A DNA stretch of 64,000 nt, taken from the NCBI RefSeq assembly GCF_035917415.1, contig NZ_CP109073.1:5264001-5328000 (forward strand). The letters are read 5' to 3'. Below are positions 1 through 64,000 of the stretch, one piece after another (positions within the stretch are counted from its first letter, which is position 1; each line of letters opens with the position of its first letter). The notes beneath the pieces were generated by a model, which was given only the letters and a program-made list of their open reading frames with translations, ran no database searches and was not told the DNA's origin. The DNA is from Streptomyces sp. NBC_01803. Lineage in GTDB: Bacteria > Actinomycetota > Actinomycetes > Streptomycetales > Streptomycetaceae. Position numbers and translations under genes: made by a program.

Positions 1-945
1 GGCTTCGCCGAGGGCCTGGCCGAGCTGACCGGGCTGGACATGACGCTGCCGATGAACACCGGCGCGGAGGCCGTCGAGAGCGGCATCAAGGTGGCCCGCA
101 AATGGGCCTACGAGGTCAAGGGCGTCGCGCCCGACCGGGCCACCATCGTGGTGGCCGCCGACAACTTCCACGGCCGGACCACCACCATCGTCGGCTTCTC
201 CAGCGACCCGGTGGCACGCGACGGCTTCGGCCCGTTCACCCCCGGCTTCCGCGTCGTCCCCTACAACGACCTCGCCGCGCTCGAAGCCGCCGTCGACGCG
301 ACCACGGCGGCCGTGCTCATCGAGCCGATCCAGGGCGAGGCGGGCGTCGTCATCCCGGACGACGGCTACCTGGCCGGGGTGCGGGAGCTGACCCGGCGCA
401 CCGGCACGCTCTTCGTCGCCGACGAGATCCAGTCCGGTCTCGGGCGGACCGGCACCACGCTCGCCGTCGACCACGAGTCGGTCCTGCCGGACGTGCTGCT
501 GCTCGGCAAGGCGCTCGGTGGCGGCATCGTTCCGGTGTCGGCGGTCGTCGCGCGCCGTGACGTCCTCGGTGTCCTGCGGCCCGGCGAGCACGGCTCGACG
601 TTCGGCGGGAACCCGCTGGCCGCCGCCGTCGGCTCGGCCGTCGTGGATCTGCTGCGCACCGGCGAGTTCCAGCGGCGGGCCGCCGAGCTGGGCCGGCTGC
701 TGGACGCGGGGCTCGCCGCCCTGGTCGGCAAGGGCGTCGTCGGCTACCGCTGCCGGGGGCTGTGGGCGGGCGTCGACGTGGACCCGTCCCTCGGTACGGG
801 ACGCGAGGTCAGCGAACGGCTGATGCGGGAGGGCGTGCTGGTCAAGGACACCCACGGCTCGACCATCCGGCTGGCGCCGCCGCTGACCATCACCCACGAA
901 GAGCTGGAGTGGGCGTTGGCCGCGCTGGCGGGCGTCCTCGGCTGA
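1..945 (+). CDS. rocD: Ornithine--oxo-acid aminotransferase, 3' part
   Basis: PLP-dependent class III aminotransferase that converts ornithine and 2-oxoglutarate to glutamate semialdehyde and glutamate in cytosolic arginine/ornithine catabolism. The frame is open from base 1, so the N-terminus lies outside the window. Visible family marks are the MNTGAEAVESGIK segment near the start, ADEIQSGLGRTG, and LLLGKALGGG with the likely Schiff-base lysine. The C-terminus (APPLTITHEELEWAL) looks complete. It is followed by a tandem repeat and then a convergent MarR gene. Acetylornithine aminotransferase is the main alternative, but the overall pattern favours RocD. Confidence 0.88.
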   Translation, partial: GFAEGLAELTGLDMTLPMNTGAEAVESGIKVARKWAYEVKGVAPDRATIVVAADNFHGRTTTIVGFSSDPVARDGFGPFTPGFRVVPYNDLAALEAAVDATTAAVLIEPIQGEAGVVIPDDGYLAGVRELTRRTGTLFVADEIQSGLGRTGTTLAVDHESVLPDVLLLGKALGGGIVPVSAVVARRDVLGVLRPGEHGSTFGGNPLAAAVGSAVVDLLRTGEFQRRAAELGRLLDAGLAALVGKGVVGYRCRGLWAGVDVDPSLGTGREVSERLMREGVLVKDTHGSTIRLAPPLTITHEELEWALAALAGVLG

Positions 946-950
946 CCGGC

Positions 951-1025
951 GGCGCGACGGGTTCCTTGACCGGTCTGGCGCGACGGGTTCCTTGACCGGT
1001 CTGGCGCGACCGGTCCCTGGACCGG
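951..1025. repeat. 26-bp tandem repeat after rocD
   Basis: Two exact copies of a 26-bp unit (951-976 and 977-1002) are followed by a degenerate third copy. The unit contains TTCCTTGACCGGTCT. It lies between the converging rocD and MarR genes. Each unit contains TTGACC, but I see no convincing promoter partner, so I treat it as a simple tandem duplication. Confidence 0.8.
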
Positions 1026-1091
1026 CCTTGGGCTGGCCCGCCTCGCCCCGCCCCGCCCCGCCGCGCTCCGTCCCGGCTTCGCGCGGGCGCG

Positions 1092-1617
1092 TCAGCGGCC
1101 GTCGGCCCCGCCGCCGTCGGCCGCTGCGGCCGCGTAGGCGCGCATCGTCGGCATGGACATGGCGCATTCGGCGGGGGAGAGCGGCTCGAAGGCGCGGCGC
1201 CAGGAGTCCGCGCCCGTTGGCGAGCCAGGTATCGATCGCCGCCCGGGTGAGCGGGTCCCGCGTGATGGACACGAGGGTGCGCCTGCGGCCCGAGGGATCG
1301 GGATGCCGTTCGGCCACGCCCTGCCGGCTGAGGTCGCTCACCATCAGGCTCACGGTGGTGGGGGCGACCTCCCGCCGGGCGGCGAGGTCGCCGACCGGCA
1401 TCGGACCGTCGAACGACAGGGAGGACAGCAGCGACAGGTGCCGGGGCGCCAGGTGGAAGGAACGCGGTGGCTCGGGGATGGCGATGCGTCGCTTGAGCCG
1501 GGCGGCCACGCGCGGCATCAGCAGCGGCATCGCCCGGATCGCGTCGTCCGGGGTGAGCGCGTCCGCCGGTGGTTCGCACACCCACGCGAGGCTGCGCCGG
1601 AGGCGGGGGAGTGTCAC
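1092..1617 (-). pseudogene. MarR-family regulator with apparent frameshift
   Basis: Translated from GTG at 1617, the protein shows a winged-helix MarR core: RHLSLLSSLSFDG, PMPVGDLAARREVAPTTVSL and a wing with DPSGRRRTLVSIT. At the GGG run at 1213-1215 (minus strand) the coherent frame jumps by one base. The continuation GADSWRRAFEPLSPAEC, a typical MarR C-terminal helix, then ends at TGA 1094-1092. Without the shift the frame runs on with no stop through rocD. Either the gene is broken or one base is wrong. The intact protein would be about 175 residues. It is divergent to the secreted-protein gene at 1702 and may have controlled it. Confidence 0.65.
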
Positions 1618-1701
1618 TCGTTCAGGGGACGCTGCGCGCGTGGAATGTCACGTAGAGTAGCGGCGGAAGGGTGTTTCATCGGTTTCGCCGGGAGGGGCAG
1701 G

Positions 1702-2049
1702 ATGCTATTCCGACACGTCATGGGGGTCGCCCTCGCGGCCTCACTCATCGCGATCGCCGGGCCGGCCGCCATGGCGCGGGCCGGCACCGGGACGTTCACG
1801 TACCACACGGTAGGGGGGAACGAGGGCGCCCTCGACGGCGTCGAGCCCTACCGCTGCTATGAGTTGGGGGATTCCGACGAGCCGGTGATGAGCGGCTTCA
1901 ACGGCACGGTGTTCACCGCCGCGCTGTACGGCGACACCCGCTGCGACACCGAGATCGGCCGCGTCGAGCGGAACACGGGGTTTGACACGGACCCGGTGAG
2001 CAGCGTGCAGTTCTATCCGCCCTGCGCCTCCCAGGAGCCCGCGCGATGA
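1702..2049 (+). CDS. Small secreted protein of unknown function
   Basis: 115 residues. The first 29 or so form a Sec signal peptide: a basic start (MLFRHVM), a hydrophobic core (GVALAASLIAIAGPAAM) and an Ala-rich cleavage region. The mature part (about 85 residues) has three cysteines (YRCYELG, DTRCDTE, PPCASQ) and no family I recognise. The ATG at 1702 is preceded by GGAGG at 1691, which decides the start over longer in-frame extensions. The gene is divergent from the MarR gene. Confidence 0.65.
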   Translation: MLFRHVMGVALAASLIAIAGPAAMARAGTGTFTYHTVGGNEGALDGVEPYRCYELGDSDEPVMSGFNGTVFTAALYGDTRCDTEIGRVERNTGFDTDPVSSVQFYPPCASQEPAR

Positions 2050-2083
2050 GATCCCGGGAAGCGCCCCGCCGGAGAGCGGAGCG

Positions 2084-2482
2084 TCAGGCGGCGCGCGCCA
2101 GCTCCGCCCGGCCGAACAGCAGGGCGTAGCCCGGCGGAAGCGCGCCGATCACCCGGTTCACCAGCTCGGTGTCGGCGGTCTCCGCGACCACGCACAGCAC
2201 CGAGCTGACGTCCCATCGGGCGGTGGCCTCGGTGGCGCCGTCCATCCGCGCGGCCACGTCGCGGACGAACGCGGCGGCGGTCAGCGGGCGTTCGGCCGGT
2301 GCACCGCCGACCAGCCGTGCCGCTGCCTCGGTGGGCAGCGAGCGGGCCAGATCGGCCCGCTCGTCGCCCGTCAGATGGCAGCCCAGTTCGGACAGGACGG
2401 TGCGGGTGACCCGCTCGGCCTCCGATCCGGACTCGTACTGCCCGTACTGCCTTACCTGGTTCACGAGTTCATTCCAGCCCAT
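2084..2482 (-). CDS. DUF2267 family protein
   Basis: 132 residues matching the DUF2267 pattern: an N-terminal helix, then a TRTVLSELGCHLTGDERADL segment, LPTEAAARL in the middle and an FVRDVAAR-type helix. The molecular role of the family is unknown; members are small cytosolic helical proteins. It lies alone between the secreted-protein gene and the alcohol dehydrogenase. The last residues (FGRAELARAA) are low-complexity but in frame. Confidence 0.75.
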   Translation of the reverse strand: MGWNELVNQVRQYGQYESGSEAERVTRTVLSELGCHLTGDERADLARSLPTEAAARLVGGAPAERPLTAAAFVRDVAARMDGATEATARWDVSSVLCVVAETADTELVNRVIGALPPGYALLFGRAELARAA

Positions 2483-2591
2483 GTCGGCCAGCTACCCCCG
2501 TTCGGGAGTTCTATGGAAAATGCGGTCCGCGCCACATTCCGCCCGCCGCACGGCCGATCCGGGTCGGCTCGGCCTGGCCCGGCCCGGCCGG

Positions 2592-3641
2592 TCAGGGGAC
2601 CAGGATCAGGCGGACCGGGTCGCCGGTCTTGTGCTCCAGGCGGGACACCGCCTCGGCCGCGTCGGCCAGCGGGAGGTGGCCGCTCACCGAGGGACCCAGG
2701 TCGAGCCGCCCGGTCGACGCGAGGCGGACGAGCTGCTCGACGTGCTGCGGGTCCGATCCGTAGTGGCCGCGCACCTGGTTGCCCCGGTAGCTGAACAGGG
2801 TGCCGTTGGCGATGGACAGCGCCTGCGGCGTGAGCCCCACCAGGACCAGCACACCCCCGGTGGCCAGGGCGCGGGCGGCCTGCTCGCGCACGGCCGGGAC
2901 GCCGGCGAAGTCGAACGCGACATCCAGGCCCGCGCCTTGGGTGGCCCGGCGCAGCTCGTCGGCGAAGTCCGGCGCCGTCGGGTCGAGGGCCAGGTCGGCG
3001 CCGAACGCGAGGGCGCGTTCGCGGGCGCCGGGCAGCGGGTCGACGGCGATCACGGGCGCGGCCCCGGCCAGTCGGGCCGTGCGCACCCCGTGCGCGCCGA
3101 GGCCGCCCGCGCCCCAGACGCCGACGGACTGCGCGGGTCGGACCCCGCCGGTCGCCACCACGGCGGCGTAGGGCGTCGAGACGGCGTCGGGGATGATCGC
3201 CGCCTGGTCGAACGGCAGGGCGTCGGGGATGCGCAGCAGCGTGTCCTCGCGGGCCAGCGCGTATTGGGCCCAGCCGCCGTCGTAGTCCACGCCCCGGGTC
3301 AGGGTGCGCGGACAGGGGGCGCGCCGGCGGCGGCAGTTGACGCACTCGCCGCAGCTCTGCCCCGCGACGAGGACCACCCGCGTGCCCGGGTTCCATTCCT
3401 CGGCGACCCCGGGGCCCGGTGTGTGGACGACGCCCGCGACCTCGTGCCCGAGGGTGACGGCGTCACCCGGGTTGAACATCGGGCGCAGTGTGCCATCGAT
3501 GAGGTGGACGTCGGACAGGCATACCCCCGCGGCCTTGACCTCGATCAGCACGTCCCCGGGCCCGGGGACGGGCACCGGCACCTCCTCCACGGCGAATCGC
3601 CTGGTCATCAGGTGCAGGCGGCCGGCGAGCATGGTGTCCAC
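2592..3641 (-). CDS. Zinc-dependent medium-chain alcohol dehydrogenase
   Basis: 349 residues, MDR superfamily. It has the catalytic-zinc cysteine in AAGVCLSDVHL, the GHEVAG motif, a four-cysteine structural-zinc lobe (CGECVNCRRRRAPC) and a Rossmann motif (GAGGLGAHG). It should oxidise or reduce an alcohol/aldehyde pair with NAD(P). I place the start at GTG 3641 because AGGAGG lies about 8 bases upstream; longer in-frame starts have no such site. It is divergent from the TetR gene at 3747 and shares a 105-bp intergenic region containing a palindrome that recurs upstream of the acyl-CoA dehydrogenase, so TetR probably controls it. The substrate cannot be told from sequence. Confidence 0.85.
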   Translation of the reverse strand: MDTMLAGRLHLMTRRFAVEEVPVPVPGPGDVLIEVKAAGVCLSDVHLIDGTLRPMFNPGDAVTLGHEVAGVVHTPGPGVAEEWNPGTRVVLVAGQSCGECVNCRRRRAPCPRTLTRGVDYDGGWAQYALAREDTLLRIPDALPFDQAAIIPDAVSTPYAAVVATGGVRPAQSVGVWGAGGLGAHGVRTARLAGAAPVIAVDPLPGARERALAFGADLALDPTAPDFADELRRATQGAGLDVAFDFAGVPAVREQAARALATGGVLVLVGLTPQALSIANGTLFSYRGNQVRGHYGSDPQHVEQLVRLASTGRLDLGPSVSGHLPLADAAEAVSRLEHKTGDPVRLILVP

Positions 3642-3713
3642 GAGCGGGTCCCTCCTGAGTCCCGATACGTCGGTGTACCCGGTGCGGCATCGTATGCCCC
3701 ATCGGTCCGGCAG

Positions 3714-3727
3714 TCGAGCAATGCTCA
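3714..3727. promoter_or_regulatory. Putative TetR operator, copy 1
   Basis: TCGAGCAATGCTCA is an inverted repeat (GAGCA-A-TGCTC) between the divergent alcohol dehydrogenase and TetR genes. Near-identical copies occur at 4443-4456 and 4477-4490. The position and repetition suggest the operator of the adjacent TetR protein (inference). Confidence 0.65.
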
Positions 3728-3746
3728 ACAAGTTAGGGTTGACGGT

Positions 3747-4352
3747 ATGACCACCGAGTCGGCCCGCCCCCGTGTGCGCCGCACCGCCGACGAGCGCCGG
3801 CGACAGCTCATCGGCATCGGTCTGCGGCTGCTGGCGACCCGGCCCATCCACGAGTTGTCGATCGACGAGGTGGCCGCTGAGGCGGGCATCTCACGCGGCC
3901 TCCTCTTCCACTACTTCCCGACCAAGCGGGACTACTACGTCGCCGTGGCGCGGGCGGCGGGGCGGCGGCTGCTCAAGCACGCGACCGCTCCCGAGAGCGA
4001 CGACCCGACCGAGCGGCTGCGCGGCATGGTCGACGGGTTCGTCAGCTTCGTGCGCCGCCGGCATGACAACTACGTGGCCCTGGCCCGCGCCGGGGCGGGC
4101 GGCGACGACCAGGTGCTGGAGGCGTTCGGCGGCGTCCGCGCCGAGCTGACCGACCGGGTGCTGGCGGCGATGGGGGAGCCGGCCGCGCCGCCGCGCGTGC
4201 GGTTCGCCGTCCGGGGCTGGCTGGCCATGGTCGAGGAGATGGCCATCGAGACGCCCGTGGACGTCCTGGGCACCGAGGAGCTCACCGATCTCCTCGTCCG
4301 CAGCCTGGGCCGGATTCTCTCCTCCCTCGCCCCCACTGACCCGACGCCCTGA
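3747..4352 (+). CDS. TetR-family transcriptional regulator
   Basis: 201 residues. The N-terminal TetR DNA-binding domain (about residues 15-60) carries the typical DEVAAEAGISRGLLFHYF helix-turn-helix. The ligand-binding C-terminal part includes a GWLAMVEE helix. It sits between a divergent dehydrogenase and an acyl-CoA dehydrogenase series. Three copies of a GAGCAATG-type palindrome flank the gene, so it probably represses both units and itself, with an acyl-CoA or aldehyde as a plausible inducer (inference). The end of the reading frame lies inside a short tandem repeat. Confidence 0.88.
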   Translation: MTTESARPRVRRTADERRRQLIGIGLRLLATRPIHELSIDEVAAEAGISRGLLFHYFPTKRDYYVAVARAAGRRLLKHATAPESDDPTERLRGMVDGFVSFVRRRHDNYVALARAGAGGDDQVLEAFGGVRAELTDRVLAAMGEPAAPPRVRFAVRGWLAMVEEMAIETPVDVLGTEELTDLLVRSLGRILSSLAPTDPTP

Positions 4353-4395
4353 CCCGCGACGCCCTGACCTGCGACGCCCTGACCTGCGACGCCCT
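4338..4395. repeat. 15-bp tandem repeat at the TetR gene end
   Basis: The unit TGACCTGCGACGCCC is present in about four copies (first copy 13 bp, the others 15 bp). The TetR stop codon lies in the first full unit. It looks like a slippage expansion at the 3' end of the gene. Confidence 0.75.
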
Positions 4396-4442
4396 GCCCC
4401 GCCGCGCGCCGATCCGTGCCCGGACTCCGGCCGGAGCCACTA

Positions 4443-4490
4443 TTGAGCAATGGTCAGCAGGGCACTAGCCTCCCTATCGAGCAATGGTCA
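4443..4490. promoter_or_regulatory. Two putative TetR operators before the acyl-CoA dehydrogenase
   Basis: TTGAGCAATGGTCA (4443-4456) and TCGAGCAATGGTCA (4477-4490) lie 34 bp apart just upstream of the ATG at 4509. They match the palindrome at 3714 at 12-13 of 14 positions. The repeat of one site in both promoter regions around the TetR gene is the evidence for co-regulation. Confidence 0.65.
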
Positions 4491-4508
4491 ATAGCGAGGG
4501 GTTCGGTC

Positions 4509-5723
4509 ATGGATTTCGCACACTCCGCCCGGGCGCGTGAATACATCGAGTCGGTCGGCGACTTCATCGAGACCGAGATCCTGCCGCGCGAGCGTGAGTA
4601 CTACACCGAGCTGTTCCGGCAGCCCGACCGCTGGACGGTCCCCCCGCTGATCGGCGAGCTGAAGGCCAAGGCCCGCGCCGCCGGCCTGTGGAACCTCTTC
4701 CTGCCCGACGAGCGGTACGGCCCCGGCCTCACCATGACCGAGTACGCCCCGCTCGCCGAGCTGATGGGCCGCTCGACCATCGCCCCCGAGATCTTCAACT
4801 GCAACGCCCCCGACACCGGCAACGCCGAGGTGCTCCACCTCTACGGCAGCGACGAGCAGCGCGAGCGGTGGCTGGAGCCGCTGCTCGCCGGTGAGATCCG
4901 TTCCGCGTTCTGCATGACCGAGCCCGCCGTCGCCTCCTCCGACGCCACCAATATGCAGGCCACCGCCCTTCTGGACGGCGACGACGTGGTGCTCAACGGC
5001 CGCAAGTGGTGGTCCACCGGCATCGGGCACCCCGACTGCGAGTTCGTCATCTTCATGGGTCTCACCGACCCCGAGGCCCACCGCCACCACCGGCACTCCA
5101 TGGTCCTGGTCCCCAAAAACACCCCGGGCGTGCGGGTCGAGCGGATGCTGCCCGTGTTCGGCCACTACGACGAGCCCTACGGCCACGGCGAGGTCTCGTT
5201 CACCGACGTCCGGCTGCCCCGCGCCGCCATCATCGCCGGCCCCGGCCGCGGCTTCGAGATCGCGCAGGGCCGCCTTGGCCCCGGCCGCATCCACCACTGC
5301 ATGCGCCTGATCGGCCTCGCCGAGCGTGCCCTTCAGCTGGCCTGCCGCCGCGCCACCGAGCGCACCGCCTTCGGCAAGCCCCTGGCCAACCTCGGCGGCA
5401 ACCGTGAGCGCATCGCCAAGGCCCGCATCGCCATCAACCAGGCCCGGCTCCAGGTTCTGCACACCGCCTGGCTGCTGGAGACCTCCGGCCCGCTCGGCGC
5501 GATCAGCGAGCTGTCCCAGGTCAAGGCCGCGGTGCCGGTCATGGCCTACGAGGTGATCGACATGGCGATCCAGCTCCACGGCGGCGCCGGGCTCTCCGAC
5601 GACTTCCCGCTGGCCGCCGCCCTCGCCAACGCCCGAGCGCTGCGCCTGGCCGACGGCCCCGACGAGGTGCACCTCGGCGTGGTCGCCAGAATCGAGCTCG
5701 CGGCCCACCGGGACCGCGCGTGA
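4509..5723 (+). CDS. Acyl-CoA dehydrogenase, ACAD10/11-like
   Basis: 404 residues with the FAD-dependent acyl-CoA dehydrogenase fold: CMTEPAVASSDATNM (flavin site), KWWSTGIGHPDC, and the C-terminal AFGKPLANLGGN and QLHGGAGLSDDFPL. The relation to ACAD10/11-type enzymes rests on this pattern and on the downstream APH-like kinase, which is fused to the dehydrogenase in mammalian ACAD10/11. In Pseudomonas levulinate catabolism a kinase/dehydrogenase pair acts on 4-hydroxyacyl-CoA through a phosphorylated intermediate, so a similar job is plausible (inference). The ATG at 4509 is chosen because GAGGGG precedes it. Confidence 0.85.
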   Translation: MDFAHSARAREYIESVGDFIETEILPREREYYTELFRQPDRWTVPPLIGELKAKARAAGLWNLFLPDERYGPGLTMTEYAPLAELMGRSTIAPEIFNCNAPDTGNAEVLHLYGSDEQRERWLEPLLAGEIRSAFCMTEPAVASSDATNMQATALLDGDDVVLNGRKWWSTGIGHPDCEFVIFMGLTDPEAHRHHRHSMVLVPKNTPGVRVERMLPVFGHYDEPYGHGEVSFTDVRLPRAAIIAGPGRGFEIAQGRLGPGRIHHCMRLIGLAERALQLACRRATERTAFGKPLANLGGNRERIAKARIAINQARLQVLHTAWLLETSGPLGAISELSQVKAAVPVMAYEVIDMAIQLHGGAGLSDDFPLAAALANARALRLADGPDEVHLGVVARIELAAHRDRA

Positions 5724-5964
5724 GCCGACCGGCGATCGGTCGGCCCCCGGCATCGCCGCCCCCGGGGCGTGCCCCCGAGCCGGTGCATGACATCCCCGCC
5801 GGGGCGCCCGGAATCCCGGGACGGGGTTCCACCGGCCACTCCCGTTGCATAGCCTCCGGGATGAACAGCCGCCGCGTCGGCGGGACACCACCGTCGGTGT
5901 CCGCCGAGAAAGGGGTCCGCGCCATGGTTGAGGCCAGCGAGCGCCCGGTCGCCGGGAGTGGACG

Positions 5965-7029
5965 ATGACCGGCGGCGGGTCCGCCGCCGGGAAGGTCCGC
6001 GACGAGGACGCCTTCGATGTCCCCCGCCTCGACGCCTGGCTGAAGGAGCGGCTGGCGGGGCTGGCCGGTGCCCCCGCGGTCACCCAGTTCTCCGGCGGCG
6101 CCTCCAACCTCACCTATCTGCTCCGCTATCCCGGCACGGATCTGATCCTGCGCCGCCCGCCGGCCGGCCGGAAGGCGTCCTCGGCCCACGACATGGCCCG
6201 CGAGTACCGGGTGCAGCGCCAGCTCAAGCCGGCGTTCGGCTATGTGCCGACGGTCCGCGTCCTGTGCCAGGACCCCGACGTCATCGGCGGCGACTTCTAC
6301 GTCATGGACCGGGTCCCCGGCCTCATCCTGCGCCGCGACCCGCCTCGCGGGCTGTCCCTCGGCCCGGCCCGCGCCAGGGCGCTGTCGGAGACCTATGTCG
6401 ACACCCTCACCGAACTGCACGGCATCGACCCGGTCGCCGCCGGCCTGGCCGACCTCGGCAAGGGCGCGGGGTACGTGCGCCGCCAGGTCGAGGGCTGGAC
6501 CCGGCGCTACGAGCAGGCCCGCACCCGGAACGTGCCCCGCTTCACGCGCGTGACCGCCTGGCTCGCCGAGCACCGGCCGGACGACGTCGCCACCCGTGTC
6601 ATCCACAACGACTGGCGGCTCGACAACATCGTGCTGGCCGGGGACGACCTGCGCGTCCGGGGGGTCCTGGACTGGGAGATGGCCACCCTCGGCGACCCGC
6701 TGATGGACCTCGGCGGCGCGCTGGCGTACTGGGTGGAGCCCGGCGACGGGCTGCTCGCCCGCCGCACCCGCCGCCAGCCCAGCGACCTCCCCGGAATGCT
6801 CACCCGCGCCGAGATCGTCGACCGGTATGGCGACCGGATGGGGCTGGCCACCGACAACTGGCCGTTCTACGAGGTCTTCGGCCTCTTCCGGCTCGCCGCC
6901 ATCGCCCAGCAGATCTACTACCGCTACCACCACAAACAAACCCGCAACCCGGCCTTCAAGAACCTGTGGATCTTCGTGCACCACCTCCACGGGCGCTGCC
7001 GCGCCACCATCCGCCGGGCCGGCCGCTGA
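5965..7029 (+). CDS. Phosphotransferase (APH) family protein
   Basis: 354 residues with a kinase-like fold: a glycine-rich loop (FSGGASNLTYLL), the catalytic HNDWRLDNI motif, and metal-binding LDWEMATLGDPLMDL. This is the ACAD10/11-associated branch rather than an antibiotic kinase; it probably phosphorylates a hydroxyacyl-CoA for the dehydrogenase upstream (inference). It is separated from that gene by 241 bp in which I see no secure gene, only a weak proline-rich frame. ATG 5965 follows GGGAG at a suitable distance. The next gene begins 20 bp downstream, so they are probably cotranscribed. Confidence 0.82.
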   Translation: MTGGGSAAGKVRDEDAFDVPRLDAWLKERLAGLAGAPAVTQFSGGASNLTYLLRYPGTDLILRRPPAGRKASSAHDMAREYRVQRQLKPAFGYVPTVRVLCQDPDVIGGDFYVMDRVPGLILRRDPPRGLSLGPARARALSETYVDTLTELHGIDPVAAGLADLGKGAGYVRRQVEGWTRRYEQARTRNVPRFTRVTAWLAEHRPDDVATRVIHNDWRLDNIVLAGDDLRVRGVLDWEMATLGDPLMDLGGALAYWVEPGDGLLARRTRRQPSDLPGMLTRAEIVDRYGDRMGLATDNWPFYEVFGLFRLAAIAQQIYYRYHHKQTRNPAFKNLWIFVHHLHGRCRATIRRAGR

Positions 7030-7049
7030 GAGGCTGAAGAAAACACCCC

Positions 7050-7697
7050 ATGCCCGTCATCCACCTCCTCCGCCACGGCCAGGCGTCCTTCGGCGGCCCC
7101 GCCTACGACGAGCTGTCCGACCTCGGCCGGCGTCAGGCGGCGATAGCCGGCCAGGAGCTGGCCCGGCGCGAGCCACGCCGCCCGCTCATCGTCTGCGGCA
7201 CGCTCACCAGGCAGCTCGACACGGCCGGGATCGTCGTGGGCAGCGGCGGCTTCCTGATGGAGCCGCAGATCGACGCCCGCTGGGACGAGTACGACTTCCT
7301 GACCGTGCTGGAACGTTACGCCGTGCCGGAGGAGCCCATCGGATCGGCCGGGGTCCAGGACGTCCTCGACCTGGCGCTGCTGGCCTGGATCCAGGACCCG
7401 GACCGGGACGGCTGGCCCGCGTTCTCCGGCGGCGCGATCGCGGCGCTGGAGGAGCTCGCCGGGTCGCTGACCGCCGGGCGCCGGGACGCCGTCGTCATCA
7501 CCTCCGCCGGAGTGGTCGCGGCGCTGTGCGGCTGGCTTCTCGGCCTGCCGCCGGCCGGAGTCGTGGCCCTGCACCGGGTCGCGGTCAACGCGGCGATCAC
7601 CACCCTCGCCGTGGGCAGATCCGGCACCAGCCTGGTGGCCTTCAACGACCACGCGCACTTCGCCGGCCGAGGCCGCGAGCTGCTCACCTACCGCTAG
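7050..7697 (+). CDS. Histidine phosphatase family protein
   Basis: 215 residues beginning with the RHG signature (LLRHGQASFGG), the phospho-histidine site of the phosphoglycerate-mutase-like superfamily. DEYDF and VVITSAGVVAAL fit the rest of the fold. It is tightly linked to the kinase-like gene and would act on a small phosphorylated metabolite in the same pathway (inference). A 65-bp spacer rich in a GCGCACACC repeat separates it from the next gene. Confidence 0.82.
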   Translation: MPVIHLLRHGQASFGGPAYDELSDLGRRQAAIAGQELARREPRRPLIVCGTLTRQLDTAGIVVGSGGFLMEPQIDARWDEYDFLTVLERYAVPEEPIGSAGVQDVLDLALLAWIQDPDRDGWPAFSGGAIAALEELAGSLTAGRRDAVVITSAGVVAALCGWLLGLPPAGVVALHRVAVNAAITTLAVGRSGTSLVAFNDHAHFAGRGRELLTYR

Positions 7698-7762
7698 CCG
7701 CGCGACACCGCGCACACCGCGCACACCGCAGACCGCACACCGCGAGAAAGAGAGACATCACC

Positions 7763-8731
7763 ATGCGGGCCGTACACGTGACCCAGCTCGACGGGCCCAA
7801 GGCCGTGCGGATCGTGGATCTGGCGGAGCCGGAGCCCGGCGCCGACCAGGTGCTCATCGACGTCCACGCCGCCGGAGTCGCCTTCCCGGACGTGCTGCTG
7901 ACCCGGGGCATGTACCAGATCAAGCCGGAGCCGCCCTTCGTGCCCGGCTCCGAGGTGGCCGGCGTGGTGCGCTCCGCGCCGGAGGGCTCGGGGTTCGCGC
8001 CGGGCGACCGCGTCGCGGCCTTCCCCGCGTTCGGCGGCTTCGCCGAGCGGGTCGCCGTGGACGCCCGGCTGGTCTTCCCGCTGCCCGAGCGCCTGTCCTT
8101 CGAGGCCGGCGCCGCCCTCCCGATGAACTACCTGACCGTGCACTTCGCCCTCTCCCGGCGCGGCCGGCTGCGCGCGGACGAGACCGTCCTGGTGCACGGG
8201 GCGGCCGGCGGCATCGGCACCGCCGCCATCCAGTACGCCTGTGCCCTGGGCGCCCGGGTGGTCGCGGTGGTCTCCAGCGAGGCCAAGGGCCAGGTCGCCC
8301 GCCGGGCCGGGGCACACGACGTGGTGCCGGTCGACGGCTTCCGGCAGTCCGTCGCCGAGCTGACCGGCGGCCGGGGCGTCGACCTGGTGGTCGACCCGGT
8401 CGGCGGCGACCGCTTCACCGACTCGCTGCGCAGCCTCGCGCCCGAGGGCCGCCTGTTGGTGATCGGCTTCACCGGCGGCGAGATCCCCACCGTGAAGGTC
8501 AACCGGCTGCTGCTGAACAACATCGAGGTCGTGGGCGTCGGTTGGGGAGGCTTCTGGCTGCCCCGGCCCGAGTACCTGCGTGAGCAGTGGACCGAGCTGC
8601 TGCCGCACCTGGAGGCCGGCCACCTCGACCCGCTGCTCGGCGCCCCTTACGAACTGGCCGACACCGCCGAGGCGCTGGCCGAGCTGGACGAGCGCCGGGC
8701 GCTGGGCAAGGTCGTCATCCGCGTGCGCTGA
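7763..8731 (+). CDS. NAD(P)H:quinone oxidoreductase-like MDR enzyme
   Basis: 322 residues, zinc-free quinone oxidoreductase branch of the medium-chain dehydrogenases: an N-terminal GroES-like part (PGADQVLIDVHAAGVAFPDV), the dinucleotide motif GAAGGIGTAAIQYA, and the DLVVDPVGGDRF segment. No zinc-binding cysteine cluster is present. It should reduce an enone or quinone with NADPH. It follows the phosphatase gene and is probably the last gene of the acyl-CoA dehydrogenase unit. A GAAAGAGAG ribosome site precedes ATG 7763. Confidence 0.82.
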   Translation: MRAVHVTQLDGPKAVRIVDLAEPEPGADQVLIDVHAAGVAFPDVLLTRGMYQIKPEPPFVPGSEVAGVVRSAPEGSGFAPGDRVAAFPAFGGFAERVAVDARLVFPLPERLSFEAGAALPMNYLTVHFALSRRGRLRADETVLVHGAAGGIGTAAIQYACALGARVVAVVSSEAKGQVARRAGAHDVVPVDGFRQSVAELTGGRGVDLVVDPVGGDRFTDSLRSLAPEGRLLVIGFTGGEIPTVKVNRLLLNNIEVVGVGWGGFWLPRPEYLREQWTELLPHLEAGHLDPLLGAPYELADTAEALAELDERRALGKVVIRVR

Positions 8732-8909
8732 ACGGGCGGGCGGGCGCGCGGCGCGGAACCGGTAATTGTCACATGCCTGACAGAACGGCCCGCGCCGCGC
8801 ATGCCCCCAGCATGAATAACGCCCGCGCCTCTTCCCGGGCATGCCGTCCGCCCGACACACTCCGAACCCGGCGAGTGAGAAAACCCCGCCCAGAAGGAGT
8901 GCCGTCCTG

Positions 8910-9854
8910 ATGCGACCCCGCCCCACACCCCGCACGACCCGCGTCCAGAGGACGCGGCTGAAGCTCGCCCTGACCTCGGTAGTCGCCGGTGGTCTCGCCC
9001 TCGGCGCCGTCGGCGTCGCGGACGTCACCGCCACGGCCACGCCCGCCGCCGGGTCCGGCACCCAGGCCGCGGCCGAGCAGGAGTACCGGCGCGGGCCGAA
9101 CCCCACCGCGCAGAGCGTGGAGGCCGCCACCGGCCCGTTCGCCATCCAGCAGACGAGCGTGCCCGCCGGCAACGGCTTCGGAGGCGGCACGATTTACTAC
9201 CCGACCGACACCAGCCAGGGCACGTTCGGCGCCATCGCCATCTCGCCGGGCTGGACGGAGAACCAGTCGTCGATCTCCTGGCTCGGACCGAAGCTCGCCT
9301 CCAACGGCTTCGTCGTCTTCACCATCGACAACAACAACGCCCTCCTGGACTTCCCCGACGCCCGCGGCCAGCAGCTCCTCGCCGCGCTGGACTACCTGAC
9401 CACCTCCAGCGCGGTCGTCAACCGCATCGACAAGACCCGTCTCGCCGTCGCCGGGCACTCGATGGGCGGCGGCGGCTCGCTGCGGGCCGCCGCCGCGCGC
9501 CCCGAGATCCAGGCGGCCATCCCCCTCACCCCCTGGGACCCCAGCCAGGACTGGTTCTCGGTGCGCGTCCCGACCCTGATCGTGGGTGGCGAGAACGACT
9601 TCGTGGCGCCGGTGAACTCGCACTCCGAGCCGTTCTACGAGAGCCTGCGCAACGCGCCGGAGCGGGCCTACCTGGAGATGGAGTCCGGGAGCCACTTCGT
9701 GACCAACTCGGCCAACCCCACCATCGGCCGGTATGTCCTGTCCTGGCTGAAGCGGTACGTCGACAACGACACCCGCTACGAGCAGTTCCTCTGCCCGCCC
9801 CCGGCGTCCAGCAGCATCATCTCCGAGTACCGCAGCTCCTGCCCCGGGTCCTGA
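8910..9854 (+). CDS. Secreted cutinase / PET-hydrolase-type alpha/beta hydrolase
   Basis: 314 residues. A basic N-terminus (to about residue 17), a hydrophobic stretch and an Ala-rich region (to about 45) form a signal peptide. The mature part matches actinobacterial type cutinases: GHSMGGGGSL (Ser184), IPLTPWDPS (Trp209), GENDFVAP (Asp230), SGSHFV (His262) and the C-terminal cysteine pair Cys295/Cys311 with YVDNDTRYEQFLCP. The oxyanion/aromatic-clamp position, Tyr in Thermobifida cutinase, is Trp115 (SPGWTE). It should hydrolyse cutin, polyesters or triglycerides outside the cell. ATG 8910 follows AAGGAG. Confidence 0.87.
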   Translation: MRPRPTPRTTRVQRTRLKLALTSVVAGGLALGAVGVADVTATATPAAGSGTQAAAEQEYRRGPNPTAQSVEAATGPFAIQQTSVPAGNGFGGGTIYYPTDTSQGTFGAIAISPGWTENQSSISWLGPKLASNGFVVFTIDNNNALLDFPDARGQQLLAALDYLTTSSAVVNRIDKTRLAVAGHSMGGGGSLRAAAARPEIQAAIPLTPWDPSQDWFSVRVPTLIVGGENDFVAPVNSHSEPFYESLRNAPERAYLEMESGSHFVTNSANPTIGRYVLSWLKRYVDNDTRYEQFLCPPPASSSIISEYRSSCPGS

Positions 9855-9888
9855 GAAATGAGACGCGGGCCACACTTTCCAGGCTGAA

Positions 9889-9917
9889 TGTCACACTCCG
9901 AGGGGCGCCGTCCCTCT
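9889..9917 (+). promoter_or_regulatory. ECF41-type promoter motif P1
   Basis: TGTCACA, 16 bp, CCCTCT, ending 31 bp before the decayed sigma-factor gene at 9949. The same bipartite motif precedes both intact ECF41 genes. It is nearly identical to the promoter of the 25785-26744 sigma gene, including the GGCGCCGT just before the downstream half. Confidence 0.65.
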
Positions 9918-9948
9918 AAAGGGGGAACGCGCATACAGGAGGTCCACC

Positions 9949-10458
9949 ATGATCGACGGTTCGGCGAAGAGCCTCGCGGGTGTTCCGGACGACGCCGCGA
10001 CCCGGGTGTTCGCCGACCACCGGGACCTGCTGTTCTTCATCGTCCACGCGCTGCTGGGGAACACCGCCGACGCGGAGGACGTCCTCCGCGAGACCTCGTC
10101 GTCCTGGCTGCGGACCAGCCACCGGATGACCGACGAGATCGACGATCCCTGGGCCTACCTGGTGCGGATCGCGGTCAACCGGACGCTGGCCCGGCAGAGC
10201 GCGAGCGGCGGGGGAGACGGCGCCGGGGGCCTCAGCCCGCTGGAGCGCGCCATGGTCGTCCTGCACCAGACGTTCGGCATCCGCCACACCGAGATCGCCG
10301 ACATTCTCGGCCGCAGACCGCGCTACCGGGCGGTCACGGCCGGGCCGTCCGCCCCGGACGAACCGGGGCTCTCAAGCGGCACGACCCCGCCACGCAGCGG
10401 CGCCCCTCGTCGCCGCCGACGCGCCGTCATGGTCCGTTCCGCCGGACCGTCCGGGTGA
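9949..10458 (+). pseudogene. Decayed ECF41 (SigJ-like) sigma factor
   Basis: The first 80 or so residues match region 2 of the two intact sigma factors at 25.8 and 38.6 kb (VFADHRDLLFFIVHALLG, AYLVRIAVNRTLARQ). The linker carrying the WLPEPL motif is missing. Region 4 survives as far as TEIADILGR and then joins directly to RPRYRA, skipping about 18 residues of the helix-turn-helix. After that the frame is unrelated Arg/Pro-rich sequence, and the C-terminal SnoaL-like domain is absent. It is best read as a remnant with internal deletions. Its promoter motif is still intact. Confidence 0.7.
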
Positions 10459-10515
10459 CCGCGCGGGCAGCGTAGTCAGCTCGGGGCGGCAGCCGCCGGG
10501 CGGCGGTCGTGCTCA

Positions 10516-10580
10516 CCCTGCCTGTCATCCGCGTGAAAGGGGGAATCCCCCGCCCTCCCGTTCGTGGATGACAGGCAGGG
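10516..10580. terminator. 15-bp perfect inverted repeat, likely bidirectional terminator
   Basis: CCCTGCCTGTCATCC at 10516-10530 pairs perfectly with 10566-10580. The 35-bp interior contains a second small hairpin, GGGGGAATCCCCC. It lies between the sigma remnant and the convergent HTH gene ending at 10617. There is no T-run, so factor-independent termination is uncertain. A short mobile-element end is a less likely alternative. Confidence 0.5.
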
Positions 10581-10616
10581 CACTACGTCAGAGCGATTGC
10601 ACTGTGCAATGGAGGT

Positions 10617-10823
10617 TTATTCTCGGGATGGGCGTGGATCGGACGAGGCGGCGAGGAGTTCCATCAGCTCGTCGAGGTCGTATTGGGCTCTGTTGGGGCT
10701 GCCGTAACGTGTGATCTTTCCTCGGCTGGCCCACTTGCGAATGGTGGCCTGGGAAACACCGGCGGCGAGTGCCGCGAGCTCCGTCGGAACGAGTCTCGCG
10801 CCGTTTCTCGGTCCCTCGCTCAT
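10617..10823 (-). CDS. Small MerR/excisionase-like helix-turn-helix protein
   Basis: 68 residues with a single DNA-binding helix-turn-helix of the MerR/Xis type: LVPTELAALAAGVSQATIRK followed by WASRGKITRYG and a short C-terminal helix (YDLDELMELLAAS). It starts at ATG 10823, overlapping the stop of the upstream zinc protein in an ATGA tetranucleotide, so the two are translationally coupled. No tyrosine recombinase is nearby, so regulation rather than excision is favoured. The coupled pair lies at the left edge of the polyketide cluster. Confidence 0.72.
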   Translation of the reverse strand: MSEGPRNGARLVPTELAALAAGVSQATIRKWASRGKITRYGSPNRAQYDLDELMELLAASSDPRPSRE

Positions 10824-11506
10824 GCGGCGCCCTCGGCCTGATGTGAACGGTTTGTGGTCCTTCCGTGTCTCGACTGCTGAATCTGCCGGGACAGGTGGAG
10901 CCACTGATGTGGTGCCCAGGTGTGGCCTGCGGTACAGCGCACCTCCCGTATGCGCTTACCTTCCCGGCCGGAAGCGGTCGGGCCCATCGGTGCGGTACAG
11001 CCCGGATGTATGCATTGACCGAGCTCGATACGGAGCCCCGGCTGGGTGTACGCGGAACGCTGGGCGTGGCTGGTGATGCGCGCGATTTCCTCGACGAAGT
11101 CCGCTACGGCCGGATGGTCGACCAGCCAGCTCAGGTGACGGACGAGGAAGGTCGCGAGTTCGGCCGGATGTCTTCGGGCCGGCTTGGCGACCGATCGCTC
11201 GTCGGCGACCAGGGCCGACCAGGAGGCGAGGAATCCGATGATTCCCGAGCGGGTGGTGATCACTTCCTCGTCGAGCAGGATGCCGGTGGACTGCCGACTG
11301 CCGCTGACCCTTTGAAGTGCGGGATTACGGCGGGGCAGCAGCGCCGACTCGCAGTCCTCGTAGATCTGCGGCAGTTCCAGCAGATCGGCTCGCAGGGCGT
11401 GGCGGCAGGTGGCGCACAGCCGCGGGCCCGAGCCCGCGGTCCGATGGGGTGATGGTACCTGCGGACGGCTGCCGCAGTTGTTTCCCAAACACAGCGAAGT
11501 GTTCAT
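10820..11506 (-). CDS. Cysteine-rich (zinc-binding) protein, OvmZ-like
   Basis: 228 residues. Two putative metal sites are visible: CLGNNC with CATC near the N-terminus, and CIHPGC with CTAGHTW near the C-terminus; between them is a helical part. The organisation recalls proteins called OvmZ, named after the oviedomycin angucycline cluster, but this rests on memory of the family, not a search. Its function is unknown. It is coupled by a 4-bp overlap to the HTH protein downstream, so the two may act as one regulatory unit. Upstream is a 1.06-kb divergent region facing the malonyltransferase gene. Confidence 0.6.
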   Translation of the reverse strand: MNTSLCLGNNCGSRPQVPSPHRTAGSGPRLCATCRHALRADLLELPQIYEDCESALLPRRNPALQRVSGSRQSTGILLDEEVITTRSGIIGFLASWSALVADERSVAKPARRHPAELATFLVRHLSWLVDHPAVADFVEEIARITSHAQRSAYTQPGLRIELGQCIHPGCTAPMGPTASGREGKRIREVRCTAGHTWAPHQWLHLSRQIQQSRHGRTTNRSHQAEGAA

Positions 11507-12042
11507 TTCCTCACCTGATGGTCAATCATGGCGGAAAGTGGTTGTCGCATCGCGGGATAAACGGTCACTCGTGATGACCTGAAGTTTGTGCCTGCGTCAG
11601 GGCATGCCGAAAGACGCCATGTGTTCTTGTGCGGGACACCTGGCCGTTACATGCCCGTTATCGGCTGCTTTTCGCGGTTCTCGTCACTGGTCACCGCAGA
11701 ATCGGCCGAACCTCAACGCCTGGGCGAACATGATCTTTCTGTTTCTACCGCGTTAAATCGGTGTCATAATGATCCGGAACCCCCGCTCCCGAGTCATGGC
11801 CTGGCCCTGTATGGCGATGTCCAGGTTTTGAAGTGGAAGGCTACTCACAAACCCCGCCGCCCGTCCATACCTGACCGGCCTCTCGGGGAGATCGGGGAAG
11901 GATGGTGTCAGAGTGTTCATGTGTCCGCTCGCGCCCCTTCCATCCCGTGTGGGTTGCTTGTCCGTTTCCGTGGGGGAATAACGGAATTCCAGATTCCATT
12001 CGCGGTTGCGTGGCCGCCGCGCCGCGGCGCACGTAATCATGT

Positions 12043-12059
12043 TCTGACATTAGGTCAGA
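12043..12059. promoter_or_regulatory. 17-bp palindrome, possible operator
   Basis: TCTGAC-ATTAG-GTCAGA is a perfect inverted repeat with a 5-bp centre, followed at once by a GAGCAA...TTGCTC repeat (12058-12075). It lies about 160 bp upstream of the phased promoter element before the malonyltransferase gene. The size suits a dimeric repressor; the regulator is unknown. Confidence 0.4.
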
Positions 12060-12219
12060 GCAAGAGTGTTTGCTCCTGGGTTCTTCGCTCATGCGAAAGT
12101 CGCTGTTCCCTGACCTGTGCTCCGATCCCGCGTAGGGTCCCAGGCCCATGCGTACGGGAGCTAACTGCCCAGCGGCATGTAGCTATGAACTGCGTAAATG
12201 CTGTGGAGGAGGAGCGCGG

Positions 12220-12272
12220 TTGACATAGACTGCGTGAAGCTGTCACGATGTTTTGGGCGGCAGACTTATGCC
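12220..12272 (+). promoter_or_regulatory. Phased cluster element, copy E0
   Basis: TTGACA (12220), 15 bp, TGTCAC (12241), 20 bp, TATGCC (12267). The same three blocks at exactly the same spacing occur at 13855 and 31576, with an incomplete copy at 13983. A TTTT run and GGCGG lie in the 20-bp part. It lies about 300 bp upstream of the malonyltransferase ATG and is probably the promoter/operator of the polyketide cluster's first unit. Confidence 0.6.
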
Positions 12273-12569
12273 TCGATTCGGTTTCGAAAGATGTGACCTA
12301 CGAATCGGGTGGCCGCCCTTCTTCATGTCCGGAAGTGTCCGGCGCGCAGGCGCGGATACCGGGCATGTCCAGCGCTTTCGCCCCGGATGCCACTGAGACG
12401 GCGCGGTCCCGGCGCATGGCGACGAGCGTCAATGTGTTCCAGGTCACATTAATTCCCAGTGCTGTCCCGCTCGCGCGACGTTGGCGGCACTTCTGAAACC
12501 GAATCGGCCGACGTCAGCGACGCGGCGGTGTACCTGACAGCGCGAAGGCCGGAAGGATCCTTAAGGCGC

Positions 12570-13520
12570 ATGGACAGAATCGGCTTCGTCTTCCCCGGCC
12601 AGGGGTCCCAGCGTGTGGGCATGGGTCACGACCTCGCCCAAGAGCGCCCGGAGCTGGTCGGAACCTACTACCGCCCGGCCGAGGAGATCCTCGGCCTCCC
12701 CATGTCCCAGCTCTGCTGGGAGGGCCCGGCGGAGGCCCTGAAGGACACCTCGATCACCCAGCCCGCCGTCTTCCTCACCAGCCTGTGCGTGCTCGACTCA
12801 CTGCGCGAACGCGGCCTGGCCCCCGATGTCGTCGCCGGGCACAGTCTCGGCGAGTACACCGCGCTGGTCGCGGCCGGGGTCCTGGCATGGACGGACGCGC
12901 TCCGCCTGGTCCGGCTGCGCGGTCAGCTGATGGCCGGGGTCAACGAGCGCGTGCCCGGCGCGATGGCCGCCATCGTCGGCCTGACCCTGGAGGACGTCGA
13001 GAAGATGTGCGTCCAGGCCGCCGACGTGACCGGTCAGGTGGTCGAGATCGCCAACGACAACGAGCCCGGCCAGACCGTCGTCTCCGGGCAGGTCGACGCC
13101 GTCCGGTCGGTCATGACGGCCGCCAAGGACGCCGGCGCCCGCCGCGCGGTGCCGCTGGAGGTTGGCGCCCCCTTCCACTGCTCGCTGATGAGCGGGATCG
13201 AGGAGCGGTTCGCCGCCGCCCTCGCGGAGGTGGAGTTCCGGGAGCCGGTCGTCGAGATGATCTCCTCGGTGACCGCCGAGCCCGTCACGAGCGCCGCGGG
13301 CGCCCGGGAGGTGCTCACCCGTCAACTCGCCGGCCGCGTCCGGTGGACCGGGGTGGTGAGCCGGATGGCGGCGGACGGCGTCGGACGGTTCATCGAAGTC
13401 GGACCGGGCAAGGTGCTGGCCGGCCTGTGCCGGCGGATCGTTCCCGGAGCCGGCACCCACACCACGTACGACACGCGGCAGTTCGCCGCGACCCTCGACG
13501 CGCTGGCTCCCGCCGAGTGA
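12570..13520 (+). CDS. Malonyl-CoA:ACP malonyltransferase
   Basis: 316 residues, FabD fold. It has FPGQGSQRVGMG near the N-terminus, the nucleophile elbow GHSLGEYTAL and the histidine region VGAPFHCSLM. It loads malonate from CoA onto an acyl carrier protein. Placed at the head of the polyketide cluster, it probably serves the ACP at 18615, although housekeeping FabD can also supply type II PKSs. ATG 12570 is preceded by an AAGG ribosome site. Confidence 0.9.
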   Translation: MDRIGFVFPGQGSQRVGMGHDLAQERPELVGTYYRPAEEILGLPMSQLCWEGPAEALKDTSITQPAVFLTSLCVLDSLRERGLAPDVVAGHSLGEYTALVAAGVLAWTDALRLVRLRGQLMAGVNERVPGAMAAIVGLTLEDVEKMCVQAADVTGQVVEIANDNEPGQTVVSGQVDAVRSVMTAAKDAGARRAVPLEVGAPFHCSLMSGIEERFAAALAEVEFREPVVEMISSVTAEPVTSAAGAREVLTRQLAGRVRWTGVVSRMAADGVGRFIEVGPGKVLAGLCRRIVPGAGTHTTYDTRQFAATLDALAPAE

Positions 13521-13854
13521 CGCGCGCCGGGTGAACCGCGCCGGGTGGCCCCGGCGCGGTCACGCGCCCCCTCCCGGGGTGCGCGCGGCTCCATGGGGGC
13601 CCGCACACGCGATCGTCTACGCGCGGAGCGCGGGCGGGCCCCGCCGACGGCCGTGCCGTGCCGTGCCGTGCCGAAGGCTGTGCGTGCCGAAGGCGGCGCC
13701 CGCTGAAGGCGGTGCCGTGTCGAAAAACACGCGGCACGGGGCCGTCCGGATGTTTCAAAGCGGATTCCCGCGTTCCACGGAATGGTGTTCCGCGGCATCT
13801 CAGCAGGGTTTTCCACGGATTTCCCGACAGGGGACTCCGTTGCCCGATCGCCTG

Positions 13855-13907
13855 TTGACACGAGCCGCGAAGACGTGTCACGCTTTTCCCAGCGGTCGAG
13901 CTGTGCC
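13855..13907 (+). promoter_or_regulatory. Phased cluster element, copy E1
   Basis: TTGACA (13855), 15 bp, TGTCAC (13876), 20 bp, TGTGCC (13902). It also forms the inverted repeat GACACG-N11-CGTGTC, shared with the copy at 31576. It lies 166 bp upstream of the oxygenase start at 14073. Confidence 0.62.
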
Positions 13908-13982
13908 CAAATCCAGCCGATGACCGCCCGCCTCTCCCGAGAGGCTTCCGATTCCCCCCTTCACGTCCTTCCTGACTGGCTC

Positions 13983-14020
13983 TGTCACGCCCTTTTCCGG
14001 CGGTCAGAGCTATTTTTATG
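13983..14020 (+). promoter_or_regulatory. Partial phased element E3
   Basis: TGTCACGC followed by TTTTCCGGCGGTC and a TATTTTTATG stretch resembles the right two-thirds of the phased element. The TTGACA block is absent and the spacing is 2 bp longer. It lies 53 bp before the oxygenase start, so it may be the proximal promoter. Confidence 0.45.
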
Positions 14021-14072
14021 CCATTTTCCCGTGGGCGCTCACGAACTGTTTACCCAGGTCAAGGAGAGAAGC

Positions 14073-15548
14073 ATGGACGTTCCGGTCATCGTCGTGGGCG
14101 CCGGGCCTTCCGGGCTCGTGCTGGCTGCCGAATTGCGGCTGGGCGGCGTCGAGGTCATCGTTCTCGACAAGCTGGAGAAGCCCTCGGGAGAATCCCGCGG
14201 TCTCGGCTTCACGGCCCGCGCGGTCGAATTGTTCGACCAGCGCGGCCTGCTCCCCGGATTCGGGGAGAACCTGGAGATGGCCCCCATCGGGCACTTCGGC
14301 GGCATCCTCGTGGACTACACCCAGCTCGAAGGCGCCCACTTCGGCGCACGCGGTATTCCCCAGGCCAAGACCGAGGAAGTCCTGATCGCCTGGGCGACGG
14401 ACCTCGGCGCGGACATCCGGCGCGGCTGGGAGGTCGTCGGCGTGACCGACGACGGCGCGGGCGTCGATGTCGAGGCCGAGACGCCCGAGGGCCGGCAGAC
14501 GCTGCGCGGCCGGTACGTGGTGGCCTGCGACGGCGGGCGCAGCACGGTCCGCAAGCTGATCGGCTTCGACTTCCCCGGCACCCCCTCGACTATCGAGATG
14601 TACCTGGCGGACGTGGCCGGGCTGGACCTGCCCGCCCGCCACATCGGCGAGAAGGTGCCCGGCGGCATGATCATGAACGCCCCGCTGGGCGAGGGCGTCG
14701 AGCGCATCATCGCCGCCGAGCGCGGCAACGGCCCCCGCGAGCGCACCGGCCCGCCCACCTACGATGAGGTCGCGGCCTGCTGGGAGCGCCTGTCCGGCCA
14801 GTCCATAGCCCACGGCACGGCGTCCTGGGTCAGCTCGTTCGGCGACGCGACGCACCAGGTCACCGAGTACCGCAAGGGCAACGTGCTGATCGTCGGCGAC
14901 GCCGCCCACACCCACCTCCCGGCCGGCGGCCAGGGCCTCAGCGTCAGCGTGCAGGACTCCTTCAACCTGGGCTGGAAGCTCGCCGCCACCGTGCGCGGTT
15001 GGGCCCCGCCCGAACTGCTGGACACCTATCACGCCGAGCGGCACCCGGTCGGGCAGCGACTGCTGATGACGACCCGCGCGCAGGGCATGCTCTACCTCGG
15101 TGGATCCGAGATCGAGCCGCTGCGCAACGTCTTCAAGGAGCTGCTGGAGTACTCCGAGGCGGCCCGCCACCTCATCGGCATGGTCACCGGCTTCGAGGTC
15201 CACTACGACGCCGGCTCCGGCACGCACCCACTGCTCGGCAACCGCGTCCCCAAGCAGGACCTGGTCGGCACCGGCGGCAAGACCACGACGACCGAGCTGC
15301 TGCACTCCGGCCGCGGCGTCCTGCTGGACTTCACCGACCACCCCGACCTGCGCGCCGTCGCGGCTCCCTGGTCGGACCGGATCGACATCGTCACCGCCCT
15401 GCCGCACGAGCTGTCACCCGCCAGCCCGCTGGCCGGCGTCACCGCCGTGCTGGTCCGCCCCGACGGCTACGCCGCCTGGGTGGAGCCGGACGCCGAGGGC
15501 GAGGCGCTGTCGTCGGCGCTGAACCGCTGGTTCGGCAAGCCGCGGTAG
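14073..15548 (+). CDS. FAD-dependent aromatic polyketide monooxygenase (PgaE/JadH type)
   Basis: 491 residues, class A flavoprotein hydroxylase: the N-terminal FAD motif VGAGPSGLVLAAELRL, the DG motif VVACDGGRSTVRKL, and the GD motif VGDAAHTHLPAGGQGLSVS. A thioredoxin-like C-terminal domain with VLVRPDGYAAW completes the family length. It should hydroxylate an angucyclinone precursor (typically C-12 and/or C-12b) with NADPH, FAD and O2. It is the first gene of the canonical angucycline order and is followed by the cyclase. AAGGAG precedes ATG 14073; two phased elements lie upstream. Confidence 0.88.
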   Translation: MDVPVIVVGAGPSGLVLAAELRLGGVEVIVLDKLEKPSGESRGLGFTARAVELFDQRGLLPGFGENLEMAPIGHFGGILVDYTQLEGAHFGARGIPQAKTEEVLIAWATDLGADIRRGWEVVGVTDDGAGVDVEAETPEGRQTLRGRYVVACDGGRSTVRKLIGFDFPGTPSTIEMYLADVAGLDLPARHIGEKVPGGMIMNAPLGEGVERIIAAERGNGPRERTGPPTYDEVAACWERLSGQSIAHGTASWVSSFGDATHQVTEYRKGNVLIVGDAAHTHLPAGGQGLSVSVQDSFNLGWKLAATVRGWAPPELLDTYHAERHPVGQRLLMTTRAQGMLYLGGSEIEPLRNVFKELLEYSEAARHLIGMVTGFEVHYDAGSGTHPLLGNRVPKQDLVGTGGKTTTTELLHSGRGVLLDFTDHPDLRAVAAPWSDRIDIVTALPHELSPASPLAGVTAVLVRPDGYAAWVEPDAEGEALSSALNRWFGKPR

Positions 15549-15713
15549 ACCGTGTCGACGCCCATTCGGGCACGGACTTTTGTGAGCGATTGGGGTGCGG
15601 GGGATGGGCGGTGACCCAGACGGAATTCCGGCCGTCCGGGTGCCGCCCATCTCCCGCCGATCGATCGAGAAGGCACGGTCTGAGCAGACAACCTCAGGAA
15701 AGGGAGACACCCG

Positions 15714-16043
15714 ATGCACAGCACGTTGATCGTTGCACGGATGGCGCCCGACGTCAGTGGTGATGTCGCGCGAATCTTCGGGGAATTCGACAACACGGAG
15801 ATGCCCGATCTGATGGGCACCAGGCGCCGCCAGCTCTTCTCCTACCGGGGCCTGTACTTCCATCTCCAGGACTTCGACGACGATCACGGCGGTGCCGTGA
15901 TCGAGGAGACGAAGACCCACCCGCTGTTCGTGAAGGTCAGCGACGACCTCAAGCCGTTCATCGAGGCTTATGACCCGGCGACCTGGCGTTCGCCCGCCGA
16001 TGCCATGGCCAAGCGTTTTTACCACTGGACCAAGTCTTCGTGA
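15714..16043 (+). CDS. TcmI-family polyketide cyclase
   Basis: 109 residues, the full length of the TcmI family (LanF/PgaF/JadI-like). The ferredoxin-like core shows [20 protein letters not shown], then [16 protein letters not shown] and [12 protein letters not shown] at the end. In angucycline pathways this enzyme closes the later rings after first-ring aromatisation. It lies directly before KS-alpha, as in other angucycline clusters, with AAGGGAG upstream of the ATG. Confidence 0.9.
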
Positions 16044-16074
16044 CGCTTTTCAGCCCGAAGGGGGCGACGTCAGC

Positions 16075-17331
16075 ATGCGACGGCGAGTAGTGATAACCGG
16101 CATCGGGGTCGTGGCGCCCGGCGGTATCGGCGTCAAGAACTTCTGGAGTCTGCTGAGCGAGGGCCGGACGGCGACCCGCGGGATCACGTTCTTCGATCCC
16201 ACACCGTTCCGTTCCCGGGTGGCCGCGGAGGTCGACTTCGACCCCGAGGCCGCCGGGCTCAGCCCGCAGGAGATCCGCCGGATGGACCGGGCGGCGCAGT
16301 TCGCCGTGGTCTCCGCCGCCGAGGCGGTGGCCGACAGCGGCCTCGAACCGGCCGACCTCGATCCGTACCGCACGGGGGTGACCGTCGGCAGCGCCGTCGG
16401 CGCCACGATGGGGCTCGACCAGGAGTACCGCGTCGTCAGCGACGGCGGCAGGCTCGACCTCGTGGACCACGAGTACGCGGTCCCGCACCTCTACGACTAC
16501 TTCGTGCCGAGCTCGTTCGCGCGCGAGGTGGCGTGGTCGGTGGGGGCCGAGGGCCCGGCCACCGTGGTCTCGACCGGCTGCACGTCCGGTCTCGACTCGG
16601 TCGGGTACGCCACGGAGCTGATCCGCGAGGGCAGCGTCGACGTGATGATCGCCGGCGCCTCAGATGCCCCGATCTCCCCGATCACGGTGGCCTGCTTCGA
16701 CGCCATCAAGGCGACCACCTCGCGCAACGACGACCCGGAGCACGCCTCCCGGCCGTTCGACAACTCCCGCAACGGCTTCGTCCTCGGCGAGGGCGCGGCG
16801 GTCTTCGTGCTGGAGGAGTACGAGCGCGCCAAGCAGCGCGGCGCGCGCATCTACGCCGAGATCGCGGGCTTCGCCAGCCGGTGCAACGCCTTCCACATGA
16901 CGGGTCTGCGCCCCGACGGGCGCGAGATGGCCGAGGCCATCAACACCGCCATGAACGAGGCCCGGATGAACCCGGACGAGATCGACTACATCAACGCCCA
17001 CGGCTCGGGCACCAAGCAGAACGACCGCCACGAGACGGCGGCCATGAAGCGGAGCCTGGGCGACCACGCCTACCGGACCCCGGTGAGCTCCATCAAGTCG
17101 ATGGTCGGACACTCCCTGGGCGCGATCGGCTCCATCGAGATCGCGGCCTCCGCGCTGGCCATCGAGAACAACCTCGTACCGCCCACCGCGAACCTGCACA
17201 CCGCGGACCCCGAGTGCGACCTGGACTATGTCCCGCTCAAGGCCCGCGAATGGCAGACCGACGCGGTGCTGACAGTCGGCAGCGGCTTCGGCGGCTTCCA
17301 GAGCGCGATGGTCCTGCGGAGGACGGCGTGA
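16075..17331 (+). CDS. Type II PKS ketosynthase alpha subunit
   Basis: 418 residues. The active-site cysteine is Cys169 in [13 protein letters not shown]. The histidines lie in NAHGSGT and [10 protein letters not shown]. With the beta subunit it builds the poly-beta-ketone from malonyl-ACP. Its stop overlaps the GTG start of the beta subunit by 4 bp (GTGA), so the two are translationally coupled for 1:1 assembly. ATG 16075 follows GAAGGGGG. The length and motifs are fully typical. Confidence 0.95.
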
Positions 17332-18545
17332 GCACTTCGGTAGTGGTGACGGGGCTGGGTGTCACGGCTCCCAACGGGCTCGGTACCGACGAGTACTGGG
17401 CGGCGACCAGAGGCGGCAGAAGCGGCATCGAGCCGGTCAAACGGTTCGACGCGACGGGCTACCCGTCCGTGCTGGCGGGTGAGGTCCCCGGCTTCGTCGC
17501 CGAGGACTACCTGCCCAGCAGGCTGATGCCGCAGACCGACCACATGACGCGGCTGGCGCTCGTCGCGGCCGACTGGGCACTGGCCGACGCCGGTGTCCAG
17601 CCGTCCGAGTGGGAGGCGTTCGACATGGGCGTCATCACCGCCAGCTCCTCCGGCGGCTTCGAGTTCGGCCAGAACGAGCTCCAGGCGTTGTGGAGCAAGG
17701 GCGGCCAGTACGTCAGCGCGTACCAGTCGTTCGCCTGGTTCTATGCCGTGAACACCGGTCAGATCTCGATCCGCACTGGCATGAAGGGCCCCAGCGGGGT
17801 CGTCGTGTCGGATCAGGCGGGCGGCCTGGACGCCGTCGCCCAGGCCCGCCGCCAGATCCGCAAGGGCAGCCGCCTGATCGTCACGGGCGGCGTGGATGGC
17901 TCGGTCTGCCCCTGGGGCTGGGCCGCCCAGCTCGCGGGCGGCCGGCTGAGCACCAGCGCGGACCCCGGACGGGCGTACCTGCCGTTCGACCCGGAGGCCG
18001 CGGGGCACGTGCCCGGTGAGGGCGGCGCCCTCGTCATCCTGGAGGACGCCGACTCCGCGCGCGAGCGCGGCGCCCGCGTCTACGGGGAGGTCGCCGGCTA
18101 CGGCGCGACGTTCGATCCGAGGCCGGGCAGCGGGCGCGAGCCCGGTCTGCGGCGGGCGATCGAGATCGCGCTGGACGAGTCCGGTCTCGAACCCGCCGAG
18201 CTCGACGTCGTGTTCGCCGACGCCGCGGCGGTGCCCGAGTTGGACCGCGTCGAGGCCGAGGCCATCCGGGCGGTGTTCGGCCCGCACGGCGTGCCGGTCA
18301 CCGCGCCCAAGACGATGACCGGCCGGCTGCTGTCCGGCGCCGCCTCGCTGGACCTGGCCGCCGCGCTGCTGTCCATCCGGGACGGTCTCATCCCGCCCAC
18401 CACCAACGTTTCGCCGCTCCCCGAGTACGAGCTCGACCTGGTCGTCGGCGAGCCGAGGATCGCCGACGTCGGCTCGGCGCTCGTCCTCGCCCGCGGGGAC
18501 GGCGGCTTCAACTCGGCCATGGTCGTGCGCCGGGTCGCCGGCTGA
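17328..18545 (+). CDS. Type II PKS ketosynthase beta subunit (chain length factor)
   Basis: 405 residues, paralogous to the preceding KS-alpha. The active-site cysteine is replaced by glutamine (Gln163 in [12 protein letters not shown]), the hallmark of the chain length factor that decarboxylates malonyl-ACP and sets chain length. Angucycline clusters give a decaketide; I cannot deduce the length from the residues alone. GTG 17328 overlaps the upstream stop by 4 bp. Confidence 0.94.
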
Positions 18546-18562
18546 CCACCGGCCCGCTCACC

Positions 18563-18598
18563 AGGCTCACGAGGCTTACGAGGCTTACGAGGCTTACG
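18563..18598. repeat. 9-bp tandem repeat before the ACP gene
   Basis: AGGCTTACG occurs three times in a row (18572-18598) after one variant copy (AGGCTCACG, 18563-18571). The array ends 16 bp before the ACP start codon, so copy number would alter the distance to the ribosome site region. Confidence 0.85.
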
Positions 18599-18614
18599 AG
18601 AACGAAGGATTGAG

Positions 18615-18884
18615 ATGGCCTTTCAGGAACTCACCATCGAAGACCTCCGGCGCATCCTGCGGGAGGCCGCCGGTGAGGTCGAGAGCGTCGACCTCGACGG
18701 CGACATCCTCGACCTGACCTTCGAGGAGCTGGGCTACGACTCGCTCGCCCTGCTGGAGACCGGCAGCCGCATCGAGCGCGAGTACGGCATCGCGCTGGAG
18801 GAGACCTCGGTCGCCGACGTCGAGACGCCCGGCGCGCTGCTGACGGTCGTCAACAAGCAGCTCGCCACCGAGAACGCGGCCTGA
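18615..18884 (+). CDS. Type II PKS acyl carrier protein
   Basis: 89 residues, four-helix ACP fold. The phosphopantetheine serine is Ser43 in ELGYDSLALLE. It carries the growing polyketide between KS/CLF, ketoreductase and cyclases. No phosphopantetheinyl transferase is in the window, so activation depends on an enzyme elsewhere. GAACGAAGG upstream acts as ribosome site. A strong hairpin follows the stop. Confidence 0.95.
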   Translation: MAFQELTIEDLRRILREAAGEVESVDLDGDILDLTFEELGYDSLALLETGSRIEREYGIALEETSVADVETPGALLTVVNKQLATENAA

Positions 18885-18898
18885 CCGTCCCTGCCACC

Positions 18899-18939
18899 GC
18901 TCCGCCGCCGCGTGCCCCGCACGCGCCCGGCGGCGGAGC
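18899..18939 (+). terminator. Hairpin between ACP and ketoreductase genes
   Basis: GCTCCGCCGCCG at 18899-18910 pairs perfectly with 18928-18939, and an inner CGTGC/GCACG stem extends it. There is no T-tract. It lies inside the presumed operon, so it may work as a partial terminator or RNA-stability element that gives more KS/ACP message than ketoreductase message. Confidence 0.55.
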
Positions 18940-19008
18940 CGTGCGAAGGGACCGGCACACCGACAACCCGGCACACACCCAACCAGTTCGTATAGGTAAG
19001 GAGAAGGC

Positions 19009-19794
19009 ATGGCCGTTGAGGGGCAGCGGGTCGCTCTCGTCACGGGGGCCACCAGCGGAATCGGGCTTGCCGTCACCAGGGCTCTGGCCACGCAGGGCCA
19101 CGCGGTGTTCATCTGCGCGCGCAGCGCGGACACCGTCGAGGTGACGGTGAAGGAGCTGCGCGACGAGGGCCTTGACGTGGACGGCGCCGCGTGCGACGTC
19201 ACGTCCAAGGACGACATCAAGGCGCTGGTGCAGGCGGCCGTCGACACGTACGGCCGGGTCGACGTCCTGGTCAACAACGCGGGCCGCAGCGGCGGCGGCG
19301 TGACCGCCGACATCGAGGACGACCTCTGGTTCGACGTCGTCAACACCAACCTCAACAGCGTCTTCCTGATGACGCGCGAGGTGCTCAACACCGGCGGCAT
19401 GCGGCACCGCGACCGCGGCCGGATCATCAACATCGCGTCGACGGCCGGCAAGCAGGGCGTCGTCCTGGGCGCCCCCTACTCGGCGTCCAAGCACGGCGTC
19501 GTCGGCTTCACCAAGGCCCTCGGCAACGAGCTGGCCCCGACCGGCATCACGGTCAACGCGGTCTGCCCGGGCTACGTCGAGACGCCGATGGCCGCGAAGG
19601 TCCGCGCGGGCTACGCCGCCGCGTTCGACACCACCGAGGACCAGATCATGCAGAAGTTCACGGCCAAGATCCCGCTCGGCCGTTATTCCACCCCCGAGGA
19701 GGTGGCCGGCCTGGTGGGTTACCTCGCCACGGACACCGCCGCCTCCATCACCGCCCAGGCCATCAACGTCTGCGGCGGTCTCGGCAACTTCTGA
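19009..19794 (+). CDS. Polyketide C-9 ketoreductase
   Basis: 261 residues, short-chain dehydrogenase of the ActIII type. It has the NADPH motif TGATSGIG and the catalytic set Ser144 (IASTAG), Tyr157 and Lys161 (YSASK). The stereocontrol loop reads GRSGGG, whereas ActIII has a proline at that position. It reduces the C-9 carbonyl of the ACP-bound polyketide before cyclisation. AAGGAGAAGGC precedes the ATG. A 125-bp gap with a hairpin separates it from the ACP gene. Confidence 0.92.
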   Translation: MAVEGQRVALVTGATSGIGLAVTRALATQGHAVFICARSADTVEVTVKELRDEGLDVDGAACDVTSKDDIKALVQAAVDTYGRVDVLVNNAGRSGGGVTADIEDDLWFDVVNTNLNSVFLMTREVLNTGGMRHRDRGRIINIASTAGKQGVVLGAPYSASKHGVVGFTKALGNELAPTGITVNAVCPGYVETPMAAKVRAGYAAAFDTTEDQIMQKFTAKIPLGRYSTPEEVAGLVGYLATDTAASITAQAINVCGGLGNF

Positions 19795-19855
19795 GGCCAC
19801 CGCAGCACGGGCCCGAGGCCACCCGCACCGTTTTTCCGAGGGATTGGGAGACTTG

Positions 19856-20803
19856 ATGATGACGGAGTCCGGCCACCGCGAGGTGGAGCACGAGATCACG
19901 GTGGACGCCCCGGCCGCCGACGTCTACCGGCTGATCGCCGAAGTGGTCAACTGGCCGCGCATCTTCCCGCCGACCGTGTTCGTCGACCACGTCGAGCGCA
20001 GCGGGAACACCGAGCGCATCCGCATCTGGGCCACCGCCAACGGCGAGGCCAAGAACTGGACCTCGCGCCGGGTGCTCGACCCCGAGAAGCTGCGGATCGA
20101 GTTCCGCCAGGAAGTGTCCACGCCGCCGGTCGCGGCCATGGGCGGGACCTGGCTGATCGAGTCGATCTCCGACACCCAGTCACGGGTGCGGCTGCTGCAC
20201 GACTACCGGGCCATCGACGACGACCCGGACAGCCTGGCCTGGATCGACCAGGCCGTGGACCGCAACAGCCGGTCCGAGCTGGCCGCCCTGAAGAAGAACG
20301 TCGAACTCGCCACCGGCGCCGACGACCTGTACCTGGCCTTCGAGGACACGGTGCAGATCGACGGCTCCGCCAAGGACGTGTACGACTTCCTCAACGAGGC
20401 GTCGCTCTGGAAGGAGCGGCTGGCGCACGTCGCCCGCGTCGAACTCACCGAGGACACCCCGGGTCTGCAGATCCTGGAGATGGACACCCGCACCAAGGAC
20501 GGGTCCACGCACACCACCAAGTCGGTGCGCGTGTGCTTCCCGGACAGCAGGATCGTCTACAAGCAGATCACGCTGCCGGCGCTGATGACCCTGCACACCG
20601 GCTACTGGAAGCTGGAGGAGAACGCCGACGGCGTCGCCGCCACCTCCCAGCACGCGGTGATCATCAACACCGAGAACATCAAGAAGATCCTGGGCGACGA
20701 CGCCGGTCTGGCCGAGGCCAAGACGTTCGTCAAGAACGCCCTGAGCACCAACAGCACCGCCACCCTCGGGTACGCCAAGGCGTACGCGGAGGGCAAGCGC
20801 TGA
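19856..20803 (+). CDS. Didomain aromatase/cyclase
   Basis: 315 residues with two START/polyketide-cyclase-like domains (about 8-150 and 160-310). The first begins EVEHEITVDAPAADVYRLIA and the second ENVQ-type region begins DTVQIDGSAKDVYDFLNEA. Such didomain enzymes cyclise and aromatise the first ring of C-9-reduced polyketides (PgaL/JadD type). ATG 19856 follows GGGAG; an ATG directly after it is equally possible. Only 1 bp separates its stop from the next gene. Confidence 0.9.
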   Translation: MMTESGHREVEHEITVDAPAADVYRLIAEVVNWPRIFPPTVFVDHVERSGNTERIRIWATANGEAKNWTSRRVLDPEKLRIEFRQEVSTPPVAAMGGTWLIESISDTQSRVRLLHDYRAIDDDPDSLAWIDQAVDRNSRSELAALKKNVELATGADDLYLAFEDTVQIDGSAKDVYDFLNEASLWKERLAHVARVELTEDTPGLQILEMDTRTKDGSTHTTKSVRVCFPDSRIVYKQITLPALMTLHTGYWKLEENADGVAATSQHAVIINTENIKKILGDDAGLAEAKTFVKNALSTNSTATLGYAKAYAEGKR

Positions 20804-20804
20804 T

Positions 20805-23800
20805 ATGGACACCCAGGTCATCATCGTCGGCGCGGGGCCGGTCGGCCTGATGCTGGCCGGTGAGCTCCGGCTCGGCGGGGCCGAGGTGATCGTGCTGGAA
20901 CGCCTCGCGACCCCGACCACCGAGTCCCGCGCCTCGACTCTCCATGCCCGCACCATGGAGATCCTGGACCAGCGGGGCCTGCTGACCACGCTGGGCACAC
21001 CGCCCAACGACCCGGTGAGCCACTTCGGCGGCCTGCCGCTGGACCTCGGCGGGCAGCCGTCCCGCTACCGGGGCCAGTGGAAGGTGCCGCAGGCGCGGGT
21101 CGAGGCCCTGCTGGCCCAGTGGGCCGGCGGACTCGGCGCCGACATCCGGCGCGAGTACCGGGTCACCGGCCTCGTCGCCGGCGAGGACGGGGTCGAGGTC
21201 GAGGCCGCCACACCCGGCGGCCCGGCCCGGCTGACCGCCGCCTGGGTCGTCGGCTGCGACGGGGAGGACAGCGCCGTACGCCGCCTGGGCGGCTTCGACT
21301 TCCCCGGCCACGACGCCACCCGCGAGCTGGTGCGGACCGATGTCACCGGCGTCGACATCCGCAACCGGCGCTTCGAGCGGACGCCCAACGGGCTGGCCAT
21401 CGCGGCCACCCGGGACGGCGTCACCCGGGTCATGGTCCACGAGTTCGGCCGGCCGCCCGGAGTGCGCGACGGAGAGCCCGAGTTCGCCGAGGTCGCCGAG
21501 GTGTGGTCCCGGGTGACCGGCGAGGACATCAGCGGCGGCACCCCGATCTGGGTCAACGCCTTCGGCAACACCACCCGCCTGGCGGCCCGTTACCGCCAGG
21601 GCCGGCTGCTGCTGGCCGGCGACGCCGCGCACCGGCAGATGCCGGTCGGCGGACAGGCGCTGAACCTGGGCCTCCAGGACGCGGTGAACCTGGGCTGGAA
21701 GCTGGCCGCCGAGGTGACCGGCCGGGCCCCCGCCGGGCTGCTCGACACCTACCACGAGGAGCGGCACGGCGTCGGCGAACGGGTCCTGGGCAACATCGAG
21801 GCCCAGGCGCTGCTGCTGCTCGGTGGCGGCGAGGTCGACGCGCTGCGCGCCACCACGGGCGAGCTGATGGGCCACACGGCCGTCCGCGACCGCCTGGGCG
21901 CGATGATCAGCGGCCTCGACATCCGCTACGACATCGGCGACGAGCCCCTGGTCGGGGCCCGTATGCCGCATCTGGACCTGGTGACGGAATCCGGGGTGAC
22001 GAGCACCATCGCGCTGCTGCGCGGCGGTCGGGGTGTCTTGCTGGACCTGTCCGGCGACCCGGACCGGCGCGCGGTGCTGACCGCGCTGGCCGCCGGCCGG
22101 GTGGACGTGGTGGCGGCGCTCGCCGCCCCCGACGCCCCGCTGGAGGGCCAGGAGACGGTGCTTATCCGCCCGGACGGATACGTCGCCTGGGCCGGCGACC
22201 GGGCGGCCGATCCCGCCGCCGTACTGGACCGCTGGTTCGAAGCTGCCCGCACGGCTGACACGTCCAGTTCGCACGAGGCACGGAAACGCGATTCCGAAGA
22301 GAGAGGCGGGCTGATGCCCAGCAAGATCAAGGCAACGAGTGAGGCCAAGGGGCCCGAGCAGGCCCAGACGTGCGACGTTCTGATCCTCGGTTCCGGTCTC
22401 GCGGGCTCGGTGGCCGGGGCGTGCCTGTCCCGGCAGGGCGCGAACGTGGTGCTGGTCGACGCCGGGCAGCACCCGCGGTTCGCCATCGGCGAGTCGATGA
22501 CACCGCAGCTCGTCGAGTGGCTGCGCATCTGCGAGAAGCGCTTCGAGGTCCCGGAGATCGGCTACCTGCTGGACGCCAAGGCGGTCGCCAAGAACATCGG
22601 CCCGCACCACGGGCGCAAGCAGAGCTTCGGGTTCATCAAGCACAAGGTCGGGCAGGAGCCCGACCCCGAGGAAGCGACGATGTTCGTCATCCCCAAGGTG
22701 CTGACCGACGCCAGCCACCTGTTCCGCCAGGACACCGACCAGTTCTTCTTCAACGTCGCCGCCAAGTACGGCTGCACGACGCGCCAGAACTGGCGCGCGG
22801 CCGACCTGGACTTCGACGACGACGGGGTCACCGTCACCGGCCAGAACGGTGAGGTCTTCCGGGCGAAGTACCTGATCGACGCCAGTGGTTTCCGTTCCCC
22901 GCTGGCCGAGAAGTTCGACCTGCGGGAGAAGCCGGCCCGCTTCAAGCACCACGCCCGGTCGATGTTCACCCACTTCATCGACCTGAAGCCGTTCGACGAC
23001 GTGTCGCACCACCCGGTGAGCCAGCGCCCGCCGGCCAAGTGGCACGACGGCACGCTGCACCACCTCATCGACCGCGGCTGGTTCTGGATCATCCCGTTCA
23101 ACAACCTCAAGGGATCGGCGAACCCGGTGGTCAGCGTCGGTCTCACGATCGACGAGCGCACCTACCCCAAGCCCAAGGACATGACCCCGGAGGAGGAGTT
23201 CAACAAATTCCTCGACATGTACCCGGCGGTCAAGCGCCAGTTCGTGGGCGCCAAGCGGGTGCGTGAGTGGATCTCCACCGACCGGCTCCAGTACTCCTCG
23301 AAGCGTTCGATCGGCAACCGCTGGTGCCTGATGTCGCACGCGGCGGGCTTCCTGGACCCGCTGTTCTCCCGCGGCCTGTCCAACACCTTCGAGGTCGTGT
23401 ACTCGCTGTGCACGCGCATCCTCGACTCGCTGGAGGACGACAACTGGTCGGAGGAGCGGTTCGAGTACGTCGAGCAACTGGAGCGGGGTCTGCTCCAGTT
23501 CAACGACGACCTGGTGAACAGCTCCTACATCTCGTTCTCCCACTTCCGCCTGTGGAACGCGATGTTCCGCGTCTGGGCCGGGTATCTCACCCCGGGCGTC
23601 ATCCGGCTGGTCCGGGCGGTCGGCGAGTTCGAGCTGAGCGGCGACGACAAGTTCCTGCGCGACCTGGAGAATCCGCCCTACCCGGGGCTGTGGTTCCCCG
23701 AGAGCCACAACCTCAAGAAGCTGGTCGACCTGGCCGCCGAGACTTGCGAGAAGTACGAGGTCGGGGAGATCGACGGCGACACCGCCGCCGACATCATCTT

Positions 23801-24011
23801 CGACTTCATGCGCAAGGACCCCACGATGAACCCGGTCTTCGGCTTCAAGGATCCGGAGAGCACCCGGTTCATCTACCCGACTGCGGCCGACATCGCCAAG
23901 TTCATGTGGTGGGCGAACACCAAGGCTCCCGAGGGCGAGATGCGGCAGATGGCCCGGCAGATGGTCAAGGTCGCCGCGCGCGCCACCGCGAAGGGCAAGC
24001 GGCTGATCTAG
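20805..24011 (+). CDS. In-frame fusion: angucycline FAD oxygenase plus flavin-dependent halogenase-like protein
   Basis: 1068 residues in one uninterrupted frame. Residues 1 to about 490 form a PgaM-type class A FAD oxygenase (VGAGPVGLMLAGELRL; VVGCDGEDSAVRRL; GDAAHRQMPVGGQALN). Residues 504-1068 resemble a flavin-dependent halogenase: counted from Met504 (base 22314), FAD motif GSGLAG (26-31), a candidate catalytic Lys102 in GRKQSFGF, WFWIIP matching WxWxIP (256-261), and FLDPLFSRG matching FxxPxxSxG (346-354). GAGAGG lies 8 bases before the ATG at 22314, so the halogenase part may also be made separately, as the reductase part of PgaM is. No stop codon separates the parts. The oxygenase part probably acts on the angucyclinone ring system; the second part may chlorinate or brominate it (inference). 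Confidence 0.8.
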   Translation: MDTQVIIVGAGPVGLMLAGELRLGGAEVIVLERLATPTTESRASTLHARTMEILDQRGLLTTLGTPPNDPVSHFGGLPLDLGGQPSRYRGQWKVPQARVEALLAQWAGGLGADIRREYRVTGLVAGEDGVEVEAATPGGPARLTAAWVVGCDGEDSAVRRLGGFDFPGHDATRELVRTDVTGVDIRNRRFERTPNGLAIAATRDGVTRVMVHEFGRPPGVRDGEPEFAEVAEVWSRVTGEDISGGTPIWVNAFGNTTRLAARYRQGRLLLAGDAAHRQMPVGGQALNLGLQDAVNLGWKLAAEVTGRAPAGLLDTYHEERHGVGERVLGNIEAQALLLLGGGEVDALRATTGELMGHTAVRDRLGAMISGLDIRYDIGDEPLVGARMPHLDLVTESGVTSTIALLRGGRGVLLDLSGDPDRRAVLTALAAGRVDVVAALAAPDAPLEGQETVLIRPDGYVAWAGDRAADPAAVLDRWFEAARTADTSSSHEARKRDSEERGGLMPSKIKATSEAKGPEQAQTCDVLILGSGLAGSVAGACLSRQGANVVLVDAGQHPRFAIGESMTPQLVEWLRICEKRFEVPEIGYLLDAKAVAKNIGPHHGRKQSFGFIKHKVGQEPDPEEATMFVIPKVLTDASHLFRQDTDQFFFNVAAKYGCTTRQNWRAADLDFDDDGVTVTGQNGEVFRAKYLIDASGFRSPLAEKFDLREKPARFKHHARSMFTHFIDLKPFDDVSHHPVSQRPPAKWHDGTLHHLIDRGWFWIIPFNNLKGSANPVVSVGLTIDERTYPKPKDMTPEEEFNKFLDMYPAVKRQFVGAKRVREWISTDRLQYSSKRSIGNRWCLMSHAAGFLDPLFSRGLSNTFEVVYSLCTRILDSLEDDNWSEERFEYVEQLERGLLQFNDDLVNSSYISFSHFRLWNAMFRVWAGYLTPGVIRLVRAVGEFELSGDDKFLRDLENPPYPGLWFPESHNLKKLVDLAAETCEKYEVGEIDGDTAADIIFDFMRKDPTMNPVFGFKDPESTRFIYPTAADIAKFMWWANTKAPEGEMRQMARQMVKVAARATAKGKRLI

Positions 24012-24095
24012 CCCGCCCCGTACGGCCGTTCCCGTACGGCCGGCCCGCACTGCCTTCCCGAATTCCGCACACTGGAGCAGAAGAGGAATCGCCCT

Positions 24096-24701
24096 ATGGC
24101 CGACACCATGGCCTCCGCACCGGACCAGACGGCCCCGTCCGCCCCGCTGGCCATCTCGGATCTGGAGCTGAACACCAACCCGTTCATCAAGGCGTTCATC
24201 CGGTTCAACGTGTACATGTACTCGAAGCCGCCGCGTAAGGGACAGCTCGCGTTCAGCAAGTTCGGCCTGCGCATGCACATCGCCCTCTACAAGGCGTCCA
24301 AGGGCAAGATCATGGGCAAGTTCGGCGACCTGGACGGGATGCTGATCACCACCGTCGGCCGCAAGTCCGGCCTCAAGCGGACCGTGCCGGTCGGTTACAT
24401 CTACGACAAGGGCCACTTCTACTCGATGGCCGCGCCCGGCCACTTCGACGTGCCCGGCGGCCCCAAGGGCAAGCACCCCGGCTGGTTCGTGAACCTGCGC
24501 GCCAACCCCGAGGCCATCATCGACATCGGCCCCGAGCAGATCGAGATCACCGCCGAGGAGCTGCACGGCGACGAGCGCGACGCGATGTGGGAGCACTTCT
24601 GCGAGGTGTTCCCCTTCATGCGGTACTTCCAGTCCCGGTCCAGCCGTCTCATCCCCGTCGTGCGGATGACGCCCAAGGACCTGCACCCGAAGGAGCTGTG
24701 A
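24096..24701 (+). CDS. F420-dependent Ddn-like oxidoreductase
   Basis: 201 residues. From about residue 80 it matches the deazaflavin (F420) nitroreductase family: LITTVGRKSGLKRTVPVGYI, then HPGWFVNLRANPEAIIDIG. Members use reduced F420 to reduce quinones, enones or nitro compounds. The N-terminal 75 residues are longer than in minimal members. Inside an angucycline cluster it could reduce a quinone or enone intermediate. It starts 85 bp after the fusion gene, ends 2 bp before the ABM gene, and is probably in the same operon. Confidence 0.8.
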   Translation: MADTMASAPDQTAPSAPLAISDLELNTNPFIKAFIRFNVYMYSKPPRKGQLAFSKFGLRMHIALYKASKGKIMGKFGDLDGMLITTVGRKSGLKRTVPVGYIYDKGHFYSMAAPGHFDVPGGPKGKHPGWFVNLRANPEAIIDIGPEQIEITAEELHGDERDAMWEHFCEVFPFMRYFQSRSSRLIPVVRMTPKDLHPKEL

Positions 24702-24703
24702 CC

Positions 24704-25072
24704 ATGCCCCAGGTCGCACACCTCGACCCGTCGACTCCCATGCCGGCCCAGCTGCAGGAGAAGACCGGCCCCATCGTCCTGGTGAACACGTTCTTCGTGC
24801 CCCGCGAGGCGATGGACGAGTTCCTCGAACTGTGGGGGGCGGACGCCCGCGTCATGAAGTCCCAGCCCGGCTTCATCTCCACCCAGATGCACCGGGGGAC
24901 GGCCGGCAGCCAGCTCCTGGTGAACATCGCCGTGTGGGAGTCCACCGAGGCGCTCGCCAAGGCCCACTCCAGCCCGGAGTTCCGGGCGGCGTCGAGCAAG
25001 CTCCCGGACGGCGTCATCGCCCACCCGCACGTCTTCGAGAAGATCGCCGTCGAGGGCGTCTGCGTCGCCTAA
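24704..25072 (+). CDS. Antibiotic biosynthesis monooxygenase (ABM) family protein, copy 1
   Basis: 122 residues, dimeric ferredoxin-like ABM fold: IVLVNTFFVPREAMDEFLEL, QPGFISTQMHRG, and VNIAVWESTEALAKAHSS. ABM proteins oxidise polyphenols to quinones without a cofactor, or act as ring-cleavage or isomerase partners. A second copy at 35974 shares the same start (DPSTP.PAQLQEKTGPIVLVNTF) and end (GVCVA), so the two are recent paralogues. It follows the Ddn-like gene by 2 bp, and a strong terminator follows. Confidence 0.82.
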   Translation: MPQVAHLDPSTPMPAQLQEKTGPIVLVNTFFVPREAMDEFLELWGADARVMKSQPGFISTQMHRGTAGSQLLVNIAVWESTEALAKAHSSPEFRAASSKLPDGVIAHPHVFEKIAVEGVCVA

Positions 25073-25086
25073 CACACCTGACACAT

Positions 25087-25116
25087 GGGGGGTGGTGCCC
25101 AGCGGCACCGCCCCCC
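25087..25116 (+). terminator. GC-rich hairpin after the ABM gene
   Basis: GGGGGGTGGTGCC (25087-25099) pairs with GGCACCGCCCCCC (25104-25116), with one G-U pair and a 4-base loop, followed by a TTGTTGTT stretch. It lies between the ABM gene and the next Ddn-like gene and probably ends the long PKS transcript at least partly. Confidence 0.75.
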
Positions 25117-25154
25117 GCTGTTGTTGTCGACAGTGCTATCCACCACAGGGAGTC

Positions 25155-25556
25155 ATGGTGTCCGTCAAAAGACGACTGGCCCGGTTCAACCGTGTCGTCG
25201 CCAACCGCGTCATCGGCCAGGTCATCTCACGGATGCCGGGGTTCGGCGCCGTGTACCACCGCGGCCGGAAGTCGGGGCGCCCGTACCGCACCCCGGTGAA
25301 GGTCTTCCGCGCCGGTGACCGTTTCATCCTCTCGCTGCCCTACGGCCCGGACTCCGACTGGGTGAAGAACGTGGTGGCCGCCGGCGAGTGCGAGTTGCTG
25401 ACCCGCTGGCGCCGGGTGCGTGTGGTCGACCCCAAGGTGTACGTGGACACCGTGCAGGCCGACATCCCGCGTCCGCTGGCCGCGGCGCTGAAGAAGATCA
25501 AGGCGTACGACTTCATCGAGCTGCACGTGGCCGAGGCCGCCGCCCGGAAGCCGTGA
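25155..25556 (+). CDS. Second F420-dependent Ddn-like oxidoreductase
   Basis: 133 residues, minimal member of the deazaflavin nitroreductase family: FGAVYHRGRKSGRPYRTPVK, DRFILSLPYGPDSDWVKN, and CELLTRWRRVRV. It would bind F420 and reduce a quinone or enone. The start could be ATG 25155 or the next codon, GTG 25158, which has better spacing to AGGGAG. It is converged upon by the sigma factor gene at 25785; the 228-bp gap holds nothing certain. Confidence 0.78.
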   Translation: MVSVKRRLARFNRVVANRVIGQVISRMPGFGAVYHRGRKSGRPYRTPVKVFRAGDRFILSLPYGPDSDWVKNVVAAGECELLTRWRRVRVVDPKVYVDTVQADIPRPLAAALKKIKAYDFIELHVAEAAARKP

Positions 25557-25784
25557 GGCCACCGGGAGCCGTGCGGCCGGCGGCGGGCCGCTCCTGGTCC
25601 TGGCTCTAGGGTCCGTGCTCACCGGAGGCGTCCGTCCGCGGCGTCCGGCGCGTGCGACCCGAAGGCGCCGGATCGCCCGCGTACGCATGGGGTCCCCCCC
25701 GGACAGAGTCGGGGGGAGTACGTGGGTGATCCGGCGACGCGGCGAGCGTGCCTGCCAGGCGTCGCGGGCAGGGCGGCCTCTTCT

Positions 25785-26744
25785 CTACGAAGACGGGCCC
25801 TGGTCCCGCTCCGGGGCCCCGGCGGGCTGGACACGGGCCAGCTTCTCGGGGTTGGTGACGGCGTAGATCTCGCGGACCTGGTCGCCCTCCGGGGTCAGGT
25901 CCATCACGACCACCGCGAACGGGGTGTCGCCGGAGAACACCACGGCCGACTGGTCCCCGCCCGCCCGCCCGTAGCGGACCCGGAGCTCCGCGGGCGGCCG
26001 GGAGGCGTAACCGGCCATCAGGCGGGCCACCTTCTCGCGGCCGGTGACCGGACGCAGCGCCGCCGACCGCACCTTGCCGCCACCGTCGGTCCACATGGTC
26101 ACGTCGGGGGCCAGCAGCCGCAGCAGGGAGTCGATGTCGCCGCCGAGCGCGGCGGCCACGAAGCGCTCGGTGACCTGCCGTTGCAGGGCCGGGTCGGCCC
26201 GGAAACGCGGCCTGCGGGCATGGACGTGCTCGCGGGCGCGATGGGCGAGCTGCCGCACGGCGGACGGACTGCGGTCCAGGATGCCGGCGATCTCGGCATG
26301 GGCGTAGCCGAAGACCTCGTGCAGCACGAACACCGCGCGCTCCAGCGGGGTCAGGGTCTCCAGCACCACCAGCACCGCCATCGACACCGACTCGGTGCGC
26401 AGCGCGCGGTCCCCGGCGTCGGAGGTGTCGGCGACCAGCGGCTCCGGCAGCCAGGGGCCGACGTACGCCTCGCGGCGGCGGCTGATGGCCGCCTGCCGGG
26501 CCAGCGCCTGGTTCACGGCGATCCGCACCAGGTAGGCCCGCGGATTGTCGATCTCCGGCGCCGCCGGCCGCGCGCTCGCGCGGGCCCACGACAGCCATGT
26601 CTCCTGGAGCACGTCCTCGGTGTCCGCGACGCTGCCGAGCATGTTGTAGACGATCGAGAACAGCAGCTCCCGGTGGCCGACGAACACGCTCGTCGCGGCG
26701 TCCAGCGACGAGTCGGTCGAGTCTGCTGCCGGAGTGTCGGACAT
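25785..26744 (-). CDS. ECF41-type RNA polymerase sigma factor (SigJ-like), copy 1
   Basis: 319 residues. Sigma region 2 spans about 15-85 (FVGHRELLFSIVYNMLG, AYLVRIAVNQALARQ). The ECF41 linker motif is WLPEPL. Region 4 ends in SPSAVRQLAHRAREHV. A C-terminal SnoaL-like domain carries the ECF41 motifs DGGGK and NPEKL. In this group the C-terminal domain modulates activity and there is no membrane anti-sigma factor. GGAAAGG precedes ATG 26744. Its own upstream region carries the motif found before other genes here, pointing to autoregulation. Highly similar to the sigma factor at 38584. Confidence 0.92.
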   Translation of the reverse strand: MSDTPAADSTDSSLDAATSVFVGHRELLFSIVYNMLGSVADTEDVLQETWLSWARASARPAAPEIDNPRAYLVRIAVNQALARQAAISRRREAYVGPWLPEPLVADTSDAGDRALRTESVSMAVLVVLETLTPLERAVFVLHEVFGYAHAEIAGILDRSPSAVRQLAHRAREHVHARRPRFRADPALQRQVTERFVAAALGGDIDSLLRLLAPDVTMWTDGGGKVRSAALRPVTGREKVARLMAGYASRPPAELRVRYGRAGGDQSAVVFSGDTPFAVVVMDLTPEGDQVREIYAVTNPEKLARVQPAGAPERDQGPSS

Positions 26745-26779
26745 CGTGCTGCCTTTCCTGCTGGCGCGCTCCCCGCGCG

Positions 26780-26808
26780 GGAGGGACGGCGCCGACCGGA
26801 GGGTGACG
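26780..26808 (-). promoter_or_regulatory. ECF41-type promoter motif P5
   Basis: On the minus strand: CGTCACC, 16 bp, CCCTCC, located 36 bp before the sigma gene start at 26744. It is the least perfect of the five copies in its half-sites, but its spacer is very similar to the motif at 9889-9917. Confidence 0.55.
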
Positions 26809-26928
26809 TTCGCTCCGGCGAGCATAGCGGCCCCCGTGTGACCTCGGCGGACCGCTTCCCCACGCCCGGAATCCCCCCAACACATCACGTACAGCGGACC
26901 TTTCTCGTACTGGGAGGAACACGACAGC

Positions 26929-28554
26929 ATGAACACAACCACCACGGAGTCGCAGGCGCCCGAGCCGTACGACGTCGCGATTCTCGGCGCGGGCATGGCC
27001 GGCGGCATGCTGGGCGCGGCGCTGGCCCGTAACGGGGTCAAGGTCCTGCTGATCGACGCGGGCGTCCACCCCCGCTTCGCGGTGGGGGAGTCGACGATTC
27101 CCTACACCTCGTCGATGACCAGGATCATCGCCGAGCGCTACCAGGTGCCCGAGATCGAACCGCTGGCCAGCTTCAAGGGCATCCAGGAGACCGTCGGCCG
27201 GATGAGCGGCCGGAAGCAGAACTTCGGCTTCGTGTACCACCAGGAGGGCCGGCCGCAGGACCCGGAGCAGATCAACCAGCTGGTGGTCCCGGAGTGGCAG
27301 CGCACCGAGAGCCACCTCTTCCGGCAGGACATCGACAGCTACCTGTTCAACGTCGCCGTCCGCTACGGCGCCGAGCCGCGCACCAACACCCGGATCAAGG
27401 ACATCCTGATCGAGCCGTCCCTCGGCGTCCTGCTCCGCGCCGACAACGGCGAGGAGTTCCACGCCAAGTACCTGGTGGACGGCAGTGGCTTCCGCTCGCC
27501 CGTGGCCGACGCCTTCGGCCTGCGCGAGACCCCGACCCGCGCGCGGGCCCACTCCCGCACGATCTTCACGCACATGATCGGCGTCACCCCCTTCGACGAC
27601 GCCCCGGCGGCCAAGTCGCACGACCAGCCCAGCCCGTGGCACCACGGAACGCTGCACCACGTCTTCGACGGCGGCTGGCTGTGGGTCATCCCGTTCGACA
27701 ACCACGACGGGTCGCTCAACCCGCTGTGCAGCGTCGGGCTGACGCTGGACCCGCGCATGTACCCCAAGCAGGAGGGCGTCGGCCCGCAGCAGGAGTTCGA
27801 GGACTTCCTGAAGCGTTTCCCGGAGATCGCCGAGCAGTTCACCCAGGCGAAGGCGGTCCGCCCGTGGGTGGCCACCGGCCGCCTCCAGTACTCGTCGACG
27901 AAGACGGTCGGCGACCGGTACGTCCTGACCGCGCACGCCGCCGGGTTCATCGACGCGCTGTACTCGCGCGGCCTGACCAACACCCTTGAGGTCGTCAACG
28001 CCCTGGCGTGGCGCCTGATCGAGGCGTCGCGCGACGACGACTGGTCCACCGAGCGCTTCGCGTACGTGGACCGCCTCCAGCAGGGCCTGTTCGACGTCCA
28101 CGACGACCTGGTCTTCTGCTCCTTCGTCGGCTTCAAGCACTACGACCTGTGGAACGCGGTCCTGCGGGTGTGGGAGTCGACCAGCATCCTGCCGACGGTC
28201 ACCATCGACCAGGCGTACCGGCGGTACATGCAGAACCGCGACGACCAGATCTTCCGCGACCTGGAGAAGCGCGACGTGCCCGGCCTGCCGGCCGCGGTCG
28301 GCGCGGACATCAACGGGCTGCTGACCTTCGCCCGGGAGACCTGCCTGGCCGTCGAGGACGGCTCGCTGGCCCCGGCCGAGGCGTCCGAGCGCCTGTTCGC
28401 CAGGCTCCAGGAGGCCGCGTTCCTCCCGGCGCCGTTCCGGCTGGGCGCGCCGGACAACAAGTGCTTCAACGCGACGCAGGAGCTCATCGGGAAGGCCGTG
28501 CAGTGGGCCGGGACCGACGCTCCCGAGAACATCGCCGCGCTCTTCCGCCCCTGA
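26929..28554 (+). CDS. Second flavin-dependent halogenase-like enzyme
   Basis: 541 residues, clearly paralogous to the C-terminal part of the fusion protein at 20805. Motifs: GAGMAGG (FAD), GVHPRFAVGES, candidate catalytic Lys96 in GRKQNFGF, and WLWVIP (250-255, WxWxIP). FIDALYSRG (340-348) is the third halogenase motif with its proline replaced by alanine. It needs reduced FAD from a partner reductase; two flavin reductase genes lie at 33.8-35.0 kb. Halogenation of the polyketide is the simplest reading, but members of this family with unusual motifs can have other oxidative roles. GGGAGG precedes ATG 26929. Confidence 0.78.
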   Translation: MNTTTTESQAPEPYDVAILGAGMAGGMLGAALARNGVKVLLIDAGVHPRFAVGESTIPYTSSMTRIIAERYQVPEIEPLASFKGIQETVGRMSGRKQNFGFVYHQEGRPQDPEQINQLVVPEWQRTESHLFRQDIDSYLFNVAVRYGAEPRTNTRIKDILIEPSLGVLLRADNGEEFHAKYLVDGSGFRSPVADAFGLRETPTRARAHSRTIFTHMIGVTPFDDAPAAKSHDQPSPWHHGTLHHVFDGGWLWVIPFDNHDGSLNPLCSVGLTLDPRMYPKQEGVGPQQEFEDFLKRFPEIAEQFTQAKAVRPWVATGRLQYSSTKTVGDRYVLTAHAAGFIDALYSRGLTNTLEVVNALAWRLIEASRDDDWSTERFAYVDRLQQGLFDVHDDLVFCSFVGFKHYDLWNAVLRVWESTSILPTVTIDQAYRRYMQNRDDQIFRDLEKRDVPGLPAAVGADINGLLTFARETCLAVEDGSLAPAEASERLFARLQEAAFLPAPFRLGAPDNKCFNATQELIGKAVQWAGTDAPENIAALFRP

Positions 28555-28591
28555 GGCGGGACCGCCGCCCGGCCCGCGCCCGGGCGGCCCT

Positions 28592-28627
28592 GGGACCCCG
28601 TACCCCTTCCCCCGGGTGCGGGGTCCC
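28592..28627. terminator. Strong hairpin after the halogenase-like gene
   Basis: GGGACCCCGTACCC (28592-28605) pairs with GGGTGCGGGGTCCC (28614-28627) with one mismatch. A second GC hairpin (GCCGCCCGG/CCGGGCGGC) precedes it. No T-run is present. It separates the halogenase-like gene from the hydrolase gene. Confidence 0.65.
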
Positions 28628-28783
28628 ACAGGCGTGTCCGGAGTCGGCGCGGCCCGCGGGCGGACGGCAGGAGCGGGGAGAAGGTGTCCGGCCCCACCGC
28701 CGGGCGTTGATCTCAACCGCGTAGCATGCTGCGACAGTTGAGCCGCCTCCCCGATGACTCCCAAGGACACCTGGAGATCTGCC

Positions 28784-29599
28784 GTGACCGGTTCCGCCCC
28801 CGCCTCGGACCTCACCGGATGGCGCGTCGTCCCCTTCACCGGGGCCTCACTCACTCACGACGTCTACGAGAAGGGCACCGGGCCGGGCGTGGTGCTGATG
28901 CCCGAGATCCCCGGCATCACGCCCCAGGTTCTCGGCCTGGCCGACCACCTGGTGGAGCAGGGGTTCACCGTCGCGATGCCCTCCCTGTTCGGGACGCCGG
29001 GCCGCCCGGAGTCGCCGCTCTCCTTCATGGGCGCGTTCGCGAAGCTGTGCGTCTCCTCGGAGTTCCGCGCCTTCGCCCTCAACGCCCGCCGCCCGGTGGC
29101 GGATTACGTGCGTGAGCTGGCCCGCGACCTCAACTCCCGTACGCCGGGCCCCGGCGTCGGCGTCATCGGCATGTGCTTCACCGGCGGGTTCGCCCTGGCC
29201 GCCGCGGTGGACGACGCCGTGCTCGCCCCCGTCGTGAGCCAGCCGACCGTCCCGTTCCCGTTCGGCGGCGCCCGCAAGGCGGATCCCGGCCTGTCGGAGG
29301 AGGAGCTGACCACCGTCGCGGCTCGCACCACCGACGCCAACCTGTGCGTGCTGGGCCTGCGGTTCAGCGAGGACGGCATCAGCCCCCGGGACCGGTTCAC
29401 CACTTTGAGCAAGCGCCTCGGCGACGCCTTCGAGGTCATCGAGCTGGACTCCCGCAAGGGCAACGCGGCCGGCTTCGCCAAGGGCGCCCACCAGGTCCTG
29501 ACCGTCGAGGTCCGCGAGGAGCCGGGCCACCCGGCGTTCGCCGCCCGCGAGCGCGTCGTCGCGTTCCTGCGCGAAAGGCTCGTCGACGCCGCCGCCTGA
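28784..29599 (+). CDS. Dienelactone hydrolase family protein
   Basis: 271 residues, alpha/beta hydrolase of the dienelactone hydrolase type. The nucleophile elbow is IGMCFTGGFALAAA, with cysteine as nucleophile, and the histidine is probably in GAHQVLTVE. Such enzymes open lactones or hydrolyse activated esters. GTG 28784 is chosen because GGAG lies 7 bases upstream; an in-frame ATG 30 bases earlier has no ribosome site. In the cluster it could act on a ring-opened or lactone intermediate (inference). Confidence 0.8.
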   Translation: MTGSAPASDLTGWRVVPFTGASLTHDVYEKGTGPGVVLMPEIPGITPQVLGLADHLVEQGFTVAMPSLFGTPGRPESPLSFMGAFAKLCVSSEFRAFALNARRPVADYVRELARDLNSRTPGPGVGVIGMCFTGGFALAAAVDDAVLAPVVSQPTVPFPFGGARKADPGLSEEELTTVAARTTDANLCVLGLRFSEDGISPRDRFTTLSKRLGDAFEVIELDSRKGNAAGFAKGAHQVLTVEVREEPGHPAFAARERVVAFLRERLVDAAA

Positions 29600-29689
29600 C
29601 CGCTCGCAATGTCCCGGCAGAGTTCCCGACACATCGCGTTTATATTCTGTCGTCCGATCGTGTGACATACGTCTCAGAGGGCGCTGAGA

Positions 29690-29718
29690 TGTCACACGCT
29701 TCGGGGCCATCGCCCTCT
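29690..29718 (+). promoter_or_regulatory. ECF41-type promoter motif P2 with inverted repeat
   Basis: TGTCACA (29690-29696), 16 bp, CCCTCT (29713-29718), 99 bp before the MFS exporter start. The upstream half also forms the right arm of an inverted repeat (CGTGTGACAT...CTCAG with CTGAG-ATGTCACACG, 29659-29698). The exporter is therefore a likely target of the cluster's sigma factors. Confidence 0.65.
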
Positions 29719-29817
29719 TGGGGGCATGGAACTGAATGCCGCGCCGGCGGAAGCTGACCCCCACGCGCGTGGCGACGAGACCGTGAGCGCCATTGCCGCC
29801 CACGGCAAGGAGGATTT

Positions 29818-31461
29818 GTGTTGAGGAAATGGCACGGCAACCCGTGGGCGATTCTGGCGGTTCTCTGCCTCGGGTTTTTCATGACGCTGCTGGACCTGAC
29901 GATCGTGAACGTCGCGATCCCGGATCTGACGGATGATCTGGACGCCTCACTTGACAATGTCCTGTGGGTTGTCAACGCCTACTCTCTCGCCCTGGCAACG
30001 CTGATCATCACCGCCGGACGCCTGGGCGACCTGCGCGGAAAGAGGAACATCTTCCTCGTCGGCGTGGCCGTCTTCACCATCGCCAGCCTCGCCTGCGGTC
30101 TTGCCCAGGACCCCGCCCAGCTCATCGCGTTCCGCGCGGTGCAGGGTGTCGGTGCCGCCATGCTGATGCCGCAGACGCTGTCGATCGTGGCCGACGTCTT
30201 CCCCCCGGAGAAGCGCGGCGCGGCCCTGGGCATCTGGGGCGCGACCGGTGGTGTCGCGGGCGTCGTCGGCCCGACGCTGGGCGGTGTGCTGACCACCCAC
30301 CTCGACTGGCGGTGGATCTTCTACATCAACATCCCGCTGGGCCTGTTCGTGCTCTTCATGGGCATGCAGGTCATGCCGGTGACCGGCCGCATGGTCAAGC
30401 ACCGTTTCGACATCCCCGGCGTGGCCCTGGCTTCGGCCGCCCTGTTCTGCCTGGCCTTCGGTCTGACCGAGGGGGAGAAGTACGACTGGAACGGCGGTAT
30501 CTGGGCCCTCATCGGCGCCTCCACCGTCCTGTTCGCGGTCTTCCTGGCCTACGAGCGCACCCAGCAGGACAACGAGCCGCTGATCCCGTTCTCCCTGTTC
30601 AAGGACCGGAACTTCTCGATCGTCAACTTCATGGGCATCGCCGTCTCGTTCGGCGTCATCGGCCTGTTCCTCCCGATCACCATCTACTTCCAGTCGGTGC
30701 TCGGCTTCAGCGCCCAGAAGACCGGCCTCGTGCTGCTGCCGCTCGCGCTGGCCACGATGGTGGTGGCGGGACCGGCCGGTGTGCTGTCCGAGAAGTTCGG
30801 CGGCAAGTACGTCCTGACAGTCGGTCTCGGCGGCTTCGGCGCCGGCATCACCTGGCTGGTGGCCTCGGCCGAGACCGACAGCAGCTGGACCGCGTTCATC
30901 GGCCCGCTGCTGGTCGTCGGCCTCGGCGTCGGCTGCACCTTCGCCCCGATGGCCTCCGAGGTCATGCGCAACGTCCCGCCGCAGCTCACCGGCGCCGCGT
31001 CCGGCGTGAACAACGCGCTGCGGCAGGTCGGTTCCGTGCTGGCCGGCGCCGTGATCGGCGCCGTGCTCCAGGCCCAGCTGGCATCCTCGCTGGTCGACGA
31101 GGCCGAGAAGAGCGCCGAGGCGCTGCCCCCGGAGGCCCGTGACGGCTTCGTCGGCGGCTTCGAGGAGGCCGGTGACGAGGGGCTGAACATCGGTACCGAA
31201 CAGAGCTCCGGCGGCCTGCCCGACGGCCTCCCCTCGGACGTCGTCCAGACCATCCAGGAGCTGTCCGGCCAGGTGTTCGGCAACGGCTACGTGGACGCCC
31301 TCGGGCCGACGATGGGGGTCTCGGCCGTCATCCTGTTCGTCGGCGCCCTCTTCACGTTCGCCCTCAAGGGCGGCGCGACGCCCAGCGGCGCGGGGCACGG
31401 CAAGCCCCCCGCCGCCCAGCCGGAGCCGGAGAGCGGCGAGAGCGCGGCCGTTCCGAGCTGA
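29818..31461 (+). CDS. MFS drug exporter, 14-TM DHA2 (EmrB/QacA) type
   Basis: 547 residues. The first helix is typical (FFMTLLDLTIVNVAIPDL). Motif A is GRLGDLRGKRN and motif C is GVVGPTLGGVL. About 14 hydrophobic segments run to residue 520, with a proline-rich cytosolic tail. It pumps small molecules outward using the proton gradient and probably exports the polyketide. GTG 29818 follows AAGGAGG; the next codon is TTG. An ECF41-type promoter motif lies upstream. Confidence 0.9.
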   Translation: MLRKWHGNPWAILAVLCLGFFMTLLDLTIVNVAIPDLTDDLDASLDNVLWVVNAYSLALATLIITAGRLGDLRGKRNIFLVGVAVFTIASLACGLAQDPAQLIAFRAVQGVGAAMLMPQTLSIVADVFPPEKRGAALGIWGATGGVAGVVGPTLGGVLTTHLDWRWIFYINIPLGLFVLFMGMQVMPVTGRMVKHRFDIPGVALASAALFCLAFGLTEGEKYDWNGGIWALIGASTVLFAVFLAYERTQQDNEPLIPFSLFKDRNFSIVNFMGIAVSFGVIGLFLPITIYFQSVLGFSAQKTGLVLLPLALATMVVAGPAGVLSEKFGGKYVLTVGLGGFGAGITWLVASAETDSSWTAFIGPLLVVGLGVGCTFAPMASEVMRNVPPQLTGAASGVNNALRQVGSVLAGAVIGAVLQAQLASSLVDEAEKSAEALPPEARDGFVGGFEEAGDEGLNIGTEQSSGGLPDGLPSDVVQTIQELSGQVFGNGYVDALGPTMGVSAVILFVGALFTFALKGGATPSGAGHGKPPAAQPEPESGESAAVPS

Positions 31462-31491
31462 CCGACCCGACACCGGCCCGACGACCGGCCT

Positions 31492-31555
31492 CACTCCAGG
31501 CCGTGATCAGGGGATTCGCCGCACAGGCCAATCCTCTTGGTCACGGCCTGGAGTG
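31492..31555. terminator. 15-bp perfect inverted repeat after the exporter gene
   Basis: CACTCCAGGCCGTGA (31492-31506) pairs perfectly with 31541-31555, and the interior adds an AGGGGATT/AATCCTCT stem. Its size and design resemble the repeat at 10516-10580. It is probably a terminator or RNA barrier before the next promoter, which begins 21 bp later. Confidence 0.6.
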
Positions 31556-31575
31556 CTTTCCGGAATGGCCAAGGG

Positions 31576-31628
31576 TTGACACGGGGTGTGAGCGCGTGTC
31601 ACGCTTTTTCCGGCGCTCGAAGTATGCC
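31576..31628 (+). promoter_or_regulatory. Phased cluster element, copy E2
   Basis: TTGACA (31576), 15 bp, TGTCAC (31597), 20 bp, TATGCC (31623), identical in spacing to the copies at 12220 and 13855. Like the 13855 copy it contains GACACG-N11-CGTGTC. It lies about 225 bp before the cupin gene. The rest of that intergenic stretch (31629-31853) shows no gene. Confidence 0.62.
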
Positions 31629-31853
31629 TGTCTGCAGGCTGCGTTCGCGCACATTGCTCGAAAAAAGCCGCGAATTTACGCCACTTCCCGATCGCGTTCC
31701 CGATTCCGTCGGCCGAGGAATTTCCCGGCGGTCCACTTCGCTTTCGCCCGGCGCGCATTCGGCGCCGCATTCTTTCCGCCGCCGCCGGGCGCAGCCGGGC
31801 ACATTCCCGCATCGCCGCGGCCGGTGCACGAGCTCGCTCACCAGGAGGGCGCC

Positions 31854-32354
31854 ATGACGGAGCAGGCAGCAAAGGTCATCCACCTGGATGACATCAAGCC
31901 CATCAACTACGGCGGCGGCGAGGAGACACGCATCCTGCTGCGCGCCGAGGACACCGGCGGCGCGTACTCGTTCTACGAGGTGTTCATGCCGCCCGGCGAG
32001 GGCTCGCTCTACCACGTCCACCACCACATGGACGAGGCGTTCTACGTCATCGAGGGCGAGTTCGAGATCAAGATCGACCAGGAGATCCACAAGGCGCCCG
32101 CCGGCACCCTGGTGCACGGCCCGCGCGGCGTGTTCCACTCCTTCTACTGCGTCTCCGAGCGGCCCGGCAAGATGCTCTGCACCACGACGCCCGGCGGCAT
32201 CGAGGTGTTCTTCGAGGAGCTGAGCGCCCTCCTGTCCACGGACACCCGCCCGACGTGGGAGGAGCTGCGCGGCCTCGGCGAGCGGCACGGCATCATCGCC
32301 CACCCGCCCCAGGGCGGCCCGCACGGAGGCCCGCCGACCGGCGACCCGCGGTAG
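31854..32354 (+). CDS. Cupin-domain protein
   Basis: 166 residues, single cupin barrel. Metal-binding motif 1 is clear: HVHHHMDEAFYVIEGEF; motif 2 is GPRGVFHSFY. It resembles quercetin-dioxygenase-like or cyclase-type cupins. In an aromatic polyketide cluster it could be an oxygenase, a cyclase or an epimerase. The C-terminal 30 residues are Gly/Pro-rich and probably disordered. GGAGG precedes ATG 31854. It is the first gene after a phased element, so it probably heads a separate transcript that includes the antiporter and reductases. Confidence 0.82.
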   Translation: MTEQAAKVIHLDDIKPINYGGGEETRILLRAEDTGGAYSFYEVFMPPGEGSLYHVHHHMDEAFYVIEGEFEIKIDQEIHKAPAGTLVHGPRGVFHSFYCVSERPGKMLCTTTPGGIEVFFEELSALLSTDTRPTWEELRGLGERHGIIAHPPQGGPHGGPPTGDPR

Positions 32355-32435
32355 CGCACGCGACCGTCGAGCGCGGCCGGGAGCCGGAAGCCACGGCGCG
32401 CGGGCCGCGCTCCTCCCCTTCCTCCTGGAGGTGAC

Positions 32436-33782
32436 ATGGCAGCGGCCGACGGCCTGCCCATGGAAGCGATCGTCATGGCCGACATCGCGATCGTCCTGCT
32501 CGCGGGGGCCGTCATGGTCAAGCTGAGCAGACGGCTCCACCAGCCTCCGGTGGTCGCCGAGATCGCCACCGGCATCATGCTCGGCCCCAGCGTGCTGGGG
32601 CTGTTGCCCGGCGACCTGCCCGCGCGGATCTTCCCGCACGACGCCCTGCCGATGCTGTCGGCCATCGCCCAGGTCGGCCTGGCTCTCTTCATGTTCCTCG
32701 CCGGCTGGGAGCTCGACCTCAGCCGGCTGCGGGGCCGGGGGAGAGCGGTCGGCACCATGGCCGGCCTGGCGATGGCCGTTCCGTTCGTCCTCGGCCTGGG
32801 CGCCGCCGCCCTGCTCTTCGGCGGCCACGGCGCCGACGGCGTCAGCGGCCTGTCGTTCACGCTCTACCTGGCGACGGCGTTCTCCATCACCGCCTTCCCG
32901 GTGCTGGCCCGCATCATCAGGGACAGCCGTCTGTCCCACACCCGGGTCGGCACCATGGCGATGGCCTGCGCGGCCATCGGCGACGTGGTCGCCTGGTGCG
33001 TGCTGGTCCTGGTGGTCGCCATCGCCGACGCCAGCGGCGCCGGCCAGTTCCTCTCCGTCGTCGCCTGGACCGTCGCCTACGGCGTCGGAATGGCCGTGAT
33101 CGTACGGCCGTTGCTGCACCGCGTCGTGCGCCGCGTGGCCCGGCGCGGCGACACCGCCTCGCTGCTGATCCTGATCGTCTCCGGAGTGTTCCTGTCCTCC
33201 TACGCGACGTCCTGGATCGGCATCCACGCCATCTTCGGCGCCTTCGCGTTCGGGCTGATCATGCCGCACGGCCAGGCGCCCGAGCTGCACGAGCACGTCG
33301 GCTTCCCGCTGGAGAAGGCGGCCGGGCTCCTGCTGCCGGTCTTCTTCGTCATCACCGGCCTGTCCGTCGACATCGGCGCGCTCGGCGCGGGCGGCCTGTT
33401 GTCGCTGGCACTGGTCATCGCCGCCGCCGTGATCGGCAAGTTCGCGGGCGCGGCGATCCCGGCCCGGCTGTCGGGGATGAGCTGGCGCGAGGCCGGCGCC
33501 TTCGGGGCGCTGATGAACACCCGCGGCCTGACGGAGATCGTGATCCTCGACATCGGCCGCGAACTCGGCCTGATCGACGCCGAGATGTTCACCATGATGG
33601 TGGTGATGGCCCTGCTGACCACCACCATGGCCGGACCGCTGCTGCGCGTCCTGCGCGTGGGACCGTCGGCGCCCGCGGCCGGCGGCGGCCCGGCCGCCGT
33701 GCCCCGGGACTCGCCCGACGCACACCTGGACACCGTCCCCTCCGGCACCGGCCTGCGGCCCCTGCCCGAAGGCTCCGCGTGA
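32436..33782 (+). CDS. CPA2-family cation:proton antiporter, copy 1
   Basis: 448 residues with about 12-13 hydrophobic helices, Na+/H+ exchanger (KefB/NapA) fold: VVAEIATGIMLGPSVLG in an early helix, and MNTRGLTEIVILDIG near the end. It exchanges K+ or Na+ for protons across the membrane. A second antiporter lies at 36810. Their presence in a polyketide cluster suggests self-protection or export coupling (inference). GGAGGTGAC precedes the ATG. Confidence 0.88.
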   Translation: MAAADGLPMEAIVMADIAIVLLAGAVMVKLSRRLHQPPVVAEIATGIMLGPSVLGLLPGDLPARIFPHDALPMLSAIAQVGLALFMFLAGWELDLSRLRGRGRAVGTMAGLAMAVPFVLGLGAAALLFGGHGADGVSGLSFTLYLATAFSITAFPVLARIIRDSRLSHTRVGTMAMACAAIGDVVAWCVLVLVVAIADASGAGQFLSVVAWTVAYGVGMAVIVRPLLHRVVRRVARRGDTASLLILIVSGVFLSSYATSWIGIHAIFGAFAFGLIMPHGQAPELHEHVGFPLEKAAGLLLPVFFVITGLSVDIGALGAGGLLSLALVIAAAVIGKFAGAAIPARLSGMSWREAGAFGALMNTRGLTEIVILDIGRELGLIDAEMFTMMVVMALLTTTMAGPLLRVLRVGPSAPAAGGGPAAVPRDSPDAHLDTVPSGTGLRPLPEGSA

Positions 33783-33841
33783 ACCACCCACGCGGCACCG
33801 CCCGATCCACCGACCCACGGCAACGGACCCAAGGGGTGTGT

Positions 33842-34390
33842 GTGACCACGCCAGACAGTCAGGCCCTGCACCGGGCGAAGCCGGTCGAGGGAAGAACCCT
33901 GCGCGACGTGTGCGGGCACTTCGTCACCGGCGTCACCGTCATCACCGCCGGAACGGGGGAGGAGGCGGCCGGCACCACGGTCAACTCGTTCACCTCCGTC
34001 TCCCTCGACCCGCCGCTGGTGCTGTTCTGCCTGCACAACGACTCGCGGCTGCGGTCGATCGTGGAGGACGGCGGCGCCTACGTCGTCAACTTCCTCTCCG
34101 GCCGCCAGGAGAAGCTGGCCCGCGCCTTCGCGGGCAAGTCCACCGCGGCCATCACGGACGTGGCGCACCACTCGTCGGTGACGGGAGTGCCGGTGCTCAG
34201 CGACGCGCTGGCGTTCCTGTCCTGCCGGCTCGTCAACACCTTCCACGGCGGCGACCACACCATCTTCGTCGGCGAGGTCGTCGAACTCGGCGTCCCGCGC
34301 GACAACCAGGAGCCCCTGATCTTCTTCCGCGGCTTCCTCGGCGCCCTGGAGGAGGAACCGCGCGGCGTCCACCCGATCTTCGACGGCTGA
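33842..34390 (+). CDS. Flavin reductase, tandem copy A
   Basis: 182 residues, FMN-binding split-barrel flavin reductase family: HFVTGVTVITAG, TTVNSFTSVSLDPPLVLFCL, and GDHTIFVGEV. It supplies reduced FAD/FMN to two-component oxygenases or halogenases. The second copy begins 46 bp after its stop and differs at only about 22 of 182 residues. GTG 33842 is the only start in frame near the ribosome site AAGGGG. Together they are obvious partners for the two halogenase-like enzymes. Confidence 0.9.
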   Translation: MTTPDSQALHRAKPVEGRTLRDVCGHFVTGVTVITAGTGEEAAGTTVNSFTSVSLDPPLVLFCLHNDSRLRSIVEDGGAYVVNFLSGRQEKLARAFAGKSTAAITDVAHHSSVTGVPVLSDALAFLSCRLVNTFHGGDHTIFVGEVVELGVPRDNQEPLIFFRGFLGALEEEPRGVHPIFDG

Positions 34391-34435
34391 ACCCGGCAGC
34401 CGCCGGCCCCGAACACCACTACCCAGGGGGTATAT

Positions 34436-34984
34436 GTGACTCCTGCATCCACTCAGGCGCCGCACCAGGTGAAGCCGGTCGAGGGAAGGACCCTGCGCGA
34501 TGTGTGCGGGCTCTTCGTCACCGGTGTCACCGTCATCACCGCCGGAATGGGGGAGGAGGCGGCCGGCACCACGGTCAACTCGTTCACCTCCGTCTCCCTC
34601 GACCCGCCGCTGGTGCTGTTCTGCCTGCACAACGACTCGCGGCTGCGCCCGGTGGTCGAGAGCACCGGCGCCTACGCGGTCAACTTTCTCGCCGGGCGGC
34701 AGGAGCGCGTCGCGCGCGCCTTCGCCGGCAAGGACACCGCCGCCATCACGGACGTGGCGCACCACTCGTCGGTGACGGGGGTGCCGGTGCTCAGCGACGC
34801 GCTGGCGTTCCTGTCCTGCCGGCTCGTCAACACCTTCGACGGCGGCGACCACACCATCTTCGTCGGCGAGGTGCTCGAACTCGGCGTACCCCGACAGTCG
34901 CAGGAACCGCTGATCTTCTTCCGCGGCTTCCTCGGCGCCCTGGAGGAGGAACCGCGCGGTGTCCACCCGATCTTCGACGGCTGA
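34436..34984 (+). CDS. Flavin reductase, tandem copy B
   Basis: 182 residues, about 88% identical to copy A by eye, with most differences in the first 10 residues and around residue 70. Motifs are unchanged (LFVTGVTVITAG, GDHTIFVGEV). It must be a recent tandem duplication kept in frame and intact. GTG 34436 follows GGGGG. Its last 26 bases overlap the start of the NmrA-type gene. Confidence 0.9.
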   Translation: MTPASTQAPHQVKPVEGRTLRDVCGLFVTGVTVITAGMGEEAAGTTVNSFTSVSLDPPLVLFCLHNDSRLRPVVESTGAYAVNFLAGRQERVARAFAGKDTAAITDVAHHSSVTGVPVLSDALAFLSCRLVNTFDGGDHTIFVGEVLELGVPRQSQEPLIFFRGFLGALEEEPRGVHPIFDG

Positions 34985-35966
34985 TTCTTCGACGGCTGTC
35001 CCTTCGACGGCCGTCCGGACCGTTCTCGTCACCGGGGCGACCGGCACGGTGGGGCGCGCCCTCGTGGCGTCCCTGCTGGCCGCCGGCGCCTCGGTCCGGG
35101 CCGTCACCCGCGACCCACTGACCGCGGGACTGCCCGGGCGGGCCCAGGTCGTCGGCGGCGACCCCAACGCGCCGGAAACCCTGGCCGGCGCCCTCGACGG
35201 CGTCAGCGCCGTCTTCGTCAACCCGGCCGCGGCCGGGGACCTCACCGGCAGGCTGCTGGGCCTCGCCCGCGAGCGGGGGGTCGGCCGCGCCGTGCTGCTG
35301 TCCTCCGCGGCGGTCCGCGACGAGGCCGCCCAGGACGCCGACCCGCTGGTGTTCTGGCACCGGCTGCTGGAGGAGACGGTCACCGCCTCCGGGCTGGACT
35401 GGACGGTGCTGCGCTGCTCCGAGTTCGCCGCCAACACGCTGACGGGCTGGGGGCCGGGCATCCGCGCCGCGGGCGTGGTCCGCGAGGCCCACGCCATGGC
35501 GGCGTCGGCGCCCGTGCACGAGCGGGACGTCGCCGACGTGGCCGCCCGTGTCCTGCTCTCCGGCGGGCACGCGGGCGCCACGCTCACGGTGACCGGCCCC
35601 GAGTCCCTGACCCGCAGGCGCATGGCGCGCATCGTCGCGCAGGCGATCGGGCGGCCCGTCCGGTTCGAGCGTCTGCCGCGCGAGCGGGCCGTCCGGCACC
35701 TGATGGCCACCCGCGGACTGTCCGAGGGCATCGCGGAGTCGGTGGTGCGCCTCCAGGAAGAGGCCGCCGGCCGACCCGCGTTCGTCACCTCCGAGGTGGA
35801 ACGCGTCACCGGCCGCCCGGCGTTGACGTTCGCCCGGTGGGCGGCCGAACACGTCGCCGACTTCGCCCGCGTTCCCGCGCCCGCGCCCGTGCCGGTGGCG
35901 GCGCCCGGGTCCGGGTCCGGGTCCCTGTCCGTCTCCGACCGCCCCGCCGCGCGCAGTGGAAGGTAG
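34959..35966 (+). CDS. NmrA-like NAD(P)-binding protein
   Basis: 335 residues, atypical short-chain reductase: Rossmann motif VTGATGTVGRALVASLL, then SGLDWTVLRCSEFAANTL and a C-terminal substrate lobe. It lacks the standard SDR Tyr-x3-Lys, as NmrA-type members do. Because the cluster has no PgaMred/LanV-type reductase, it is a candidate for a late ketoreduction (inference). GTG 34959 overlaps the flavin reductase end by 26 bp with GGAGG upstream, implying coupling. The C-terminus is a Pro/Gly/Ser repeat tail. Confidence 0.78.
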   Translation: MSTRSSTADSSTAVPSTAVRTVLVTGATGTVGRALVASLLAAGASVRAVTRDPLTAGLPGRAQVVGGDPNAPETLAGALDGVSAVFVNPAAAGDLTGRLLGLARERGVGRAVLLSSAAVRDEAAQDADPLVFWHRLLEETVTASGLDWTVLRCSEFAANTLTGWGPGIRAAGVVREAHAMAASAPVHERDVADVAARVLLSGGHAGATLTVTGPESLTRRRMARIVAQAIGRPVRFERLPRERAVRHLMATRGLSEGIAESVVRLQEEAAGRPAFVTSEVERVTGRPALTFARWAAEHVADFARVPAPAPVPVAAPGSGSGSLSVSDRPAARSGR

Positions 35967-35973
35967 CTCCCGA

Positions 35974-36339
35974 ATGCAGCTTGAAAGCCTGGACCCGTCG
36001 ACGCCGCTCCCGGCCCAGCTCCAGGAGAAGACCGGCCCCATCGTCCTGGTGAACACCTTCGTGGTGCCCGAGGGAAAGATGGACGAGATGATCGCCGTCT
36101 TCCAGGCCGACGCCGCGTTCCTCAGAACCCGGCCCGGCTTCCTCTCGGCGCAGCTCCACCGGGGCACCGCCGGCAGCAACCTGCTGCTGAACGTGGCGGT
36201 CTGGGAGTCGACCGAGGCGCTTGCCGGTGCCTTCAACGATCCCGAATTCCACCGCGGCGCCCACCGGTTCCCCGAGGGCGTGCGCGTCCTGCCGCACGTC
36301 TACGAGCGGATCGCGGTCCCCGGCGTCTGCGTCGCCTGA
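35974..36339 (+). CDS. Antibiotic biosynthesis monooxygenase (ABM), copy 2
   Basis: 121 residues, paralogue of the protein at 24704. Shared segments include DPSTPLPAQLQEKTGPIV, VNTFVVPEGKMDE, RPGFLSAQLHRGTAGSN and the C-terminal AVPGVCVA. The family performs cofactor-free oxidation of polycyclic phenols to quinones or related steps. ATG 35974 starts 7 bp after the NmrA stop with GGAAGG upstream, so it belongs to the same transcript. Confidence 0.82.
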   Translation: MQLESLDPSTPLPAQLQEKTGPIVLVNTFVVPEGKMDEMIAVFQADAAFLRTRPGFLSAQLHRGTAGSNLLLNVAVWESTEALAGAFNDPEFHRGAHRFPEGVRVLPHVYERIAVPGVCVA

Positions 36340-36809
36340 ACGCCGGCCGAACCGGACACGTCGCAGCCGTGTTTCCCCGATGGCATGATCAACCCGGCCG
36401 CATGGTCGCTCGCGGGAGTGGGCAAGCTGTCCGTCGAGGAACCATCCCCAGAGAATTTTCCAGATGGTTCGTCAGAAAGTCGGCCTCAGAAGACAGTTGG
36501 CCAATTACACTGCGCCTGCCGCTTCTTGGAGCGCAAGCACGACCACCGCACCATGCCCGCGCACCCAACGACGCCGTGCGCGCGGCCATCCCCGCACGCA
36601 CACCCTGTCGTTACGCCGTGTCGGGCCCACGAACTTCCGGCTTCCCGCACTCAGGGATCCACTCATCCGCTTAACACGTTACGCGGGGATGTCCCAACGG
36701 TGCAATACCCCCGGTCGATCGCGGGCACGGCTGACTGCCGGGCACCGCCGAGGCCCCTGTCCGGCAGCGAGGCGACGACGCTCATGACCCATGAGCGAAA
36801 GGAATCCCC
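36340..36809. other. Intergenic region upstream of the second antiporter
   Basis: 470 bp with mixed base composition and no credible protein. An AT-richer part lies around 36455-36500. Neither of the two repeated promoter motifs is present. A 9-codon reading frame (36784-36813) ends in an ATG-overlapping TGA at the antiporter start and could act as a coupled leader. Confidence 0.5.
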
Positions 36810-38153
36810 ATGATGTTCGCTGCCGCCGCGGTCCCCCCGATCGCGCACCATGAGCTGCTGGTTCTGCTCACCCAGGTCGGCGTGCTCCTCCTCCTCGCCA
36901 TGTTGCTCGGCCGGGTGGCCGAGAGACTCGGCATGCCCGCCATCGTCGGCGAGCTGTCCGCCGGCGTTCTGCTCGGGCCCTCGCTGATGTCCAACATCTT
37001 CCCCGACCTGGGAGGATGGCTCTTCCCGCAGGACCCCGCCCAGATGCACCTGCTCGACGCTCTCGGGCAGCTCGGTGTCATCCTGCTCGTCGGCTTCACC
37101 GGTATGCACCTGGACCTCAAACTCGTCCGCAGGCAGGGCTCCCGGGCCGCCACGGTCAGCGCGGCGGGCCTGATCCTGCCGCTGGGCCTCGGGGTCTGGC
37201 TCGGCTTCCTGCTGCCCGGCTCGCTCCGTGAGGACGGCGCCGACCAGGCTGTGTTCGCGTGCTTCGTCGGCGTCGCCATGTGCGTCAGCGCCATCCCGGT
37301 CATCGCCAGGACGCTGATGGACCTGAAGCTGATCCACCGCAACATCGGCCAGATGATCCTCGTCGCCGGCACCATCGACGACGCCGTGGGCTGGGTGCTG
37401 GTCTCGCTGGTGGCCGCCATGGCGACCGCCTCCGGCCTCAGCGGCGGAGACGTGGCCACCGCGCTGGGTCACCTCGCGATCGTGCTGCTGGTGATGGTCA
37501 CCGTCGGCCGGGTCGTCGTCCGCATGGTCATGCAGGCCGCGATCCGCTCCGGCGTGCGCGGGCTGCCCATCGTCACCGCGGTGGTGCTGACCATACTGTC
37601 CGCGGCCGGCACCCACGCGCTGGAACTGGAGGCCGTCTTCGGCGCCTTCCTGTGCGGCATCCTCATCGGCTCCGCCAAGGACGTCGACGTCCGGCCCCTG
37701 GAGCCCCTCAACACCACCGTGGTCACGGTGCTCGCCCCGATCTTCTTCGCCACCGCCGGTCTGCGCATGGACCTCACGGCGCTCGGCGACCCGGAGATCG
37801 CCCTGTGGGCCCTGGCGGTGGTCACCGTCGCGGTCGTCGGGAAGTTCCTCGGAGCCTTCGTCGGCGGCATGTTCAGCAAGATGACCAAGTGGGAATCGCT
37901 CGCCCTCGGCGCAGGCATGAACGCCCGGGGCGTGATCGAAGTCATCATCGCCATGATCGGCGTTCGCCTCGGACTTCTCAGCGTCGAGATGTACAGCATC
38001 ATCGTGCTCGTCGCCGTGCTCACCTCCGTCATGGCCCCGCCACTGCTGCGGCTGGCCATGTCCCGGGTGGAGCACACGGCGGAGGAGGACCTCCGCGAGC
38101 GCAGGGTGCTGGACCTCATGGGCGCGCCCGCCGACAAGGACACCACCACGTAA
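36810..38153 (+). CDS. CPA2-family cation:proton antiporter, copy 2
   Basis: 447 residues, about 12 hydrophobic helices: MPAIVGELSAGVLLGPSLM, then GTIDDAVGWVLVSLVAA with acidic residues in the ion-binding helix, and MNARGVIEVIIAMIGVRLG. It is more distant from copy 1 than a recent duplicate, so the two probably have different jobs. ATG 36810 follows AAAGGAA. The small gene at 38175 follows 21 bp after the stop. Confidence 0.87.
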   Translation: MMFAAAAVPPIAHHELLVLLTQVGVLLLLAMLLGRVAERLGMPAIVGELSAGVLLGPSLMSNIFPDLGGWLFPQDPAQMHLLDALGQLGVILLVGFTGMHLDLKLVRRQGSRAATVSAAGLILPLGLGVWLGFLLPGSLREDGADQAVFACFVGVAMCVSAIPVIARTLMDLKLIHRNIGQMILVAGTIDDAVGWVLVSLVAAMATASGLSGGDVATALGHLAIVLLVMVTVGRVVVRMVMQAAIRSGVRGLPIVTAVVLTILSAAGTHALELEAVFGAFLCGILIGSAKDVDVRPLEPLNTTVVTVLAPIFFATAGLRMDLTALGDPEIALWALAVVTVAVVGKFLGAFVGGMFSKMTKWESLALGAGMNARGVIEVIIAMIGVRLGLLSVEMYSIIVLVAVLTSVMAPPLLRLAMSRVEHTAEEDLRERRVLDLMGAPADKDTTT

Positions 38154-38174
38154 CACCCAGTGGAAGGACGTCAC

Positions 38175-38468
38175 ATGTCCGCGACCGAGCGCACCGCTCA
38201 CCGCCGGGAGCCGGCGGCTGCCAACCTCGACCAGCCGCAACTCTCGGTGGTCGCGATCTTCGTGACCGGACCGGGTACCGTCCAGCGTGCCGGGGGCACG
38301 CCCCGGCAGGAGAAGACACCACCTCCGCAGATCGCCTGGACCGCCGAACAAGAGGCGGAGTACAAGGCGATCCTGACCCAGGTGCGGGACCGGTTCTCCC
38401 AACCCGTCCGGAACCGCTTCCTGGCCCGTGACGGCCGCGCGGGGGTGCTTCCGCTCACCGCCGCCTGA
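38175..38468 (+). CDS. Small protein of unknown function
   Basis: 97 residues, not recognised. The N-terminal half is polar with a short hydrophobic stretch (LSVVAIFVTGPGTVQ); the C-terminal half has a helical segment (TAEQEAEYKAILTQVRDRF). No signal peptide or metal motif. GGAAGGA lies before ATG 38175. It follows the antiporter by 21 bp, so cotranscription is likely. A hairpin follows its stop. Confidence 0.6.
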   Translation: MSATERTAHRREPAAANLDQPQLSVVAIFVTGPGTVQRAGGTPRQEKTPPPQIAWTAEQEAEYKAILTQVRDRFSQPVRNRFLARDGRAGVLPLTAA

Positions 38469-38480
38469 CGGCCGCCACCG

Positions 38481-38515
38481 CCCGGCCCCGAGGGAGTCCC
38501 CCCTTCGGGGCCGGG
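38481..38515. terminator. Bidirectional terminator hairpin
   Basis: CCCGGCCCCGA (38481-38491) pairs with TCGGGGCCGGG (38505-38515). It lies between the small gene and the convergent sigma factor gene, which suits a shared terminator. Confidence 0.7.
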
Positions 38516-38583
38516 TCACGCCGCACCATGGCGCACCGCCCCGAGCGGTCGCCGTTCCCGGCCCACGGGGCATCGCTTCCGGT

Positions 38584-39588
38584 CTACCGGGCGTCGGCCG
38601 GGTCCCGGTCGTCCTCGTCCGTCACCGGCTCCTCGGCGAGCCGGACGTGGGCCAGCTTGTCGGGGTTGGTGACGGCGTACACCTCGCGGACCTGGTCCCC
38701 CTCGGGGGTCAGATCCATCACCACCACCGCGTAGGGCGAGTCGCCGGAGAACACCACGGCCGACTGGTCGCCGTTGACGTGCATGTAGCGCACGTCGAAG
38801 TTCTTCGGCGGTCGGGAGGCGTAACCCGCCATCAGGCGGGCCACCTTCTCGCGGCCCTTGACCGGCCGCAGCCCGGCCGAGCGGGTCTTGCCGCCGCCGT
38901 CGGTCCAGAACGTGACCTCGGGCGCCAGCATCTGCATCAGGGACGCGATGTCGCCGCCCAGCGCGGCCTCGACGAAGCGTTCGGTGATCCGCCGCTGGAG
39001 GTCCGGGTCGGCCTGGTACCGGGGCCGCCGGGCCTGCACGTGCTCCCGCGCCCGGTGCGCGAGCTGGCGCACGGCCGACGGCGTGCGGCCCAGGATCTCG
39101 GCGATCTCCGTGTGGGCGTAACCGAAGACCTCGTGCAGCACGAACACCGCGCGTTCCAGCGGAGTCAGCGTCTCCAGCACGACCAGCAGCGCCATCGACA
39201 CCGACTCGGTGCGCAGGGCCGCCTCGGCGGCGTTGTCGCCGTCCGAGGCGTCGGTCACCAGCGGCTCGGGCAGCCACGGACCGACGTAGGTCTCGCGACG
39301 GCGGCTGATCGTCGCCTGGCGCGCGAGCGCGTGGTTGACGGCGATGCGGATCAGGTAAGCGCGGGGGTTGTCGATCTCCGGCGCCGTGGCCTGACCGGAC
39401 TTGCGGGCCCAGGACAGCCAGGTTTCCTGGAGCACGTCCTCGGTGTCCGCGACGCTGCCCAGCATGTTGTAGACGATGGAGAACAGCAGTTCACGGTGGC
39501 CGACGAAGACGCTCGTCGCGGCGTCGACGGACGAGTCCTCCGGACCGGTCCCGATGCCTGCCGGGTCTCCCGACGGGGTGTCGGACAT
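38584..39588 (-). CDS. ECF41-type RNA polymerase sigma factor (SigJ-like), copy 2
   Basis: 334 residues and very similar to the sigma factor at 25785: region 2 (FVGHRELLFSIVYNMLG), ECF41 linker WLPEPL, region 4 with GRTPSAVRQLAHRAREHV, and a SnoaL-like C-terminal domain with DGGGK and NPDKL. The extra 15 residues are mainly at the N-terminus and the acidic C-terminal tail. GGGAGG precedes ATG 39588. A perfect copy of the shared promoter motif lies upstream, so it probably transcribes its own gene. Confidence 0.92.
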   Translation of the reverse strand: MSDTPSGDPAGIGTGPEDSSVDAATSVFVGHRELLFSIVYNMLGSVADTEDVLQETWLSWARKSGQATAPEIDNPRAYLIRIAVNHALARQATISRRRETYVGPWLPEPLVTDASDGDNAAEAALRTESVSMALLVVLETLTPLERAVFVLHEVFGYAHTEIAEILGRTPSAVRQLAHRAREHVQARRPRYQADPDLQRRITERFVEAALGGDIASLMQMLAPEVTFWTDGGGKTRSAGLRPVKGREKVARLMAGYASRPPKNFDVRYMHVNGDQSAVVFSGDSPYAVVVMDLTPEGDQVREVYAVTNPDKLAHVRLAEEPVTDEDDRDPADAR

Positions 39589-39620
39589 GGTGTGCCTCCC
39601 GTGTGATGCGCTCCCAGATG

Positions 39621-39649
39621 AGAGGGCCGGTGGGCGCCCGAGTGTGACA
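39621..39649 (-). promoter_or_regulatory. ECF41-type promoter motif P4
   Basis: On the minus strand: TGTCACA (39649-39643), 16 bp, CCCTCT (39626-39621), 33 bp before the sigma factor ATG. It matches the motif before the MFS exporter exactly in both halves and spacing. Confidence 0.7.
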
Positions 39650-39702
39650 TCGCGACGGCGGATGACGGGAAATGTGGCCTGCGTCTCACCTCGGGCCGCT
39701 GA

Positions 39703-39730
39703 TGTCACATCCACGACGTCAGCTCCCTCT
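39703..39730 (+). promoter_or_regulatory. ECF41-type promoter motif P3
   Basis: TGTCACA (39703-39709), 15 bp, CCCTCT (39725-39730), pointing toward the hemerythrin gene at 39893. It is back to back with the sigma factor's own motif, so one 300-bp region may hold two divergent promoters for the same sigma factor. The spacer is 1 bp shorter than in the others. Confidence 0.6.
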
Positions 39731-39892
39731 TGGCAGCAGGGAGCTGAGCGTCAGTGTGCCGAGAGTCGCCTGGTGAACGGTTCCTCCGGCCGGGCCCGCC
39801 GCATTCGTCGTCAGAATTCGCCGGGAACGGCCTCCGTACGTTCTCGCCGCAGAACCGATGAACCGATGTCCACAGAAGGGACAGCGCGCATT

Positions 39893-40519
39893 ATGGCTGA
39901 CGCGCAGCAGGACAAGATCAACTTCGACGTCATGTTCGCGACGCACGACGCCTTCCGTCGCGACCTGGAGCGCCTGGAGGCCGCCGCCGTCGCCGGCAAG
40001 ACCGACACGCCTGAAGTCCGCGCCGGCTGGGAGAACTTCAAGCACCAGCTCCACATCCACCACACCGTCGAGGACGAGCGGCTGTGGCCCACGGTCCAGA
40101 GCAAGGTGGGTGACAAGCCCGAACCGAACGAACTCCTGCGGGAGATGGAGGCCGAGCACGGCCAGCTCGACCCCGTCCTCACCGCGGTCGACGAGGCGCT
40201 GGCGGCCAAGTCGCCCGACCTCATCGAGAAGATCAAGGAGCTCGGCGCCGTCCTCGGCTTCCACATGAAGCACGAGGAAGAGAGCGCGCTGCCGCTCATC
40301 CAGGAGACGTGCACCAACGCCGACTGGACGAACTTCGCCAAGGGCATGGCCCAGGCCCAGGGGATCAAGGGCGCCGCCGTCTACATTCCCTGGATCCTCG
40401 ACAGCATCTCGGCGGCCGACCGCCAGAAGTTCCTGGTCAACATGCCCCCGCCCGCCCGCGCCCTCAACAAGCTCTTCTGGGAATCCCGCTACCACAAGAA
40501 GCAGCTCTGGAAGTTCTGA
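39893..40519 (+). CDS. Hemerythrin-like domain protein
   Basis: 208 residues. Iron ligands of a hemerythrin four-helix bundle are visible: H in ATHDAFRRDLE, HIHHTVEDERLWP (HxxxE), EAEHGQLDP, and HMKHEEESALP. The last 70 residues form an extra domain (IPWILDSISAADRQKFLVNMPPP). Such proteins bind O2, NO or peroxide at a di-iron site and act in stress sensing or protection. ATG 39893 is the likely start; an in-frame ATG at 39866 is possible. An ECF41-type motif lies 160 bp upstream. Confidence 0.82.
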   Translation: MADAQQDKINFDVMFATHDAFRRDLERLEAAAVAGKTDTPEVRAGWENFKHQLHIHHTVEDERLWPTVQSKVGDKPEPNELLREMEAEHGQLDPVLTAVDEALAAKSPDLIEKIKELGAVLGFHMKHEEESALPLIQETCTNADWTNFAKGMAQAQGIKGAAVYIPWILDSISAADRQKFLVNMPPPARALNKLFWESRYHKKQLWKF

Positions 40520-40669
40520 CCGGAGCCGGCACCGCCGGATCCTCTCACTGAACCCGCGGGGCGCGTTCACCTCACACCGTCCCCGTCGCGTCCCCGGACC
40601 TTGTCCCCTCCGGGGGCCCGGCGCGGGCCGGACGGCCGTACGCACCATCTTTCGAGAAGGAGCAGTGAC

Positions 40670-41569
40670 GTGCAGATGACCACGCCCACCCTCGACGCCT
40701 CGCCCGGAGTACGGCGCATCACCCTCGACGCCGCGGGTGTCACCCTCTCCGGCCTGCTCATCGAGCCCGAAGGCCCCCCGCGCGCCGCGGTCGTCGCGCT
40801 GCACGGCGGCGGTATGAGCGCCGGTTACTTCGACGGCCAGGCCCACCCCAGCACCTCCCTGCTGGCTCTCGGCGCGAGCCTCGGCTACACCGTGCTGGCC
40901 GTCGACCGCCCCGGCTACGGCGACTCGGCCGCCCAGCTCCCCGAGGGCGCCACCCTCGCCGAGCAATCCGCCGCCCTGCACGCCGGCCTGGAGGACTTCA
41001 TGGCCCGGTACGACACCGGCGCCGGGCTGTTCGTCCTGGCCCACTCCTACGGCGGCAAACTCGCCCTGACCGCCGCCGCGGACGACGCCGACGACCGGTG
41101 GCTGGGCATCGACATCTCAGGCTGCGGCCACCGCTACGCCGCCACCGCCGAGCAACTCCCCAACGACCGGCGGCACGGGCACTGGACCCTCAACTGGGGG
41201 AAGCTGAGCCTGTATCCGCCCAACACCTTCCGCTTCAGCACCTCGATGGTGAAGCCCATGCCGCCCAGGGAACGGCAGGAAGTGGCCCGTTGGCACGAGA
41301 TCTTCCCCGGCGTCGCCGCCCGCGTCCGCGTGCCCGTGCGGCTCACGTTCGCCGAGCACGAGACGTGGTGGCACCACGACGAGGAGACCGTCGCCGACCT
41401 CACCTCCCGGCTCGCCGCCCCCCGCGTGCTCGTCGACCGCCAGCCGGACACCGGCCACAACATCAGCCTCGGCTGGTCCGCCCGCGCCTACCACCTGCGG
41501 GCCCTGGCGTTCCTGGAGGAGTGCGTCGCCCAGCGCGCGTCGACGGCCCCCGCACCGGCCCGGGTGTGA
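40670..41569 (+). CDS. Alpha/beta hydrolase
   Basis: 299 residues. Oxyanion loop VALHGGGMSAG, nucleophile elbow AHSYGGKLAL, acid probably in TFAEHE, and histidine in DTGHNIS. Cytosolic, with no signal peptide. The substrate is unknown; in this context thioester or ester hydrolysis of a pathway intermediate is possible. GTG 40670 has the best spacing from AAGGAG, though ATG 40676 is also in frame. The MFS gene begins 10 bp after its stop. Confidence 0.8.
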   Translation: MQMTTPTLDASPGVRRITLDAAGVTLSGLLIEPEGPPRAAVVALHGGGMSAGYFDGQAHPSTSLLALGASLGYTVLAVDRPGYGDSAAQLPEGATLAEQSAALHAGLEDFMARYDTGAGLFVLAHSYGGKLALTAAADDADDRWLGIDISGCGHRYAATAEQLPNDRRHGHWTLNWGKLSLYPPNTFRFSTSMVKPMPPRERQEVARWHEIFPGVAARVRVPVRLTFAEHETWWHHDEETVADLTSRLAAPRVLVDRQPDTGHNISLGWSARAYHLRALAFLEECVAQRASTAPAPARV

Positions 41570-41579
41570 CCGAGGGCCC

Positions 41580-42848
41580 ATGAAGAAGATCCTCACCACC
41601 ACCTTCCGCTCCCTGTCCGTCCGCAACTTCCGGCTCTTCGCGGGCGGACAGGTCGTCTCCGTCGCGGGCACCTGGATGATGGTCGTCTCCCAGGACTGGC
41701 TCGTGCTCGGCATGACCGACGACTCGGGAACGGCACTGGGCCTGGTGACGGCGCTCCAGTTCACCCCGCTGCTCCTGCTGACGCTCTACGGCGGGAAGCT
41801 CGCGGACCGGTACGACAAGCGGCTGCTGCTCACCGTCTCCAACGTGATCTCCGGCGTCTTCGCCCTCGCCCTGGGCCTGCTGGTGGTCACGGACGCGGTC
41901 GAGCTGTGGCACGTCTATCTCTTCGCCCTCGCCCTCGGCACCGTCAACGCCGTCGAGGTGCCCACCCGGATGGCGTTCGTCAGCGAGATGGTCGGCGCCG
42001 ACCTCCTGCCCAACGCCTCGGCCCTGAGCGCGGCCTACTTCAACGTCGCCCGTGTCGTCGGCCCGGCCGTCGCCGGTCTCCTCATCACCGCCTGGGGGAC
42101 CGGCCCGGTGATGTTGATCAACGCCGTCAGCTACCTCGGCACCGTGGTCGGCCTGCGGATGATGCGCCCGGCCGAACTCCTGCGCGACGCCCGTCAGTCC
42201 GCCCGCGGCGGCGTGCTCGACGGCTTGCGCTACATGCGCAGCCGGCCCGACCTGATGCTGCCGATCTCGCTCGTCGCCGTGATCGGCCTGTTCGGCCTCA
42301 ACTTCCAGCTGACCGTGCCGCTGATCGCCAAGACCGTCTTCGACGCCGACGCCACCTCCTTCGGCCTGCTCACCACCTCGCTGGCCGCCGGATCACTGAT
42401 CGCCGCCTTCGCCGCCACCGGCCGCCGCGGCCGGCCGTCCAGCCGCACGGTCATCGGCGCGGCGCTGGCGTTCGGCGTCACCGAAACCCTCACCGGCTGG
42501 GCCCCCACCTACGGCGCCGCCGTGGTGCTGATGGCGCTCACCGGCTTCACCTCGATCTACTTCGCCCAGGCCGCCAACCACCGCATCCAGCTCGGCAGCG
42601 ACCCCCAGTACCGGGGCCGGGTGCTGGCCCTTTACACCCTGATCCTCCAGGGCTCCACCCCCCTCGGCGCGATCTTCGTCGGCTGGCTCTCCGAACTCCT
42701 CGGCGCCCGCTCCGGCCTCTACGTCGGCGGCCTGGTCTCCCTGACCGCCGCCCTGGCCGCCACCCTGATCGAAGCCCGCCCCCGCCCCCGCCCCCCGACC
42801 ACCCCAACCGAAGAACCTCGCAGCCCCGCTACCCGCACCCCCGGGTAG
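41580..42848 (+). CDS. MFS transporter, 12-TM DHA3-like
   Basis: 422 residues: LSVRNFRLFAGGQVVSVAGT at the start, GGKLADRYDKR as motif A, and about 12 hydrophobic segments, typical of the EntS-like MFS_3 group that exports siderophores and macrolides. It is the last gene of the apparent cluster and follows the hydrolase by 10 bp. Its stop codon lies inside the terminator stem that follows. Confidence 0.87.
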   Translation: MKKILTTTFRSLSVRNFRLFAGGQVVSVAGTWMMVVSQDWLVLGMTDDSGTALGLVTALQFTPLLLLTLYGGKLADRYDKRLLLTVSNVISGVFALALGLLVVTDAVELWHVYLFALALGTVNAVEVPTRMAFVSEMVGADLLPNASALSAAYFNVARVVGPAVAGLLITAWGTGPVMLINAVSYLGTVVGLRMMRPAELLRDARQSARGGVLDGLRYMRSRPDLMLPISLVAVIGLFGLNFQLTVPLIAKTVFDADATSFGLLTTSLAAGSLIAAFAATGRRGRPSSRTVIGAALAFGVTETLTGWAPTYGAAVVLMALTGFTSIYFAQAANHRIQLGSDPQYRGRVLALYTLILQGSTPLGAIFVGWLSELLGARSGLYVGGLVSLTAALAATLIEARPRPRPPTTPTEEPRSPATRTPG

Positions 42849-42853
42849 CGGGG
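42824..42853 (+). terminator. Rho-independent-like terminator at the cluster end
   Basis: CCCCGCTACCCG (42824-42835) pairs perfectly with CGGGTAGCGGGG (42842-42853), followed by CTTTTCC. The second arm contains the MFS stop codon. It marks the probable right end of the cluster's transcripts. Confidence 0.82.
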
Positions 42854-42932
42854 CTTTTCCGCATTTCCCGACCGGACCGCCGCGCCAACGGCACCCGGCG
42901 GTGGTCGACGCATCTCCCGGTCGCTCGCCCCC

Positions 42933-45080
42933 TCAGCCGGGGGGCTGAGGCGGGCGCCATCGTCCCGATCCGAGCTCAGTCAACAGGTCCCGGCTCGCGG
43001 TTGTGAAGGGGTGGTCGGCGCCCAGGGCGCGTTCGCGTCTGGTCACGACATCGGCCATCAGCGCGATCCCCGAGTCGATGTGACCGAGCGCCGACTGGGT
43101 CCGGGCCAGCAACTGCTGTGCCGCGAGCGTGATCGGGTAGTCCGGGCCGAAGCGACGCTGGTACGCCTTGGTGACCAGCCGGATCTCGGCGTCGGCCGTG
43201 TCAAAGCGCCCCAGCACGTACAGCGCCCAGGCATGGTTGTGTCTGGCCCCCAGCGTGACGGTGTGGTCGGGCCCGAGTTGGCGGACGCACTCCTCGGGCA
43301 AGGACAGCAGCGCGCCCTCGTCCTCGGCGGGAAGCTCGGATGCGGAGAGCAGCACCAGCAGGCCGGCCCGTGAGCGGAGGGTCAGCGGGTGAGAACGCCC
43401 CAGCGCCGTCTGTCGGCCCGACACGGTCCGCCGTGCCAGTGAAAGGGCTTCCTCGCGCCTGCCGAGATTGCCCAGCACGAGCTGAAGGCCATGGCAACTG
43501 TCGAGAGTGTCCGGGTCGTCGGCCCCGAACAGGCGCTCCTGGGCGGTGCGGACGCGGCGGAGCAGCGTTTCGGCCTCTGCGTATCTTCCCAGCCTGAACA
43601 GTGCACGACCGGCCCTCGAACGTGTGGCCAGGACCAGCCGGTGATCCGCGCCGAGAGACCGTTCCGCGAGAGCCGTCGCGGCTCGGGCGCTCTCCCAGGC
43701 GGACAGATAGTCGCCGGTGCGGTGCAGTGCGGTGGACAGGCGCGCGGCGACCGCCAGCATGCCGGGGATGGCCGTCGGGTCCGTCAGACGCCGCAACAGG
43801 GCCAGCAGGTGCGGCGCGAGCAACCGGAGCCGGGTGTCGTAGGGGCCCGCGTCCGGTTGGGCGGGGACGGCGGCATCGAGCAACCGGATGGCTGTCGCGT
43901 TGAGAGCGGGGAGTTGCTCGGGCGGCGTGGCGGCGGCGACGCTGTCCAGCAGGACACCGTGGCTCTGCGCGCAGCGCACCCCGGCATCGACCAACTCGGT
44001 CAGCGAATGATCCAGCAGCGCTCTCAACGCTGTCTCGGCGCGGGCGCGCGGCAGCACGCCCGCGATCTCCCGGCGGTTCAGCACCGAGAGGGGCAGAGGT
44101 TCTGGCGCCAGTCGAGCCAGCAGTCGCAGCAGCGCCGCCGCCTCGGGCAAGCCCCGGGTTTCGAAGGCGTCCAGCGTCAACTGCCAGGTGCGGCCCACCA
44201 GGTGCCGGGGATCCTCGTCTGCCAATGCGTCTGCTCCCTGGTCGATCAGCTCGACACGTTCGTCTTCGTCCAGATGGCGCCCATAGGCGTCCATGGTCCA
44301 AGGATCAATCATCTGGTGAGAGAGGAAACCGCCCGCGAGGGTGAGCGCCAGCGGCAGCCGTCCGAGCCGGTCGGCGATCTCGGCCGCCTGTTCCAGCGTG
44401 CCGCTTCCCGGAGCCAGGTCGCACAGCACCCGGGCCGCGTCCTCGCGCGGCAGCACGCCGATGTGCTCCAACTCCGCCCCTGGCCACCAGTGAGCCGCTG
44501 CCCGGCGGGTGGTGACCACGACAGTGCCACGCGGACTGGTGCGCAGCCAGCTTCCGTCGCGGAGGATCGCGGGATCGTCCGCGTTGTCGAGGACGAGCAG
44601 CCAGGGCTCCGCAGACCGGTCGAGATGCTCCCACACGAGATCGGCGGCGGGGCGCAACCCATTGCGGGCGGCGAGCAGTTCTCCGTCGCCGGCGCCTCGG
44701 TCGGCCGCGACGGCCAGCATGCCGGCCCGCAGGCTCGCGCGCTCCGAGGCATTGACCCACAGACCGATCCGGCCGCCCTCCTCGATGGCGAACTGGAAGA
44801 CGGCGCATGCGACGGTTGTCTTGCCGCAACCCCCCATGCCATGAAGCACAAAGACTTCGCCGAGGCCGGACGTGACGCCTTCCCGCAAGCGCTCCAGCAC
44901 CTCGGCTCGGTCCCGCAGGACGACCGGCGAGCGGCCGACCGTGGGGCGGCGAACGGAATCGGGGCCGCCCACGGTGAAGGCGCCGTCCGCATAGTGGTGG
45001 TGCTCGGTGATGTGCTGGTCGCCCGATGCCTGGTAGACGCGGCCATCGTCCTCAGCGTGCCCGTCCATCGCCCCGCTCAT
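42933..45080 (-). CDS. STAND-type NB-ARC ATPase with TPR repeats
   Basis: About 715 residues. After a short N-terminal segment (VYQASGDQHITEHHHY) comes a nucleotide-binding module: P-loop GMGGCGKTT, Walker B WLLVLDNADD, and GRLPLALTLAGGFL (GLPL-like). The C-terminal 330 residues are tetratricopeptide repeats of the kinesin-light-chain type (EAETLLRRVRTAQERLFGAD, LGPDHTVTLGARHNHAWAL). STAND proteins act as signal-triggered switches in regulation, cell death or phage defence. No separate effector domain is visible. I choose ATG 45080; an upstream in-frame GTG at 45110 has no ribosome site. Confidence 0.85.
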   Translation of the reverse strand: MSGAMDGHAEDDGRVYQASGDQHITEHHHYADGAFTVGGPDSVRRPTVGRSPVVLRDRAEVLERLREGVTSGLGEVFVLHGMGGCGKTTVACAVFQFAIEEGGRIGLWVNASERASLRAGMLAVAADRGAGDGELLAARNGLRPAADLVWEHLDRSAEPWLLVLDNADDPAILRDGSWLRTSPRGTVVVTTRRAAAHWWPGAELEHIGVLPREDAARVLCDLAPGSGTLEQAAEIADRLGRLPLALTLAGGFLSHQMIDPWTMDAYGRHLDEDERVELIDQGADALADEDPRHLVGRTWQLTLDAFETRGLPEAAALLRLLARLAPEPLPLSVLNRREIAGVLPRARAETALRALLDHSLTELVDAGVRCAQSHGVLLDSVAAATPPEQLPALNATAIRLLDAAVPAQPDAGPYDTRLRLLAPHLLALLRRLTDPTAIPGMLAVAARLSTALHRTGDYLSAWESARAATALAERSLGADHRLVLATRSRAGRALFRLGRYAEAETLLRRVRTAQERLFGADDPDTLDSCHGLQLVLGNLGRREEALSLARRTVSGRQTALGRSHPLTLRSRAGLLVLLSASELPAEDEGALLSLPEECVRQLGPDHTVTLGARHNHAWALYVLGRFDTADAEIRLVTKAYQRRFGPDYPITLAAQQLLARTQSALGHIDSGIALMADVVTRRERALGADHPFTTASRDLLTELGSGRWRPPQPPG

Positions 45081-45480
45081 CGCTTTCCGGCCTGCCGAGT
45101 GGAGGCGCACCGGTGCGCGGCGATTCCTCGCCGCCGAAGCGGGGATGCCTCGGTCACCTGAGTGGCAGGCGTGTCCTCAGTGTCCTCAGTGCTTGAGGTG
45201 CTTCTCCCATTCACTGTTCCCTCGCTGTGCAGTGCGGCGATCACTCGCCCGTTTACCGGCGGGTCGAGTAGCTTACCGTTGCTGTGATCGAATACAAACC
45301 CTTATTGATCAAGGCTGACGCGGCTTTGTGCTGTTGGGGGGAAATCGTTACCCCTATTTGGGTGGCCGGTGATAATTGACGACAGCATATGCCAATTTGC
45401 GACAGGCTCCTGCGCTCGGGCCTCTGACCGGGCGTCACATGCTACGGTTGCGACGGTCCGTAAGGCGTGCTGAGGGGATG
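45081..45480. other. AT-rich intergenic region
   Basis: About 400 bp between divergent genes. The part from 45270 to 45400 is unusually AT-rich for this chromosome and probably holds the promoter of the TTA-containing gene. I see no gene or repeat motif in it. Confidence 0.5.
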
Positions 45481-45756
45481 ATGACTGTGGCCAGGCCATG
45501 GGAAGCCGACCCGGCAACGGGATTCAAGAAGAGGTGGGGCAAATCGCCCCAGGAATTAGGGCATACGACTGATACTCCCGACTGCCCCGACATCTGGGAG
45601 CTGGACAATGGGGATGTCGCTATCATCGGCAGGGATCTCACCGAATCACTCGGCAAGAACCTGCCCGCAGGAGTCTCGATCGGCAGTGACGAACGACTCG
45701 TGATAATCCCCAGGAACATGATGATCGCGGCGAAGCCGGATATCCCCAATGTTTGA
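45481..45756 (+). CDS. Small protein with a TTA codon, partner of the DUF6879 gene
   Basis: 91 residues, not assigned to a family: SPQELGHTTDTPDCPDIWEL, then VAIIGRDLTESLGKNLPAGV and a hydrophobic end (ERLVIIPRNMMIAA). It contains the rare leucine codon TTA at 45556-45558, which in Streptomyces makes translation depend on the bldA tRNA and so on development. GAGGGG precedes ATG 45481; ATG 45478 is an alternative. Its end overlaps the next gene by 8 bp, so the two are coupled, a pattern seen for DUF6879 genes and small regulators. Confidence 0.72.
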   Translation: MTVARPWEADPATGFKKRWGKSPQELGHTTDTPDCPDIWELDNGDVAIIGRDLTESLGKNLPAGVSIGSDERLVIIPRNMMIAAKPDIPNV

Positions 45757-46375
45757 TTCATTCTCGCGAGGCGCGTCCGAACGCCTCGACCGCCCCGCGT
45801 ATCACGCGGATTTCTACCGGGTCTTCGAGAGCGGTATCCGGCACTTGCACAAGCTCGAACGTGGCCAGCACTTCAAGGAACGGGGCTTCGCGAGCTGGGA
45901 AGCGTTCGCGGCCGGGGAGTGGGAGAAGGCGCTCTCGCTCGCCGAGGAGAGGCGCGACACCTACGCCGAGCAGATCCGGGACACTGTCCGTCGCGGCATC
46001 ACGCAACGTCGCCTGCGCGTCGTCGAGTTCCCGGTGACTCCGTATGTGCAGTGGGAGTTGTTCGTCCTGCGCCTCCGAGTGGAGCTCGGCGACCGGATCA
46101 GGGTGATCGATGCCCGCACGATCACGGATATCGAGAAGGGCGCCGCCGTTCCCGAGGTGGTGATCCTCGGAGACTCGGTGATGTACGAGGTGCTCTACGA
46201 CGACGACGGAAACGCGGCTGGAGCCAAGCGGTACACCGATCCGGGGCTGATCGAGGAGACTTCGACCGGGTTCTGCGCGCTCTACGAGCGTGGCGAGAGC
46301 TTCTTCGACTTCTTCGACCGGGAGATCGCCCCGCTGCCGCCGCCGTCTGTCGAGGCCCGGGCCTCCGTCGAGTGA
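45749..46375 (+). CDS. DUF6879-like protein
   Basis: 208 residues of the actinomycete family now called DUF6879: LERGQHFKERGFASWEAFAAGEW, LRVVEFPVTPYVQWELFVLRL, and IDARTI. The function is unknown; genes of this kind usually sit next to small or XRE-type regulators. The start overlaps the preceding gene by 8 bp. The family name is from memory of the pattern. Confidence 0.75.
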   Translation: MFDSFSRGASERLDRPAYHADFYRVFESGIRHLHKLERGQHFKERGFASWEAFAAGEWEKALSLAEERRDTYAEQIRDTVRRGITQRRLRVVEFPVTPYVQWELFVLRLRVELGDRIRVIDARTITDIEKGAAVPEVVILGDSVMYEVLYDDDGNAAGAKRYTDPGLIEETSTGFCALYERGESFFDFFDREIAPLPPPSVEARASVE

Positions 46376-46747
46376 TTCCGGTCGTGCGGATCCGAGCGAG
46401 GCGTCAATCAACCCACCGATTGCGGCACATGGGCGCGCCCGTCGGTGACCGCTGCCGCGTCGCACCCATCATCGCTCCCGACCCCGGGCCGCCTGTCCCG
46501 GGACTGGTAACCGGAGGCTGAGCCGGGCACCGCAGTTCTGGGCGACGTGGCCGAACCCAGTGCCCGCCCGGCCTGATCCGTGCCCGCCCCTCCGACGGCA
46601 CGCTGACCGGCACGGGGCGCTGGGTGCTGCCCCTGCCCGGTGGTCGGTGTGCCGTCGAAGAGGCGGTTCACGCGGACTCCGCGGTGCCGGAAACGGCGAA
46701 CGGCCGCTCACCCACGAGCATCTTCCGGGCCCGTCCGCACCGTGCGA
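46376..46747. other. Intergenic region with possible coding remnants
   Basis: 372 bp with no complete gene. One frame around 46560-46700 reads like protein (DGTLTGTGRWVLPLPGG) but has no start and runs into unrelated sequence, which suggests decayed coding DNA. Confidence 0.35.
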
Positions 46748-47884
46748 TCAGTCGCCCGTCAGCTCTCGTATCAGTGGCGTCACCTGGTCCGTCTCGATCA
46801 GGAATCCGTCGTGGCCGTGTGGGGATTCGATGACGCGGACGTGGTCGGCGCCGGGGATGCCGGTGGCCAACTCCGTCTGCTGGGACAGGGGGTACAGGCG
46901 GTCGGTGTCGATGCCGGCCACCAGGGTGGGGGCCGTCACGCGGCGGAGCGCGGCGGCCGTGCCGCCCCGGCCGCGGCCGATGTCGTGGGTGTTCATCGCT
47001 TCCGTCAGGGTCACGTAGCTGCCCGCGTCGAAGCGGCGCACCAGCTTCTCGGCGTGGTGGTCGAGATACGACTCCACCTGGTAGCGGCCGTCCCCCTGCG
47101 GCGAACGGCCGAAGCGCGCCTGGAGTTCGGCCTCGGTGCGGTACGTCACCTGGGCCAGCCGCCGCGCCAGGCCCAGGCCGGTGTGCGGGCCGTGGCCCGG
47201 GGGTGCGTCGTGGTAGTGGCCGCCGCGCCAGCCCGGGTCCGCGCGGATCGCGCCCACCTGGACGTTCGCCCACGCGATCTGCTCCGCGCCGGCCGCCGCG
47301 GGGCAGGCGAGCAGCAGCAGGGCCCGCGTCCGGTGGGGGAACGACACCGCCCACTCCAGAGCGCGCATGCCGCCCATCGAGCCGCCGATCACCAGCGCCC
47401 AGGCGCCGATGCCCAGCGCGTCGGCCAACTCGGCCTCGGCGGTCACCTGATCGCGCTGCGTCAGCCGGGGGAACGCGCCGCCCCACCGCCCTCGCCCGTC
47501 CGGGCGGAACGACGAGGGGCCGGTGCTGCCCTGGCAGCCGCCGAGCACGTTGGGCGCCACGATGAACCAGCGGTCCGGATCCAGCGCCCGCCCCGGGCCG
47601 ATCAGTCGGTCCCACCACCCCGGCGTGGGGTGGCCGGGGCCGGCCGGGCCCGCGGCGTGGCTGTCCCCGGTGAGCGCGTGCAGCACCAGCACCGCGTTGG
47701 ACCCGTCGGGCGCCGGCCGCCCCCAGGTCTCGTAGGCCAGCCGCACGCCCGGCAGTTCGCCCCCCGACTCCAGTGGCAGCGGCTTCTCCGGCGTTGCCCA
47801 CCGGCGGCGGCCGGGCGGCGAGACCCCCTCCTGCCAGGCGCCGGACGCCGGCCGGAGGGGGGAGAGCGGCGCGGACCCGGTCAG
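46748..47884 (-). CDS. metX: Homoserine O-acetyltransferase, with no standard start codon
   Basis: 378 residues from the putative start, alpha/beta hydrolase fold: RLAYETWGRPAPDGSNAVLVL, VVAPNVLGGCQGSTGP (oxyanion region), VIGGSMGGMRALEWA (nucleophile Ser) and SPHGHDGFL (His). It acetylates homoserine for methionine synthesis. No ATG, GTG or TTG lies in frame between the conserved start of the protein and well inside metY. The best candidate is CTG at 47884, which overlaps the metY stop (CTGA) and has GAAGGG 6-7 bases upstream. It is coupled to metY, which makes the next pathway step. Confidence 0.87.
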   Translation of the reverse strand: MTGSAPLSPLRPASGAWQEGVSPPGRRRWATPEKPLPLESGGELPGVRLAYETWGRPAPDGSNAVLVLHALTGDSHAAGPAGPGHPTPGWWDRLIGPGRALDPDRWFIVAPNVLGGCQGSTGPSSFRPDGRGRWGGAFPRLTQRDQVTAEAELADALGIGAWALVIGGSMGGMRALEWAVSFPHRTRALLLLACPAAAGAEQIAWANVQVGAIRADPGWRGGHYHDAPPGHGPHTGLGLARRLAQVTYRTEAELQARFGRSPQGDGRYQVESYLDHHAEKLVRRFDAGSYVTLTEAMNTHDIGRGRGGTAAALRRVTAPTLVAGIDTDRLYPLSQQTELATGIPGADHVRVIESPHGHDGFLIETDQVTPLIRELTGD

Positions 47885-49200
47885 GACGCGCCCTTCGCCG
47901 CGCGGAACCCGGCCGCCAGGTCCGCCTTCAGATCCGTGACGTTCTCCAGGCCGACCGACAGCCGGACCAGGCCGGGGGCGGTGCCGGTGGCGCCGAGCTG
48001 CTCCGGGTCGAGCTGGCTGTGCGTGGTGGACGCCGGGTGGATGATCAGGCTGCGCACATCCCCGATGTTGGCCAGGTGGCTGAACAACTCCACCGCGTCC
48101 ACGAACCGCTTGCCCGCCTCGACCCCGTCCCGCAGTTCGAACGAGAGCACCGCGCCCGCCCCGTTGGGCAGATAGCGCCCGGCCGCCTCGTACCAGCGGT
48201 TGGACGGCAGCTCCGGGTAGTGCACCGCGCGCACCTCGTCGCGCTGCTCCAACCACTCGGCCAGGGCCAGCGCGTTGGACGAGTGCCGCTCGATGCGCAG
48301 GCTGAGCGTCTCGACGCCCTGGAGCAACAGGAAGGCGGAGTGCGGCGCGAGCGCCGGGCCAATGTCCCGCAGCAGCTGCACCCGCAGTTTGATGGCGAAC
48401 GCGCCGGGGCCGAGGGCCTCCCAGTAACGCAGCCCGTGGTAGCTGGGGTCGGGCTCGGTGAAGCCGGGGAAACGGTCGGCGTGCGCGCCGAAGTCGAACG
48501 TGCCGCCGTCGACCACGATGCCACCGATGGTCGTGCCGTGCCCGCCGATGAACTTCGTCGCCGAGTGCACCACGATGTCGGCGCCGTGCTCAAGGGGCCG
48601 CAGCAGATACGGAGTCGGCACCGTGTTGTCCACGATCAGCGGCACGCCGGCCTGGTGGGCGACGTCGGCGATCGCCCGGATGTCGAGGACGTTGCCGCGC
48701 GGGTTGCCCAGCGATTCGCCGAACAGCGCCTTGGTCTCCGGCCGGATCGCGGCCCGCCAGGCGTCCACGTCGTCCGGGTCGTCGACGAACGAGACCTCGA
48801 TGCCGAACCGGGGGAGTGTGTGCCGGAAGAGGTTGTACGTCCCGCCGTACAGAGAGGTGCTGGTGACGATGTGGTCCCCGGCGCCCGCCAGGTTCAGGAT
48901 CGCCAGCGTCTCGGCGGCCTGCCCCGAGGCGACGGCCACGGCGGCCACGCCGCCCTCCAGCGCGGCGATCCGCTGCTCGAAGACGTCCGTCGTGGGGTTG
49001 TGGATGCGGGTGTAGATGTTGCCCGGCTCCGCCAGCGAGAAGAGGTTCGCGGCGTGTTCGGTGTCGCGGAAGACGAACGAGGTCGTCTGGTAGATCGGCA
49101 CCGCCCGCGCCCCGGTGGCCGGATCGGGCACGGCCCCGGCATGGATCTGCTTGGTCTCGAACGACCAGGCGGGAGTGGCGGATTCGGCGGACTGACTCAT
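47881..49200 (-). CDS. metY: O-acetylhomoserine sulfhydrylase
   Basis: 439 residues, PLP-dependent Cys/Met-metabolism enzyme: SFETKQIHAGAVPDP at the start, YGGTYNLFRHTLP, the PLP lysine region VVHSATKFIGGHGTTIGG, and SVGLENVTDL at the end. It converts O-acetylhomoserine and sulfide to homocysteine. Its TGA overlaps the presumed CTG start of metX. The 200-bp region upstream of the ATG holds no riboswitch that I can identify, but a 21-codon GTG-started frame with one cysteine is present. Confidence 0.93.
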   Translation of the reverse strand: MSQSAESATPAWSFETKQIHAGAVPDPATGARAVPIYQTTSFVFRDTEHAANLFSLAEPGNIYTRIHNPTTDVFEQRIAALEGGVAAVAVASGQAAETLAILNLAGAGDHIVTSTSLYGGTYNLFRHTLPRFGIEVSFVDDPDDVDAWRAAIRPETKALFGESLGNPRGNVLDIRAIADVAHQAGVPLIVDNTVPTPYLLRPLEHGADIVVHSATKFIGGHGTTIGGIVVDGGTFDFGAHADRFPGFTEPDPSYHGLRYWEALGPGAFAIKLRVQLLRDIGPALAPHSAFLLLQGVETLSLRIERHSSNALALAEWLEQRDEVRAVHYPELPSNRWYEAAGRYLPNGAGAVLSFELRDGVEAGKRFVDAVELFSHLANIGDVRSLIIHPASTTHSQLDPEQLGATGTAPGLVRLSVGLENVTDLKADLAAGFRAAKGAS

Positions 49201-49400
49201 GACTGGTTTCCCCTTGGAACGGAACGGCTCGGCGCAGCTCGATACGGCAGGGCACGGCTCGGCACGGCCTGAAGGCATGGTGAGGAACGCGCCACGGGCG
49301 GCGCGGTGACGGGCAAGGGCGGGTCGCGAGGCGGCTGTTCAGCGCCCCACGGCGCCCGGGATACAGCTCGTGCCGGGGCGGCGCGCGAACGTCCTGACGC

Positions 49401-49889
49401 TCACCTGGCCTCCTTCGGACGGCCGGTGGCGACGTCGAGGACGAAGCCGCGCAGGGAGTCGGTGTGCGGCACGAACGGGCCGGCCGCGATGCGCCGCGCC
49501 GCCTGCGCCACGTCCTCCTCGGCGTCCGGGAAGGACTCGGCGGCCCAGCCGGGCCGGAGACCGGTCTCCTCCTCGATCCCGCGCTTGACCACGTCGTCCG
49601 TGAAGGTCGTCATGCCGCGGTCGGTGTGGTGGACAAGGATGATCTCCCGTGCCCCCAGGAGTCGTTGGCTGATCGCTGGTGACCGGATCGCGTCATTGGT
49701 GACCACATCATCGGCGTTCCGGATCGCACGCGCCTCGTCCTCCCGCGGGCCGAGGACGCCGTTGACGTTCAGCCGGGTGTCCGTACGGACGACGACGGCC
49801 ACCTGCCGGGAGGGCGGCAGCGGCAGCGGGCCGGTGAAGGGGGCCGCGTAGGCTTCGTTGTTCGCCGGATACTCGTCGGTGACGGACAC
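49401..49889 (-). CDS. Beta-carbonic anhydrase homologue lacking the zinc cysteines
   Basis: 162 residues, clearly of the Streptomyces beta-carbonic anhydrase type (MSVTDEYPANNEAYA start; RNADDVVTNDAIRS; LLGAREIILVHHTDRGM; FVPHTDSLRGFVLDVATG). The zinc site is normally Cys in CMDARL, His in HHTDCG, and Cys in the same HHTDCG. Here both cysteines are arginines (Arg35 in VVVRTDTRL; Arg91 in HHTDRG), while the Asp-Arg pair (Asp37, Arg39) and histidines remain. GG of the NAGG loop is DD. It is probably not a working zinc enzyme. GTG 49889 follows AAGGGGAG. Confidence 0.85.
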   Translation of the reverse strand: MSVTDEYPANNEAYAAPFTGPLPLPPSRQVAVVVRTDTRLNVNGVLGPREDEARAIRNADDVVTNDAIRSPAISQRLLGAREIILVHHTDRGMTTFTDDVVKRGIEEETGLRPGWAAESFPDAEEDVAQAARRIAAGPFVPHTDSLRGFVLDVATGRPKEAR

Positions 49890-50325
49890 GGCGCTCCCCT
49901 TCCTCGCGGCTTGCCGGCGAGTTCCCGGCGTCGGCTCCGACCACCCACGTTAGGGCAGGTCCGGGGGGCCGGAAAGCCGGGTCGGCGGATGGCCACGAGA
50001 CCGCAAGGCGCGCTCATCCCACGGCAATACGGCCGCAACAGAACACCGCCGCCCATGACCTCCCCGCCCGCTCCCCGCCCGCTCCCCGCCCGCTCCCCGC
50101 CCGCTCCGCCGGCGGCAGACGGCCGGAGTCCGTCACCCCGGACAGCACGTGGTCGGCCGCGGCGAGCGCGAACTCCGTTCGTCGGTGAGGTGCGGATCCG
50201 GCGTGCCCGCCGCCCTCCGTCAGCGGCGGGCCGAATTTCCCGGGCGCGGCCAAGAAGGGAAAAGAGTCCGGGGTGCGACCGTCCCGGCGTGCTCCGGAAT
50301 TCCGGCCGCGAGGTGGTCGGTCATC
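49890..50325. other. Non-coding stretch with an 11-bp tandem repeat
   Basis: No secure gene. CTCCCCGCCCG is repeated four times in tandem at 50060-50103. A 34-codon frame on the minus strand (50220-50324, beginning MTDHLAAGIPEHAG) directly follows the remnant at 50326 but has no known relative. The region looks like decayed coding DNA. Confidence 0.4.
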
Positions 50326-50538
50326 TCACCCCTCAAGCGCGGACTCCAGCAGCCGCTGCGCCACCGCCACCGCCGGCTGAGGCCCCGCCGCCTCGCCCGG
50401 ACCGTTCTTGGCCAGGTGCTCGCCGGTCACCGGCGCGTCCTCGGTGATCGGGACGCACCACTCGTTCGACGGTCCCGCCCGGACCGGCGGCGTTGTGTCG
50501 GCGAGCCGGGTCTGCGAAGGGGCCGCGGGCTTCGACGG
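50326..50538 (-). pseudogene. 3' remnant of an unknown gene
   Basis: On the minus strand a frame ending at TGA 50328-50326 reads like protein (SNEWCVPITEDAPVTGEHLA, then AVAVAQRLLESALEG). It is bounded upstream by the stop of the membrane protein gene and contains no usable start codon in its first 35 codons. It is probably the tail of a truncated gene. The family is unknown. Confidence 0.35.
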
Positions 50539-51777
50539 TCAGTCCGGTCCGCTCTTGGGCGGCTCGGGGCGTTCGCGGTAGCGGAGAAGGAGGTGCGTGC
50601 CGAGGATGAGCAGGCCGGAAAAGCCGAGCATGACGGCGCCTTCGCCGAGGATGAGTCGCATCCGGTCGCCGAGAGGGAGATCACCGCCGTAGGTGAGCTG
50701 GATGGTGCTGAGGATGAAGGCGATGGCGGCGAGGAAGACCGTGATCATGGTGATCAGGTGACTGGTCGCGGCGTTGAGCTGGGCCTCGACCTTGCGGTAC
50801 GTCGCGTTCTGCTCCTCCCAACGACGGCGGTGGGACGCGGTTTCGGCGGCACGCAGTCGTCCTTCCAGGATGAGTTCGCGGCGTGCGAGGTACTGCTCCT
50901 GGAGCTGTTTGTGGCTGCCCCGGCTGCCCATCGCCGGGAGCAGTGCCAGGGCGAGGTCGACGGCTTCGAGGGCGGCGTCGTGTTCCTGGCACATGTGGAG
51001 TCCGGTGGCCAGGCGGAAGACGAAGATGTGATTTTCGGGCCACTGGGTCGCCGCCTCGCGGGCCCGGTCGCGCAGCAACTCGCCCTGGGCGGGGAACGGG
51101 GCTGCGGCGGCGAGGGCGTTGAGGCAGATGTCGACGGTGTGCGGGGTCCGCTGGGGGGAGAACCAGGCGTGGTCGAGCAGGTCGGCGGCGTGTTCGGCCG
51201 TGAGTCTGCGGCTGCCGCAGGCGGCGAACGCGCGCAGCGCGGTGAACAGCGGGCCGTCGCGGTGGGGGCCGGCCGCCAGGGCGAGGAGGGAGGACTCCAG
51301 GAAGCCGTGCAGTTCGTCGAAGCGGAAGTTCGCCCGCAGTTTGCCGGCGTGGTAGAGGGCGGCGAAGTAGGCGGTGTCCGCCGAGCCGACGATGTCGCCG
51401 CAGGCATCGGCGATCTCGGCGGGGGACTCCTCGCTGTCGCGGGTGATGAAGGCGTAGCCCAGAGCCCACTTCTCCTCTATCTCGGTGTAGTGGGTCTGGC
51501 CGATGGTGTCCTCGCGGCCCGGGCCGTGGGCCTGGAGCCAGCGGGCGCACTCCGCGGCGGTGCGCACGGTGGGCCGGTCGAGGAACCGCAACCGCCAGTA
51601 GCGGTCGGCGCAGATCAAGAAGGGGTCGGAGGCGAAGTTGGCCGAGGTGAGCTGGTACGGCGGCTCCGTCCCGGCCGCGCGGAGCGATACCGCGACCTCC
51701 TCGCACACACGGTCCAGCTCGCGGGAGTCCGCGGTCGCGACCCGGCTGAGCGGCGCGATTATCGAATTACCCTCCAT
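50539..51777 (-). CDS. Membrane protein with helical-repeat N-terminus, unknown function
   Basis: 412 residues from ATG 51777. Residues 1-320 are soluble and helical, with TPR-like or solenoid character (AAECARWLQAHGPGRED, LTAEHAADLLDHAWFSP, AALEAVDLALALLPAMG). A charged helix (RRELILEGRLRAAETASHRR) follows. Two membrane helices close the protein (TMITVFLAAIAFILSTIQL and GEGAVMLGFSGLLILGTHLL). No catalytic motif is visible. It is divergent from the glycosyltransferase gene. A role in stress or defence is conceivable but unsupported. Confidence 0.6.
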   Translation of the reverse strand: MEGNSIIAPLSRVATADSRELDRVCEEVAVSLRAAGTEPPYQLTSANFASDPFLICADRYWRLRFLDRPTVRTAAECARWLQAHGPGREDTIGQTHYTEIEEKWALGYAFITRDSEESPAEIADACGDIVGSADTAYFAALYHAGKLRANFRFDELHGFLESSLLALAAGPHRDGPLFTALRAFAACGSRRLTAEHAADLLDHAWFSPQRTPHTVDICLNALAAAAPFPAQGELLRDRAREAATQWPENHIFVFRLATGLHMCQEHDAALEAVDLALALLPAMGSRGSHKQLQEQYLARRELILEGRLRAAETASHRRRWEEQNATYRKVEAQLNAATSHLITMITVFLAAIAFILSTIQLTYGGDLPLGDRMRLILGEGAVMLGFSGLLILGTHLLLRYRERPEPPKSGPD

Positions 51778-51837
51778 GCACCCGTACTTACCACGAATCG
51801 GTGCGCCCAAGGAATCTTCGGCCTAAAGTCTGAGCCC

Positions 51838-52633
51838 ATGCGAGTGGATGTCGTGACGGCTGTCCACGCGCCGTATGCCAGGTTCCTGGCCGCCGCGTGG
51901 GCATCGTTGCGTGCCCAGACCCACCGGGACTGGCGATGGCTGATACAGGTCGACGGCCCGCACGACGGCGCGTTGCGGGCCGCGCTGGTCGCCTGCGGCG
52001 CGGCGGTGGACAGCCGGGTCCAGATCGCCGCGCACCGCACCGCGGAAGGCCCGGCTGTCGCGAGGAACCTCGCCCTGGGGCGCTCCAGCGCGCCGCTGAT
52101 TCAGAACCTCGACGCCGATGATGAGCTCGAACCCTCGGCGTTGACGCTCCTCGCCGGGGCACTGCGCGACGATCCGCGGACCGGTTACGCCGCGGGCCGC
52201 GCACGCGACCTGATGCCCAGCGGCCAACTCCACGACCGCCCCCTTCCCTTGCGCGGTGGCCCGTTGCCCCGGGGCATCCTTCTGGAGCACTGGACGACGG
52301 CCTCGGGCCGCTACCGCCTGCCCCTGCACCCGGCCGGCGTGATGTGGCGCCGTGACCTCCTGCTGTCCCTGGGCGGGTGGTCCGCGATGCGCGGCATGGA
52401 AGACACGAGCACCTTGATGGCCGCGTCCGCGCGAGCCGTCGGCGTACTGCTGGAAGCCCCGACCCTCCGCTACCGCAAGCACTCCCAGCAGATCTCCGGC
52501 CGAACATCGGATTTCGCTGGGGGGGGGGGCGCAGATCGCCCTCATCCGCCAGCGCGCGCTGCACCTGCTCACCGCCCCCGCATGGTGCCCGCCACCACCA
52601 TCGCCTCCCGGCGCAGGTGACACCGCCCACTGA
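51838..52633 (+). pseudogene. Family 2 glycosyltransferase interrupted at an 11-G tract
   Basis: The N-terminal GT-A domain is clear: VDVVTAVHAPYARFLAAAW, QNLDADDELEPSAL (DxD-type metal site), and HPAGVMWRRDLLLSLGG with GMEDTSTLMAA. At 52519-52529 there are 11 consecutive Gs. As written, the frame after the tract is Arg/Pro-rich and stops at 52620. One G fewer gives a natural continuation (AQIALIRQRALHLLTAP) to a stop at 52633. It is either a phase-variable switch, a real null allele or a homopolymer error. ATG 51838 starts 60 bp from the divergent membrane-protein gene. Confidence 0.65.
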
Positions 52634-52932
52634 GCGTCAGGCCCTGTTCCCGCGAGAGACCGCGTCGACGGTCGCCGCCGTGCGCCGGACGTCGCCCCCG
52701 GAGCGCCTTCCGCGTCAAGCACGGCTCCTATCGGCCAGGTCGCCGTCGGCCGGCGCGGTGCCCGTGCCCACCGGCCCGCCTCGGGTCCGTACGAGCCGGA
52801 AGTCCCGGCCGCGCTCCCGCCGTTCGCCGAGGCCCACCACCGCACCCAGCTCGCTCTGCTCCGGACCCCCGGCCTGCCCGCCTGCGGCAAGGCCCTGATC
52901 ACCCGGGAAGCCGAACGGGCCCAGCGTACTGG
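52634..52932. other. Spacer with a possible gene fragment
   Basis: No full gene. Plus-strand bases of about 52800-52950 read as a protein-like fragment (LPPFAEAHHRTQLALLRTPG, then ACGKALITREAERAQ) without a start, which runs into the tRNA. Together with the broken glycosyltransferase and the remnant at 50326 it suggests a region of turnover next to the tRNA gene. Confidence 0.35.
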
Positions 52933-53020
52933 TGGTGTCCGAGGGGGGACTTGAACCCCCACGCCCTTAAACGGGCACTAGCACCTCAAGCTAGCGCGTC
53001 TGCCATTCCGCCACCCGGAC
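52933..53020 (-). tRNA. tRNA-Leu (anticodon GAG)
   Basis: An 88-nt class II tRNA on the minus strand with encoded CCA. The acceptor begins GTCCGGG, the anticodon stem is CTAGC/GCTAG with loop TTGAGGT, a long variable arm (GCCCGTTTAAGGGC) follows, and the T arm is GGGGGTTCAAGTCCCCC. It reads CUC codons. Leucine tRNA genes are common integration sites, but I see no integrase or duplicated tRNA end. Confidence 0.95.
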
Positions 53021-53148
53021 GGGGTGTGACGCCGGGACGGTGTGTGATGTCGCGGCGACGCGGGAAACGATAGCAAAACTCCCGGCCTACGCGATCTCCG
53101 CCCAACGGGGGAGGATGGGAGCGGACCCCACCGCAGGAGGAGTGCAGC

Positions 53149-54498
53149 GTGAGCCAGTCGAGCCCGAGCCCGGAGCGTGCCGGGGGCAGCCAGAGGGCGA
53201 TGTCCGCCGAGGACGAGGTCGTCGGGCTGTGCCAGGACCTCATCCGCATCGACACCAGCAACTACGGCGATCACTCCGGGCCCGGCGAGCGCGCCGCCGC
53301 CGAGTATGTCGCCGAGCGGCTCGCCGAAGTCGGGCTCGAACCGCGGATCTTCGAGTCGCACCCGGGCCGGGCCTCCACCGTGGCGCGGATCGAGGGCGAG
53401 GACCCGTCGCGGCCCGCGCTGCTCATCCACGGGCACACCGACGTCGTGCCCGCCGACGCCGCCGACTGGACCCACCACCCGTTCTCCGGCGAGATCGCCG
53501 ACGGATGCGTCTGGGGCCGGGGCGCGGTCGACATGAAGGACATGGACGCGATGACCCTCGCCGTCGTCCGCGACCGGCTGCGCTCGGGGCGCAAGCCGCC
53601 GCGTGACGTCGTCGTCGCCTTCCTCGCCGACGAGGAGGCGGGCGGTGTCTACGGCGCGCGGTATCTGGTGGACCGTCACCCCGAGCTGTTCGAGGGCGTG
53701 ACGGAGGCGATCAGCGAGGTCGGCGGCTTCTCGTTCACCGTCAACGAGAACCTGCGGCTGTACCTGATCGAGACCGCCCAGAAGGGCATGCACTGGATGC
53801 GCCTGACCGTGGAGGGCACCGCCGGCCACGGTTCGATGACGAACAAGGACAACGCCATCACCGAGCTGTGCGAGGCCGTCGCCCGCCTCGGCCGGCACAA
53901 GTTCCCGGTGCGGGTGACCAAGACGGTCCGGGCGTTCCTCGACGAGCTCTCCGACGCGCTCGGCACCGAGCTGGACCCGGAGGACATGGAAGAGACGCTG
54001 GCCAAGCTCGGCGGCATCGCCAAGATCATCGGCGCGACGCTGCAGAACACCGCCGCCCCCACCCAGCTCGGCGCCGGGTACAAGGTCAACGTCATCCCCG
54101 GCACCGCGACCGCGCACGTCGACGGGCGGTTCCTGCCCGGCTTCGAGGACGAGTTCCTCGCCGATCTCGACCGCGTCCTCGGCCCGCGGGTGAAGCGCGT
54201 GGATATGCACTCCGACAAGGCGCTGGAGACGTCGTTCGACGGGTCCCTGGTCGAGGCCATGCGGTCCGCGCTGGTGGCCGAGGACCCGGTCGCGCGCGCC
54301 GTCCCGTACATGCTGTCCGGGGGTACGGACGCGAAGTCGTTCGACGACCTGGGCATCCGCTGCTTCGGGTTCGCGCCGCTGAAGCTGCCACCGGAGCTGG
54401 ATTTCGCCGGGATGTTCCACGGGGTGGACGAGCGGGTGCCCGTGGACGGGCTGAGGTTCGGCGCGCGCGTGCTCGATCGTTTCCTCGATCAGTGCTAG
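53149..54498 (+). CDS. M20-family metallopeptidase / dipeptidase
   Basis: 449 residues: metal-binding LLIHGHTDVVPAD, VWGRGAVDMKDMDAM, and AFLADEEAGG, then the dimerisation lid and SGGTDAKSFDDLGI. This is the M20/ArgE/DapE branch of unassigned specificity, cytosolic, with two zinc ions. GTG 53149 follows GGAGGAG at the right distance. It is transcribed divergently from tRNA-Leu. Confidence 0.88.
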   Translation: MSQSSPSPERAGGSQRAMSAEDEVVGLCQDLIRIDTSNYGDHSGPGERAAAEYVAERLAEVGLEPRIFESHPGRASTVARIEGEDPSRPALLIHGHTDVVPADAADWTHHPFSGEIADGCVWGRGAVDMKDMDAMTLAVVRDRLRSGRKPPRDVVVAFLADEEAGGVYGARYLVDRHPELFEGVTEAISEVGGFSFTVNENLRLYLIETAQKGMHWMRLTVEGTAGHGSMTNKDNAITELCEAVARLGRHKFPVRVTKTVRAFLDELSDALGTELDPEDMEETLAKLGGIAKIIGATLQNTAAPTQLGAGYKVNVIPGTATAHVDGRFLPGFEDEFLADLDRVLGPRVKRVDMHSDKALETSFDGSLVEAMRSALVAEDPVARAVPYMLSGGTDAKSFDDLGIRCFGFAPLKLPPELDFAGMFHGVDERVPVDGLRFGARVLDRFLDQC

Positions 54499-54644
54499 AA
54501 CGCCATCGCGCAAATAATCGCACAAGCGTGTGAGATTCCTCAGAGTGGGTGAAAGATCGTGACGGTTCGTGCCCTGCTTTCGCCCGCCTCGTTGCAACCA
54601 GTGCAGTCCCCGGCTGGGGCCGCATTTGTCAACGAGGAGGAATA

Positions 54645-54884
54645 ATGATCAAGAAGGTCGTCGCCACCGCGGCCGTTACCGGCAGCCTGATGATGGCCGG
54701 AGCCGGCCTGGCTGTGGCGGACTCCGGTGCCGACGCGAAGGCCGCCGCGGTGGGTTCCCCCGGCATCATCTCCGGCAACGACGTTCAGGTCCCGATCGGC
54801 ATCCCGGTCGACCTGTGCAACAACACGATCAACATCGTCGCCCTGCTGAACCCCGCCTTCGGCAGCACCTGCGTCAACGCCTGA
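54645..54884 (+). CDS. Short chaplin (ChpE/ChpH-like)
   Basis: 79 residues: a signal peptide (about 1-26, MIKKVVATAAVTGSLMMAGA), then one chaplin domain: AAAVGSPGIISGNDVQVPIG, PVDLCNNTINIV, and LNPAFGSTCVNA with the paired cysteines. Chaplins assemble into amyloid films that let aerial hyphae break the water surface. GAGGAGG precedes ATG 54645. The long chaplin gene follows, as the chpC/chpH pair does in Streptomyces. Confidence 0.93.
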   Translation: MIKKVVATAAVTGSLMMAGAGLAVADSGADAKAAAVGSPGIISGNDVQVPIGIPVDLCNNTINIVALLNPAFGSTCVNA

Positions 54885-55026
54885 TCCTGGCCCCACTCCA
54901 CGAGGGCTTGAACCGCGGTCCCGGGGTGCGAGCTCGCACTCCGGGGCCGTTCGGCTCGACAGCGGGCGCGGGTGCCCTCATTCCCCCACCCCGCGTCCCA
55001 TATATGACGAGGCAGGGAAAACAACC

Positions 55027-55848
55027 ATGCGACAGGTCACGAAAAAGGGCCTGATCACCGTAGCCGCCGCCGGCGGCTTGCTGGCCTTCGCGACCGGCTC
55101 GCCCCAGGCGGCCGGCGCGGATGCCGACGGCGCGGCGGTCGGTTCACCCGGCGTCGCGTCGGGCAACAACGTCCAGATCCCGGTCGGCGTGCCGGTCAAC
55201 GCCTGCGGCAACACCGTCAACGTGGTCGGCGCGCTGAACCCGACCTTCGGCAACAGCTGTGCGAATGTCGACGGCGGCGGTCAGAGCGGCAGCGAGGCCC
55301 CGGCCCCGGCTCCGGGTGAGGACGAGGGCGGCTCCGAGGCGGCGTCCGGCTCCAGCGGCGCCGAGGCCGAGGGCGCGGCGGTCGGTTCACCCGGCGTCGC
55401 GTCGGGCAACAACGTCGAGGTCCCGGTCGGCGTGCCGGTCAACGCCTGCGGCAACACCGTCGATGTCGTCGGCGTGCTGAACCCGGCGTTCGGCAACGAG
55501 TGCGTGAACACCGGCGGCGGCCAGCAGCCGCACGAGCCGGAGCAGCCAGGAGAGCCGGAGGAGCCAGGAGAGCCGGAGGAGCCAGGAGAGCCGGAGGAGC
55601 CGGAGGTCCCGGCCGAGCCGGGTCCCGGCGGCCAGCCGGACGAGGGGACCGCTCCGGACGACGAGGCCCCGGCCGACTCGGAGGAGCCGGAGCACGAGCC
55701 GGCGGACGAGGCGGTCCAGCCCCAGGGCGGGCAGCTCGCCGAGACGGGCGATGACCTGGCCATGAGCGGCGCGCTGCCTGTCGGCGCCGGTCTTCTGGTC
55801 GGTGGCGTAGTGCTCTACCAACGCGGCCGAATGGCCCGTCGGCGCTGA
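55027..55848 (+). CDS. Long chaplin with two chaplin domains and sortase signal (ChpA/B/C-like)
   Basis: 273 residues: a signal peptide, then two chaplin domains (about 34-80 and 116-162), each with GSPGVASGNNV, PVNACGNTV and a C-terminal Cys. A Pro/Glu spacer follows with EPEEPG repeats, then the sortase motif LAETGDD, a hydrophobic helix and the basic tail RGRMARRR. It is cross-linked to peptidoglycan by a class E sortase and anchors the short chaplins. Internal DNA repeats encode the EPEEPG units. ATG 55027 lacks a strong ribosome site (AGGGAAAACAACC). Confidence 0.94.
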   Translation: MRQVTKKGLITVAAAGGLLAFATGSPQAAGADADGAAVGSPGVASGNNVQIPVGVPVNACGNTVNVVGALNPTFGNSCANVDGGGQSGSEAPAPAPGEDEGGSEAASGSSGAEAEGAAVGSPGVASGNNVEVPVGVPVNACGNTVDVVGVLNPAFGNECVNTGGGQQPHEPEQPGEPEEPGEPEEPGEPEEPEVPAEPGPGGQPDEGTAPDDEAPADSEEPEHEPADEAVQPQGGQLAETGDDLAMSGALPVGAGLLVGGVVLYQRGRMARRR

Positions 55849-55915
55849 GACACGGGCATCCCGCCCAGTGTTCTGACCGGACGAGTGGGTCCCGCCTCCG
55901 GGCGGGGCCCACTCG

Positions 55916-56104
55916 TCACCATGTGGGGCGGAGCTGGCGGATGATCCGGCGCCGCAGGCGCACCTGGCGGCTGCCGTCCGGATACAGGCGGAGCCGGGCC
56001 AGCTCCCAGTGTCCGTACTCGGCGTGCTCCGTCAGCAGACGGGTGGCTGCCGCGCGAGAGACCCCCCGCGGCACGTACACATCGCGAAACTCGTATTCCG
56101 GCAT
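55916..56104 (-). CDS. DUF5703 family protein
   Basis: 62 residues: MPEYEFRDVYVPRGVSRAAA, then LLTEHAEYGHWELARLRLY and RQVRLRRRIIRQ. The family is short and conserved across Streptomyces, usually near the chaplin/M20 peptidase region. Its function is unknown. I choose ATG 56104 over ATG 56113 because family members begin MPEYE. Confidence 0.82.
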   Translation of the reverse strand: MPEYEFRDVYVPRGVSRAAATRLLTEHAEYGHWELARLRLYPDGSRQVRLRRRIIRQLRPTW

Positions 56105-56151
56105 CGAATCCATTGTGCGGGCAAGCCCCGGATGCCGATACCGTCTGCACC

Positions 56152-56814
56152 ATGTCTGATGCTGTGCAGCCCCAGGCTGCCGAAGTTCGCGCAGCCGCCG
56201 ACGCGCTGAAAGAGGCGATCGACCGGCACCTCGCCGCGATCGAACGGCGTGCGGCGTCACCCGCGGCGGGGCCCGAGGCGGACGCCTCGGTCTTCGCCGC
56301 GTTCAACGAGATGGCAGCCGCGGGCGAGGCTTACGACGAGCTGCTGTACGACGTCTACGACGAGGTCACGCCCTTCGAAGTGCCGGACACGGAGGGCAGT
56401 TCGCCCTATACGGGACCGGCGGAGCCCGACGCGCTGAGCGTCTTCATCCGCCGGGACTACACGGTGGTCGAGCCGAGGCGGCTGTTGGCGCAGGCGCAGC
56501 GGGTCGCGGAGCTCGACCCGGAGGCGACGGACGAGGACGAACCGGACGCGCCGGAGTCGGCCGCCCGCAGCACGCACGCCGCCCTCGGGGTGCTGTTCGG
56601 CGAGTTCGACCCCGACGAAATCGCCTCTCGGTACAAGGAGTTCGGCTTGGAGGAGGGCGACTCCACGCTCTGGGTGCTGGCCGCCGACGAGCCGGCCGAG
56701 CCGGGGGAGTGGCTGGCCGCCCCCTTCGACTCCGTCGACCTGGAGCGGGTCGTCTGCCGCTTCGACGTCAGCGAGGCGTTCGAGGAAGAGGACGACCTGG
56801 ACACCGTCGACTGA
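56152..56814 (+). CDS. Conserved acidic actinobacterial protein, unknown function
   Basis: 220 residues, strongly acidic (many Asp/Glu, C-terminus EEEDDLDTVD). The N-terminal helix resembles a coiled segment (VRAAADALKEAIDRHLAAIE); a folded part around VLFGEFDPDEIASRYKEFGL follows. No catalytic motif and no signal peptide. It is divergent from the DUF5703 gene and convergent with the helicase-like gene, with 0 bp between the stops. Confidence 0.68.
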   Translation: MSDAVQPQAAEVRAAADALKEAIDRHLAAIERRAASPAAGPEADASVFAAFNEMAAAGEAYDELLYDVYDEVTPFEVPDTEGSSPYTGPAEPDALSVFIRRDYTVVEPRRLLAQAQRVAELDPEATDEDEPDAPESAARSTHAALGVLFGEFDPDEIASRYKEFGLEEGDSTLWVLAADEPAEPGEWLAAPFDSVDLERVVCRFDVSEAFEEEDDLDTVD

Positions 56815-58824
56815 TCAACGGACGCCGGTGGTCGACCGACCGACCGGCGCCCCGGCCGCGGCGATCGTCGCCTGCTCGCGCAGCAGCGTGCGCAGGCGGG
56901 TGCCGCGCGCGTCCACGGGCGGGGCGGCGACCGCGCGGGCCAGCGCCGGTCCGGCGCCCTGGACCACCGACAGATGCGCCTCGCCCCGGCTGAACGCCGT
57001 GTAGAGCCAGGCCCGGTCGATGTCCCGCACCGCGTCGCCCGGCAGCACCACCACGGCCGCCGGCCAGCGGCTCCCGGCCGCCTGGTGGGCGGTGACCGCC
57101 CAGCCGTGCCGCACGGTGTCCGCCACCAGCTCCCTGGCCACGGCGAACCGGCCGTCGCCGCCCTGGAGATCCTCCAGCCACAGGCCCTCCGCGTCGGCGT
57201 CGGCCACGGTCGCCAGCCGGGTCCGCCCCGGCGCGGGGGAGTGCGCGACCCGGTCGCCCGGGTCGAACCCGCCGAACCGGCCCGGCCCCGGATTGAGCCG
57301 CGCCTTCAGCGCCGCGTTCAGCGCGCGGGTGCCGGCCGCGCCGCCGTGCCCCGGGGTGATCACCTGTACCTCGTGCGCGGCGCGGCCGAAGGCGCGCGGA
57401 ATCGAGTCCGCGACGAGCTGGACCGCCCGGTGCACGGCCTCGCCCGCGTCCCGCACCGGCACGATCACCACCTCCTTGTCCGGCGCCGCCACATGCTGCA
57501 ACTCCCCGGCGCCGACGCCGGAGACCAACTCGCCGACCGGGCCGGGGTCCGGCGTCCGCGACACGATGTGCGGGCAGACCCCGGCGGCCAGGACGTCCGT
57601 GAACGCCTGGCCCGCGCCGGCCGGGCCGAGCAGCATCGGATCGCCGCTGAGCACCAGCCGCGCGCCGTCCGGCAGCGACTCGACCAGCGCCGCGGCGGCC
57701 TCGGTGTCGAGCTGGGCGGCGTCCAGGACGGCGAGCACGTCGAGCGCGAGCAGCCCTTCGCCGTCCCGGCCCGGACCCTCCCGGCCGGTGAGCAGCCCGT
57801 CCACCGTGACGGCGGCGTCGGCGTCACCGTCCGGCAGCAACGCGGCCAGCCGCCGCCGTCCGTCCGGTCCGTGCGTGGCGGCGAACGCCCGCAGGCCGAG
57901 CGACCGCGCCGCCGCGACCAGCGCGGCCGGCTCGGCCCGCGCGGCCTCGCCGCCGGCGTGCGTCACCAGCGGGCCGCCCGCCGCCGCCCGGATGAGCTCG
58001 GCGGCGGACGGGGACGGCGCGGCGGCGCCGACCGCCGCCCAGTCCGCGTCGTCGGCCTCCCGCGCCTCGAACGTGCCGCGCAGCCGGGACAGCCCGTCCG
58101 CCAGGCTCTCCTCGGCCAGCGCGAACCGCTCCAGGCCGAGCAGCACATGGACCGCGCCCCCCGCCTCCCCGGCCATCTCCGGATCGGCATCCGGATCGGC
58201 ATCCGGATCGGCAGCGGGGTCGAGATCCAGGCCGGGAGCCGCGTCCGGGTCCCGGTCCTGGAAGACCAGCACCGCGCCCGCCTCGATCGCGTCCCGCACC
58301 GCCTCGTCCGGGTCCGGAACGCCGTGCTGGGACAGGCCCTTGGCCACGGCAGCCGACTCCAGGGCCGTGTGCCCGGCCAGGGCCGCGCGCTCCAGCAGCC
58401 ACCCGGTCAGCGCGCGCGTCCTGCGCGCGTCGCCCGGGGTGCACTCCGGTCCGAGCAGCGCCCGCGCGAAGCCGTCCGCCTGCTCGGGACGCACCCCGTC
58501 GACCGCGAGCAGCCGCCACGGATCGGCGGCCAGCTCGCCGGCCGCGCCCTCGCCGAGCGCCGCCACCACCCGGGGCGCGAGCGCCTCCGGTGCCCCGCCC
58601 CTGGCCAGCAGCTCGGGCACCTCGTCCGGCACGGACACCGCACGGGCGGTCCGCTGTGCCGCACCCCCTCCGGCCCGCGCCGGGGCCGGGGCCGGGCGTG
58701 GCGGTGGGGGAGCGGGCCGAGTGAAGAACGAGGCGGCGGGCCGTTCGCCGCTCTCCACGGCCCGCACGGCGGCGCGGAGCTGGGCCGCGGCGTCCTGCGG
58801 CGGCACGTCGTTCTCGGCGGTCAC
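56815..58824 (-). CDS. Helix-hairpin-helix RecD-like protein without a visible P-loop
   Basis: 669 residues. The N-terminal third has helix-hairpin-helix-like segments (LAVDGVRPEQADGFARALLG). The middle has a RecD/UvrD-like core (LLALDVLAVLDAAQLDTEAA; LVLSGDPMLLGPAGAGQAF). The C-terminal part matches helicase motifs around WAVTAHQAAGSRWPAAVVVLPG and WLYTAFSRGEAHLSVV. I find no Walker A GxxGxGKT where expected, so ATPase activity is doubtful. A DADPDADPDADP repeat (about 58180-58215) sits in a loop. GTG 58824 overlaps the aldo/keto reductase stop by 4 bp (GTGA). Confidence 0.65.
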   Translation of the reverse strand: MTAENDVPPQDAAAQLRAAVRAVESGERPAASFFTRPAPPPPRPAPAPARAGGGAAQRTARAVSVPDEVPELLARGGAPEALAPRVVAALGEGAAGELAADPWRLLAVDGVRPEQADGFARALLGPECTPGDARRTRALTGWLLERAALAGHTALESAAVAKGLSQHGVPDPDEAVRDAIEAGAVLVFQDRDPDAAPGLDLDPAADPDADPDADPEMAGEAGGAVHVLLGLERFALAEESLADGLSRLRGTFEAREADDADWAAVGAAAPSPSAAELIRAAAGGPLVTHAGGEAARAEPAALVAAARSLGLRAFAATHGPDGRRRLAALLPDGDADAAVTVDGLLTGREGPGRDGEGLLALDVLAVLDAAQLDTEAAAALVESLPDGARLVLSGDPMLLGPAGAGQAFTDVLAAGVCPHIVSRTPDPGPVGELVSGVGAGELQHVAAPDKEVVIVPVRDAGEAVHRAVQLVADSIPRAFGRAAHEVQVITPGHGGAAGTRALNAALKARLNPGPGRFGGFDPGDRVAHSPAPGRTRLATVADADAEGLWLEDLQGGDGRFAVARELVADTVRHGWAVTAHQAAGSRWPAAVVVLPGDAVRDIDRAWLYTAFSRGEAHLSVVQGAGPALARAVAAPPVDARGTRLRTLLREQATIAAAGAPVGRSTTGVR

Positions 58825-59807
58825 AGGGAGCTCCAGTCCTGGTCGGGGTAACGGTGCAGCGGCGCCGAGACGTCGTCCAGCGCTCGGCGGATCTCCTCCG
58901 GAAGGTTAAGGGCCTCCACTGACAACGCCTCGGCGAGCTGCCGCGCCGTCCGCGCGCCCACGATCGGCGCCGTCACCCCCGGCCGGTCGCGCACCCACGC
59001 GAGCGCCACCTGGAGCGGGGTCACCGCGAGCCCGTCCGCCGCTATCGTCACCGCGTCCACGATCCGGCCCGCCGCCTCGTCCAGGTACGGCGCGACGAAC
59101 GCCGCGAGCTGGTCGGACGCCCCGCGCGAGCCCGCCGGCCGGGCTCCCCGCCGGTACTTGCCGGTGAGCACCCCGCGCCCGAGCGGTGAGGACGGCAGCA
59201 GTCCGACGCCCAGGTCCCGCGCGGCGGGCAGCACTTCCCGCTCCACCCCGCGCTGGAGCAGCGAGTACTCCATCTGGGTGCTGGCGAGCGGGAACCGGGT
59301 GTCCGGCGCGGCCAGTTGCCAGGTGGCGGCCTTGGCGAGCTGCCAGCCGCAGAAGTTGGACACCCCGGCGTACCGGGCCCGGCCGCTGCTCACCGCGATG
59401 TCCAGGGCCCGGAGCGTCTCCTCCAGCGGGGTCGCCGTGTCGAAGGCGTGCACCTGCCACACGTCCACGTGGTCGACGCCGAGCCGTTCGAGGGAGGCGT
59501 CGAGCGCGGCGAGCAGGTGCCCGCGCGAGGAGTCGAAACGACGGTCCGGATCCGGCACGCTGCCCGCCTTGGTGGCGATGACGAGGTCCGCGCGTGGCAC
59601 CAGGCCGCCGATCAGCCGGCCCAGCAGGTATTCGGCACCGCCGTCCGCGTAGACGTCGGCCGTGTCCACCAGGGTGCCGCCCGCTTCCCAGAACGTCTTC
59701 AGCAGTTCCGAGGCGTCGTTCTCGCCGGTGTCGCGGGTCCAGGTGAGGGTGCCGAGACCGAGCCGGGAGACGCGCAGGCCGGTGCGGCCCAGGTGCCTGA
59801 GATCCAT
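58821..59807 (-). CDS. Aldo/keto reductase
   Basis: 328 residues, NADPH-dependent (beta/alpha)8 barrel: GLRVSRLGLGTLTW, catalytic Asp/Tyr in DTADVYADGGAE, Lys in LVIATKAG, and His in WQVHAFDT. It reduces aldehydes or ketones. The following helicase-like gene overlaps it by 4 bp. It is divergent from the luciferase-like gene at 59893. Confidence 0.88.
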   Translation of the reverse strand: MDLRHLGRTGLRVSRLGLGTLTWTRDTGENDASELLKTFWEAGGTLVDTADVYADGGAEYLLGRLIGGLVPRADLVIATKAGSVPDPDRRFDSSRGHLLAALDASLERLGVDHVDVWQVHAFDTATPLEETLRALDIAVSSGRARYAGVSNFCGWQLAKAATWQLAAPDTRFPLASTQMEYSLLQRGVEREVLPAARDLGVGLLPSSPLGRGVLTGKYRRGARPAGSRGASDQLAAFVAPYLDEAAGRIVDAVTIAADGLAVTPLQVALAWVRDRPGVTAPIVGARTARQLAEALSVEALNLPEEIRRALDDVSAPLHRYPDQDWSSL

Positions 59808-59892
59808 GGCCGTTGAGCGTACTTGCGGCGACGGGTTACAGTCCTCGGGACCGGTGGGTTACTGGTCGGTAAAGCGGGCTGAAGGAGCGACG

Positions 59893-60942
59893 ATGCGCCT
59901 TGGAATCAATCTCGGCTACTGGGGTGCCGGGATGGACGCGGACAATCTCGCGGTCGCCCAGGAGGCCGACCGGCTCGGCTACGCCGTCTGCTGGGCGGCC
60001 GAGGCGTACGGCTCGGACGGCGCGAGCGTCCTGGCCTGGGTCGCCGCCCAGACCGAGCGCATCGACATCGGCTCCGGCATTTTCCAGATCCCGGCCCGCA
60101 CCCCGGCCATGACCGCGATGACGGCCGCCACCCTCGACTCCCTCTCCGGCGGGCGCTTCCGCCTCGGCCTCGGGGTCTCCGGGCCGCAGGTCTCCGAGGG
60201 CTGGTACGGCGTCAGGTTCGACCGGCCGCTGGCCCGCACCCGCGAGTACGTCGAGATCGTCCGCAAGGCGATGGCCCGCGAACGCCTCACCCACGAGGGC
60301 GAGCACTGGACGCTGCCGCTGCCCGGCGGTCCCGGCAAGCCCATCAAGCTCACGGTGCACCCGGTCCGCGAGCGCGTCCCGCTCTACATCGCCGCCATCG
60401 GCCCGAAGAACCTGGCTCTGACCGGCGAGATCGCGGACGGCGCCCTGCTGATCTTCTTCGCCCCCGAGCACGCCGAGGAGACCACGCTGGGCGCGCTCCG
60501 CGCCGGCCGGGCCACGGCGGGGAAGACGCTGGACGGCTTCGACGTCGTGCCGACCGTGCCGATGGCCCTCGGCGACGACGTGGAGGCGCTCGCCGACCAC
60601 TTCCGCCCGTACACCGCGCTCTACGTCGGCGGCATGGGCAGCCGTGAGCAGAACTTCTACAACCGGCTCGCCCGGCGCATGGGGTACGAAAAGGAGGCCG
60701 CCGAGATCCAGGAGCGGTACCTGTCCGGCGACAAGCAGGGCGCCGCCGCGGCCGTTCCGCACCGGCTGATCGACTCCACCACCCTCATCGGGCCCGTGGA
60801 GCGCCTCGCGGACCGGATGCGGGTCTACGCCGAGGCCGGCGTCACCACTCTCTCCCTCGCCCCCGCCGGTTTCACCCTGGAGGAGCGGGTCGCCTCGCTG
60901 CGGGCCGGTGTCGAGGCCCTGGAACGCGCCGGTCTGGCCTGA
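59893..60942 (+). CDS. Luciferase-like F420-dependent oxidoreductase
   Basis: 349 residues, LLM class: MRLGINLGYWGAGMDADNLA at the start, RTPAMTAMTAATLDSLSGGRFRLGLGVSG, and DGALLIFF. It uses F420 for hydride transfer to an unknown substrate. GAAGGAG precedes ATG 59893. A conserved partner in the mshC region of streptomycetes. Confidence 0.87.
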   Translation: MRLGINLGYWGAGMDADNLAVAQEADRLGYAVCWAAEAYGSDGASVLAWVAAQTERIDIGSGIFQIPARTPAMTAMTAATLDSLSGGRFRLGLGVSGPQVSEGWYGVRFDRPLARTREYVEIVRKAMARERLTHEGEHWTLPLPGGPGKPIKLTVHPVRERVPLYIAAIGPKNLALTGEIADGALLIFFAPEHAEETTLGALRAGRATAGKTLDGFDVVPTVPMALGDDVEALADHFRPYTALYVGGMGSREQNFYNRLARRMGYEKEAAEIQERYLSGDKQGAAAAVPHRLIDSTTLIGPVERLADRMRVYAEAGVTTLSLAPAGFTLEERVASLRAGVEALERAGLA

Positions 60943-60979
60943 CCGGCCGGTCCGTCCGCGCCTCCCCTAGGCTGGCGTC

Positions 60980-61672
60980 ATGCCCACCCTGCTGCTTCTC
61001 CGTCACGGCCGCACCACCGCCAACTCCTCGGGGGTGCTGGCCGGTCGCACCCCCGGCATCGGCCTCGACGAGCACGGTGCCGCGCAGGCCGCCGCGCTTC
61101 CGGCCCGGCTGGCCGGCATCCCGCTGGCCGCCGCCGTGCACAGCCCGCTCCAGCGGTGCGCCGAGACCCTGGCGCCGCTGCGCGAGGCCCGCCCGGAGCT
61201 GCCGGTGCGCGCCGAGGAGCGGATCGTCGAGTGCGACTACGGGGAGTGGACCAACCGCAAGCTCAAGGACCTCGCCGGGGATCCCCTGATGACGACCGTC
61301 CGGCGCCAGCCGTCCGCCGTCGTCTTCCCCGGCGGCGAGTCGCTGCGCTCCATGCACGCCCGCGTGGTGGCCGCGGCCCGCGACTGGGACGCCAGGATCG
61401 AGGCGGAGCACGGCGCGGACGCGATCTGGCTGATGTGCACGCACGGTGACAACATCAAGGCCGTGGTGGCCGACGCCCTCGGGCTCCACCTCGACATGTT
61501 CCAGCGCATCGTGCCGCACCCGGCCTCCGTGACGGCCATCCGCTACGGGGAGCCGCCGCTGCTGCTGCGCTTCGGTGACACCGGCGACCTCGCCGAGTTC
61601 GTCCCGCACACCGACGAGGCGGCCCGGGACGCCGCCGAGGCCACCGAGGCGCCGGTGGGCGGCGGTGCCTAG
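60980..61672 (+). CDS. Histidine phosphatase (MSMEG_4193-like)
   Basis: 230 residues: RHG motif LLRHGRTTANSSGVLAG, ECDYGEWTNRKLKDL, and MCTHGDNIKAVVAD with the second catalytic histidine. It belongs to the phosphoglycerate-mutase-like family. The substrate is unknown. It leads a conserved run with the DUF3090 and SCO1664-like genes. Confidence 0.87.
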   Translation: MPTLLLLRHGRTTANSSGVLAGRTPGIGLDEHGAAQAAALPARLAGIPLAAAVHSPLQRCAETLAPLREARPELPVRAEERIVECDYGEWTNRKLKDLAGDPLMTTVRRQPSAVVFPGGESLRSMHARVVAAARDWDARIEAEHGADAIWLMCTHGDNIKAVVADALGLHLDMFQRIVPHPASVTAIRYGEPPLLLRFGDTGDLAEFVPHTDEAARDAAEATEAPVGGGA

Positions 61673-61744
61673 GCACGTTGATCGCGAAGCGCAGTAGGGT
61701 GCCAGTGTCTTAAGCAGCAAGAAGTCGACCCCACGGAGCAGTGC

Positions 61745-62338
61745 GTGTCCCGTCAGGTGTTCCTCTACGACCCTCCCGAACGCTTTGTCGCCGGGACCGT
61801 CGGATTGCCTGGCCGCCGTACCTTCTTCCTCCAGGCAACGGCGGCGGGCCGAACCACCAGCGTGGCCCTGGAGAAGGCCCAGGTGGAGGCGCTCGCCGAG
61901 CGCATCGACGAGCTTCTGGATGAGGTGGTGCGGCGCTCCGGCGGCAATACGACGGTCCCGGCCGTCGCCTCCTCCGAGCTGTCCGACACCGGCCCGCTCC
62001 AGACGCCGGTCGAGGAGGAGTTCCGCGTCGGCACCATGGCCCTGGCCTGGGACAGCGAGAACGAGCGCATGATCGTGGAGGCCCAGGCGCTGGTCGAGCT
62101 GGAGGCCGAGTCCGAGGAGGCGTTCGCCGAGGCGGAGGAGCGGCTGCTGCGGGACGACGAGAACGGCCCGCCCATGCTGCGCGTCCGGCTCACCGGGACC
62201 ATGGCCCGCGCCTTCGCCCAGCGCGCCCTCGAAGTCGTCAACGCGGGACGGCCGCCCTGCCCGTTGTGCAGCCTGCCGCTCGACCCGGAAGGACACGTAT
62301 GTCCGCGCCAGAACGGATACCGCAGAAGCCGGGTGTGA
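61745..62338 (+). CDS. DUF3090 family protein
   Basis: 197 residues: SRQVFLYDPPERFVAGTVG at the start and a C-terminal zinc ribbon (CPLCSLPLDPEGHVCPRQNG). Conserved in actinobacteria next to the phosphatase, SCO1664-like and mshC genes, which suggests a shared but unknown process. GTG 61745 follows GGAG. Its end overlaps the next gene by 40 bp. Confidence 0.9.
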   Translation: MSRQVFLYDPPERFVAGTVGLPGRRTFFLQATAAGRTTSVALEKAQVEALAERIDELLDEVVRRSGGNTTVPAVASSELSDTGPLQTPVEEEFRVGTMALAWDSENERMIVEAQALVELEAESEEAFAEAEERLLRDDENGPPMLRVRLTGTMARAFAQRALEVVNAGRPPCPLCSLPLDPEGHVCPRQNGYRRSRV

Positions 62339-63156
62339 CGGCGGAGGCGGTGCTGGCCCGTGGCGAGTTGACCGTGCACGGGCGCATCGCGGAAGCCTCC
62401 AACGCCGTTCTCTACGCCACCGCCGGCCTCGACGGGCACCACCTGCCGTGCGTCTACAAGCCGATCGCGGGGGAGCGCCCGCTGTGGGACTTCCCCGAGG
62501 GGACCCTCGCCCAGCGGGAGGTCGCCGCCTACGAGGTGTCCCGCGCGCTGGGCTGGGACCTCGTGCCGCCCACGGTGCTGCGCGACGGGCCGCACGGCGA
62601 GGGCATGTGCCAGCTCTGGGTGGGCCCGACGCCGGACGATCCAGGTGACCCGGACGCCCCCGAGCGGGGCCCGGACGGGCTCCTCGCGCTGGTCGACGCG
62701 GACGCGCCGGAGCCCGGCTGGAAGGCCGTCGGGTTCGCGGACGTCGGCGGCGGCCGGACCGCGCTGCTGGTGCACGCCGACGACGAACGGCTGCGCCGGA
62801 TCGCCGCCCTGGACGCGGTCATCAACAACGGCGACCGCAAGGGCGGCCATCTGCTGCCGCTCGCGGACGGCCGGCTGTTCGGCATCGACCACGGTGTCAC
62901 GTTCCACATCGAGAACAAGCTCCGGACGCTGCTGTGGGGGTGGGCCGGCGAGCCGCTGCCGACCGCCGTACGCGCGGCCCTGAGCCTGCTTCAGGACCAA
63001 CTCGCCGACGCCGGGCCGCTGATGGCCCGGCTGCGCGAGCTCATCACCGCGGCCGAGTGCGAGGCGCTGCGTGACCGGACGGCGGATCTGCTGAGCGACG
63101 GCCACTATCCGCGGCCCACCGGCGAGTGGCCCGCCATCCCCTGGCCCCTGGTCTAG
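62299..63156 (+). CDS. SCO1664-family protein
   Basis: 285 residues, distantly related to PI3/4-kinase-like folds: CVYKPIAGERPLWDFPEGTL, ALDAVINNGDRKGGHLL, and FGIDHGVTFH. The DRKGGH and DHG motifs resemble catalytic and metal loops. The substrate is unknown. ATG 62299 lies inside the end of the DUF3090 gene, so the two are translationally coupled. Confidence 0.86.
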   Translation: MSAPERIPQKPGVTAEAVLARGELTVHGRIAEASNAVLYATAGLDGHHLPCVYKPIAGERPLWDFPEGTLAQREVAAYEVSRALGWDLVPPTVLRDGPHGEGMCQLWVGPTPDDPGDPDAPERGPDGLLALVDADAPEPGWKAVGFADVGGGRTALLVHADDERLRRIAALDAVINNGDRKGGHLLPLADGRLFGIDHGVTFHIENKLRTLLWGWAGEPLPTAVRAALSLLQDQLADAGPLMARLRELITAAECEALRDRTADLLSDGHYPRPTGEWPAIPWPLV

Positions 63157-63214
63157 GACGGGCCGCGCCGGGGTGCGGTCGTCCAGGCGCGGGAGGGGCG
63201 GATAGGCTCGGGGC

Positions 63215-64000
63215 ATGTATGCCTGGCCAGCACCCAAGGTCCCCGCCCTGCCCGGTCAGGGCCGTGACCTCGCGGTTCACGACACCTCCACGGACGGTCG
63301 GGTGACCCTCAGCCCCGGTTCCGTCGCCCGGCTCTACGTCTGCGGGATCACCCCCTACGACGCGACCCATCTGGGGCACGCGGCGACCTACATCGCGTTC
63401 GACCTCGTCCAGCGGGTCTGGCTCGACGCGGGGCGGCAGGTGCACTATGTCCAGAACGTCACCGATGTGGACGACCCGCTGCTGGAGCGCGCCGCCGCCA
63501 CCGGCGTGGAGTGGACGGCGCTGGCCGAGCGCGAGACGGCCCTGTTCCGCGAGGACATGACGGCCCTGCGCATCCTGCCGCCGCGCGACTACATCGGGGC
63601 CGTGGAGGCGATACCGGACATCGTCCCCCTCATCGAGCGGCTGCGGACCATGGGCGCCGCCTACGACGTCGACGGCGACGTCTACTTCTCGGTCGACTCC
63701 GACCGGCACTTCGGCGAGGTCTCCCGGCTGGACGCCGCCGCGATGCGGGCGCTGTCGGCCGAGCGCGGCGGCGACCCGGAGCGGCCCGGCAAGAAGAACC
63801 CCGTGGACCCGCTGCTGTGGCGGGCGGCCCGCCCCGGCGAGCCCTCGTGGGAGGGCGCCTCGCTCGGCCCGGGGCGCCCCGGCTGGCACATCGAGTGCGT
63901 CGCGATCGCCCTCGACCGGCTCGGCATGGGCTTCGACATGCAGGGCGGCGGCTCCGATCTCGTCTTCCCGCACCACGAGATGGGCGCCTCGCACGCCCAG
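63215..64000 (+). CDS. mshC: Mycothiol ligase MshC, 5' part
   Basis: The first 262 residues, open at the window end. MshC joins cysteine to GlcN-Ins in mycothiol synthesis. Class I tRNA-synthetase-like features: [19 protein letters not shown] (HIGH-type motif), [15 protein letters not shown], and [14 protein letters not shown] with the zinc ligand. It differs from CysS by the [10 protein letters not shown] start and the actinobacterial context. ATG 63215 overlaps nothing upstream and lies 58 bp after the SCO1664-like gene. Confidence 0.93.

What the first reader, a model, noticed from the sequence alone, without database searches (positions are those of the whole stretch)
20805..24011. Angucycline oxygenase fused in frame to a flavin-dependent halogenase-like protein
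One 1068-codon frame joins a PgaM-type FAD oxygenase to a protein with halogenase signatures (GxGxxG, WFWIIP, FLDPLFSRG, GRKQSFGF). In gaudimycin and landomycin-type clusters the equivalent oxygenase is fused or linked to a short-chain reductase. An internal ATG with a ribosome site at 22314 suggests the second part may also be made alone, as reported for PgaM. I know of no described oxygenase-halogenase fusion of this type.
Basis: partly seen in the sequence, partly recalled or inferred. Interest (0 to 1): 0.85.

Follow-up and report, generated by a model that had tools for sequence, protein, structure and literature searches.

The report
Angucycline oxygenase fused to a halogenase
In a Streptomyces-like bacterium's antibiotic gene cluster, an enzyme that shapes an aromatic (angucycline) molecule is joined in one chain to an enzyme that probably adds chlorine, in the place where well-studied relatives carry a reductase; such fusions arose at least twice and suggest that the two steps are physically coupled.

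Summary
One stop-free 1068-codon frame (20805-24011) joins a PgaM-type angucycline FAD oxygenase (residues 1-~480) through a low-confidence, probably flexible linker to a flavin-dependent halogenase of the CtcP (tetracycline 7-halogenase) family, with the catalytic-lysine position, WxWxIP and FxxPxxSxG intact. The gene sits where PgaM sits (PgaE, cyclase, KSa, KSb, ACP, KR, cyclase, this gene). In PgaM, UrdM and LanM2 that place holds an oxygenase-SDR fusion; here a halogenase stands instead. The fusion is not unique: at least 24 database proteins (two partial) share it, in two groups whose halogenase halves belong to different lineages (one clade rejected, AU p 8e-10), so it arose at least twice. 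Some unfused relatives have the two genes adjacent or overlapping. The internal ATG at 22314 has the strongest Shine-Dalgarno match of 44 in-frame starts tested and coincides with the start of the separate halogenase gene in relatives; it recurs in 21 of 24 aligned fusions and is lost in P0012-P0014, where the halogenase can apparently be made only as a fusion. Likely outcome: a fused oxygenase-halogenase plus a separately translated halogenase, chlorinating an early angucyclinone. Translation, activity and substrate are inferred. I saw no report of such a fusion in the open-access papers searched.

The parts
20805..22244 (+). N-terminal PgaM-type FAD oxygenase domain of the fusion (residues 1-480; GAGPVG at 9, CDGEDS at 151, GDAAH at 272, Rng_hyd_C 381-481)
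   Evidence: in the PgaM clade of the oxygenase tree
22245..22364 (+). Interdomain linker (about residues 481-520), low AlphaFold confidence (481-517 below 50), containing the internal ribosome site and start
22300..22309 (+). Shine-Dalgarno-like AGAGAGGCGG before the internal start
22314..22316 (+). Internal (nested) ATG, start of a putative 565-aa stand-alone halogenase; the ATG follows a TG, so a TGATG motif spans 22312-22316
22314..24011 (+). C-terminal flavin-dependent halogenase domain, CtcP family (K605, WFWIIP, FLDPLFSRG); the Pfam Trp_halogenase match on this half
12459..13520 (+). Acyltransferase
13782..15548 (+). Separate PgaE-type FAD oxygenase (domain from about 14073)
15714..16043 (+). 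Polyketide cyclase (PgaF type)
15970..17331 (+). Ketosynthase alpha (start uncertain)
17322..18545 (+). Ketosynthase beta / chain length factor (start approximate)
18615..18884 (+). Acyl carrier protein
19009..19794 (+). Ketoreductase (PgaD type)
19844..20803 (+). Aromatase/cyclase (PgaL type), stop 1 nt before the fusion gene's ATG
26929..28554 (+). Second, separate halogenase (44% to the C half); of the lineage that supplied the halogenases of the second set of fusions
34436..34984 (+). Flavin reductase, candidate FADH2 supplier for the halogenases

Best explanation
This is a real bifunctional tailoring gene of an angucycline-type type II polyketide cluster. A PgaM-type flavoprotein oxygenase, which in PgaM and LanM2 performs 2,3-dehydration (for LanM2 with chain release), is fused through a probably flexible linker to a CtcP-family FADH2-dependent halogenase that takes the place of the usual C6-ketoreductase (SDR) domain. 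Shown: one open frame, both domains with their signature residues, the PgaM genomic position, conservation in relatives, at least two independent fusions, and a strong internal start at the place where the halogenase gene starts in unfused relatives. Inferred: the gene yields a 1068-aa fusion and also a 565-aa free halogenase from the internal start; the halogenase uses FADH2 from a separate flavin reductase (34436-34984); hypohalous acid formed at the flavin is passed to K605, which chlorinates an early angucyclinone close to where the oxygenase releases it. Physical coupling to the oxygenase is the part least supported.
For: Open frame and domains. N half to CabE/PgaE, inside the PgaM clade: 62 rows at 100*, the 6 PgaE-type rows outside at 99* (quick tree rooted on the PgaE-type rows). 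C half to CtcP 605 bits, with catalytic-lysine alignment (CtcP Lys98 and PltM Lys87 from PMC12400496 passages). At least 24 fused homologues; 6 of 78 named loci and 3 of 392 Streptomyces-group genomes (window's own included) with the full-length fused frame. Synteny with KSa, KSb, ACP, KR, cyclase upstream. Halogenase start with a purine-rich site in unfused loci at the equivalent position. Nested-start SD ranks 1/44, 1/35, 3/38, 2/48, 2/26 and 2/26 in the 6 of 8 fused loci examined that keep it. M or V at that position in 21 of 24 aligned fusions. Linker of low model confidence, both halves matching CtcP and CabE/PgaE structures. Flavin reductase in the window.
Against: No expression, proteomic or chemical data. 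The strong nested start could mean that much halogenase is made unfused, the fusion being a read-through by-product. In group 1 fused halogenase halves interleave with separate halogenases (one clade rejected), so fusion is not strictly maintained. P0121, probably another version of the same DNA, carries a frameshift in the halogenase part. The closest enzyme of known structure, CtcP, is itself weakly active or inactive in vitro (PMC12400496). The conservation of the internal ribosome site over its surroundings is clear in window against L009 but weak in L014 against L018.
Confidence: 0.72

Rival explanations
1. The junction is a read-through accident of two translationally coupled genes: the stop of the oxygenase drifted out of frame, most halogenase is made from the internal start, and the fused chain has no special role.
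For: Strong SD and ATG at the junction. Unfused relatives place the halogenase start at the same point, and two Actinomadura loci have an overlapping TGATG stop/start (L042, L046). Fused and unfused halogenases interleave in group 1. Third-position G+C dips in the linker.
Against: Fusions arose with two different halogenase lineages. In P0012-P0014 the start codon is gone, and in L022 and L029 no start near the junction has more than median SD strength, so there the halogenase appears to depend on the fusion. Several linkers are long and Ala/Pro-rich or repetitive, without stops.
Confidence: 0.2
2. The C half is a halogenase-family protein that no longer halogenates (for example a hydroxylase or a structural partner of the oxygenase), and chlorination, if any, is done by the second halogenase at 26929-28554.
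For: A second halogenase is present in the window and in L009. CtcP activity is hard to show in vitro (PMC12400496).
Against: K605, WxWxIP and FxxPxxSxG are all kept in the C half, while the second halogenase and the second fusion group have Ala for Pro in FxxPxxSxG. K605 is invariant in 24 aligned fusions. A flavin reductase is in the window.
Confidence: 0.07
3. Assembly or database artefact: the frame is split in the living strain.
For: P0121 carries a frameshift after residue 558.
Against: The shift lies inside the conserved halogenase FAD motif, not between the halves. The close S. specialis locus L009 and P0001 (94%) have the full frame, as do 14 further proteins of 1066-1133 residues at 64-71% identity (P0002-P0015).
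Confidence: 0.02

Closest known systems
PgaM / UrdM / LanM2 / LugOII oxygenase-SDR fusions (angucycline biosynthesis)
   Same: Same oxygenase clade as the oxygenase-SDR rows sampled, same place after the PgaL-type cyclase, C-terminal partner joined by a linker; [quoted passage not shown] 79 of 87 proteins among P0032-P0120 with a recognisable SDR motif have a Met within 14 residues before it.
   Different: The C-terminal partner is a flavin-dependent halogenase, not an SDR ketoreductase.
CtcP, tetracycline 7-halogenase (also PltM)
   Same: C half aligns along nearly all of CtcP (605 bits), with the catalytic lysine and signature motifs.
   Different: CtcP is a single protein of the chlortetracycline pathway; here the halogenase is fused to an oxygenase in an angucycline-type cluster.
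XanH, halogenase fused to a flavin reductase (xantholipin); KrmI-ThiF; AoiQ with an O-methylation domain
   Same: Natural fusions that contain a flavin-dependent halogenase (PMC8407142 passages).
   Different: Partners are a flavin reductase, a ThiF protein or a methylation domain; none is a PgaM-type oxygenase.
Chlorinated angucyclinones: chlorocyclinones, allocyclinones, maduralactomycins/actinospirols
   Same: Product class that such a cluster could make (PMC11766693 and PMC10951976 passages).
   Different: No gene cluster with this fusion was linked to them in the passages read; the product here is unknown.

Membership tests
PgaM-type bifunctional oxygenase-reductase | N-terminal FAD oxygenase of the PgaM clade | tested here: met
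   with the 12 SDR-fused rows in a 62-row clade at 100*, the 6 PgaE-type rows outside
PgaM-type bifunctional oxygenase-reductase | C-terminal SDR ketoreductase domain | tested here: not met
   C half is a halogenase. In the window, PgaM-type SDR queries hit only the PKS ketoreductase, at 26%
PgaM-type bifunctional oxygenase-reductase | Gene follows PKS ketoreductase and PgaL-type cyclase | tested here: met
Flavin-dependent halogenase, CtcP family | Near full-length homology to CtcP | tested here: met
   best structure match, TMt 0.93
Flavin-dependent halogenase, CtcP family | Catalytic lysine (CtcP Lys98) | tested here: met
   K605 aligned, invariant in 24 aligned fusions
Flavin-dependent halogenase, CtcP family | WxWxIP and FxxPxxSxG motifs (motif names recalled) | tested here: met
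   WFWIIP 759, FLDPLFSRG 849
Flavin-dependent halogenase, CtcP family | Separate flavin reductase available | tested here: met
   Flavin_Reduct gene 34436-34984; pairing with the halogenase not shown
Flavin-dependent halogenase, CtcP family | Halide-dependent halogenation | not testable with these tools
   Needs an enzyme assay
Nested gene of the PgaM kind | Internal in-frame start with a strong ribosome site | tested here: met
   Rank 1 of 44 starts tested
Nested gene of the PgaM kind | Separate C-terminal product made in the cell | not testable with these tools
   Needs proteomics or tagging

The most novel reading that the evidence does not exclude
The PgaM-type oxygenase serves as an exchangeable docking platform: its C-terminal slot has accepted an SDR and, independently, two different halogenase lineages, usually with an internal start so that fused and free forms of the partner are made together and may assemble into one complex. 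In this reading the fusion chlorinates the nascent angucyclinone as the oxygenase releases it, before the C6 position is fixed, diverting the pathway from ketoreduction to halogenation.
Probability: 0.3. Interest if true: 0.78.

Novelty: new variant of a known kind. Interest (0 to 1): 0.58.

Why it matters
Flavin-dependent halogenases are sought for late-stage chlorination, and natural fusions that have been studied are few (three seen in the passages of a 2021 review). A natural oxygenase-halogenase with fused, unfused and apparently obligately fused relatives offers a ready comparison for asking whether fusion channels an unstable intermediate. It points to at least two dozen fusion proteins; where DNA was held, the setting is an angucycline-type cluster that could make chlorinated products. 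It also shows that the reductase position in PgaM is evolutionarily exchangeable.

Tried and rejected
Rejected: chance open frame (longest stop-free run in 30 shuffles was 412 codons; at least 24 fused homologues). Rejected: the C half as a plain hydroxylase by sequence (CtcP 605 bits). Rejected: a single halogenase origin for all fusions. The first test (p 6e-8, and p 1e-60 for group 1 alone) wrongly counted P0025, a piece of a fusion, as separate; on checking, I moved P0025 to the fused rows and left out P0026 and P0028, whose unfused state is uncertain. The repeated tests give p 8e-10 for all 25 fused rows and p 2e-7 for the 18 of group 1. Trees are of the quick kind with SH-aLRT only, and the N rows called 'alone' are database proteins whose gene surroundings were not seen. 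L106 looked stop-free over both halves but comes from a 55%-complete assembly with frame breaks; followed in the broken frame, the oxygenase ends at a stop before the halogenase, so it was dropped. P0016 was left out of trees and of alignment A2; P0017 (N-terminally partial, frameshifted tail) was kept. The trees used 74 N rows, and 73 then 71 C rows, chosen by hand from larger hit lists. Only 6 of 21 loci with a 45-50% oxygenase next to the halogenase entered them. DNA for the second fusion group (P0018-P0024) could not be had, so its internal start is known at protein level only. The AlphaFold model has 24 aligned rows, pLDDT 71.7 and pTM 0.51; domain-domain placement is not interpreted. Papers: open-access PMC only; of the listings, I opened passages of PMC7765855, PMC11766693, PMC8407142, PMC6165268 and PMC4981433. 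The PgaM nested-gene work by Kallio and colleagues is recalled and was not found in the library.
Full report
Observation. The frame 20805-24011 on the plus strand is open for 1068 codons, ATG to TAG. At 71% G+C long frames are cheap: the minus strand carries a 1329-aa frame across the same stretch. Codon-position G+C of 0.69/0.46/0.95 and above all homologues show that the plus frame is the gene. Pfam finds FAD_binding_3 and Rng_hyd_C in residues 2-481, and Trp_halogenase in the second half.

The halves. Residues 1-503 match CabE (468 bits), PgaE (444 bits) and other angucycline oxygenases of known structure; FAD motifs GAGPVG, CDGEDS and GDAAH are present. In a quick tree of 74 oxygenases the N half falls in the clade of PgaM-type proteins, which holds all 12 oxygenase-SDR rows sampled (100*), apart from the 6 PgaE-type enzymes on which the tree was rooted, the window's own separate PgaE homologue among them. 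Residues 504-1068 match CtcP, the tetracycline 7-halogenase, at 605 bits and PltM at 331. K605 aligns with the catalytic lysine of CtcP and PltM (Lys98 and Lys87 in PMC12400496, passages read; chain numbering differs from the paper's, probably by tag residues). WFWIIP and FLDPLFSRG are intact. An AlphaFold model (pLDDT 71.7, pTM 0.51) gives two folded halves and a 481-517 linker of low confidence; Foldseek pairs them with CtcP (TMt 0.93) and CabE/PgaE (0.87/0.85).

Setting. Upstream lie an acyltransferase, a PgaE-type oxygenase, a cyclase, KS alpha, KS beta, ACP, ketoreductase and aromatase/cyclase. From the PgaE homologue on, this is the pga order as I recall it; the order from PgaA to PgaM is also listed for grecocycline in PMC4943663 (passages). 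The fusion gene is in PgaM's place. [quoted passage not shown] Downstream are an F420-dependent quinone-reductase-like gene, ABM genes, a second halogenase (26929-28554), transporters, a flavin reductase (34436-34984) and an NmrA-like NAD(P)-binding gene (34959-35966). SDR queries from two PgaM-type proteins hit nothing in the window except the PKS ketoreductase, at 26%; the NmrA-like gene remains a possible reductase. L009, L016, L022, L029, and the unfused L013, L042 and L084, also lack a hit, while L014, L018, L088, L015 and L017 have a separate SDR at 42-49% (these loci are at most about 22 kb, so an SDR further away would be missed).

How widespread. A search with the whole fusion returned 588 proteins, the best 120 listed. 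Twenty-four of these carry both halves in one chain: P0001 at 94%, P0002-P0015 at 64-71%, two partial ones (P0016, P0017), and P0018-P0024 at 44-58% over the aligned part (49-50% over the whole chain). P0025 and P0078 look like further pieces of fusions; most of the rest are oxygenase-SDR or halogenase-only proteins. A scan of species genomes with the halogenase half kept 78 loci (of 286 stretches encoding relatives, the best 80 were kept). With 8 loci of the window's own genome, 86 were examined; a halogenase with an oxygenase close upstream on the same strand was found in 36, of which 7 are in-frame fused (own plus L009, L014, L016, L018, L022, L029) and 29 split. Of the 29, six have a PgaM-type oxygenase (L013, L015, L017, L042, L046, L084), 21 a 45-50% oxygenase and two a 35% one. 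In 392 genomes of the window's genus, 3 show a full-length stop-free match, the window's own included; one of the other two is probably S. specialis again. So the fusion is rare but conserved.

At least two origins. In the halogenase tree the fused halves P0018-P0024 group with the window's second halogenase (10-row clade, 98*), far from the group 1 fusions. Holding all 25 fused rows as one clade is rejected (p 8e-10). The 18 rows of group 1 alone are also not one clade (p 2e-7): split and stand-alone halogenases interleave. In the oxygenase tree, P0018-P0024 also lie apart from group 1, but the branches that say so have supports of 90 and 93 and are not starred. Repeated fusion, fission or recombination inside group 1 cannot be told apart here.

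Internal start. At 22314 an ATG is preceded by AGAGAGGCGG. Its predicted pairing with the 16S tail (-10.7 kcal/mol) ranks 1 of 44 in-frame start codons tested. The equivalent start ranks 1/35 in L009, 3/38 in L014, 2/48 in L016 (GTG), 2/26 in L018 and 2/26 in L088. In L022 and L029 no strong site is left (ranks 16/32 and 24/47). These loci are not independent: window with L009, and L014 with L018 and L088, are close. In unfused loci L013, L015, L017 and L084 the halogenase gene has a start at the corresponding codon behind a purine-rich site, and in L042 and L046 it overlaps the oxygenase stop as TGATG. In 21 of 24 aligned fusions the residue is Met or Val; P0012-P0014 have lost it. Window and L009 are identical over the 20 bases that hold the internal ATG and 90% over the 20 before, against 65-75% in the four 20-base blocks before that; in L014 against L018 the contrast is weak (90% and 85% against 60-80%). 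The internal start therefore looks like the retained start of a once separate gene, kept in most fusions seen and lost in P0012-P0014, L022 and L029 (P0012 and L029 are both from Actinacidiphila alni), where the halogenase appears to depend on the fusion.

Mechanism. Most likely the gene gives a fused oxygenase-halogenase and a free halogenase. The N half probably does the PgaM-type 2,3-dehydration and release step; the C half uses FADH2 from the separate reductase to make hypohalous acid, which K605 directs at an electron-rich ring of the released angucyclinone. In CtcP work, chlorination earlier in the pathway than thought was proposed because the late substrate is poorly used (PMC12400496); fusion to an early enzyme would fit such timing, but this is inference. 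A bolder version, in which the oxygenase flavin feeds the halogenase directly, is not favoured, since a flavin reductase is present.

Novelty. Natural halogenase fusions in the passages read of a 2021 review are KrmI-ThiF, XanH-flavin reductase and AoiQ (PMC8407142). The searches for an angucycline or oxygenase-halogenase fusion showed no report (mostly listings, open-access PMC only, so subscription papers may be missed). Sources that name the fused proteins call them 'FAD-dependent monooxygenase', 'FAD dependent oxidoreductase' or 'FADH2 O2-dependent halogenase'. I rate it a new variant of a known kind: a domain swap in the PgaM architecture.

Uncertainties. No expression or chemistry. One database protein identical over 558 residues then shifts frame. 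The product is unknown; chlorocyclinones, allocyclinones and maduralactomycins are chlorinated angucycline-type compounds from actinomycetes, but no link can be made here.

Noticed in passing
26929-28554: The second halogenase and the halogenases of fusions P0018-P0024 carry FIDALYSRG, with Ala for Pro in the FxxPxxSxG motif, unlike the fused halogenase of the finding.
   Followed up: partly
L013 8752-9870, L042 8862-9998, L046 8865-9998: In three Actinomadura loci the oxygenase frame before the halogenase ends about 373-379 codons after the start of its match, apparently without the C-terminal Rng_hyd_C part.
   Followed up: no
L019-L021, L023-L028, L030-L038, L057, L058, L065: 21 loci with a related halogenase (62-67%) behind a different oxygenase (45-50% to the N half; 52-54% to the window's PgaE in the five checked), apparently a separate kind of cluster.
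   Followed up: partly
P0030: An 829-aa database protein from a metagenome-assembled Micromonosporaceae joins two FAD oxygenases in one chain; could be an assembly effect.
   Followed up: no
L022 and L029, position 10001; L016, position 16634: A second halogenase, about 70% like the window's fused one, lies a few kb downstream of the fusion in three clusters.
   Followed up: no
25785-27041 and 38584-39714, minus strand: Two sigma factor genes with SnoaL-like matches lie in and beside the tailoring region.
   Followed up: no
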